A stretch of 39,121 nt of DNA, from positions 1 through 39,121 of IMG/VR virus record IMGVR_UViG_3300047457_001057, one strand, 5' to 3'. Numbering within the stretch: the first letter of the stretch is position 1; each line of letters begins with the position of its first letter. The DNA is from a virus. Under the pieces are notes generated by a model. It saw only the letters and a list, made by a program, of their open reading frames with translations, was not told the DNA's origin and searched no databases. Made by a program: the position numbers and the translations under genes. Below are positions 1 through 39,121 of this stretch, piece after piece.

Positions 1-462
1 GAAATAGACTATGTATTTGTTGTAATAAGAAATTATCAAGATGTGGATTTTAGTACTTTCTATTCAACAATTCAAGCTCTTCCTAATTATGTAGACGATT
101 ATGATCATAAAGAATGTTGCGTAGTAGTATTTTCAGTTCCTAATGAGAGAAGAAAAGATTTTAACCTAGTAAAAAATGGTTTATATTCTCAAGTTAGTAC
201 TGATGGCAAAAGACTCATTTTAGCTAATAATTTTTTCAGCGGTAAAGTATTTACCTTGCCTTTGATTTTAAATAAGGCAGAAGTTTTGAAAAACAGCTGG
301 GAAGATAGGTTAACTTTTATAGGCAAAGATATTTATTCTCCTGCAGATTTAGGAGATCAAGAAGTTTGGCCTATACTAGATTATGATAAAGAAATATTAA
401 CTAGTGAGATTATAAAAGCAATCCATATTCAAAAAGATTTATTACCATCGGAGGAGTTTTAG
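1..462 (+). CDS. Conserved phage-type hypothetical protein, 5'-truncated by the window edge
   Basis: The frame is open from base 1 to a TAG stop at 460-462, giving 153 visible residues. No ATG lies near the edge, and the only candidate start in view is a GTG at 43, so the true start is probably upstream. The visible part is a small soluble mixed alpha/beta protein with no signal peptide, membrane segment or catalytic motif. A central stretch reading VPNERRKDFNLVKNGLYSQV resembles a short segment I associate with uncharacterised phage proteins (a charged helix followed by G-x-Y-S), but I cannot name the family. The stop codon lies inside the loop of the terminator hairpin at 447-476, so this is the last gene of its transcription unit. 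Function unknown. Confidence 0.7.
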   Translation, partial: EIDYVFVVIRNYQDVDFSTFYSTIQALPNYVDDYDHKECCVVVFSVPNERRKDFNLVKNGLYSQVSTDGKRLILANNFFSGKVFTLPLILNKAEVLKNSWEDRLTFIGKDIYSPADLGDQEVWPILDYDKEILTSEIIKAIHIQKDLLPSEEF

Positions 463-476
463 CTCCTCCGATTTTT
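447..476 (+). terminator. Rho-independent terminator with the stop codon of the preceding gene in its loop
   Basis: A perfect 10-bp stem pairs 447-456 (ATCGGAGGAG) with 463-472 (CTCCTCCGAT). The 6-base loop 457-462 contains the TAG stop of the first gene. A T-run follows at 472-476. The coding 3' end and the terminator are therefore the same sequence. Confidence 0.9.
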
Positions 477-543
477 ATCTACATAATAATTAGATTTTCT
501 AATGACAGGGAGGATTTATTCCTCCCTTTTTAAACTTTAACGT
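463..543 (+). other. 81-base intergenic region with tandem hairpins; no clear promoter
   Basis: This is the only sizeable intergenic gap on the + strand. It holds the right half of the first terminator, a small inverted repeat TTAGA/TCTAA (490-502) and the second terminator. I looked for a Bacteroidota-type promoter (TTTG, then TAnnTTTG about 20 bases later) and found no convincing match. The source of transcripts for the downstream cluster is therefore unclear: read-through, or a phage-specific promoter. Confidence 0.4.
507..531 (+). terminator. Second tandem terminator hairpin
   Basis: GGGAGGA (508-514) pairs with TCCTCCC (520-526) around the 5-base loop TTTAT, with a flanking A507-T527 pair and a T-run at 527-531. 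It lies 30 bases after the first terminator and 12 bases before the next start codon. It could be a back-up terminator or an attenuator in the leader of the next gene cluster. Confidence 0.8.
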
Positions 544-762
544 ATGGCAAAGACAGACAAAGAAAAGATCAAGGATCTTAAGAAAAAACTAAAAGCAGAA
601 AAAGCTGAGTATAAGTTTTTAATAGCTGCTTTTAAAAGAGTTGAACAAGAAAAGTATTATTATAAGCAAAGGTCTGAAACGCTTAGAAAAGAATTAATCA
701 AATGCAACGAGGAAAAGAATTCTGGGTTAATCAACTCGGAGAATCCTGGGCTACTGTTTTAA
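544..762 (+). CDS. Small lysine/glutamate-rich coiled-coil protein
   Basis: A 72-residue protein with an ATG start 13 bases after the second terminator. Residues 3-58 are almost entirely K, E, R and hydrophobics in a heptad-like pattern, predicting one long charged coiled coil. The last 14 residues are less charged. Its 3' end overlaps the next gene by 61 bases in another frame, which suggests translational coupling. There is no signal peptide or membrane segment. I do not recognise the family. The long overlap with a clear gene and the late start could mean that only the first part is functional, but the ATG and uninterrupted coiled coil favour a real gene. Confidence 0.65.
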   Translation: MAKTDKEKIKDLKKKLKAEKAEYKFLIAAFKRVEQEKYYYKQRSETLRKELIKCNEEKNSGLINSENPGLLF

Positions 763-1382
763 AGCCTGTACTAAAAACCGAAGAAATGGACAAGATTATA
801 AATGGTCTCGTATTTGACTATGCTTTTGTCCATATGTATCCTAAAGAAAAAAAGGATATATTTAGAGCATTCAGGCTTTGCCCGTTTGATAATCTTCGAG
901 CAGTAGTAATAGGTACAGAACCTGGGCCGTTTACAGGTACAGGGCCGTTGGCATTCGCTGATACATCTTCTATCCATACTAATGCTTCAGCTAGTAAAAT
1001 TCGTGAGTGTGTGGCTAATCATAAAAAAGAGTTGTATCTAGATTTTGACACAACTTTTGAACATTGGGCCAGTCAAGGTATTTTAATGCTAAATCGTAGT
1101 TTAACTTGTCGTAATGGAGAATCTAGAACACATAGAGAAGACTGGAAAAAATTCTTTGGCATGGTACTATATACTATTACTCTTTATAAACAAGGCACTA
1201 TATTTTTACTTTGGGGTAAAGAAGCTCAAAAATACTGTGATTTATTATCAAATGATCATCACGTATTTACTTGGGAACATCCTATGGCAGCTGATAAACA
1301 GTTTAGAAAATGGGAATGTCCAAATTTTGAACAAGTAGACTTATTATTAAAAACTCATGGAAGAGAGCCTTTTATTTGGTGA
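702..1382 (+). CDS. ung: Uracil-DNA glycosylase family 1 protein with an altered active-site motif
   Basis: This 226-residue protein has the length and motif order of family 1 uracil-DNA glycosylases, which remove uracil from DNA in base-excision repair. Visible motifs are the water-activating loop at 71-76 (GTEPGP, where the family has GQDPYH), LAFAD at 83-87 with the base-stacking Phe85, LNRSLT at 130-135 with the uracil-reading Asn131, LLWGKEAQ at 169-176, and the HP of the leucine-loop motif at 193-194 with the catalytic His kept. The catalytic Asp is replaced by Glu73, and the Tyr that excludes thymine is replaced by Gly75. Activity or specificity may be changed. The ATG at 702 lies inside the previous gene. 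The N-terminal SWATVLKPVL resembles the usual UDG start. UDG genes are common in crAss-like phage replication modules. Confidence 0.85.
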   Translation: MQRGKEFWVNQLGESWATVLKPVLKTEEMDKIINGLVFDYAFVHMYPKEKKDIFRAFRLCPFDNLRAVVIGTEPGPFTGTGPLAFADTSSIHTNASASKIRECVANHKKELYLDFDTTFEHWASQGILMLNRSLTCRNGESRTHREDWKKFFGMVLYTITLYKQGTIFLLWGKEAQKYCDLLSNDHHVFTWEHPMAADKQFRKWECPNFEQVDLLLKTHGREPFIW

Positions 1383-1722
1383 GTATTCTAAACATACTAG
1401 TAAGATATTTACAGAAAAAGATATTTTAGATATAAAAAATAGTTTACTTGCAGGAGTGCAAGTTAAAAAAATTGCTAAAAAATATTCTGTATGTTCTAGA
1501 GTAATAGATACTATTTTTAAAGAGTTTTTGTTGGATAAAAAAAATTTTTATCCTAGTACTCAATTAGGATCTAAAAATGAAGAATACTACACAGAAGAAG
1601 AGATGTTATCAGGTATAGATTACAGCTCTTATACTTGGGATAATTTAACAGAAGAAGAAAAACAATTTTATTTAAATTATGGTAAACAAAACAATAACAG
1701 AGATGATAGCTCACTGGAGTGA
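1357..1722 (+). CDS. Small helix-turn-helix protein, possible phage regulator
   Basis: A 121-residue protein whose ATG lies 26 bases before the end of the glycosylase gene. Residues 22-57 form a plausible tri-helical helix-turn-helix of the recombinase/sigma-region-4 type: an amphipathic helix, then AGVQVKKIAKKYSVCSRVID and a following helix ending in FKEFL. The C-terminal half is acidic and rich in Tyr, Glu and Asp, with no recognisable fold. The likely role is DNA binding or transcription control, but this rests only on the HTH pattern. Its last 44 bases overlap the MazG-like gene, continuing the overlapping layout of the cluster. Confidence 0.65.
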   Translation: MEESLLFGEYSKHTSKIFTEKDILDIKNSLLAGVQVKKIAKKYSVCSRVIDTIFKEFLLDKKNFYPSTQLGSKNEEYYTEEEMLSGIDYSSYTWDNLTEEEKQFYLNYGKQNNNRDDSSLE

Positions 1723-2122
1723 GGTATTTGGATTGCCGATTAAATCTGAATTAGCATTTCCTGATAATAAACGCGTAGATTTAGCACTTAAGCTTATTAG
1801 AGAAGAGTTGAAAGAAACAGAAGAAGCTATTGCATTTAAAGATCTTAAGTCTACTCAGGATGGTTTAGGTGATTTATTGTGGGTAACTATCAGAGCTATG
1901 ATGGAATTCGGAATAGACCCACAAGAAACAATTGAAAAGATCTATGAATCTAATATGTCTAAAGCAGATGTAAGTGAAGAAGATGCTATTATAACTTATA
2001 AAAAGTATATGGAGCAAGGTATACAGACATATTCCAAAGAAAGCAATGGTCTATTTATAACTTACCGCTTTGGAGATAATAAAGTATTAAAGAGCCACAA
2101 ATTTAAAGAACCAGAGTTATGA
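1679..2122 (+). CDS. MazG-like nucleotide pyrophosphohydrolase
   Basis: A 147-residue all-alpha protein resembling the MazG/HisE-type NTP pyrophosphohydrolase superfamily, whose members hydrolyse NTPs or dNTPs to monophosphate and pyrophosphate using Mg2+. The metal-binding signature is visible: EELKE at 42-46, then DGLGDLLW at 61-68, close to the usual EExxE...ExxD pattern but with Gly at the first Glu position of ExxD and an Asp just before it. The IYESNMSK at 88-95 matches the conserved Asn/Lys segment after the third helix. The ATG lies inside the previous gene (44-base overlap), and the end forms an ATGA junction with the next gene. In phages such enzymes are proposed to clean the nucleotide pool or lower (p)ppGpp. 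The substrate cannot be read from sequence. Confidence 0.8.
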   Translation: MVNKTITEMIAHWSEVFGLPIKSELAFPDNKRVDLALKLIREELKETEEAIAFKDLKSTQDGLGDLLWVTIRAMMEFGIDPQETIEKIYESNMSKADVSEEDAIITYKKYMEQGIQTYSKESNGLFITYRFGDNKVLKSHKFKEPEL

Positions 2123-2433
2123 CAGTAGGTAAGAAAGTAGTTTGTATTGACGATAGTATTAAACCAGGCAAAGAAGAGTTTGTAAAATATGCTTTTCCAT
2201 CGTGGATTAGAAAAGATCAAATCTATACGATAAGAGCTATAGTAGAGAATCAAGGTATAGTACCAGGAATGCTTTTAAAAGAAGTAGTGAATCCTAGTAT
2301 ATATATTCATTTAGTAAAAGCTTATCAAGAACCTGCGTTTAGATTAGATAGATTTAGAGAATTAGAAGATTCTGAACTAGAAGAAGATCTAGTAGAAGAA
2401 TTAAGTTTAGAACTTGAAGATTATGTGTATTGA
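2119..2433 (+). CDS. Conserved phage hypothetical protein, beta-rich N-terminus and acidic tail
   Basis: A 104-residue protein starting at the ATGA overlap with the MazG-like gene. The N-terminal part (VGKKVVCIDDSIKPG, then FPSWIRKDQIYTIRAI and a GMLLKEVVNP segment) reads as a small beta-barrel of the kind seen in many short Bacteroidota-phage proteins, ending with EPAFRLDRFREL. The last 25 residues are highly acidic (repeated Glu/Leu). There is no catalytic motif. The SH3-like appearance is an impression only. Function unknown. Confidence 0.7.
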   Translation: MTVGKKVVCIDDSIKPGKEEFVKYAFPSWIRKDQIYTIRAIVENQGIVPGMLLKEVVNPSIYIHLVKAYQEPAFRLDRFRELEDSELEEDLVEELSLELEDYVY

Positions 2434-2693
2434 TGAAAGAACGAGAATTTTTAATTGAAGCAGCAGGATTTTTCTTGTGTCTTGAAAATGGAGGATTGTC
2501 TATAGGAGATCAGTTAGATCTTTTAGAAGAAGTATGTAAAACAGGAAAACAAATACATCCGCCAGATGAGATAATTGTATGGGAACCTTTTGAATATTGG
2601 ATGGCAGATAGAATTTTAGAAGAGATTTATAATTTATCAGGTTTATTAGAAGCTATATATGAACGAGGAAAACAAGCAAGAGTTACTTCCTGA
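2433..2693 (+). CDS. Hypothetical protein, small acidic helical
   Basis: An 86-residue protein. I place the start at the ATG at 2433-2435, which forms a TGATG junction with the preceding stop; an in-frame TTG one codon upstream is less likely. The product is acidic, mostly helical, with one hydrophobic N-terminal stretch (FLIEAAGFFLCLE) that is too short and charged to be a membrane segment. I do not recognise the family. The last 35 bases overlap the next gene. Confidence 0.65.
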   Translation: MKEREFLIEAAGFFLCLENGGLSIGDQLDLLEEVCKTGKQIHPPDEIIVWEPFEYWMADRILEEIYNLSGLLEAIYERGKQARVTS

Positions 2694-3045
2694 AACAGTG
2701 ACTTATATAATATTACTTTCTGCTATGCAAGTAGTATTAAATTGTGCTTTAGAGCTACAAGGAACTATTTATGATCAAGGAAAAGTAAAGCAAAAGATTA
2801 GAGAAGCTATCAACCAAATGGTTAATCAAAATAGTAAAAACAGAGATAGAATCTGGGTAGCAGATGAAAAAAAAGCTGCTGATCTTATGTATGCTATTCA
2901 AAAAATAGGCGAACAAGTAGCTAAAGGTGATGGTCTTGCACTTATGCTTATTACAAAATTATCAAGAGAAGGTTTTGATCTCGCTAAATGCGTCATAACA
3001 GAGTTATCTGATGAAGAACTAGAGAAAAGAAGGGCGGAATTATAA
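2659..3045 (+). CDS. Hypothetical helical protein, last gene of the + strand cluster
   Basis: A 128-residue predicted all-helical protein. The N-terminal hydrophobic stretch (TYIILLSAMQVVLNCALEL, about residues 15-33) could be a buried helix or a single membrane segment; the following charged helices favour a soluble protein. The ATG lies inside the previous gene. The TAA stop is in the loop of the bidirectional terminator at 3030-3057, so transcription ends here. No catalytic motif was seen and the function is unknown. Confidence 0.7.
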   Translation: MNEENKQELLPETVTYIILLSAMQVVLNCALELQGTIYDQGKVKQKIREAINQMVNQNSKNRDRIWVADEKKAADLMYAIQKIGEQVAKGDGLALMLITKLSREGFDLAKCVITELSDEELEKRRAEL

Positions 3046-3057
3046 CCGCCCTTTTTT
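3030..3057. terminator. Bidirectional terminator between convergent gene blocks
   Basis: GGGCGG (3032-3037) pairs with CCGCCC (3046-3051) around an 8-base loop that contains the TAA stop of the + strand gene. Flanking A/T pairs extend the stem. A T6 run follows at 3052-3057, and an A-rich stretch (AAAAGAA) precedes the stem, so the hairpin can serve both strands. The - strand stop codon (3056-3058) overlaps the end of the T-run. Two convergent genes are therefore separated by only 10 bases and share one terminator. Confidence 0.9.
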
Positions 3058-6000
3058 AATCCATTACTTTATCTCCTGTTCTATATAGTCTAATTCCTTG
3101 CGCAGATCCAGGTAATAACTGGCCTGCATGTATTAACCATTTAGGTTGATCTTTAAAGGTTCCTGATTCAAAGACATCATCTTCAATGTTATCATTAAAC
3201 AAAGCCCCAATATCCCCTACTACACGGTGTACATCTTGTACTACTTGTGCCATAGGCACAGCAGTTTTTGTAAGCTTTTCAAACTCTAAAGGATTAGTAT
3301 AGAAGCCGATGTCTGTACGGAGTCTAATAGTTTGGTTCAGCAAAAAGTTAGTTACCATTTGTTCTTCATCATCGTCATCTCCTGCAAGAGCTTTTAAGAA
3401 AAGAGCCATTCCCATAAGTCCCAGCATTAAGTATAGCTCAGTCATGTTTTTGCGCATATTAGCTGCATCGACTGCTGAGAATTTTTTTTCAAATTCAGTA
3501 TTCTGAAACATTAGTTTTCTTGCAAGCTGCTTGAGGGTAAACAATGTATCTGATACTACACTTTCAGAAGTCTCCATACCTCCTAATCTACCTGCTACGT
3601 ATCCTATTCCTGCACCTAATGCAGTACCTACTCCTGGTAAAAACATTGTTCCTACAGCGGCACCAGTAGTTAATAACTGGCCTTTAGTGTAACTTCTGTA
3701 GCGACCTTTGCGTATGTAAGGTTCATCTAATCCATAAGATAAAGCATAATCAGGACTATCTCCTGGTTTTTCAAATCTATTTGCAAATCCTTCAAACATC
3801 CAAGTTCTAAACTGACTTAAAAGTCTGCCTGAAATAGTTTGTTTAACTTGTAAGGCATTATTGTAATCACCATGGTTCATTTCGATTATTCGTTTAATCT
3901 TTTGAATCATACGAATTTCGTCTACTTCAGTGGTAAATCCTTCTTTTAGTTTTCCTGTATTAGTATCATATGCGTCCCAAATAGTAACTGTTTTGCCTTC
4001 AGGATCTGTAGCTTTAAATCTTGGATTTCCATCTTTATCTTTATCCATCATTACGGCTACCATTATTGGAGCGTAGTTTAAGTATTCAGAACGTTCTTGT
4101 AAACTAAACGGTCCAAATCTTTTAAGCTTAGACATAGAAGATTTTTGAGACATGTCAAACATTTCTTTATTAGAAGTTTGTAACAAATCCCATTTATCCA
4201 TTAATGTTCTAATTTTAACAGCATTACTGTTAACTCCTTCCCAAGTATTAAAACTTAAATTTCTACCAATAGAATTAGTGACTAGCATATAAGCTTTTCG
4301 CAAACTTTCCATACTATAGTCTCTACCATCAGATGCTTGAATAAGATTAGAAATAACTCCAAAACCAATGTTAGAAAAAGCTGAAAAGAAGTTCCATCCT
4401 AGACCTTTAAGGGTCATATATTTTAGAGCAGTATCTCCGACACCAGACATTGTTCGGAAACCTCCTAAAGAATCTATCTGTGCTTGGATAAATTCTTTTG
4501 TTGCAGGATCTTCTTCGTTTTTAAGCAACTCTTCAAGTTCTTTCTTACGTGTCTCTTCGGCTTTAGTATAAAGCTTAGTTTTAGTAACCCCTTCTACTTT
4601 TCTTCCACCTACTCCATAAAAAGTAGAGTCCATGAAGAAATCAAATGTAGATTTTAGATTTGCTAGTCCTTCTTGCGTTACTAATTCGCCATCTTGAAAC
4701 TGCGGCTGCCCTTGTTTATTTGTTACTATTTCTTTACGAGCTTTAAGTTCTTGTTCTGCTAGTTTAATCTGCGGCTCTATAAAAGATTTATGTTTGTATG
4801 CTAAAACATTTAAAGAATAGGCTTTAAGAATTTTAGTAACATCCCAAGATTTTTGTTTTGACAAAGTATCTCTGGCTTGTTTTTTGAATTCACGTCGTTC
4901 TAATTCAGTAGCTGGTTTACCTGTACGTTGTTGATGCTCTATGCTCATTACTTTGACCATATCGCGAACTTTGTTTTCAGTATCTTCAATGTACTGGATC
5001 TGAATATTTTTCTCAATGTTTTTAGTATAAGGATCAATATCAGAGTAAACAGTAGTAGCAGAGTCTGTGGTAGTTTGAAGTTGCTTCATTTTATCCCAAA
5101 AAGGAATTACTCCCATCATTAAACCTTTCTCTTGGAAAATATCCATTAAGTTTTTTTCAATAGTAGGAAGTACTCCTACTCCGAGTAGTTCTTGTTTATG
5201 GGTAGGCAGCATATAACGGAGAGAGTTAAGGGTCTCCATCATAAAGCTGTGGTAGTTTAACAAATCTTCGTCAGCCTCTATTTTGGCAAAGTTTTTATCA
5301 TACCATTTTGTAGGTTTACCGTCAATTTCTTTTCTTGGTACTTGCTCTACATACTCTCTAATTCCTCTTGGAGAATAGAAAATATCTTTACCATTTACTC
5401 TTTCTTTAACGCGAGAAGCTGGATTTTCTGCCATATCCATTCCCCAATAAGGAGAATGTTCTTTTAACCAAATTTCAAATAAAGCATCTTTTTCGGTTTG
5501 TGATAGAGGCTGCAATTGCATACTGTCATAAATAGCTTCTCTTCTAATTTTAAAATCTTCAAGTTTCTTTTCTACACGTTTAATAAAATACTCATATCCT
5601 TTTTCTCCAAGATGATACTTAAGATCTGAGATATGTTTTGCTTTAGAGTTTTCGTCAAACTTAACTCTAGAATATAAAAACTTGTCAGGCATAGTGCCTC
5701 CTTCAAGAGCACTGTCTGCGAATAAAATCCGTGGATCAAAGGAAATAGTATTATTATTGACCCAATCAAAAAAGGCACTTACTTTGGTTTTATCTTTTTT
5801 TAGATCTCCTTTATTATCACGTTGTTTAAAAGCTTCGTATAATAATCTGTTACGAACTTCAAAAAATTCTGAGGAAAATCTATGCACAGCTCGACCTGTT
5901 TCCCGACCGTCTTCAGTAAGTTGCTTAAGAATGTCAAAGTTACCGCCTGCTTTTTTTAAAAATTTTTTACTCAGGTCATCTAATTTATTCCAGACTTCTT

Positions 6001-7111
6001 GTGCTTCTTGTTGAGCTTGAATATTTGCTCTTTCTACTGCAGCAAAAATTGCTTTAAGCATTGCATCATCATGACGAGATAGATTTAAAGTAAGTGCGCC
6101 GACTTTATTAATGTCTGCAAGAGCTTTAAAAATTTCTTCTTGAGTAAGCTTACCGTCTGTGTATTGTCTAACAAAATTGCTTACATAATCTTTACGAAGT
6201 TTACTAATTCTACCTTGTAAATCTTCAGCATCAGCTTTTAAAGCTCTAAATACTGATCTAATACTTTCTGTATTAAACTCATCTTCATCTAGAAATATAT
6301 GCTCATTGGCTTCAGTAGAAAAATCTCCAGCTTTAATCCAAAGATTTATAATTCTTTGTGCATAGTAGATATCATCATAGCTTACAGCAGCATTTGTTAG
6401 TAAAGCTTTTACTTCTTTTAATTGAGTTTTAGCAAAATCCGTAACATCTTCAAAAGCTTCTACATTTTGAGATCTAATTACTCGACCTTCTGCTTCATCA
6501 ACTAAACGTTGTAAACTTTCTAAACGAGTTATAATTTTTCTATACTCAGTAGGATCTTCAGTAGATCTTAGAGCTTGACGTTGTTTAATAATTTCAGTAT
6601 TGATTTTATCTAAACGTTTGCGCTCTGCTCTTGCAAGTTTATCTGGAGCAGTGTCAATTAAATCATCTGTTTCAAATAAATTAATTTGTTGAGAATTAGG
6701 ATTGCTACTAGGGGCATTTGGGTAAACTTGTCTAAAACCTACTTCATCAAAATCGTTAACAACATACAAAGGGTCACCTTTAGCAGCTTCCCTTTGACGT
6801 TGCCTTTCTAGATTGACTGGGAGATAGTTGTATTTTAAAGTGAGCTCAAAAGTATTTCCCCAAGCTCTTTTAAAAGTAAAGTAGTGAGAAGTACCGTTTT
6901 TCTGGTTATACTTTCTAAGTTTGCTGGCAATGCCTGCAAAATTTTCTACTTTAGATTTAAAACCTATTTCTTTTTTGATTTCAGTTACTGATTTTACATC
7001 AGGAATTTGATAACCATTTGCTATAAAAGCTAAGTTAGCCAGCGTTTCTCCCGTCTGACTAACTAAAGTTTTCCACTCTTTTGAGTTTTTATTTGCGCAT
7101 GCTGTCGCCAT
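3056..7111 (-). CDS. Giant virion/ejection-type protein with C-terminal membrane segments
   Basis: A 1351-residue protein, last in the structural operon, starting 4 bases after the stop of the RNA polymerase-helicase gene. The N-terminus has a short motif, NKNSKEWKTLVSQTGE, followed by a conserved-looking NGYQIP, which I associate with large phage virion proteins. The region from about 150 to 880 is long, charged and helical. Hydrophobic patches occur near 890-930. A glycine-zipper-like segment lies at about 1140-1185 (repeated GxxxG in AAVGTMFLPGVGTALGAGIG). A strong transmembrane helix at about 1224-1243 (LYLMLGLMGMALFLKALAG) is followed by the acidic run DDDDEE. No enzyme motif was seen. 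Position beside the polymerase genes and the late membrane-insertion segments suggest a protein ejected with the DNA that helps form a channel in the host membrane. This is inference. Confidence 0.75.
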   Translation of the reverse strand: MATACANKNSKEWKTLVSQTGETLANLAFIANGYQIPDVKSVTEIKKEIGFKSKVENFAGIASKLRKYNQKNGTSHYFTFKRAWGNTFELTLKYNYLPVNLERQRQREAAKGDPLYVVNDFDEVGFRQVYPNAPSSNPNSQQINLFETDDLIDTAPDKLARAERKRLDKINTEIIKQRQALRSTEDPTEYRKIITRLESLQRLVDEAEGRVIRSQNVEAFEDVTDFAKTQLKEVKALLTNAAVSYDDIYYAQRIINLWIKAGDFSTEANEHIFLDEDEFNTESIRSVFRALKADAEDLQGRISKLRKDYVSNFVRQYTDGKLTQEEIFKALADINKVGALTLNLSRHDDAMLKAIFAAVERANIQAQQEAQEVWNKLDDLSKKFLKKAGGNFDILKQLTEDGRETGRAVHRFSSEFFEVRNRLLYEAFKQRDNKGDLKKDKTKVSAFFDWVNNNTISFDPRILFADSALEGGTMPDKFLYSRVKFDENSKAKHISDLKYHLGEKGYEYFIKRVEKKLEDFKIRREAIYDSMQLQPLSQTEKDALFEIWLKEHSPYWGMDMAENPASRVKERVNGKDIFYSPRGIREYVEQVPRKEIDGKPTKWYDKNFAKIEADEDLLNYHSFMMETLNSLRYMLPTHKQELLGVGVLPTIEKNLMDIFQEKGLMMGVIPFWDKMKQLQTTTDSATTVYSDIDPYTKNIEKNIQIQYIEDTENKVRDMVKVMSIEHQQRTGKPATELERREFKKQARDTLSKQKSWDVTKILKAYSLNVLAYKHKSFIEPQIKLAEQELKARKEIVTNKQGQPQFQDGELVTQEGLANLKSTFDFFMDSTFYGVGGRKVEGVTKTKLYTKAEETRKKELEELLKNEEDPATKEFIQAQIDSLGGFRTMSGVGDTALKYMTLKGLGWNFFSAFSNIGFGVISNLIQASDGRDYSMESLRKAYMLVTNSIGRNLSFNTWEGVNSNAVKIRTLMDKWDLLQTSNKEMFDMSQKSSMSKLKRFGPFSLQERSEYLNYAPIMVAVMMDKDKDGNPRFKATDPEGKTVTIWDAYDTNTGKLKEGFTTEVDEIRMIQKIKRIIEMNHGDYNNALQVKQTISGRLLSQFRTWMFEGFANRFEKPGDSPDYALSYGLDEPYIRKGRYRSYTKGQLLTTGAAVGTMFLPGVGTALGAGIGYVAGRLGGMETSESVVSDTLFTLKQLARKLMFQNTEFEKKFSAVDAANMRKNMTELYLMLGLMGMALFLKALAGDDDDEEQMVTNFLLNQTIRLRTDIGFYTNPLEFEKLTKTAVPMAQVVQDVHRVVGDIGALFNDNIEDDVFESGTFKDQPKWLIHAGQLLPGSAQGIRLYRTGDKVMD

Positions 7112-7115
7112 AATC

Positions 7116-10100
7116 TTATTTTCCGCAAATTAATAAATACTTTTCAATTGCGTCTCTGCTTATTGGAGATTCCGCAAGTAGATCTTCTTCTTGATTTCTC
7201 ATTTGTTGGTATGCTTCCCAATCATTATAATAGTCAGAGTTATCTTTTTCTGATGATGGAACATAACCTTCATCTTCTCCATATGCTTGATTTGGAGTAG
7301 TGTATTGTGTTAAGTCTACAGCACCTTGTAGAGAAGACATGCTAAAGGCTTTTCCTGCTGGTTTATTTTGAGCCGAGTACACAACTAGTTTAGTTGTTGG
7401 CCTAGATACAGCAGTATACATCATTCTGTTTTGCTGCAGCCTTCCACCAGGGAAACTCATAATATCGTCTTCTAGAACATAAACGTTTTTGTAAGTCGAT
7501 CCTTGAACCTTATGAGAGGTCATGGCATAGTTATATCCTAAGTCTACTATACTTTCTTTTAGATCCCAATAAGGTTGCCAAGTAATTTGTCTGCTTTTTG
7601 CTTTAACTGCTAAAGTTTTTAATGCACTCTTAAATGCAGCTTTATTTTCTGGAGAAATAGTAGTCATGGTAGTTGTTGTTTTTACCATGTTTCCTCCTGC
7701 ATCCATAGTTTCATATTCGACATTAAGACTAAACACTTCAAAACCGAGTATAGGATGAGTACCTAACGAATCTACTTTTTTAACCTTACCTTTAAAACCA
7801 TTAGCATATACTACCTCTTTGCCCTTCATAAATGGAGAATTAACTCTAATAATATCTCCTTTTACAAATGGCTCAGTAGGATTATTAAATAACTCCTCCC
7901 GCACTAGCTTAGCAAAGTTGTCTACAGTTTCATTTCGAGCTCCAATAATTACAACATTTTTAAGATTGTCAGGATCGTTTTTAAAGTCTGCTACAAATCC
8001 ATCGATTATATCTCTACGATTGTCTGTAAAAACTACTCCTGAATTAGTATTCTCATCAAAAGCTGTAGTACGACGAGTAAGTGGGTTTTGTTTTCCTTGT
8101 TCTCCTTTTTGAATTGATTCAATGTTTTCAGCAAATACATCAGTGACAGGAAGTATCGGACTTTCTTCTCCTTGTCGCATCCGCTCGCTAAGTTCTGCAA
8201 AATTTTCTGTGTTCTCTAGTAAAGCAAACACTGGACTATCTGCACTTTTTCCTGTTACTTCATTTATTGGCGGGATTTGTGCATTATCTCCCATAAAGAT
8301 TACTTTAGCATCTTTACGTTTTTTACGCATTAAGATTTTATATAAATCATCTCCTACCATTGATACTTCATCTACTATAATAAGTTTAGCATTCTCTATA
8401 GGATCTGATTTACCTGATGCATCAAAAGCACGTTGTTCTTCTGGATTCCGTTCTCTAAAGAACAATTCACCTGTTTTAGAATTATGGTCAGGTTGTAGTC
8501 CTAATGAACTCGCAAGAGTTCTTGTTTTAATTGCTTTAGGCAAATTACTTGCAAGTATTCCTCTAGCTTCATCAGAAACAGTAGTTCCAAGGATTGCATT
8601 TTGGGAAACGCCGCTCTTGTCCATTACCATCTTAACAATAGTAGTCTTTCCTGTACCGCCACGACCTTTAAGTAAGAATTGCTCTTGATCAGTTGCCAAG
8701 AAATTAGCCATTTTATCCAAAGCTATTGTCTGACCTTCGTTAGCAAATACTCCAGGGAAGATCTCGTACTTAGGAATAAATTCAGATTGTACAGTAGGTT
8801 CAGTAGGTTGAGTAGTAATTAACTTATCAAAGTTTTCATTAAATACTATATTAGAAGGTATAGGTCCTGCATTAGAGAACATATTTGCCATCTCTTGGCC
8901 TGTGTATCCATTGAGATTAGTTCCAGAATAATCAGATACTAAAAATTCTTTAGTTGGGTTTTGTTTAGCATACTCATATAATTTTTCAATTCCTTCTGTA
9001 ATTTCTTGAGCAGTTTTACTTCTTTTTTTCCCAGGACCCGTCACAGTAGTTATACCCCATGCTTGCCCTGAATCAGAAAGTTTGTTATCCATTTTTTCAC
9101 CCTGCTTAACTCCTGCAATATTATATGCAACTAGTGCTGCTCCTCCTGTACCTTTAGAAGGATTTCCATTAATACCAAGTGGGTTAGAACCAAATACAAA
9201 TATTTGATTAGGTTGTAAACTTGTTACTTTTCCTGAATATGTTTTTCTTCTAGTAGGTTGAGTAGATGGTTGAGTAGTAGAAATATTTTGATAAGCTTTA
9301 GCAAGAGCTTCTATAAATTTATTCTCTCCTGTAGATTCCCAGAATTTATCTCCTATTACATTATGTGTAGATTGTTCAATATAAGCTAAACCACCTCTTT
9401 CATTTATTCCTTGAACTAACTCAGGATGTTGTTTAAGTTTTTCTGTAAGAATATCTGTCATTATAGAGAAAGTATCTCCAATCTTACCACCTCTAACCTT
9501 ACCACCTTTTAAATCATAACCTGCTTGATTAAACTCTCCAGATTTCCAAGTTTGATAAGCATGTTCAGAATTTACATATTCTTTTCCTTTATAAGTTAAT
9601 CCTACTGTATTACCTACATTGGTAAGTTTTTTAGCAAACTCAGAACCTTTACTTGAAATATTTTCAGGTTTAACACTAGTAGATGGTTGAGCAGTAGGTT
9701 TAGTAGAAATTGTTGGTGTTTTAGTAACTCCTGTAGTAGCAGTAGCTGGCTTAGATTTTAAATCTTCATATTTCTTTTGACCATTAGCTTTATTCATTGG
9801 TTTAAACACAGAGAAATCTCCTTGGGCAAACTCTGCTTTGGTTACTTTTCCACTAGAGTCTACTTCAAACTTATATTTAGTTCCAAATTCAATAAATTCT
9901 TCTGTCTCAATAAGAGTTTTCTTCAGCTCTTCTTGATTAGCTTGAATCAAATCCATAGAGTCTTTGATAGCATAAGCAAGTGCTGATCCTGGCTGAACAT
10001 CAAGGCCTAGAGCATTTAGGATTTCTAAAATGGCAGATTTGATTTTCTCCCACATAGAAACTCCTGTTTCGTCTTTAATATTGTTTAGCCTTTCTTGGAA

Positions 10101-13100
10101 ACCAGGATCTGTCATGGCCATAGTAACAAACTCCGTAAGTTTGATAGCTCCATAGTATTTACTAAGATCTCCTGCTTCTAAGAAACTTTGTAATTTTTTA
10201 TACTCATTACTTGCTTCAGTACTGTTAGCACCAAAATTAGCTTGAGCATTTTTCCAATTGTTATATAATTCCGTAAACTGATTTAATCTTTCTGATCCTT
10301 CTTGTGCTACTAAAGTTTCTATATATTTATTTTGTAACTCTTGAAGATTTCTAATACTTTTAAACTGCTTTACTGGTAAAGTAGAATCAAAAGGATCCTT
10401 CATATATTCCTGAATACTTTTAGAAGTATGAGCATGAATTAATTCATGGGTAACTACAGTGGCTAAGTTATCTACAGACTGATTAGTAGGATGAGCTAAG
10501 TTTATTGTAAGAGTATTATTAGTTGTATTAAAGCTTCCTCTTCCAGATATATTATTATCATAGACAACTTTAAAATCAGCAGGCAATTGCAGTGATCTTA
10601 AGGTCTCAACTAAGTGACTATTTAGACTAGATATCTCAGTAGAATCTGCAAGATTGTTTAATAGATCATCGATAGCTTCTTTGGTGCCAGATAACTTTTC
10701 TGAAATATTAAGACTCTTGGTTCCTGTTAGAGGCGCAGGGTTATTTACTACTCCATTAGTAAATGCCTGAGTAGGCTTAGTCGGAATGTTAGGAATAGTA
10801 TAGCCAGGGGCAGAAATCTGCGGTGCTGGACTAGGAGCTACTCTATTTACTCTTTCTGTAGGAGTTGGATTTTTGCTATCAGAATTATACTGTACAAATC
10901 CATAACTACCCGCAAGAGTAGGAATTCTACGGTAAACTCTATCAAGGCTATCAAACTCAAACAATGCGTACTTGCCAGGCAGTTTAGAATCGTAGATAGA
11001 TAAGAACTTAGTCTGTTCCATTGTAGGTTCTCCTGTTATCGGATCTGTTGCTTCTACAAAATTGGATTCTAATAACTCTTGTTTAAGTACAAATGGATTA
11101 TCAGGGATTTTTGTATTGTTTCCTTCTAACATTCCTAGTGTTACAGTTTTAGCTCGTTCAGGATTATTTTGGAAAAACTGTCTAGTAAATGCAGAAGGCT
11201 GTGAGTATACTACTCCATATTCAGAAACGTTTCCAAAGAAAGTATCTACAAAATCAAAAGGAACTCCTGATAGGTATTCTCCAAATCCTAGAGTTTTAAG
11301 GTAAGAAATAGGAATGTATTTTAAATACTGTTTAGCGCCTTGGTTACCGCCTTCTAAGAAAGCTGCTGTTACAAGTTCTTGAGCCAGCATTCTGGAAGTA
11401 TACTCTACACGTTTACCGTCAACAGTAAATGTCCCTACTTTAAAGTTTTTATCTAACAAGTAAATAAACCCATCATAAATATTACGTTCATCTAGGTTTT
11501 CTCCTGTTGCTGCTTCAAAGTTTATTCTAGAGATTTGTCCGTTATTATTAAGATCAAAGTCTAATTTATTTAAGAATCCATTTCTTTGGAACCAAGCTTG
11601 ACCTTGAACTAAACTTAACTTATGAGCTAAGCTCATATTATCTTTACTATCTATAAAAAGTCTTCTTCTTTCTAGATCAGGATTTTCTGTAAATAGATTA
11701 GTATCTGTATTAGCAAATAAGAAAGATCTAATATCTTTAAATACTTCTTGTTTAAACTCTGCATCTGCTCGCATTGTTTTTATCTGTCTTGGCAAATGCG
11801 CTGATAATTCTTCTACAAGAGTAGTAAATCCTGTTTTCTTGTACGGGAAGTATTTTTCAAATACATTATTGGCAAACATAGTACCGTAGACAGCAGCAAA
11901 TCCATTGATTGTTTTAGGAGATATTGCTAATCCTGCAGGAGTATTTTGAGTAAGGCCTAGTAGATTACCTGCGTTAAAAATAGGGCCCTTATTTATGCCT
12001 CTAATTTGTTTTACTTTTGCCTCTGTTTCTATAAGAGATTTAGGAACTCCTTTAGATTCAGAGTTAATAGTAGATTGTAACTGGTTTATTTCTTGGCCAC
12101 GAGAAGTTAGCTCAAGAAACTTTTCTAAAGTAGCTAATTGTTCAAGGTTATAATCAGGAGTTATTTTATCAGTAGGAACTTTTAAGCTAATCTGTGTAGA
12201 TTTTACATTGTTTAAAAGTTGCTCAGCAGATTTAGACTTAAGAGTAAGTAAACTAGCTCCATCAAGTTTATCATACTTTCCTTCAGGATCATATTTTTTT
12301 ACAAGATCCATAAAGATTTTTGTCTCTATATCTGCTTGAAAAACACTAAGAGAAGATCTTGCTTCTTTAATAGTATCTACAAATTCCCAAATAATCTCTT
12401 GAGTTAGTAATCCAGATATCTCATCTTCTTCAAAGCCTAGTATAGTCATAGCTCTAATAGCATCAAAGGTTTGATCATTGATGTTAAGCTTATCTAGGAT
12501 TTGTTCTTTTTCGTTATCTACAGCAGAAGACTGCAGTGATCTAATTACGAGAGATTTTAATTTTAGAGAAGCTTTTTCTTCAGAGCTAAGTTCTCGACCT
12601 TGCATTTTAGCTTGATCAATAATTGCTTGAGATCTTAGAGTATATTTGTTTGACAAATCTCCTCTAGAAACTGAAGTACCAAATGTAGCAATTGGTAAGT
12701 TAGCGTCTAAAATTTCAGCAGCAGTAGGTGTTTTGGGCTCGGTAAATGTACCAAATAGTTCTTCCTGCATTTCAGGAGTAAGATTTATCATAACTAAATC
12801 TTTTCCTTGAGCACTAGCATTAAAAGTAGAATCCAGCGAGAAATATCCTACTCCATTTTTACCTGCAGTTGCATTAATAAACTTAGTACGTTGATACGTC
12901 TCAGAAAGAATAGATAAAATAGGTTCTACTAAACCTTTTTCAGACCTAGCTTTGTCGATTTCAATTGATAATTCTTTAAATTCTCCAGAAGAGTCAAGTG
13001 CTAAAATAGCTGCAATAACTTCTGGGTTTTTACTTAGCATCACTTTTAAATGTATGTCTAAGATTTCATTTTGACGAGCTGCTTTGTAAGATCTGTTAAG

Positions 13101-14297
13101 CACAGAAATAGTATTAACAGCTTCGTCTATTTTATTTTTAAACTCATCAAGAATTGGGTACCCTTTTCCTTTTTCAGTCGTCATAGATTCTTCTATGAGG
13201 GCGCTTACTTTTTGAGCAAGCTCACTAGGAATAGGTTCATTCTTTTCGTTATACTCTTGTTTTTCTTTGATATACTTATCGATAAGCTTACGATCTTCTT
13301 TAGAAAGTTTGTACTCTTCTTTAAGATCTTCTAATTGTTGCTTAGCAATAGTTAAAAGCTTTTCTATTTTGCCTGCATCTTTTACAAAGTTTGTGTAGAG
13401 TTTACCGTCTTTATAGAAATGGTTGTACATGTACGTGTACAATTTATCAACGTCAAAGTCAGATCCCATTTGCTTGGTAAAATCTCTTGGCGCTAAAACT
13501 AGATCTCCTGATGTTTCTGGCAAGAATCCTACTATTTCTACAGCAGCCATTGAGTTTTGCTTCTGAGTAGGAATACGGAAACCAAAAAGCTGTAAAAGTT
13601 TTTCTGGAATCTTTTCCATGTTTAGCATCATTCTACCATCGGGGCCCTTAGTTGTAAACTCAGAAAGCTCAAGAATTTCTCCTGATTCATTTCTAAATTT
13701 AAAAGGAATCATGATCTGAGCAGGTAACATTTTTTTGTTTACAGGATCCCATCTAAGAGGCTGTAAACCTTTTGTTGCATCAAATTTGTCAGTGAATACT
13801 ATATTAGAATTTTTGATAACTCCTGCAGCATCATCTCCTTCTTTAATTCTAAAACCTTCTTCTGAACCAAGTACATAAGAGTTACCAGGAAGTTTTTGCT
13901 TAACTACTTTGTTACTAACTAATGAAGTTAGCAAACTTTCAAACTTACTAGCATAAGGGGATGCCCAAAGAGGAATTTTAAAATCAGTAGCATCTTCATC
14001 GATAGTGCCATCTTCTTTGCGAACTACATTAAGTTCTAATGCTGAAAGCATGTTAATTGGATAACCAGCACGGTTTTTTATTTCATCCGCTAAAATACTT
14101 GCTAGCTTAGTAGCAGGTATAGAAGTGCGGGTTACTTCTTCTGTTTTTTTACTAAGAACTTTAGAAGAATCTGTTTTAAATCCTTTTAGATCTACTTTAT
14201 TATCTGAGATTAGATTATCTAGTAGACCATTATTTAAAAGTTCTTTGAACTGGTTTTCAGAAATCCAGTTACCATTAACAAAATACTGACAAGCCAT
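7116..14297 (-). CDS. Polyvalent virion RNA polymerase (beta-prime-like) fused to protease-like, NADAR, macro-like and Dda-like helicase domains
   Basis: A 2393-residue modular protein. Residues 1 to about 1100 hold an RNA polymerase core: RIPTQKQNSM followed by GSDFDVDKLY, with catalytic Asp280, 282 and 284 matching the DxDxD of crAss-like and YonO-type polymerases. After a Pro-rich linker comes a metallopeptidase-like region with HELIH at 1284-1288 and Glu1389 as possible third ligand. About 1552-1668 is a NADAR domain (SEHAYQ with His1579; GDKFWES with Trp1653). About 1690-1828 is an FGSN-type macro-like domain (FVFGSN at 1700-1705). About 1840-2350 is an SF1B helicase close to T4 Dda: Walker A GRGGTGKTT (1878-1886), Walker B VDEVSM (Asp1976), GDNAQIPP, a small beta insert, TSHKVQGST (His2262) and MYTAVSRP. 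Pro/Thr linkers separate the modules. Such polyvalent proteins are thought to be injected with phage DNA. The beta-like half is probably in the 2937-residue protein upstream. Confidence 0.9.
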   Translation of the reverse strand: MACQYFVNGNWISENQFKELLNNGLLDNLISDNKVDLKGFKTDSSKVLSKKTEEVTRTSIPATKLASILADEIKNRAGYPINMLSALELNVVRKEDGTIDEDATDFKIPLWASPYASKFESLLTSLVSNKVVKQKLPGNSYVLGSEEGFRIKEGDDAAGVIKNSNIVFTDKFDATKGLQPLRWDPVNKKMLPAQIMIPFKFRNESGEILELSEFTTKGPDGRMMLNMEKIPEKLLQLFGFRIPTQKQNSMAAVEIVGFLPETSGDLVLAPRDFTKQMGSDFDVDKLYTYMYNHFYKDGKLYTNFVKDAGKIEKLLTIAKQQLEDLKEEYKLSKEDRKLIDKYIKEKQEYNEKNEPIPSELAQKVSALIEESMTTEKGKGYPILDEFKNKIDEAVNTISVLNRSYKAARQNEILDIHLKVMLSKNPEVIAAILALDSSGEFKELSIEIDKARSEKGLVEPILSILSETYQRTKFINATAGKNGVGYFSLDSTFNASAQGKDLVMINLTPEMQEELFGTFTEPKTPTAAEILDANLPIATFGTSVSRGDLSNKYTLRSQAIIDQAKMQGRELSSEEKASLKLKSLVIRSLQSSAVDNEKEQILDKLNINDQTFDAIRAMTILGFEEDEISGLLTQEIIWEFVDTIKEARSSLSVFQADIETKIFMDLVKKYDPEGKYDKLDGASLLTLKSKSAEQLLNNVKSTQISLKVPTDKITPDYNLEQLATLEKFLELTSRGQEINQLQSTINSESKGVPKSLIETEAKVKQIRGINKGPIFNAGNLLGLTQNTPAGLAISPKTINGFAAVYGTMFANNVFEKYFPYKKTGFTTLVEELSAHLPRQIKTMRADAEFKQEVFKDIRSFLFANTDTNLFTENPDLERRRLFIDSKDNMSLAHKLSLVQGQAWFQRNGFLNKLDFDLNNNGQISRINFEAATGENLDERNIYDGFIYLLDKNFKVGTFTVDGKRVEYTSRMLAQELVTAAFLEGGNQGAKQYLKYIPISYLKTLGFGEYLSGVPFDFVDTFFGNVSEYGVVYSQPSAFTRQFFQNNPERAKTVTLGMLEGNNTKIPDNPFVLKQELLESNFVEATDPITGEPTMEQTKFLSIYDSKLPGKYALFEFDSLDRVYRRIPTLAGSYGFVQYNSDSKNPTPTERVNRVAPSPAPQISAPGYTIPNIPTKPTQAFTNGVVNNPAPLTGTKSLNISEKLSGTKEAIDDLLNNLADSTEISSLNSHLVETLRSLQLPADFKVVYDNNISGRGSFNTTNNTLTINLAHPTNQSVDNLATVVTHELIHAHTSKSIQEYMKDPFDSTLPVKQFKSIRNLQELQNKYIETLVAQEGSERLNQFTELYNNWKNAQANFGANSTEASNEYKKLQSFLEAGDLSKYYGAIKLTEFVTMAMTDPGFQERLNNIKDETGVSMWEKIKSAILEILNALGLDVQPGSALAYAIKDSMDLIQANQEELKKTLIETEEFIEFGTKYKFEVDSSGKVTKAEFAQGDFSVFKPMNKANGQKKYEDLKSKPATATTGVTKTPTISTKPTAQPSTSVKPENISSKGSEFAKKLTNVGNTVGLTYKGKEYVNSEHAYQTWKSGEFNQAGYDLKGGKVRGGKIGDTFSIMTDILTEKLKQHPELVQGINERGGLAYIEQSTHNVIGDKFWESTGENKFIEALAKAYQNISTTQPSTQPTRRKTYSGKVTSLQPNQIFVFGSNPLGINGNPSKGTGGAALVAYNIAGVKQGEKMDNKLSDSGQAWGITTVTGPGKKRSKTAQEITEGIEKLYEYAKQNPTKEFLVSDYSGTNLNGYTGQEMANMFSNAGPIPSNIVFNENFDKLITTQPTEPTVQSEFIPKYEIFPGVFANEGQTIALDKMANFLATDQEQFLLKGRGGTGKTTIVKMVMDKSGVSQNAILGTTVSDEARGILASNLPKAIKTRTLASSLGLQPDHNSKTGELFFRERNPEEQRAFDASGKSDPIENAKLIIVDEVSMVGDDLYKILMRKKRKDAKVIFMGDNAQIPPINEVTGKSADSPVFALLENTENFAELSERMRQGEESPILPVTDVFAENIESIQKGEQGKQNPLTRRTTAFDENTNSGVVFTDNRRDIIDGFVADFKNDPDNLKNVVIIGARNETVDNFAKLVREELFNNPTEPFVKGDIIRVNSPFMKGKEVVYANGFKGKVKKVDSLGTHPILGFEVFSLNVEYETMDAGGNMVKTTTTMTTISPENKAAFKSALKTLAVKAKSRQITWQPYWDLKESIVDLGYNYAMTSHKVQGSTYKNVYVLEDDIMSFPGGRLQQNRMMYTAVSRPTTKLVVYSAQNKPAGKAFSMSSLQGAVDLTQYTTPNQAYGEDEGYVPSSEKDNSDYYNDWEAYQQMRNQEEDLLAESPISRDAIEKYLLICGK
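8791..8817. repeat. Linker repeat copy 1 (macro-like/helicase junction)
   Basis: A short imperfect repeat of the unit GTAGGTTGAGTAGT (+ strand), which encodes Thr-Gln-Pro-Thr type linkers on the - strand. This copy lies between the macro-like and helicase modules of the 2393-residue protein. Related copies are at 9251-9280 and 9678-9710. Confidence 0.6.
9251..9280. repeat. Linker repeat copy 2 (NADAR/macro-like junction)
   Basis: Two tandem versions of the unit (GTAGGTTGAGTAGA then TGGTTGAGTAGTAG) between the NADAR and macro-like modules. It shares about 13-14 bases with copy 1. On the coding strand it reads as alternating Gln-Pro-Ser/Thr codons. Confidence 0.6.
9678..9710. repeat. Linker repeat copy 3 (protease-like/NADAR junction)
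   Basis: AGTAGATGGTTGAGCAGTAG with one mismatch to copy 2, followed by GTTTAGTAGAAAT, also similar to the flank of copy 2. It lies just before the NADAR module. All three copies sit exactly at domain boundaries. Confidence 0.55.
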
Positions 14298-14304
14298 TTG
14301 TTAT

Positions 14305-14790
14305 TTATTTACCTAGTTCTTGATCGAACAATAGCATATTATCTGTAAGAGCTATTCTAGCTAGCAAATCTCCATACTCACCTACTGCTCCTACTTGGTG
14401 AGTAGTAAAATCTTGAAGTAATAATCTTACTTTTAAGGATAACTCTGTTTTTTGTGCCGACTCTTCGTAAGCCATCAAAAGATCTTTTTCCATTTTGTAA
14501 GCCATCATTAAAGCTCCCTTAATATCAGCGCAATCACATTGACCAGCTTGTAATGCAGGAACTTCTAATTCTGCTCCAAGATCATTAGCAAATGTTTCAA
14601 GTTTAAGATAATGTTCTCTTTCACTATTAGACTCTGATACAAAAAACTTCTCTGCGCCAAAGTAACCTAAAGACTTCATTCTGTTAGAAAGTTTTAGATA
14701 AGTTTGGGAAGCAGTAAGTTCAAAAGTCCCAAACTTATTTAGTTCTTTTAATTCTGCTTCAGTTAGTATGACATCTTTAAACTGTTCCAT
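14305..14790 (-). CDS. Ferritin-like non-heme iron protein
   Basis: A 161-residue four-helix protein matching bacterial non-heme ferritin along its length. Compared with E. coli FtnA from memory, helix A carries Glu24 (TFELTASQTY), helix B has the GYFGAEKFF pattern and the ExxH ligand pair Glu57/His60, helix C carries Glu101 (KMEKDLL), and helix D keeps Gln132 (FTTHQV), but the following Glu is Ala135 and the Glu before Gln is His131. Most ferroxidase ligands are present, so iron oxidation and storage is plausible; the helix D changes may weaken one site. Dps or rubrerythrin-like proteins are alternatives. It starts at a TAATG junction with the 2937-residue gene and ends 7 bases before the RNA polymerase gene, so it is co-translated with virion proteins. 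Confidence 0.82.
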   Translation of the reverse strand: MEQFKDVILTEAELKELNKFGTFELTASQTYLKLSNRMKSLGYFGAEKFFVSESNSEREHYLKLETFANDLGAELEVPALQAGQCDCADIKGALMMAYKMEKDLLMAYEESAQKTELSLKVRLLLQDFTTHQVGAVGEYGDLLARIALTDNMLLFDQELGK

Positions 14791-17700
14791 TAGTCACATT
14801 TTTTATTAGTATCGGTTTCCTCATCAAAGAAGAAGTTCATCTTAGCTTTTGCTAATTGTTCTACTATCTTATCAAAGTTTTTGTTTATAAAGTTAACTCT
14901 TTCTAAGGTATCTTCCCCTACTTCATCAGCAAAATCTTGTTGAATGCTTACTTTCTCTATTGGCGAAGCTTTTGATAATCTTTCATTTAGCTCTGCTACT
15001 TTGTCAAAAAGAACAGGTTCTGGAATAGATAATAGACTTTCAAAATTTTCTTCATATGTTACAGTTTGGGTTAAACCTAACTGACGAGAAAGTTTATCTT
15101 TTGCATATAAAAACAAATCTTGATAAGCATTATTATACTGATCCATTAAATCTTGACCTGTTACGCCGTCTTCGATTTCTACGTCTAGCATATCAGCAAA
15201 CAAAAGTTTTGTTTCTTGTGTACCTCGGTTAAGTTCGGATTTATCTCGTTTGTAGGGAACATCTTGCTGAATTCTAAAATTAGCTCTTGAAAGGAGTAAA
15301 GTATTGTCAGGCTTAACTACAAAATTATCTACAACATTACCATTATTATCAAATACTTCTATTGGATTTTGTACAGCTCCTACTTTGTTAGCTGTTCCAA
15401 AAGAAGCTCTTACAAAAGAAGGACTTCCGTCAGCGCCTACTTTATTTTTCATCGTTTCTTCAAATGTTTCAAGACCTTTACGTATCTTATCTATTTGAAG
15501 ACCTGCAGTAAGTTCAGGAAGTAAGGGAAAACTAGAAGATTTTATATAAACTCTATTATCTGCATTTTCTTCTACTGATGTAATATTGCCTACATATACA
15601 GGTTTAATAGGTTGCATTACCATTCCTAGTTCCTCAAAGCTTAGCTTAGTAGTGCTGTTAAAGATTCCTTTGCTTTGCGCTTCTAGTTTAGTTTTAAAGC
15701 TGTTATATTGCGCATCAGTAAGTCTTCCTAATTGCTTTAAAACATACAAGTGTTCTTTCCAAGTAGTATATTCTTGGGCATCTGATCCTTCAATACCTGA
15801 ATAATTCTTAGAATAATTTTTAATTATTTTATCAAAAAATTCTTTTTGTACTGAATCTTTAACATTAACACTATCAAGTTTTTTATCCTGTAAAAAAACC
15901 TGATAATATTGATTATTTACACTGTTAGCTAATTCTATACCTGGAGCAATATCTCCTGCAAGACGTTTACCTATATTAGCAAAAGTGGCTTTTAAATTTT
16001 GTTCTAAAGTATTTCTACTATCAAACTTAGCATATAGGGCAGGATCTCCTGCAAATAATTTAAACGATTCTGCATTTGAAATTAGGTAATTAAATACATA
16101 ATCCATAGCAGCGTACTTAACCTTAGTAATGTCTTTTCCAGTTTTAGCTACCCACTTCATGTATTCTTTATCCATGAAAGGAAACTGTTCTACAACTTTG
16201 CCTTTATCGTCTTTTATTGCTTCGCCTATTCCAAGTTTTTTCCAGTCTGCAAGTTTTCTTTCTATAAGAGTATTGAAAAAATTTTCTAACTCTTCTAAGA
16301 CAGCCTTTTTAACTTCGGCAGAATATAGTTTATCATCTTTGTTGATAACTATATCTCTAAAAGTCATAGTAGATCCGTCTTCTAACATAATCTCTAGAGT
16401 ATTTAAAGACGGTATAAAGTAAAAATAGTTCGGCTCGTATCCTGCAATATTAGTAGCTTGCTTATCGCGCATTCTTTTAATTTCAGGAGTTACTACAGCG
16501 TCATATAGAGTTTCAAAGTTTTTCTTAGATACCTTACCATCTTCTAACAAGAACTCTCGTGCTAATGCATTTATAGCCAACATAGTAGTTTTGTCAGACA
16601 TAGTAGGGTAGAAGAAACTTACTTGTCGTCTGGCTACATTATCTATTACTGATCCTGATTTATTCTGGAAGAATCCTAGTTTAGTTACTTCGTGTTCTGC
16701 AGTAGTTAAATTATTAAGCTTTCTATTATCTTGAGAATCTGACCATTTCTTTTTAAGTGCCTCTAAAGACAAGTAGCTTAAGCTAAATGTATTTCTGGTT
16801 GCTTTACCAATAGTTTTATCGCTAGTTAGTTCATTAAGCCACAAACTGTCTTTAACAAAAGAAATGCTTTTAAGCTTGTCTATTAAACTTTGATTTACAA
16901 ATTGCTCAGTCTCACTGTTATATGCAGTAAGATCGCGCATGCGGTTTACCAAGTAATTATTATTACCATAAGAGTAAATAGTTTTACCGCCTGCTTGGAA
17001 GGAGTTACTAAAAGTATTTAAACTATTACTAGCTTCTAAAGAAGCTAGAGCTTTTATTGCAGAGTCATTTAGTAACTCAGCATCAGCCAATGTTAGATCT
17101 TGTTTTTTCTCTAGTTCTTTTGCCAATATATTTACTAGTCCTGAATCACTTAAAAACAATCCTTCCCAAGTTTTACGGCCTTTATTACTATATAGTCCTT
17201 TACGTAAATCATCATAAGTATCATCAGAAATTACTATTCCAAATTGTCCTAACCAGTTTGCTAGTTCATCATTGGTAACTTCTTTTGGATTCTTTTTCCA
17301 ATTGTTTGCTTGAGTAATCAGATCTTTAACAACTGTCTTGTCAAAAACATATTCGTCGTTTTCGTTAATATTTATAAGATTACTTTGAGTAGCTACTCCT
17401 TTAAGATTAGATTTCCAGATTGCTCTAATTCTTTGTTCTGTGGAAGACTTGTTACTTGACCACTTTTGCAAAGAATAGTTACCATTCATGTCTCGGCTCC
17501 ACATAACAAACTGCATGTCGATATGATGCTTGGCCATGTCTGAAACAAACTCATTCTGTATTTTTTCAGGAGCTGCTTCTAGGTCATCTATAACTGATTG
17601 AATCCATGGGAACTTTGTTTTATAAAGTTCCATAACTTCCAACATATGATCATAGTCTGCAGGACGGTTTGCTAAAATTTCATGAAGCGTGTCGTAGGCT

Positions 17701-20700
17701 ACATCGTAAGGAAGAATCTCTGGAAGACCTAATACATTATCTACAGGTTCACCGTTTTCATCTCTATCTTGAATTGAAGAGAAAAACTTTTTAAGATCTG
17801 CAGAAGAAGTAGCCTTAGAGCTAATAGTAAATGCCCAGTCATCTGTGTAGACTAATTTTTCTAGACCTAGTGCTTCTTCAGAATCGTTCATTGTAACGTC
17901 TTCTGTAACAGATCCAACTGTCAACAAAGACATATGTTGGTTTACTAGATCTTTAAGTTTATCAAACTGATCTACTACAGCTTCTAATCTAGCTGCTTTG
18001 TTGACTAATCCTGCTTCCTGATAAAATCCAGCTAGTTGTTTAAATGAATCTTTGTGCTTTTCAAATATAGGCCCAACTTTTACAGTTTGTTTTCCACCTT
18101 TATTTTTAGCTGCCAGAGTTTGTTTAATAATATCTGAGGCAATAAAATGCACTAAAGATCTTTGTGTAGCAGGATCAATACCTCGGATAACTAGATTATC
18201 AATCTCTGTTCTAATCGATGCTATTTCTGATTCAGATAACGGCGCAATCATATCGTCAATATCTGAGAAATCTTCTCCTATATCTGGAGCATCTTTAGTA
18301 TTTTTATTAATAGTAATCTTTTTGCCATTAGGCAAAGTGATTGTTTTAGTTTGTGATGCTCTTTCTATAAATAACTCTTTGGCTCGTTGATAAGAATCTA
18401 TTGCTTGTTGCTTGTCAGCAAATCCTGCATCTTTTAATTCTTGTTCTGGTATAGCTCCTTCTAGTATATTATCAAGTACAGTATTAATTTGTTCTTCAGT
18501 AACTCCTAAAGCAGTTAAAATTTCTTCAGCGTTTAATTCTATTTGACTTTTACCTGCAGCTTCTGCTACTTCTGCTTCTGGAGTGACTGGTTCTTGAGTA
18601 GGTTGTTGTTCTAAAACAGCTAGTTCTTCTTTAGCTTTATTAATTTTAGCATCTATTTCTGTTGTATCTACTTTAGTAGTTGCTTCAGTGCTAGGTCTAG
18701 AAAGAGAAGAATCTTTCATAGGAGAGCTAACATATTCTATTACCCCTCTTTCTATTACTTCAATGTTTCCATTAGCACTTCTGGTTACTTTTGCAGGTTT
18801 TACAGTTCTAATGCCGTTTGCATTTTGATTAAAGGCATTTGCTTCGTCATAAAAATTTTTAAATGTACTATCTGGAAAATTTAAAGATCTTTTAAAAGCC
18901 ATCCCTAATTCAGGATCAAAATATAATAATCCGCTACTAGAATCTTTTGAATCTTTTTCTAATCTATAAAGAGACACGTTGGTCTTCTTGCTATCAGTAG
19001 TATCCCAACCTCCGCTTGTATATCCGACTACTGCTTTAGGTGTATATGGCTGACCCTCTTGTTGAGTAGATAATAACTGCTCTTTTTCTTTTTCTAATTT
19101 TTCTATCTCTGCTTTTTTATTCTCTATTTCAGCTTGATTAGTAGCAGTACCTTCTAAAGCAGTTAGTTCTGCATCATATTTTTGGTCAACTGGATTAGGC
19201 TTTGTTCTATCGTACTTATATTTCTTGTGTTCTTCTTCTCTACGCCTTTTTATATCAGCTTTCTTAGCTTCTATAGAATCTGCTGCTGGAGCAGTTGTAG
19301 TTTCTTTTAACGCAGCTAGTTCTGCTTCCGCAGCATCCATTCTATCTCTAATAGATAAGAACTCTGGATTGCTCTGTATCTCTTCATTAGTTAATCCTTT
19401 AGCCTCTAATTCTTCAGCTTTTTTAATTACTTCAAGTCGAATACTATTAAATTCAGATTGTTTAGCTTCAATAGTTTCTGCAGAAACTGCTGGTTGAGAT
19501 ACAGGCTGTGTGACTGTAGGCATAACACGCGTTGCTTTAGGTCTAGCTTTAGCGACAGCAGCTGGCTTAAGATTTTTAAAGTCAGCAAAACTTGTATCAA
19601 ATAAAATAGTCGGCTGAATAGTATAAGCCCACTTTGGAGCTTCTTCGGTGCCAGTGTTTACAGATAAAATATTAGTCTTATGAGTTTGTTTTACAAGCTC
19701 AGAATATTTCATAGAGCTAGTCTCGCCTTCTCGGTTAAGAATAACTACAGCTTTGCTATTAGATGCTAGTAAATTTCTGTCAGCATTAGACATCATGTTT
19801 TGCAAAACGCCTTGTAGCTTAGATAACATTTGAGCATTACGAAGTTTGCCATCAGTAGTCTTATTCCAGTTTTTAGAAATAACTCCTGTAAACTGTATTA
19901 CTTTAGTTCCATCTTTTTTAGTATAGCTTCCTGTCTCGACTCCTGGTCTACCAAATTCTATACCTGTAGGAGTTACTGCTATTAAAGGATATTTAGATTT
20001 AAGTTTACTATCTCCTTGTCCTCCTCTAATTAAAAAAGGCTCAAGTCCTGCAGCTTCTGTAGGGAATAAGTAAACAAACTGTCGTATATATTTATTAAGA
20101 CCTACTTCATCAGTGATATCTAAACCTAGATCTGATTCAGCAATTGCCTTTACAATAGGATGATTACTATCTTGAGAAAGATATCCTTCTATTGCAAATA
20201 CAATAGATTTAGCATGTTCTTCAATAACTTTGCTACGTTCTAATGGAATAGGTATAAATTCTTTAGGCCCTACTTTTACTATTGCATAGACTCTACCGTC
20301 TTGTGGAGTACTTGGTAGAATCTTACCTCCTTCTCCTAATAATGTTTCAGGCTCTCCAGGTAATTGAAATCCTTGATCTTTACCGACAGCTAGAATTAAA
20401 TTAGGGTCAGGCATTGCTTCAGATACGCTAATGGCTTTACCATCAAAGCTTTTAAATAATCGACCAAAGCTTTTGTATTCTATTTTAGTCTTAACAATAC
20501 CTTTAGTTACAATAGCTTTACGGATAGCAAAGTTTCTTGCTTTATCCATAGCTATTTGCTCTTCTGAACCACTTAAGTTTTCTTCTTTATACCATGCATT
20601 ATCATGAACATAAAACAAAGAATTAGTACTTCCAGGTAAAGTAACTTTAATTGGAACTTCTGCAATATATTCGTCTAATTCATTAAGCGGTATTCCTTGT

Positions 20701-23603
20701 TCATTTGCTTTTTTTATTAGCTCTGCTTCTCTTAAAGTCCACTCTATTTTTTCTCTTGTGTTAGATGTAGGATCATATTTTTCACCAATATAATCTTTAT
20801 CTACTTGCATTTCAACTTCAGTACCTGCTGTTAAAAAATCAGGATCTAGTAGTTGAATATTATCTAAACTATTAGTAATTTCTTCACGATTTACTTTAGC
20901 TAGTTCTTCTGTTTGATTAAATTCTCTAGACAAGAAAGCTCCACGGTTATAACCTTCTTCTGGTCTTTGAAAATTATACGTAAGATTGCCTTGTTCGTCT
21001 TGACCTGTTACAGCGCTTTGATCAGATTCTAAAAGTTTTTCTGCAGTTTCTGCTACTCCTTCTTCTACTGATGAAGTTTCTTTATCAGGGTTTAAATAAT
21101 CTGGAGGAATAGTAGTGTCGAAGCTTTCTGTTTCGGACTTTACTTCGTTTTCTATTTCTTCAGGACCTTGGGTAAAAGCGCTGAGAGGATCTCCGCCAGA
21201 TATTTCTTCTTCAAGTGTAGTATCTTCGCCGTTTAATTTAGCTGCTTGGATATTTACTCGCTCTAATAAATTATCTTTATCTGCTCTAGATAATTCTGCT
21301 TGCTCAATTTCTTGTCTTAATGCATCTAGATTTTCTAAATCAGTTGATTTAATCTTTTGATCAAACTTAGCTATAGTTACTGCTAATTCTTTTTCTTTAG
21401 CATTTTGAGCATTTTTAATTTTAAGCTCATTAATCTTAGCATCAGCTTGTTTTTTAAACTCAGCATTTTCTGTAGAGTTTTTTAATCGTTCTGCAACAGC
21501 AATGTCAGTAGTATTTTTTAATTCCTCCTGCATTGCAGTCATTTTAGCTGCTTCAGCTTTTTCAGCTTTAACTTTTTCTTGATGTTTTTTGCTAGTAAGT
21601 TCTTTAAACTCTTTTTCGTTATTTCTTAATACAGCATTGATTTCTTCAGCTTGTTCATTATAACCTTTAACTGCTTCATAAGAAGGAAGTTGTTTTACTT
21701 CATTAAGAAACTGTTCGTAAATCTCTTTATTTTTTTGAGTATCTCCTGTATTGTTTTCTATATCAGAAGTAGAATAAATTAAAGGAGCTTTTTCAGTTCG
21801 AGTTTCTTTTCCTGTTACCTCTCCTTCTTTTTTAAAAAGTATTTCTTTTTCATTTTCAAAAGAATACTTACTAGCAATATTCCGAACATCTTTGCTAAAT
21901 TGAAGATCTGCTTCTTTTTTTACATTTTCAATCTGATTACTAGCCCTTTCTGCGCGAATCTTGTTAGCTCTATTAAAGAATAATTCTTCTGAATTTTCAT
22001 ATCCTTCAAAATTATTATAGACTTCTTCTAGTTCCTGTAGATTTTTGATAGCAGTTTTAGCACGATCTATATATTCTTGACCTACTTCTTCTACTGGTCT
22101 AGATGCTTCGTGTTGATAAAGGTTTTCTAAAATTTCTGTAGTACCTGATCTAAATGCTTTTAATGCTTGATTTTCAAACATATCTTCTTTAAGACGTTCC
22201 ATTTCTGCAACATCTCCTTTAGCATTCGCAGCTTTTAATTTTTCTTGAAATACTATTTGATCTTTAAAGTCTTGTAAAACATCAGTTGTTTTAACACCTT
22301 TTTGTTTAAGCTCGTCTAAAACTTGTTGTTGTTCAGTGTATTTATCTCTTTCATATTGGACTTTGCTAACCCTGTTTCCTTGCTCATCTCGCATAGAACC
22401 AGGACCGTATTTAGAATATTCTAAAGCTTTTGTTCCTCCAGTCTGAGCAATACCGCCTATAGCTCCTAGAAAAGCAGCTTCTAGACCTTCCATGCTTTTA
22501 ATATCTTCTAAAGCTTTTCCTAAAGAATAATCTTTGCCTCTACCTGCAGCCATACCAGCTTTAGATGCTGCCAAGTTTATTAACTCTTCTACAGCTTCTT
22601 GTCCTCCTTCTAATGCAACTGTCCCTAATGCTTTCCCTAAAGTAGGGGCTTCAAAGATCTTTCTACTATATTTTAATGGCGTAATAAATGCAGAAGCAGA
22701 ACTAAGATTTAAAAGAATATTAGCTCTGTTAATATTCATAGTAGTAGCTGCTGCAATGGAGGCAGCTTGTTTTGCTTTAGCCTTATCTCCTCCATTCTTT
22801 TTAAATTGTTCTTCATAAGTATCTCTAAATACTTGCGTAGCCTCAAGCACTGCTTCTGATTGATTTAAAGCAACAGCATTAAATAATCCCGCAGTACCTT
22901 GTTGTAATTTTTTAGAAGTTTCTGCAGTAGCTCCTAAAGCTTTAACTAATTGCCTTGACCTTGTTAAAGTACCTACACCTTTTAATCCTAAAGAAACAAG
23001 TTTACCCATACCTGCCCCTTGAAGTAAAAAAGATCCTACAGATTCTATAAGACCTGATCCGCGAGACATCCACCATGCATAATCCCCAAGTTGCATTGAT
23101 TCTCCAGGATTTGCTTCATAAATAGGGAACCAATCTTCATCTACAGTTTTTTTAGCATCCATTGCCCAGTTAACAATGCCATTATTTGCAGCATGTTCGG
23201 CATCGAAATATCCTGGAAGATCTAACATAGAAGAAAAACCTGAAAGTGTCTGAGGTATAATATTAGTAGCAACTCTTGCTAAAGCATGTCCTGTTTTTTC
23301 CCAATTAGATTGATAATCAGCTCTTAGACTATTTAAATCTTCTAATGAATTTTGTCTACCTCTTAAAGTATTTTTATCAATATAATCTTCATATTTATCA
23401 TAATAACCTTCTGGAAGATCTGGATAATAAGAACTTATTCCTTTAAATTTAGAAGGAGCTGCATAAGTACCACTTTCTTCTAATTTTTTAGGATCATATA
23501 CTAACCCAGCATCTATAGCTGCTTGTTCTGATTTTAATAAATCCTGTTTAAGAGGAGAATCTTTAGGAACAAGTTCTACTGGTTTGGTTTTATTTTTTCT
23601 CAT
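14790..23603 (-). CDS. Giant virion protein, N-terminal ejection/membrane region and candidate beta-like RNA polymerase C-terminus
   Basis: A 2937-residue protein, the largest in the window. The N-terminus has a conserved-looking SLRADYQSNWEKTGHALAR segment, then a Gly-rich hydrophobic stretch at about 172-212 (VGSFLLQGAGMGKLVSLGLK) and further small-residue helices to about 390, suggesting membrane insertion. About 400-830 is charged coiled coil. A Pro-rich linker with further coiled coil lies at about 1370-1520, and another linker near 1670-1690. The C-terminal third is globular. It includes YPTMSDKTTM near 2331, a VYIKSSSFPLLPEL segment near 2686, and FRIQQDVPYKRDKSELNRGT near 2775. These Lys-rich C-terminal segments are my best candidate for the beta-type double-psi barrel of a split crAss-like RNA polymerase whose catalytic half is encoded one gene downstream. 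That assignment is inference from gene order and pattern. Translation starts in a 38-base gap with no Shine-Dalgarno. Confidence 0.8.
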   Translation of the reverse strand: MRKNKTKPVELVPKDSPLKQDLLKSEQAAIDAGLVYDPKKLEESGTYAAPSKFKGISSYYPDLPEGYYDKYEDYIDKNTLRGRQNSLEDLNSLRADYQSNWEKTGHALARVATNIIPQTLSGFSSMLDLPGYFDAEHAANNGIVNWAMDAKKTVDEDWFPIYEANPGESMQLGDYAWWMSRGSGLIESVGSFLLQGAGMGKLVSLGLKGVGTLTRSRQLVKALGATAETSKKLQQGTAGLFNAVALNQSEAVLEATQVFRDTYEEQFKKNGGDKAKAKQAASIAAATTMNINRANILLNLSSASAFITPLKYSRKIFEAPTLGKALGTVALEGGQEAVEELINLAASKAGMAAGRGKDYSLGKALEDIKSMEGLEAAFLGAIGGIAQTGGTKALEYSKYGPGSMRDEQGNRVSKVQYERDKYTEQQQVLDELKQKGVKTTDVLQDFKDQIVFQEKLKAANAKGDVAEMERLKEDMFENQALKAFRSGTTEILENLYQHEASRPVEEVGQEYIDRAKTAIKNLQELEEVYNNFEGYENSEELFFNRANKIRAERASNQIENVKKEADLQFSKDVRNIASKYSFENEKEILFKKEGEVTGKETRTEKAPLIYSTSDIENNTGDTQKNKEIYEQFLNEVKQLPSYEAVKGYNEQAEEINAVLRNNEKEFKELTSKKHQEKVKAEKAEAAKMTAMQEELKNTTDIAVAERLKNSTENAEFKKQADAKINELKIKNAQNAKEKELAVTIAKFDQKIKSTDLENLDALRQEIEQAELSRADKDNLLERVNIQAAKLNGEDTTLEEEISGGDPLSAFTQGPEEIENEVKSETESFDTTIPPDYLNPDKETSSVEEGVAETAEKLLESDQSAVTGQDEQGNLTYNFQRPEEGYNRGAFLSREFNQTEELAKVNREEITNSLDNIQLLDPDFLTAGTEVEMQVDKDYIGEKYDPTSNTREKIEWTLREAELIKKANEQGIPLNELDEYIAEVPIKVTLPGSTNSLFYVHDNAWYKEENLSGSEEQIAMDKARNFAIRKAIVTKGIVKTKIEYKSFGRLFKSFDGKAISVSEAMPDPNLILAVGKDQGFQLPGEPETLLGEGGKILPSTPQDGRVYAIVKVGPKEFIPIPLERSKVIEEHAKSIVFAIEGYLSQDSNHPIVKAIAESDLGLDITDEVGLNKYIRQFVYLFPTEAAGLEPFLIRGGQGDSKLKSKYPLIAVTPTGIEFGRPGVETGSYTKKDGTKVIQFTGVISKNWNKTTDGKLRNAQMLSKLQGVLQNMMSNADRNLLASNSKAVVILNREGETSSMKYSELVKQTHKTNILSVNTGTEEAPKWAYTIQPTILFDTSFADFKNLKPAAVAKARPKATRVMPTVTQPVSQPAVSAETIEAKQSEFNSIRLEVIKKAEELEAKGLTNEEIQSNPEFLSIRDRMDAAEAELAALKETTTAPAADSIEAKKADIKRRREEEHKKYKYDRTKPNPVDQKYDAELTALEGTATNQAEIENKKAEIEKLEKEKEQLLSTQQEGQPYTPKAVVGYTSGGWDTTDSKKTNVSLYRLEKDSKDSSSGLLYFDPELGMAFKRSLNFPDSTFKNFYDEANAFNQNANGIRTVKPAKVTRSANGNIEVIERGVIEYVSSPMKDSSLSRPSTEATTKVDTTEIDAKINKAKEELAVLEQQPTQEPVTPEAEVAEAAGKSQIELNAEEILTALGVTEEQINTVLDNILEGAIPEQELKDAGFADKQQAIDSYQRAKELFIERASQTKTITLPNGKKITINKNTKDAPDIGEDFSDIDDMIAPLSESEIASIRTEIDNLVIRGIDPATQRSLVHFIASDIIKQTLAAKNKGGKQTVKVGPIFEKHKDSFKQLAGFYQEAGLVNKAARLEAVVDQFDKLKDLVNQHMSLLTVGSVTEDVTMNDSEEALGLEKLVYTDDWAFTISSKATSSADLKKFFSSIQDRDENGEPVDNVLGLPEILPYDVAYDTLHEILANRPADYDHMLEVMELYKTKFPWIQSVIDDLEAAPEKIQNEFVSDMAKHHIDMQFVMWSRDMNGNYSLQKWSSNKSSTEQRIRAIWKSNLKGVATQSNLININENDEYVFDKTVVKDLITQANNWKKNPKEVTNDELANWLGQFGIVISDDTYDDLRKGLYSNKGRKTWEGLFLSDSGLVNILAKELEKKQDLTLADAELLNDSAIKALASLEASNSLNTFSNSFQAGGKTIYSYGNNNYLVNRMRDLTAYNSETEQFVNQSLIDKLKSISFVKDSLWLNELTSDKTIGKATRNTFSLSYLSLEALKKKWSDSQDNRKLNNLTTAEHEVTKLGFFQNKSGSVIDNVARRQVSFFYPTMSDKTTMLAINALAREFLLEDGKVSKKNFETLYDAVVTPEIKRMRDKQATNIAGYEPNYFYFIPSLNTLEIMLEDGSTMTFRDIVINKDDKLYSAEVKKAVLEELENFFNTLIERKLADWKKLGIGEAIKDDKGKVVEQFPFMDKEYMKWVAKTGKDITKVKYAAMDYVFNYLISNAESFKLFAGDPALYAKFDSRNTLEQNLKATFANIGKRLAGDIAPGIELANSVNNQYYQVFLQDKKLDSVNVKDSVQKEFFDKIIKNYSKNYSGIEGSDAQEYTTWKEHLYVLKQLGRLTDAQYNSFKTKLEAQSKGIFNSTTKLSFEELGMVMQPIKPVYVGNITSVEENADNRVYIKSSSFPLLPELTAGLQIDKIRKGLETFEETMKNKVGADGSPSFVRASFGTANKVGAVQNPIEVFDNNGNVVDNFVVKPDNTLLLSRANFRIQQDVPYKRDKSELNRGTQETKLLFADMLDVEIEDGVTGQDLMDQYNNAYQDLFLYAKDKLSRQLGLTQTVTYEENFESLLSIPEPVLFDKVAELNERLSKASPIEKVSIQQDFADEVGEDTLERVNFINKNFDKIVEQLAKAKMNFFFDEETDTNKKCD

Positions 23604-23624
23604 TATTGCTTATTTAGCTACAAT

Positions 23625-23632
23625 CAAATATA
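23625..23632 (-). promoter_or_regulatory. Weak candidate -7 box of a Bacteroidota promoter upstream of the 2937-residue gene
   Basis: On the - strand this reads TATATTTG, a match to the Bacteroidota -7 consensus TAnnTTTG, 21 bases before the ATG. No TTTG is present about 20 bases further upstream, so only half of the consensus is met, and chance matches are common in AT-rich DNA. If real, it would let the polymerase/ferritin genes be transcribed separately from the structural genes. Confidence 0.2.
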
Positions 23633-23641
23633 TTCTTTATT

Positions 23642-26356
23642 TTAACGAGGAGCTACATCTACTAATAAACTTGCTGCAAAACGTTTTGCTTCTTGTGGAT
23701 CAGTAGTTGTGTATATTTGTCCGCTTCCTCCAGGTTGGCCATTAACATCTAAAGCAGCCTTAGAACCATCAGGCATTTGTCTGTATATTTTAATAATAGG
23801 TTCCATAGCTCCTTTTGGTTTTTCTTTAGTAAAAACTAAACTCTGTCCTGCATATGGCAAAGCAATAGTTTCTAAGTTTCGGATTTGGCCTTCTTGAACA
23901 GGTATTGCATCAAAACTAGATTGAGTCAACTTATTTTCATAAATCATATCAAACTTATTAACTAATAACATATCTCTAGTAGCTTTACTAGAAGCGTCAT
24001 TGCCAGAAGCTAAATACAATAAATTATCAATCCACTGTTCGTTTTTATTTATTGTTCCTAATTTAGGTTTAACTACTACACTAGTAGGTACCGTACTTCC
24101 TGTTTCAGGATCTTTATATTCATAATAATATTTAAAATATAAACTATTACCATGAGTAGTTATAACTGGTGGATGTGCATTATCAGATAATAATTTTGTA
24201 CCTGCTAGTGGTTTTCCGTCTGCACTAAATCCTGGAATTTGATTCCATGATCCTTTAAACGCAGGATCTTGTTGCATAAGTTCTTCAATAGTAGTATTCA
24301 TCTGCATAAGTTCTTTTGATACTTGTGGAGTATTCAAAAGATTATATGCCATTTTTTCAGTTTTTAAACTAGGTGAAATTTCAGTTTCTACTTTATTTAA
24401 ATAATTGCTAAGAGTCATATTTCTTTCAGCATCAAAATATACTCCTCCAAAATCAAAACCTTTTGCAAGAGCTTCTTCAGTATTTTTATAGCCACGTAAT
24501 CTAGCAACTTCTCCAAAAGTTAAAACTTGATTTCCTTTTCTATATTGTTCTGCTTTTTCTTTGCTTATACCTAATTTACTTGTTAGTCTTTCTATTGTAT
24601 AGTTTTGACTTCTAAATAATTTTTCACTTCTTTCATTAAATTTATAATTAGTAGAAGCGAGGTTGCCAGATTTAGTATAATTAAAAATAGGGACAGGAGT
24701 TCTTTTATCTAATTCAGTTATTTTATCTTTAAATTCTTGAGTATTATGTATTTCTGTTCTTAAATTTTTTAAATTTTCTGTTGCAGAAACATAGTTATTT
24801 TCTAATTCTCTAGCATTTTCTAAATTTTCACTAAACTGTTTAGCTCCTAGTCTATCTCCAGTATGCCAAATTTTCCAAAGAGTGCTTGCGTTAGCAAGGC
24901 TTAAATTAATACCTTTAGACTTAGCATTCTTAATAAATTCTTGAACATTACTTGCATTTTCTGAAGCAGTAAATAAATTTCTTTGTTTGGCTAATTGTGC
25001 TCCAGGATCATTATTTAATTTATTTTTTTCTGCATCATTTAATCCTGCAAAAATTGCTACTCTAACATTACCTTTTCCAACATTATTAAGTTCTTTAATT
25101 ATTGGATATAATCCTTTAGATGCTTTATGTATTTGTGATTGAAATCCTCCTGGAGTATAATCGGTATCAGTATCTGGATGAAAAAAAGCATCAGACCCAA
25201 ATATATTTTTAGTTCCTCCGCCGCCTCCGCCATCATCTTCTTTTGGAATATCTCTAAATACATCTTCTGTATTTTCTTTTGTAGTTTCAAATAATTTTCC
25301 TAATGCATCAAAATTAAATACTCCTGCTACATGTTGTGCTGTATATAATTTTTCTACAACTTTAGGATCATACTCCCCAGTTGATTTCATATTAGAAAGT
25401 AAATCCTTACGTTCTAATAAATTAGCATAAACAGGATCTTCTTCTTTTTTTCCTTGTACTTTTTTAAGGTAAGCTTCTCTATCTTTAATAGATTGCTCAT
25501 TATCTTTTAAAGCACTACTTACAATTTCTCCTGCATAATCTGCGTACTTACCAGAGTACTGCATATCTAAATGATTGTAATGAGCAACTTCTTCTGCCCA
25601 TTGTTTATATTTAGGCTGTGTCAATAAATAATCTCGAACAGCTTCTGCAGTCTTTTCTTTACTTCTAGATTCTACAATACGTTTTTTATAATGCGCATCC
25701 ATAGTTGTAGCATCAATACCTATTAATGCTAAAGCACTTTCTACAGTATCAGTTTCTACTGCTTGTGCGGCTTTAAAACTAAGTTCTTGTAATTCATCTT
25801 CTAGGTCAGAAAGCCTTCCTGTAGAACCTGTTACTGTTCTATAATCTCCTTCAGGTTTTTCCCAAGAAGCTTTAAATGCTGCACCTGTTTTTCCTTCTTC
25901 ATTAGCAGCTTCGTAATTTCTAATTTCTTTTGCTTTCCATTGAAGATACTGATCCCTGGTAATTTGATTAGCTTTTCCGTTATCTATTCTTTCTCTTTCT
26001 TCTTTATCACGCTCTTGCCAAAGTTTATAATTAGATTCTAAGGCAGATTTTTCAGGATCAAGTTTCCAAGTTTTATTGAGCTCATTTAATTTAATAGCAG
26101 CTTGACGATAGTTCTTAGTTTCCATAAGATTCTTTGCTAACTCATCTCTTTTAGCTCTAGCAGTTGCTATAAGTTCTTTAGCTCTTTCTGGATCTGAACC
26201 ATAAGGTAAATGTGCTAAATCAAAATCAGTACTAGAGATTGCTGCTTTAGTAAGATCTAACTGCTCTTGCATTTTTCCTAATGGAACGGCAAAAGCCGCT
26301 AAGTTAAGCGGCTTATACTCATACTGTATAGGAGTAGAATATGGGGTAAATGCCAT
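23642..26356 (-). CDS. Large virion cargo-like protein, helical with a polyglycine hinge
   Basis: A 904-residue protein with an ATG start 27 bases after the previous stop. The first 370 residues are charged and helical with long coiled-coil stretches (for example DPERAKELIATARAKRDEL). A run of six glycines near residue 377, flanked by Asp, forms an obvious hinge. The second half is mixed helical and beta, ending in a beta-rich part. There is no signal peptide, membrane helix or catalytic motif. In crAss-like phages the genes between the tail nozzle and the RNA polymerase encode proteins carried inside the virion and ejected; position and composition fit that role. Exact function unknown. Confidence 0.7.
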   Translation of the reverse strand: MAFTPYSTPIQYEYKPLNLAAFAVPLGKMQEQLDLTKAAISSTDFDLAHLPYGSDPERAKELIATARAKRDELAKNLMETKNYRQAAIKLNELNKTWKLDPEKSALESNYKLWQERDKEERERIDNGKANQITRDQYLQWKAKEIRNYEAANEEGKTGAAFKASWEKPEGDYRTVTGSTGRLSDLEDELQELSFKAAQAVETDTVESALALIGIDATTMDAHYKKRIVESRSKEKTAEAVRDYLLTQPKYKQWAEEVAHYNHLDMQYSGKYADYAGEIVSSALKDNEQSIKDREAYLKKVQGKKEEDPVYANLLERKDLLSNMKSTGEYDPKVVEKLYTAQHVAGVFNFDALGKLFETTKENTEDVFRDIPKEDDGGGGGGTKNIFGSDAFFHPDTDTDYTPGGFQSQIHKASKGLYPIIKELNNVGKGNVRVAIFAGLNDAEKNKLNNDPGAQLAKQRNLFTASENASNVQEFIKNAKSKGINLSLANASTLWKIWHTGDRLGAKQFSENLENARELENNYVSATENLKNLRTEIHNTQEFKDKITELDKRTPVPIFNYTKSGNLASTNYKFNERSEKLFRSQNYTIERLTSKLGISKEKAEQYRKGNQVLTFGEVARLRGYKNTEEALAKGFDFGGVYFDAERNMTLSNYLNKVETEISPSLKTEKMAYNLLNTPQVSKELMQMNTTIEELMQQDPAFKGSWNQIPGFSADGKPLAGTKLLSDNAHPPVITTHGNSLYFKYYYEYKDPETGSTVPTSVVVKPKLGTINKNEQWIDNLLYLASGNDASSKATRDMLLVNKFDMIYENKLTQSSFDAIPVQEGQIRNLETIALPYAGQSLVFTKEKPKGAMEPIIKIYRQMPDGSKAALDVNGQPGGSGQIYTTTDPQEAKRFAASLLVDVAPR

Positions 26357-26383
26357 GACTGACTATTTGTAGTTAATTAATTA

Positions 26384-29300
26384 TTATTCTCCTTTATTAT
26401 TTCTGTCTAACAAAAATTTTAAAGTATCTGCATAATCTGGTGCATAAGATTTAACAAGTGCTCGCTGCCCTCGCATATCTACAAATGCTTTTCCTATATC
26501 TGCAGTTTCTTTTAATCCTTCTTGCAAAGCCATACGTTTAGCATTTTGTGCTCTAGCATTCCAATCTAAAATTCCTAATCTACTAGCAGCATTTTGTTGC
26601 TGCAATTCTAAATTAGCTTGCTGAGCTGCTTGGTAATTAGCTGCGTCTAAGTTTTGTTTTTTACTATAAAGCTCGGACATATATTTATTTCGAGTATTAT
26701 ATAGTCCTTGTACATTGCTAAGATATGCAGAACCTGTAGAAGCATTTCTTAAAGCATCTTGTCCTGCAGCAAAACCGTAACCTGCTTCTCTTAATTCAGG
26801 AACTATATTATATTGATAAGGATCTATTTGTCCTTTTACTGTATAATCCTCTGGATTTAATTGTTGTACTTTTCCAAATAATCCTGTTCCTATATTATAA
26901 GCAGCTGGAGCAGCCATTGCTGCTAGCTCTATAGGCTTGACTTTAATACCAAAATCTAAGTCTTGTGAATCAAGACCTTCATTAAGTCTTTCTAAAGCGC
27001 TTTGATATGCTGCCTTATCATCATCTGTAAGTTCTTCCCCGTTATCTATTTTTGCTTTTATCTCGCTAATAGTAATGCGGTCTACAGCCATATCTTCTTC
27101 TGAATAATCCTCGTCTCCTCCTTCTGATAATTTTCTAATAAAATTATTTTCAGTAGTAGCCATTAAAGAAGGATCAAAACTACTTATTACTCCACCATCT
27201 GCAAAAGTATATGCACCTGCTTGGCCAAAAGGTAATACATTAATTTGCTTTTCTTGTATATAAGCTTCTGGAGTCATTTTTAAAGATCTCATTTCTTGCA
27301 ATTGTTCTTGCGATAATTGCTTTATAAGATTTTGATTTCTCATAATTTCATCCTGAACAGCTTGTTTTTTAGCTTGTACTTGAGGAGCTCCTGCTGCTTG
27401 TGTAGCATATTGTGGATATTGAATATTTTGTTTAGAACCTTCAGGTGCTAATCTTGCTACTTTTTCTCCTGTAATAGGATCTACATCATATATAGGTTGC
27501 CCTGTAGCATAATCAGTATAATAAAATTGATTATCAGCAGATTCAGCAGTTTTTGTTGCTGGTGCTGGGGGTATATCTAAACTATATATTCCCTCTAGAT
27601 TTCCTGTTTTTTTCCAATTATCGTAAGAAGATTGATCAATAAAAACCTGTTGTCCTGCTGGCAATTTTCCATAAGTTGCTTCCCATTCTTTTTGGATAGT
27701 TGCTTGCTCTTGTGCGTTAAGTTTAGCAGGTCCTCCTTCAGCCATCATGTTTCCTCCCATAGCATAGATTTGTGTATTTGCCAATCCTTGTCCCATTGGG
27801 CCAGCATTGTTTTTCCACATAGGATTAATTTGAGGGTACTGATGATAAATAGGACCACCTTTTTTTACTGGGTAAGTGTAAGTAGCTCCTGTACCTGCGC
27901 CTGCATTAAGAGCATACTGTGCAGTAGGAGTCACATAACTAGGATCTTGCATCCTTTGCATCATATTTCCTTCAGCAATTTTCTCTTGTTTAGCAGCATT
28001 TTCTGCAGCTTGTTCTTGCTTATCTTTTTTATGTCCAGAAACTCCTCCTGCAATTCCTCCTACTAAAGCTCCTATACCTGCTCCAACTACAGTTCCAATT
28101 CCTGGTATAACTGATCCTATTGTTGCTCCAGTACTAGCACCTGATAAAGCGCCTGTACCAGCTCCAGAAACAGCTCCTGAGTTATCATCCATCCAGCCTC
28201 CAAAATCATACATTTTTCCTCCACACATATACATATGGCCGCCACATCTCATAATAGGCATTCCTTGTTGAGCTCCTTCCATTTGTGCAAGCATTTCAGG
28301 CGGAACTTGATCAGGACTAACTTCTTCTCCTTGAGGTATTCCCATAGGTTGTACAGATTGGTTAGCAGCTAGTTGTTGAGTTAATGCTTCTAATAATTGT
28401 GGATTAGCAGCAAGTTCTTGTGCAGTTTGTTCTTGTTGTTCTTTTGCTTTTTGCGCTTCTTGTGCTTCTGCTAAAGAATCAAGTTTACGTTTAATATCTG
28501 TTTGTTCAATAGTATCGTTTTCTCTACGAGATTTAGGACGGTTAGCTAGTTTAGATGCTTCTGCATATGTTTTACCAATATAACTATTAGGTAAACTATA
28601 TTCTTCTGCAAATTGTCTATCAACTTTAATACTATCAGAATAAACAAAGTTACCGCCGCCTTCGTCAGTTTCTTTTAATTTAGTTTCTCCTTGTTCTACA
28701 AGATTTAATCTACCATCAGGAGCCATTCCTTGGGGAATACCACCAAGAGGATTTTCCTCATGAGTTCCTCCTGCATTAAATTCAGTAAGTTGATCCATGG
28801 TGCCTCCTGCTTCGAAAGAGTTTGCGCGAATTTTATTTTGAACTGCAACAGGTAAAGCATTAAAACCTGGATTGTTAAAACTACCGCCAGCAGCAAATAG
28901 TGCTCCTCCATATTGATGTTCTACATTATGAGATTTACCTTTAATACTAACAGGTTGATTTCCAGGAGTTTTAGCAAATTCTCCTGATGCATGCCCATAT
29001 GCTAACCATTTTTGATAAGCTCCTTTAGATTTAAAATTCATGGCTCCTCCGTCATTAAAATTATTAATAGCTCCTCCAACAGCGTAAATATACGCATTCT
29101 TTGGATATGTTAAATCTTTACCTTCTCCTTCTAACTGTGGAGTATTAGTAGCATAGAAAACGGAACCTCCATTTTGGTAATTATTAGGATGTTCAGCATG
29201 CCATTGCTTAGTTGCTGCTACTCCTTGTGCTACTGTTTTTGCTCCTGCTTTTTTTGTTAGATCAATAGTATCCCATTGGCCTTTATCCTTAGTAGGATGA

Positions 29301-31261
29301 TTAACCATTATATGTCCTTCTACTCCTTCTCCATTTCCTGTAGGAGAAGTTTTTATGTATACTTTATGATTTTCTCCTCCTGCGAAAAAAGTCTTAGCAT
29401 TTTGTTGTTGTCCTCCATAACGTTCTACATTATCAAGAGGCATGTACATCTGTTGGCGAGGCATTTCAAAAGACCCGCCGTATTTGTATACCGCAGGATA
29501 TTGAGCCATAGAAGAAGCATAAACACTATTGTGTAGATTGTTTCCACCTTGTTTAAAACTATCTTCAGGTAAACTATATGGCGTAGGAAACTGACCTCCT
29601 TTACTATAAAGATATCCGCCCATCTGTTTTTCTTCTGCTTCAATTTTTTTAGCTTGTGCTAGCATTTTTTCACTAGGTTCTTTACCAGGTTTACCTGCTG
29701 CTTTATTTTTTGCAGCGGCTGCTCTAATATTATCCCAAAGTCCTCGCGGCGAATAACTGCCGTCAGCACGTTTTATCATTCCTCCTTGAGCATAATAGTT
29801 TCCAAGAGCAGAAGCATAAACACTTGGTAATAAATCTCCGTGATTTGTTTTGTCAACAAGTGGGCCTCCGTCTAAAAGTTTTTTAGTTTTTCCTGAAATT
29901 AATCCTGCTTGTAAAGTTTTTAATCTTTTTCCTTCTTTATCAACCATAGGAATGTACTTGCCATTAGTATTTTTATTTTTAATAAGCATAGTACCGTCCT
30001 CATTATATTTGTAATAACTTCCAGGTCGATCTGAAAAACTATAAATTTCTCCTGCTTTAAAGTTTTTATTTTGCCAATCTAATAAAGCTTTTTTAGTCTC
30101 TTCTCCATAGACCCCATCAAACTCCCCTGCTTTTGTAGTAGATTTAGGAAACTTATATCCTCTATTAGCTAATTCTTTTTGTAAAGCTAGTGTGTCAAAA
30201 TTTTTATTATTAGGATCAAAATTTTGTAATTCTTGATCAGAGTAATACATAGTCTTTTTTACTCCATCTCCATAATCTTTATAATACTTTCTACCGTAAA
30301 TATCAAAAGGTTGATTTAAATAGTCAGCATATTCTCCTGCTTTTCCAAAGGTATCTAAGTCCCATTTATCTGTGTATTCTATGTATTCTCCCTTCGCATC
30401 TTTTCCTTTTTGTACTGTATGACGACCCATTATAAAGTCATCGTAAGGTTTTAGAGGATTGCCTTTTTTCCAAGTATTACTATATTCAGGTACTCCATAT
30501 TTTTTTATGTCTGCATCAGAAGGCATAGTATCAGGTAACAAAGCATTATAATCTGTTAACTCTAAAGCTCCTTTTTTATAATTAGAAGGTTTAAAAGTAT
30601 TATAAGTTTGAGGTAATCCTAAATATAATTTAAAAGCATCTTGTTCTTTTGCTCCAGGGGCTTCTCTTTCATTTGGTGCAAATTGTATTCCTGGAGAAAC
30701 TCCTAACATTCTTGCAACTGCTGCTTCTGCGCCTCCAGAATATCCTTCTTCTGTATTTAATGTTGATAGGTTTGTACGAGCTTGGCTAGGATTTAATATT
30801 CTTCTAGAATCAGTAATGCCGTATGACTGCATCTGTTGTGCGGGAGTCATATTTGATTCTGTAGTGTATCTTTTTCCGTTATAAATAAATTCCCCATGTC
30901 CTGCTCTTTTTGCTTTTTCAAAAGCTCCTTCAAAAGTGGGCTCTGTATCCATTCTTGGAACATTCCAATTCATTGGATTAAAAAAAGATTCTGTACCTGC
31001 ATTTGGATTTTGAGGCCCAATATATTGAACATTTCCGTCTAATGGATTATATCCTAAATTAACTAGTCCCTGATTTACTAATAATGGGTTTCCTATACTT
31101 GGAAAAGGAGTTGTCGATGGTAAGGTTGAAGTAGGCTTAGATTTTTTAGGGGGAGTTTTTTTATCTCCCCCATTGTTAAATAGCACAGCAGTAGTATCTC
31201 TATAGATAGGTGTTCCTTTAGAATTATAGTAGGTAGGAATATTTTTTGGAGTTTTTTTCAT
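26384..31261 (-). CDS. Giant cargo/ejection-type protein with a peptidoglycan-binding-like domain and many Gly-Gly motifs
   Basis: A 1625-residue protein starting at a TAATG junction with the tail nozzle-like gene. The N-terminus is Pro/Thr-rich. About 355-400 resembles a PG_binding_1 domain: a LQKELANRGY helix, GEFDGVYGEET, then ALLDWQNKN, matching the usual LQ..L...GY...G..G..T..A...WQ pattern. From about 480 to 1500 there are some 20 short motifs of the form aromatic-x-x-Gly-Gly (YAQGG, YKYGG, FFAGG, FNDGG, FADGG). A glycine-zipper segment lies at about 1025-1076 (GIGTVVGAGIGALVGGIAGG), suited to membrane insertion. The C-terminus is helical and Gln/Ala-rich. Likely role: packaged protein that contacts the cell wall and membrane during genome delivery. 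This is inferred from domain content and position. Confidence 0.75.
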   Translation of the reverse strand: MKKTPKNIPTYYNSKGTPIYRDTTAVLFNNGGDKKTPPKKSKPTSTLPSTTPFPSIGNPLLVNQGLVNLGYNPLDGNVQYIGPQNPNAGTESFFNPMNWNVPRMDTEPTFEGAFEKAKRAGHGEFIYNGKRYTTESNMTPAQQMQSYGITDSRRILNPSQARTNLSTLNTEEGYSGGAEAAVARMLGVSPGIQFAPNEREAPGAKEQDAFKLYLGLPQTYNTFKPSNYKKGALELTDYNALLPDTMPSDADIKKYGVPEYSNTWKKGNPLKPYDDFIMGRHTVQKGKDAKGEYIEYTDKWDLDTFGKAGEYADYLNQPFDIYGRKYYKDYGDGVKKTMYYSDQELQNFDPNNKNFDTLALQKELANRGYKFPKSTTKAGEFDGVYGEETKKALLDWQNKNFKAGEIYSFSDRPGSYYKYNEDGTMLIKNKNTNGKYIPMVDKEGKRLKTLQAGLISGKTKKLLDGGPLVDKTNHGDLLPSVYASALGNYYAQGGMIKRADGSYSPRGLWDNIRAAAAKNKAAGKPGKEPSEKMLAQAKKIEAEEKQMGGYLYSKGGQFPTPYSLPEDSFKQGGNNLHNSVYASSMAQYPAVYKYGGSFEMPRQQMYMPLDNVERYGGQQQNAKTFFAGGENHKVYIKTSPTGNGEGVEGHIMVNHPTKDKGQWDTIDLTKKAGAKTVAQGVAATKQWHAEHPNNYQNGGSVFYATNTPQLEGEGKDLTYPKNAYIYAVGGAINNFNDGGAMNFKSKGAYQKWLAYGHASGEFAKTPGNQPVSIKGKSHNVEHQYGGALFAAGGSFNNPGFNALPVAVQNKIRANSFEAGGTMDQLTEFNAGGTHEENPLGGIPQGMAPDGRLNLVEQGETKLKETDEGGGNFVYSDSIKVDRQFAEEYSLPNSYIGKTYAEASKLANRPKSRRENDTIEQTDIKRKLDSLAEAQEAQKAKEQQEQTAQELAANPQLLEALTQQLAANQSVQPMGIPQGEEVSPDQVPPEMLAQMEGAQQGMPIMRCGGHMYMCGGKMYDFGGWMDDNSGAVSGAGTGALSGASTGATIGSVIPGIGTVVGAGIGALVGGIAGGVSGHKKDKQEQAAENAAKQEKIAEGNMMQRMQDPSYVTPTAQYALNAGAGTGATYTYPVKKGGPIYHQYPQINPMWKNNAGPMGQGLANTQIYAMGGNMMAEGGPAKLNAQEQATIQKEWEATYGKLPAGQQVFIDQSSYDNWKKTGNLEGIYSLDIPPAPATKTAESADNQFYYTDYATGQPIYDVDPITGEKVARLAPEGSKQNIQYPQYATQAAGAPQVQAKKQAVQDEIMRNQNLIKQLSQEQLQEMRSLKMTPEAYIQEKQINVLPFGQAGAYTFADGGVISSFDPSLMATTENNFIRKLSEGGDEDYSEEDMAVDRITISEIKAKIDNGEELTDDDKAAYQSALERLNEGLDSQDLDFGIKVKPIELAAMAAPAAYNIGTGLFGKVQQLNPEDYTVKGQIDPYQYNIVPELREAGYGFAAGQDALRNASTGSAYLSNVQGLYNTRNKYMSELYSKKQNLDAANYQAAQQANLELQQQNAASRLGILDWNARAQNAKRMALQEGLKETADIGKAFVDMRGQRALVKSYAPDYADTLKFLLDRNNKGE

Positions 31262-34200
31262 TAGAATATTTGCACATCATAGTAAGACATTAACCTATTA
31301 CAGATAATTTCTTTATTATAAGTATTATCGAAATATAAAGTTAAAACAAAATAAGTACTTCGCAAACGATCTTGTTGAGAAGTACTAAGTTGGTTTCTAG
31401 GAATTTTTACACGCCATTTGTCAAACTTACGCATGATTCTTCCAGAACTATAAGGTACTTTTCCTGTAGATTGGTATTCTGTTGTAATCTCAAATGCAGT
31501 AATAGTCTGCGTTCTGTCTACTACTTTATTATCATCACGTACAATACTATTAAATTCTAACGTTCTTAAAACTTTATTTAGGTCAGCATTTGGATTAATT
31601 ACTAAAGTAATTTTAGCTTCTACTGGTACTCCGTAAAATTCTCCCCAGTTTCCTGTATTATGTACATAAATATTTGCAGGATTCAATGTATTAGGACTTA
31701 ATAAAGTATCTGAGTTCTCAATCCATATTTTAGGAGTAGCTGAATATCTAGAACTAAAAGTTTTAGCAATTTCGTCAAATACTATAGTTCTATTATATGG
31801 ATTATCGTTAGGTATTAAATCGGAGTTTAATAATAATGCAGCAAATGCTTCTACTTTATTATCAGGTGCTGTAAATGTATTTGTAATTAAATAGTATACT
31901 CCATTGACTACTACTATAGAACCTGCTTGGTAAGTGCCCCCAGGCATAAATGTAATAGCAGTTCCTAAACCTAAAAATGTAAATATAACTTCATCATTAA
32001 TTACATCTCGTGCAACTGTAACTCCTTTTTGTAGTATTGGATTATCTCCTGGAATTGGATCAAGTTTTCTGTAAAATATAGGATCATATAAATTTTGTAA
32101 CCAAGAGTGTATACCTGTTAATTCTGATAAAGGAGTATTTGCTGATTGATACGAAGAAGCAGCAAACATAAATATTTTGCGATTAATAGCATCAAAAAAG
32201 TAAATTCCAGTATCAGTTGCTTTTACTGCCCACTGGTGTATAGAACCATGTGTTTTAGAAATATATTGATGTTTTCCAAATCCTTGTCCTGTACCTAATT
32301 GTGTGGGTACGCCGTCTGCAGTAGTTGTAATTGCAGCACGATTAATAGCATAGCCGCCAAAGCCTCGATCTTGTATAAAATAAACTGTGTCTTTATAATT
32401 TAGAATTTTGTTTATTGGCCCGTAATCATCAACATCGTAATAATTATTTATTCCAAATTTAGTCCAAGAATCTATTTTTTCATCGTTAATTTTTACATTA
32501 GAAAGATAAGCTCTAATATCGTTTACTAAACAATCTCTTTCATCTACAGGTCTTATTACGTATCCTATATCTTTAATAGCTCTACTATATAAAGGATTAT
32601 AGGCATACATCAATTCTGCAGTCTTTCCGTAATCAGTTCGACTATTGTCTGTTTCTTGTCTTAAAGTAAAATTATTAATTAAAGTTCCCACAGTATAATA
32701 CACTCCTGTTTTGTAAGTAGCTCCATATGCTAACTCTAGATTCATTACTGTTTCTACAGGAATTACTTCTGTTCTTGGACAAGATCTTGCATAGTACTTA
32801 GGATTTCCACTCCCTAATTCAAAGAAAGAACTATCATTTATTTCAACTGTACTTGTTTGGCAAGTAAACATTGTCAAGAAGATATCTCCTCCAAATACTT
32901 TAGGATTATTATTAGCAAGATCAATTACTGGAGAAGCAGTAATAAATATATTAGATTCTAAAGCATCTGGAGTAAAACCTCCATAAACTTCTTTTCTAGG
33001 AAGTAATAAATCTAAAATAGGATAGTATTGATTTACTACAGAAGGATTTGGATTTGGATTTGGCTTTTGAGGCATTGCATAAATACCTCCAGGTAATGTT
33101 GTGTTATCCTTAATTCTAAAGAAATCTGTAGGAGCTGTTGTAGGAACTGCTGATCCAGTTAATGGGTCTAAAAAGAATCTATCACATAGTGCTACTAAAG
33201 CACTTCCTCCTTTTGAAAGTTCTGAATAATCTGCTCCTCCTGAACTACTATGTGGATTATTTAAAGTATCATCTTGATCTGTATTATCATCTATTGCATA
33301 ATAGTTTCTAATATGATAACCTCCTTGTAAACTATTAGTCCATAGCGGCGTAACAGGTCCTTGATAAGTAGTACTGTCTATCATTCCGTAAACAGTGGTA
33401 TTTACTAATCTTTTAATATTTTCAATACTATTATAGTTTACAGGAATAGAAGAAGAATATTTTTTTCTAATGTCTATTGCATGCAGAGCTAAATTTTCAG
33501 AACTAAGATCTACTCCTCCTGCGGGATAAACTAAAGTTGTTGATGATCCTGATTCTCCTGTATAATTATCATATACACCTGTACCTGCCAAAGGTACTCC
33601 ACTATTAGTACCATCTAAACTAGTAAAAGTTATTTGATCATAAGCTCCTGTCATGAGTAAACAAGGCTGGTTTACTAAACTAGTTAAATTTCTATATGAT
33701 TGAAAATTAAAAGATATTTCAGGAGCTAAAAAAGCTAAGTAAGAAGATTTTATTAAATAATCATTTCCTAAAGAGGAACCAGGTAAATTGTTTACAGGAG
33801 AAGCGCTGTCGCCAATTAATGCAAAACTATGAGGCACTACAAAATCAGGATTGTTTTGCCAAGGTTTAGCATGCGGCATTAAATGCACTACGTTTTTACT
33901 ATTTCCATAATTAGCAGCACCTAAATCAAAATCTGCTACTGCATCACCAATAGGATTGAAGAAGCAAGTTTTCATTATTCCTTGCATCGCTCTTCTTATA
34001 TCTGTTTCCCCCCGTTCTACTCTTACTATTTGGTAACTATTGATAATATTAAAAATACTTGGACAAGAACTAAAGTCTATAGTAAATTCTATACCCATAG
34101 CATAACCAATAGTTATTCTATCATTATCAGTACTAGGTTGACAAATAGGCCAGTATCTGGTACCTGACTCATTTGCGTATTGGTCTTTCTCAGAAATATC

Positions 34201-35769
34201 AGGGAATTTAATATCTCCAATATATTCTACAAAACTAGCTTCTCCTTTTTTAGTATAAAAAATAATTCCGAATCTATAAGTTTCTCCTCTTTTATATCCA
34301 CGTAATAATCCTGATATAAATGGAGAAGCATGATTAGGAAAAGTAGTGTTGGTATAAGTGCCGTATCCATCATTAAGATCATGGGCTAGTGCATAATCTG
34401 GCACATTGCTTATATTGGCAAATCCTCCTTGAGCAATTGCTTTTTCGGCATCTAAACTAAAAGGTTCTAAATGAAATTTGTAACTAATATTAGGCCCTTG
34501 TCCCCCTAAAGTATAACCATCAGATTTGTATCTATATTGATAATTAGTATGCCAATCTGAATCCCAATGTGCATCGCTGTTGTATAATTCATTAAAAGCA
34601 TTTTTTAAATTGTTTCCTGATGGATCTGCTGGGTTTGGATCTATAGAATATGGCGGATTAACTGCTGCGCCTATTCTTCTATATCTTCTAGTTTTGGCAT
34701 CAAAAGTTTCTCCTGTTGGTAATAAATCTTGAATACTGATACTAGAACCTTTAATATTAGCAATTACTAAAGAACTATCTTTTTGTGTTATAGTTTTAGG
34801 AGTTTTAAATGCATAATTTTTTAAAGTAAATTCGTACAAATCAATAGGAAAAGCAGATCCTTCTGAGCCTGTATATACAAATATTATTGGAGAACTTGGA
34901 GTTACTACTAATTCTTCTACAGATAAAACAAGAGGTGTAGAAGAGAATGTTTCGTAGTAAGCTACTATAAATTCTATTTTGTAAAAATCTTGATAGTTAG
35001 TTGTATCAATTGCGATTTCTATAGCTTTTCCAGAATTAATAACAGTTCCATCTCCATTATATTGAGCAGACTGCGTAAGATTTTCTGAATCAGAAACTAT
35101 ATGAATCATGTTTCCAGGAGGAGCAATTAATGTTTCTTTTCCGTCTATAGTTTTTAATCTATAACTAACTTGATATAAACCTGTTGCAAGACTACCTCCT
35201 GATATAGCTTTTAATAATGGTTGTGTATATTGTACATCAGGAAAAATATCTACTTGGCCTAAAGGAAGTGTTTCTAAAGTAGGCTCTTCAATATTTATTG
35301 TTCTAAACCAGTTATTATAATCTGTCCAATAAATTCTTTGGACACAATCTGTTTCGTATCTTCCTAATGCCTCAATTGGCCAATCTTTTTTAAAGTTAAG
35401 ATTAGCATTATAGTACAATAAAACAGGATACCCAGGTAAGATATTTCTAGTTGCAGTATCATATTGAACATCGTAAATCCATCCTTTAGTACCAGAATTA
35501 TCCGCTACAAAAACTATTATTCTATTACGAATAGTTGTATAGCCTATTATTTCTGGATTAGCTGACCCCCAGTTTATTCCATTAAAAGTACCATTTCCAG
35601 GAATAGTAAAAAATTGTTCATTTCCTTTAATATTAGTCCATGCTCCCATAGACTCTCCTGAAGTAGTAGTAATTCTAATATCTAAGGCATCTATATATAA
35701 ACTAGCAGAAATACTATCGTATGCTGTGTCTTTATTTAATCCTTGGTATGTATTTACTTGTCTTTCCAT
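31261..35769 (-). CDS. Tail nozzle/stabilisation protein (P22 gp10-like) candidate
   Basis: A 1502-residue beta-rich protein, full of Tyr, Asn, Ser and Gly with few charged helices. The N-terminus, NTYQGLNKDTAYDSI followed by YIDALDIRI, and the later QRIYWTDYNNWFRTINIEEP resemble the P22 gp10-like tail proteins (beta-propeller tail needle/nozzle) that earlier crAss-like annotations called the tail stabilisation protein and that structural work places at the tail tip. It lies just after the connector genes and before the cargo genes, as in known crAss-like genomes. TAATG junctions link it on both sides. No catalytic motif was seen. It may also contribute to host contact. Confidence 0.65.
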   Translation of the reverse strand: MERQVNTYQGLNKDTAYDSISASLYIDALDIRITTTSGESMGAWTNIKGNEQFFTIPGNGTFNGINWGSANPEIIGYTTIRNRIIVFVADNSGTKGWIYDVQYDTATRNILPGYPVLLYYNANLNFKKDWPIEALGRYETDCVQRIYWTDYNNWFRTINIEEPTLETLPLGQVDIFPDVQYTQPLLKAISGGSLATGLYQVSYRLKTIDGKETLIAPPGNMIHIVSDSENLTQSAQYNGDGTVINSGKAIEIAIDTTNYQDFYKIEFIVAYYETFSSTPLVLSVEELVVTPSSPIIFVYTGSEGSAFPIDLYEFTLKNYAFKTPKTITQKDSSLVIANIKGSSISIQDLLPTGETFDAKTRRYRRIGAAVNPPYSIDPNPADPSGNNLKNAFNELYNSDAHWDSDWHTNYQYRYKSDGYTLGGQGPNISYKFHLEPFSLDAEKAIAQGGFANISNVPDYALAHDLNDGYGTYTNTTFPNHASPFISGLLRGYKRGETYRFGIIFYTKKGEASFVEYIGDIKFPDISEKDQYANESGTRYWPICQPSTDNDRITIGYAMGIEFTIDFSSCPSIFNIINSYQIVRVERGETDIRRAMQGIMKTCFFNPIGDAVADFDLGAANYGNSKNVVHLMPHAKPWQNNPDFVVPHSFALIGDSASPVNNLPGSSLGNDYLIKSSYLAFLAPEISFNFQSYRNLTSLVNQPCLLMTGAYDQITFTSLDGTNSGVPLAGTGVYDNYTGESGSSTTLVYPAGGVDLSSENLALHAIDIRKKYSSSIPVNYNSIENIKRLVNTTVYGMIDSTTYQGPVTPLWTNSLQGGYHIRNYYAIDDNTDQDDTLNNPHSSSGGADYSELSKGGSALVALCDRFFLDPLTGSAVPTTAPTDFFRIKDNTTLPGGIYAMPQKPNPNPNPSVVNQYYPILDLLLPRKEVYGGFTPDALESNIFITASPVIDLANNNPKVFGGDIFLTMFTCQTSTVEINDSSFFELGSGNPKYYARSCPRTEVIPVETVMNLELAYGATYKTGVYYTVGTLINNFTLRQETDNSRTDYGKTAELMYAYNPLYSRAIKDIGYVIRPVDERDCLVNDIRAYLSNVKINDEKIDSWTKFGINNYYDVDDYGPINKILNYKDTVYFIQDRGFGGYAINRAAITTTADGVPTQLGTGQGFGKHQYISKTHGSIHQWAVKATDTGIYFFDAINRKIFMFAASSYQSANTPLSELTGIHSWLQNLYDPIFYRKLDPIPGDNPILQKGVTVARDVINDEVIFTFLGLGTAITFMPGGTYQAGSIVVVNGVYYLITNTFTAPDNKVEAFAALLLNSDLIPNDNPYNRTIVFDEIAKTFSSRYSATPKIWIENSDTLLSPNTLNPANIYVHNTGNWGEFYGVPVEAKITLVINPNADLNKVLRTLEFNSIVRDDNKVVDRTQTITAFEITTEYQSTGKVPYSSGRIMRKFDKWRVKIPRNQLSTSQQDRLRSTYFVLTLYFDNTYNKEIICNRLMSYYDVQIF

Positions 35770-36608
35770 TATGTAATAGAAGGTATTACAGTTGCTGGGT
35801 TAGGACCCTGTGCACCAGGGCTTAAAGTATTAATTGTAGAAACAAGAGCAATTCCTGCTTTAGGTCTAAACTTACGTTGTTCAGGTAATTGCATATTGGC
35901 AAAGAAGCTTGCATGTGCTTGGATATCTGGGATAGTTCTGATAACAGAATTTTTTACAGACTCTGCTTCATCTACGCCATTCCATTGTTTAGCATGATTT
36001 ACTGCTTGTGCAAAATACCAATCACGATCTCTTTCTATAATTTGATATTTATCTCCAGCAAGTTCATTTCTAATCCAAAGTTTTCTAGCAATCTTGTGTG
36101 CTATATAATGAGCACCTGCTTCCATCCATTGTTGTTCTGCAGGAATAGTAGGGTATCCGCAATCGTCGGTTGGTATAGCAGAATAGCTCATTGCCATGAA
36201 TCCTTCGTTAAAAGAAGGAAAAATATAACCTTGACCTACTGTATAAGTTTCACGAGATTCTGTTGTATAGTCTCTCGTATCCACATGATATCGTTTATGA
36301 AAGTAATCAGTTTTCCAACGCATAGGATATAATCTACCTTGGCCACATTCTGCTTCTTCTAAAGATTCTACACCTACTAAATGAGCTGTCTGTCCGATTT
36401 TGTATAGATCAAAAGGCAGATCTCCACGACCGTCACACGCGTGTATGTAAGCAATCTTTTCTTCCATTACTACTCCTACGTTAGTATGGGCCATGAATTC
36501 AGCCAACCATTCTATCCCTTCTTCATCGTGGATATCATAGTTAAAGCCAAAATCCCTGATAACTTTATCAAGGATTGCTTTATATGAAACGGTCTTTCCT
36601 GCGTACAT
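35769..36608 (-). CDS. Head-tail connector/tail adaptor candidate (P22 gp4-like)
   Basis: A 279-residue soluble protein with ATG at 36606-36608 and TAATG junctions at both ends. The first half is helical (SYKAILDKVIRDFGF; WLAEFMAHTNVGVVMEEKIA); the middle is beta-rich with many Tyr, and the C-terminus ends in a proline/serine tail. Size and position just before the tail nozzle-like gene match the tail tubular (gp4-like) adaptor of crAss-like phages, which joins the portal/ring stack to the tail. The assignment rests on synteny and composition. Confidence 0.55.
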   Translation of the reverse strand: MYAGKTVSYKAILDKVIRDFGFNYDIHDEEGIEWLAEFMAHTNVGVVMEEKIAYIHACDGRGDLPFDLYKIGQTAHLVGVESLEEAECGQGRLYPMRWKTDYFHKRYHVDTRDYTTESRETYTVGQGYIFPSFNEGFMAMSYSAIPTDDCGYPTIPAEQQWMEAGAHYIAHKIARKLWIRNELAGDKYQIIERDRDWYFAQAVNHAKQWNGVDEAESVKNSVIRTIPDIQAHASFFANMQLPEQRKFRPKAGIALVSTINTLSPGAQGPNPATVIPSIT

Positions 36609-36880
36609 TACATTAAGCCTTTAAGTACTGATTCTAATCTTTCTGCAATTCCTGCTGAAGATTCATCTTTGATAGGATTTTCTGTAGAAACAGATTTTTC
36701 AGTTTTCCATTCCCATTCTCCTTTGTCATTTTTACAACGACATTCTTTTGTAATGATATACCCTCCATCAACTTGTTCAATACGAGTTTCTTCAGAAGAT
36801 CCATCTTCAAATTCTTTGCGTTTAATTGTAACAGTAGTTTCTACTTCTTTACTTCCTGTTGACATGATCATATCATCCAT
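36608..36880 (-). CDS. Small acidic structural-module protein
   Basis: A 90-residue protein between two connector-type genes. It is rich in Lys and Glu with a beta-hairpin-like part (VTIKRKEFEDGSSEETRIEQ, then GGYIITKECRCKN) and a C-terminal helix (SAGIAERLESVLKGL). ATG at 36880 is used here; a second ATG three codons downstream is possible. It overlaps the preceding gene by 8 bases. Family not recognised. Position suggests a minor virion or assembly protein. Confidence 0.65.
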   Translation of the reverse strand: MDDMIMSTGSKEVETTVTIKRKEFEDGSSEETRIEQVDGGYIITKECRCKNDKGEWEWKTEKSVSTENPIKDESSAGIAERLESVLKGLM

Positions 36881-37415
36881 AATAAAAAACTTTACGATTT
36901 GGGTCTTTAACTACTTGAGCAATAAGTCTTAAATATTGTCTCGAAGCTTTAAAATTATAAAATGTTTTATAACGTAGCGGCACAGTTATATTATCCCAAT
37001 AATAAGAATAAAACTCTTGGCTGCTATGTTCGTTTTCGTGGTATATTAAAGGTTTATTAGGTATTTCTGTAATTTCCTGACGAGTTAATTCAGGATATTT
37101 TTTATGCCAGTTTGCCCAAGTAACTTCCCAGTTAACTTTTAAACTTTTGTATTTTTCTCCGTGCTTATTAAAAAACTTAAGTGGATTACTCTTAATTCTA
37201 AGTTTTCCTACTTTATTTACCTTAAGTTCTAATGCTTCTTCTACTATAGCTTTACTGTATTTATTTAGTAAGTCTTTAATGAAGGCATTATAAATTTTTT
37301 TATCTACAAGCAATTCTTTAGCATTGTCTTTATAAAACGCAAAGAAAGCATCTTTTTTAACGCTTCCTGTAATTTTGCCTTTGCCTCTTTGTAGATATGT
37401 ACTATTCGTTTGCAC
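36873..37415 (-). CDS. Conserved structural-module protein with a forced GTG start
   Basis: A 180-residue basic protein. The start must be GTG at 37415: an in-frame TAA lies four codons upstream and no Met occurs anywhere in the frame. It overlaps the preceding gene by 14 bases. The sequence has a helical N-terminal part (ELLVDKKIYNAFIKDLLNKY), KVGKLRIKS, and a Trp/Tyr-rich C-terminal half ending in FKASRQYLRLIAQVV. I recognise the general pattern from Bacteroidota phage structural modules but cannot name the function. Likely a ring/connector component or DNA-binding assembly protein. Confidence 0.7.
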   Translation of the reverse strand: MQTNSTYLQRGKGKITGSVKKDAFFAFYKDNAKELLVDKKIYNAFIKDLLNKYSKAIVEEALELKVNKVGKLRIKSNPLKFFNKHGEKYKSLKVNWEVTWANWHKKYPELTRQEITEIPNKPLIYHENEHSSQEFYSYYWDNITVPLRYKTFYNFKASRQYLRLIAQVVKDPNRKVFYYG

Positions 37416-38118
37416 GCGGTGGCATTATTGGTTGATCAGTTCTTTGGTCTTCAGCATTGACTGCATCATCATATATTTGAGTACCTTTCTGCATCAATTG
37501 CTGAATAATATATTGTTTCATATATGCCCACATCCATTGATTTATAGGATATATATCACTTGGTTTCCAACAAGTTTCTGATGTTTGGCAATTAATATAA
37601 TTAGAAAGTTCTGTAGGATCTTCGAATATCCCACGAATAGTAATAAACTTAATTAAGTTTACGTTAGGATTTTTACTAAATACATACATATAGCCATCAT
37701 AAAGAAAACTATAGATAGAATTTTGGGTAGTTCGTCCATTTCCTGCATAAGGTACACGAGAATAATCAATTAATATAAATCTAGGCTGAAGTATATCAGC
37801 GGGTCCTATCGAAGTAATTCCTTTTGTAAAAAAAAATTCTATTGTGTTAGGTATTTTCTTCTTTGTTCTAAGAACTTTACACCCTGTATCAACAGGTATG
37901 CAGCATTGTATTGGATCTACTAGTTCTAATTCTTGACAAGAAAGAGTTTGAATTACATAAGGATCTATTGATCTGTTTTTATTGTATTCGTTACGCAACC
38001 AAAGAGCTCTTTGTTCATTTATTAAATCTGTATAAAATTCATAAGAATAAGATGACTCTATGGAATTAATAGCTAGTAGTTCATCTATTTGGGCTCTATA
38101 ATCGTCTAAAGATAGCAT
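37402..38118 (-). CDS. Ring/connector-type virion protein of the crAss-like head-tail module
   Basis: A 238-residue protein with ATG at 38118 and TAG stop. The N-terminal third is helical (SLDDYRAQIDELLAINSIES), the central part is beta-rich with four Cys between 70 and 90 (CQELELVDPIQCCIPVDTGC), and the C-terminus has a WMWAYMKQYIIQQLMQ helix and a polar tail. In crAss-like genomes a protein of this size, just upstream of the small connector genes, forms one of the rings below the portal. I infer that role from gene order. Confidence 0.6.
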   Translation of the reverse strand: MLSLDDYRAQIDELLAINSIESSYSYEFYTDLINEQRALWLRNEYNKNRSIDPYVIQTLSCQELELVDPIQCCIPVDTGCKVLRTKKKIPNTIEFFFTKGITSIGPADILQPRFILIDYSRVPYAGNGRTTQNSIYSFLYDGYMYVFSKNPNVNLIKFITIRGIFEDPTELSNYINCQTSETCWKPSDIYPINQWMWAYMKQYIIQQLMQKGTQIYDDAVNAEDQRTDQPIMPPRANE

Positions 38119-38145
38119 AGTAACAAATATACAATTATTTTATTA

Positions 38146-38286
38146 TTATCTTCCTTGGCCTTTGTATGCCTTTTTATAGTTCTTAGAATGTTTACTTTTA
38201 GAAGTTTTAGTCTTAGCATGTATACCAGGACGAGATACTTTAGAAGTAGTTTTACGAAGAACTCCTGATTCTTTTACTTTTGCCAT
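38146..38286 (-). CDS. 46-residue highly basic protein
   Basis: This short gene lies between the endolysin and ring protein genes. ATG at 38284-38286 forms a TAATG junction with the endolysin stop, and the stop is TAA at 38146-38148. The product, which begins MAKVKESGVLRKTTSKVS, is about one third Lys/Arg, with many Ser/Thr and no acidic residue after position 6. There is no membrane segment. It looks like a small nucleic-acid- or capsid-interior-binding protein. The perfect junction and strong composition support a real gene despite its size. I have an impression of similar short basic proteins in other crAss-like structural modules but cannot confirm it. Confidence 0.75.
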   Translation of the reverse strand: MAKVKESGVLRKTTSKVSRPGIHAKTKTSKSKHSKNYKKAYKGQGR

Positions 38287-38753
38287 TATTCTTTTATTTC
38301 AAAGTGCATCCAATCATAATTTTTTTCAGGACCTAATCCTACGAATCCATGCTTGTAAAATATGTCAATCATAGGTTTGTATTCTGGTTTAGCAAAACGA
38401 GCAGTAAGTGCTGTCTCTTTTAATAGATTTCTTTCTGGATCTAAATCTATTGCAATACCCCAAGAATGTCTTGACCAATCAGATCCTCCACGCATTTTTC
38501 TAAATGCAAAACATCCACCATAAAGATCTATTCCTAACTCTACAATTTTATCATATCCGTAATGCGCAAGTAAATCATTAAATACTGCTGTAAATTTATC
38601 TGCTACTAATTTATGACAAGTAATCTTTTTTACTTTAGTGTCTTTATCCCAGGCAAGACGCATAGGATAAGGAAGGGCTATAGGAACTAGGTAGCCTTTA
38701 CCTGTTTCATTTGGTTTGCCATATTTAGCTATTGCTTGTGCTGTCGTTATCAT
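38286..38753 (-). CDS. M15-family peptidase endolysin (LAS-type D-Ala-D-Ala or L-Ala-D-Glu peptidase)
   Basis: A 155-residue zinc peptidase with the LAS metallopeptidase signature SRHSWGIAIDLDP at 94-106. Its zinc ligands His96 and Asp103 match SxHxxGxAxD, and the third ligand, His150, lies in DWMHFE. These enzymes cut peptide cross-links or stems of peptidoglycan and act as phage endolysins. There is no signal peptide, so export would rely on the holin-like protein encoded just upstream, whose gene overlaps this one by 29 bases. The length is typical of a single-domain VanY/M15C endolysin without a wall-binding domain. Confidence 0.87.
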   Translation of the reverse strand: MITTAQAIAKYGKPNETGKGYLVPIALPYPMRLAWDKDTKVKKITCHKLVADKFTAVFNDLLAHYGYDKIVELGIDLYGGCFAFRKMRGGSDWSRHSWGIAIDLDPERNLLKETALTARFAKPEYKPMIDIFYKHGFVGLGPEKNYDWMHFEIKE

Positions 38754-39121
38754 CTTTTTTTGTTTCTTGATTTATTTTTAATACATTACTTAATTGTGAT
38801 ATGATTGGCAAAAAATTACCCCAGCCTAATCTCATAAAGTTTTCTAGATTAGAAATAAATAATTGAATAATAATAAAATTATAAAATAGGTAATGTAACC
38901 AATCATATATATTAAACTGGATACCAAAAAATCCTCTATTTGGAATATATTTAGCAGCTAGGTTAGAACATATGATGAAAATCATATATATAAAAAGTTT
39001 AAACCATCCTTTTTGAAATTTTTCTGACGAAAATCCTTTTCCTTCTTTTATAGAAGCTCTTACTCCTGTAAACAACTCTAATATAAAAAGTAGAACTATT
39101 AGTATTCCTACAGGAATATTA
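38725..39121 (-). CDS. Holin-like membrane protein, 5'-truncated by the window edge
   Basis: The frame is open to the window edge; a TTG at 39075 is an unlikely start because the upstream frame continues as hydrophobic residues (PVGILIVLLFILELFTGV) typical of the first membrane helix. At least two further hydrophobic helices follow (LFIYMIFIICSNLAAKY; DWLHYLFYNFIIIQLFIS). The loop GVRASIKEGKGFSSEKFQKG resembles the cytoplasmic loop of the toxin-secretion/phage lysis holin family. The C-terminus is charged. Adjacent, overlapping placement with an endolysin supports a holin role. Confidence 0.8.
   Translation of the reverse strand, partial: NIPVGILIVLLFILELFTGVRASIKEGKGFSSEKFQKGWFKLFIYMIFIICSNLAAKYIPNRGFFGIQFNIYDWLHYLFYNFIIIQLFISNLENFMRLGWGNFLPIISQLSNVLKINQETKKDDNDSTSNS

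Follow-up and report, generated by a model that had tools for sequence, protein, structure and literature searches.

A ferritin gene carried at the junction between giant virion-cargo genes of phages

In phage phi14:2, both barrels of the virion RNA polymerase are held in one chain (PMC7886860), and in Flavobacterium phage Fpv1 both polymerase parts are likewise found within one 4401-aa chain. The giant proteins encoded around such polymerases travel with the particle: phi14:2 gp065-gp067 are recorded as virion proteins by MS/MS, and, in phi-crAss001, gp47, gp49 and gp50 belong to the virion cargo (PMC10172136). ART-PolyVal, LPD38 and DarB-like parts mark the polyvalent proteins, which are predicted to be packaged and injected (PMC5512222). 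Phages that carry proteins of the ferritin superfamily are also known: Dps and Mn-catalase were described in gut phages (PMC8008677), and single phage ferritins are present in structure databases. In a search of openly accessible journal papers, we found none on a ferritin at a polymerase or polyvalent-protein junction.

We analysed a viral DNA stretch of 39,121 nucleotides (IMG/VR record IMGVR_UViG_3300047457_001057), hereafter the window, for which an original prediction from the letters alone had proposed a ferritin encoded between two giant genes. The ferritin ORF lies exactly where it had been placed, on the minus strand, which the original prediction had not given (Table 1). Its start overlaps the stop of the 2937-residue ORF in the TAATG junction that had been described (stop 14792-14790, start 14790-14788), and the gap to the 2393-residue ORF is 7 nt. 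A search with HMMs assigned it to Pfam PF00210 at 47.9 bits (E 1.7e-12, curated cut-off 24.5 bits), so that the match is not due to chance; the ferritins of five other loci (L034, L036, L043, L112 and L158) also scored above the cut-off. Solved PDB ferritins were matched directly by the window sequence (phmmer). The AlphaFold (AF2) model (pLDDT 92.2) has four long helices and a short fifth (11-40, 44-70, 90-112, 119-149 and 152-159, the last being the short C-terminal E helix), and the solved folds nearest to this single chain in Foldseek are 24-mer ferritins (E. coli FtnA, TM 0.90). The di-iron ligands that had been named, E24, E57, H60, E101 and Q132, are all present at their predicted positions; none of the five varies among 15 close relatives or, more widely, among the aligned phage ferritins (90/90). 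Y31 joins these ligands in the window ferritin, and the position is Y or W among the 90. Together with purifying selection, seen in dN/dS values of 0.03-0.13 across seven pairs (0.056 against L001), the complete di-iron site argues that the function of the protein has been kept.

Table 1. Features of the ferritin locus in the window (positions are those of the window).
Feature	Position	Strand	Basis
Ferritin ORF	14305..14790	(-)	161 aa, ATG start
TAATG stop/start overlap, 2937-aa ORF to ferritin	14788..14792	(-)	sequence
Giant ORF, 2937 aa, N-terminal (first-barrel) polymerase half near C-terminus	14790..23603	(-)	phrog_16227, Fpv1, phi14:2 gp066
aa 1928-2854 of 2937-aa ORF, collinear with uninterrupted Fpv1 chain up to seam	15042..17822	(-)	Fpv1 alignment
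C-terminal tail, aa 2855-2937 of 2937-aa ORF, ending ..INKNFDKIVEQL...NKKCD	14793..15041	(-)	Cys-tail
N-terminal leader, aa 1-64 of 2393-aa ORF (MACQYFVNGNWISENQFKELLNNGLLDNLI..)	14106..14297	(-)	Cys-leader
C-terminal (beta-prime-like) polymerase half, aa 65-1452 of 2393-aa ORF	9942..14105	(-)	Fpv1 3006-4332, E 2e-91; PDB 6vr4
DFDVDK catalytic metal motif, aa 280-285 of 2393-aa ORF	13443..13460	(-)	aligns with DFDID (gp066), DYDID (Fpv1)
Giant ORF, 2393 aa: leader, second polymerase half, C-terminal SF1 helicase, end ..YLLICGK	7116..14297	(-)	sequence and profiles
Dda/RecD2-like helicase domain, aa 1837-2309 of 2393-aa ORF	7371..8789	(-)	phrog_325 E 8.8e-75; PDB 9kwf, 3upu
Third giant, 1351 aa, Cys-leader (MATACANKNSKEW)	3056..7111	(-)	sequence

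Two other identities were considered and rejected: Dps, since the best structural matches are 24-mer ferritins and Dps entries rank far lower, and rubrerythrin, whose profile scored 18 bits against a cut-off of 22.8. Within the ferritins, the third (C) iron site of E. coli FtnA is formed by E126, E129 and E130, an acidic site that the phage protein does not have, residues 131 and 135 not being Glu. Across all 90 phage ferritins, position 131 is mostly I, H or T and position 135 is A or S; bacterial outgroup ferritins read EQHEEE in this region. The last-helix E-x-x-H of bacterioferritin (E127, H130) is also absent, the phage ferritin having Q132 and A/S135. The absence of both motifs marks the site as H-type, and the window ferritin gene is intact, selected and of the non-heme, H-type ferroxidase kind.

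The original prediction had called the neighbouring giants RNA polymerase-type, and both indeed belong to the crAss-like virion RNA polymerase (phrog_16227, Fpv1, phi14:2 gp066). It had not noted that the two flanks are halves of what is one polypeptide elsewhere. Along the 4401 positions of phrog_16227, 2749-3001 match aa 2600-2853 of the 2937-aa ORF, and 3008-3996 match the N-terminal part of the 2393-aa ORF. The collinear stretch of the 2937-aa ORF aligns with residues 2003-3002 of the Fpv1 chain (E 9e-91), and this ORF also matches residues 955-1127 of phi14:2 gp066 in tblastn (E 6e-5), a region that precedes the gp066 DFDID motif at 1361. The profile of the second half (A6) matched PDB 6vr4, the phi14:2 RNA polymerase (E 2.9e-17); a profile search of the PDB with the upstream half gave no match, and its identity is based on the Fpv1 and phi14:2 tblastn results. 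In the window and in four other loci of this split arrangement (arrangement A, or set A), the polymerase is not one polypeptide, the ferritin splitting it at a seam at Fpv1 2990-3006. The left half ends at Fpv1 residue 2990-3002 in all five. The right half starts at 3003-3006 in each of them but L003, where its alignment starts earlier, at 2942.

The unit found at the window seam consists of a tail of about 83 aa, the ferritin and a leader of about 64 aa. The tail is absent at the Fpv1 seam and is common to unrelated giants upstream of ferritin genes; the leader is common to split and unsplit polymerases, and its AF2 model (pLDDT 63) shows a hairpin plus a helix only. Because the polymerases of Fpv1, phi14:2 and crAss001-like phages run through the seam, insertion of the unit is the simpler reading. 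The third giant of the window occupies the place equivalent to that of the RNAP-associated gp065 of phi14:2. The 2393-aa ORF also has an A1S_2505-type domain at aa 1699-1823, and within set A the product of this gene varies between 1479 and 2513 aa in length, which suggests gain and loss of C-terminal modules.

Three scans of IMG/VR recovered at least 121 relatives of the ferritin in viral contigs, and the loci that were kept hold 93 distinct ferritins. Two scans of 84,980 prokaryote species found one family member, on a phage-like 5.4-kb contig where the upstream gene bears the C-terminal tail motif of the phage loci. Since these scans rest on short conserved peptides, ordinary ferritins were not expected to appear, and the result speaks to the rarity of the phage-type family in cellular genomes. 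When the family profile was run against 80 Pseudomonadota genomes, ordinary ferritins scored E 1e-16 to 1e-21 and the phage-like contig 5e-43. The family is found almost only in phages. We rejected a recent capture from a host: the one match among these species is on a phage-like contig, the GC content of the gene equals that of its neighbours (0.34) and, in a ferritin tree built without Bacteroidota ferritins, the phage rows form one side (91/86) against four Pseudomonadota rows, two of them identical, and one distant outgroup row. Among annotated phages, tblastn gave no match for the window ferritin (P0001) or that of L036; the ferritins of L034 and L043 retrieved four unannotated records, two from Staphylococcus (one marked UNVERIFIED), which are probably host DNA, and two faecal contigs of 4-5 kb.

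The late, virion-gene context that had been proposed for the ferritin held up across very different phages, of 27-66% GC, as did its position. In most of the 93 loci, the gene lies between a giant ending like I..NF..I..L....K..C and a giant beginning M(A/S)..C.Y. Cysteine is present in the last ten residues of 59/62 giants upstream of a ferritin, compared with 17/140 other giants, and in the first ten residues of 65/65 downstream giants, compared with 10/122 others; many of these loci are related and the counts are hence not independent, but the pattern nonetheless spans unrelated giants. In the second leader group, the ferritin is directly upstream of the leader in 52 of 53 loci, the last being cut by the contig end. 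Across the wider group, ART-PolyVal, LPD38 and DarB-like parts are found in the giants that flank the ferritin, and orthologues of the flanking giants are proven virion cargo, a proof that applies to the neighbours' homologues only. All together, these comparisons show that a tail-ferritin-leader unit is carried at the junction between giant virion-cargo genes.

Other settings were also seen. In the L042-L052 group, the ferritin (L043:6036-6527) lies between the portal (L043:3701-6025) and a pair of 380-aa and 451-aa proteins, suspected to be scaffold and capsid, with a NUMOD4/HNH endonuclease nearby (L043:9193-9750). In a myovirus-like phage, the ferritin (L036:9935-10432, L038:1836-2335) lies in a terminase-portal-sheath block and overlaps the preceding 218-aa gene.

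In consecutive cargo giants, a Cys stands at the C-terminal end (..KKCD, ..LLICGK, ..TIC, ..QECK) and the N-terminus reads M(A/S)..C, as seen in the window (14793-14820, 14270-14297 and 7095-7140), phi14:2 (L212), Fpv1 (L021) and L022. In phi14:2, gp067 ends ..NTIC, gp066 begins MACK and ends ..QECK, and gp065 begins MSCK. Such termini occur without a ferritin in phi14:2, Fpv1 and crAss001-like phages and at the L141, L144 and L151 junctions; we read them as a mark of cargo giants and not of ferritin. For the same reason, we rejected ferritin-specific docking as the sole explanation of the tail and leader. A role of the terminal cysteines as a packaging, linking or processing signal is possible; this signature was not described in the papers checked. 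The strict adjacency of the ferritin to tail and leader peptides could also mean that the cage serves as a structural hub on which Cys-tailed and Cys-led giants dock while the head is being assembled, with iron chemistry secondary. However, tail/leader pairs stand without a ferritin in phi14:2, Fpv1, L141 and L151, and the ferroxidase ligands are invariant, although a pure scaffold would not need them; we regard this as very improbable.

A second arrangement was found in set B (L002, L004, L008-L010, L012, L013, L016 and L017), where the ferritin lies upstream of a giant with a window-type leader (E 3e-10 to 4e-18). On contigs of sufficient length, it can be seen to be an unsplit polymerase, about 3,100-3,300 aa long. 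Ferritin identity averages 67% between sets A and B and 65% within set A, whereas the second polymerase half is 28% identical between the sets and 59% within set A. With ferritins so similar, polymerases so diverged and a ferritin tree that mixes the two sets, the ferritin, within its unit, has been exchanged between set A and set B phages. At L141/L144 and L151, a 35-bp gap joins giants that are homologues of the set B giants, with 31-39% identity across most of the length, and no ferritin was found on these contigs of 47-84 kb. The ferritin is thus dispensable in some lineages and not required for cargo handling. Near the C-terminus of the upstream giant of one ferritin-free phage (L151:497-5965), a 197-aa piece is 55% identical to part of the L023 downstream giant, suggesting domain swapping between cargo giants. 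Comparison of L157:4919-5488 with L158:5478-5975 revealed that an endonuclease-like ORF has entered the ferritin gene at its 5' end. This ORF contains NUMOD3 repeats (Pfam) and, by eye, a GIY-YIG-like start, and it opens with the first five ferritin codons of the near relative L158, the ferritin start being re-formed downstream.

Could the ferritin be a selfish or passenger cassette, held at the tail-leader junction mainly by conserved flanks or homing endonucleases and of mild benefit only? Its exchange between phages with polymerases only 28% identical, trees that mix the arrangements, the NUMOD3/GIY-YIG-like insertion at the ferritin start in L157 and the splitting of the polymerase in arrangement A would all fit. 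Nevertheless, the full di-iron site in 90/90 sequences and the dN/dS range point to a function that is kept, almost every locus of the second leader group has the ferritin, and only one endonuclease was found adjoining a ferritin, so that we consider a passenger improbable.

We think it possible, if somewhat short of an even chance, that the protein is an intracellular auxiliary product: made late in the infected cell, it would serve host and phage metabolism as a buffer of iron and peroxide without ever entering the virion, and the cargo operon would set its timing only. The Dps and Mn-catalase genes of gut phages are read in this way (PMC8008677), the ferritin lacks the Cys termini of cargo proteins, it is lost in some lineages, and its cage is too large for the tail. 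However, a free-standing metabolic gene would not be expected to hold its place between two cargo giants across 27-66% GC, and the ferritin is almost never separated from the leader gene. An obvious iron client, the class I ribonucleotide reductase small subunit, was not found in 12 contigs (possibly incomplete), and iron supply to this enzyme was rejected on that basis.

The reading that we prefer, at about an even chance, is that the ferritin is a late, working ferroxidase of the virion-cargo module, with a slight lean to the virion. It would be made late, together with the cargo giants, as suggested by its position and the TAATG coupling, from which packaging does not follow; a scan for promoters or terminators at the gene gave none above chance. 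The subunits would assemble into a 24-subunit cage, which would use O2 or H2O2 to oxidise Fe(II) and would sequester it, so that Fenton chemistry would not harm the freshly synthesised DNA and injected proteins. Part of the ferritin at least may be associated with the head or packaged in it beside the cargo; we lean slightly to this, since the gene keeps strictly to the cargo block even though the phages infect very different hosts. Packaged ferritin might stay in the head as a cage or leave as unfolded subunits.

The original prediction had put forward packaging, protection of DNA at ejection or scavenging of iron during infection as roles of the protein; all three are conjectural. Packaging in the virion is plausible, if on the less likely side. 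In its favour are the position lock and a second leader group in which the gene is nearly fixed (52/53); the lack of terminal Cys in the window ferritin, the ferritin-free sister phages and the size of the cage relative to tail constrictions argue against it. An intact ferritin cage measures about 12 nm. The tail of phi-crAss001 has constrictions under 50 Angstrom (PMC10172136), and an intact cage could thus not pass such a tail. That many unrelated phages carry a ferritin cage inside the head as a virion component, made with the injected giants and giving the particle its own iron/peroxide chemistry at packaging or entry, is a tentative proposal, less likely than not.

A phage-bound family nearly always found beside cargo giants suggests that phages may use ferritin chemistry in their infection machinery. 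With a widespread ferritin of their own linked to the genes for injected proteins, phages would bring iron and peroxide handling into the entry machinery, and the debate about iron in phage particles would gain a concrete case that can be tested. At this locus, a captured gene splits a virion RNA polymerase into two subunits at the catalytic seam, which is relevant to the origin and break-up of multi-subunit polymerases. In uncultured phages, the terminal-cysteine signature could be used as a simple marker to pick out giants that are candidates for injection.

Of the known systems, the polyvalent proteins share their three marker parts with the ferritin-flanking giants, but their survey mentions neither ferritin nor terminal cysteines (PMC5512222). 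The Dps (a mini-ferritin) and Mn-catalase of gut phages (Gratiaviridae, Flandersviridae) are also ferritin-superfamily di-iron/di-manganese proteins carried by phages, but they belong to other families and were not described at a polymerase or polyvalent-protein junction (PMC8008677). Closer are the predicted phage ferritin folds BFVD A0A8D9C9X5 ('putative bacterial non-heme ferritin, uncultured marine phage') and A0A8S5Q7U4 (TM 0.81-0.87 to our model), known by annotation only, with no context or family described in the literature searched. Three BFVD entries named prohead protease (A0A6J7XDU5, A0A6J7WPK9 and A0A6J7WIS1) matched the model weakly; they may represent fusions of a ferritin-like domain to a head gene, or no more than helical bundles. 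With the non-heme 24-mer ferritins (E. coli FtnA 4ztt, V. cholerae 3qz3, P. furiosus 2x17 and animal H chains), the phage ferritin shares the four-helix bundle with short E helix (TM about 0.90) and the ferroxidase ligands E, E-x-x-H, E and Q; identity to the solved members is about 20%, the signature AVGEYGDL sets the phage protein apart, and, unlike them, it is encoded within a virion-cargo block. Finally, both halves of the crAss-like virion RNA polymerase (phi14:2 gp066, PDB 6vr4; the Fpv1 chain) and its DFDxD motif are also present in the window, but what is one chain in phi14:2 and Fpv1 is encoded here as two polypeptides with the ferritin gene between them.
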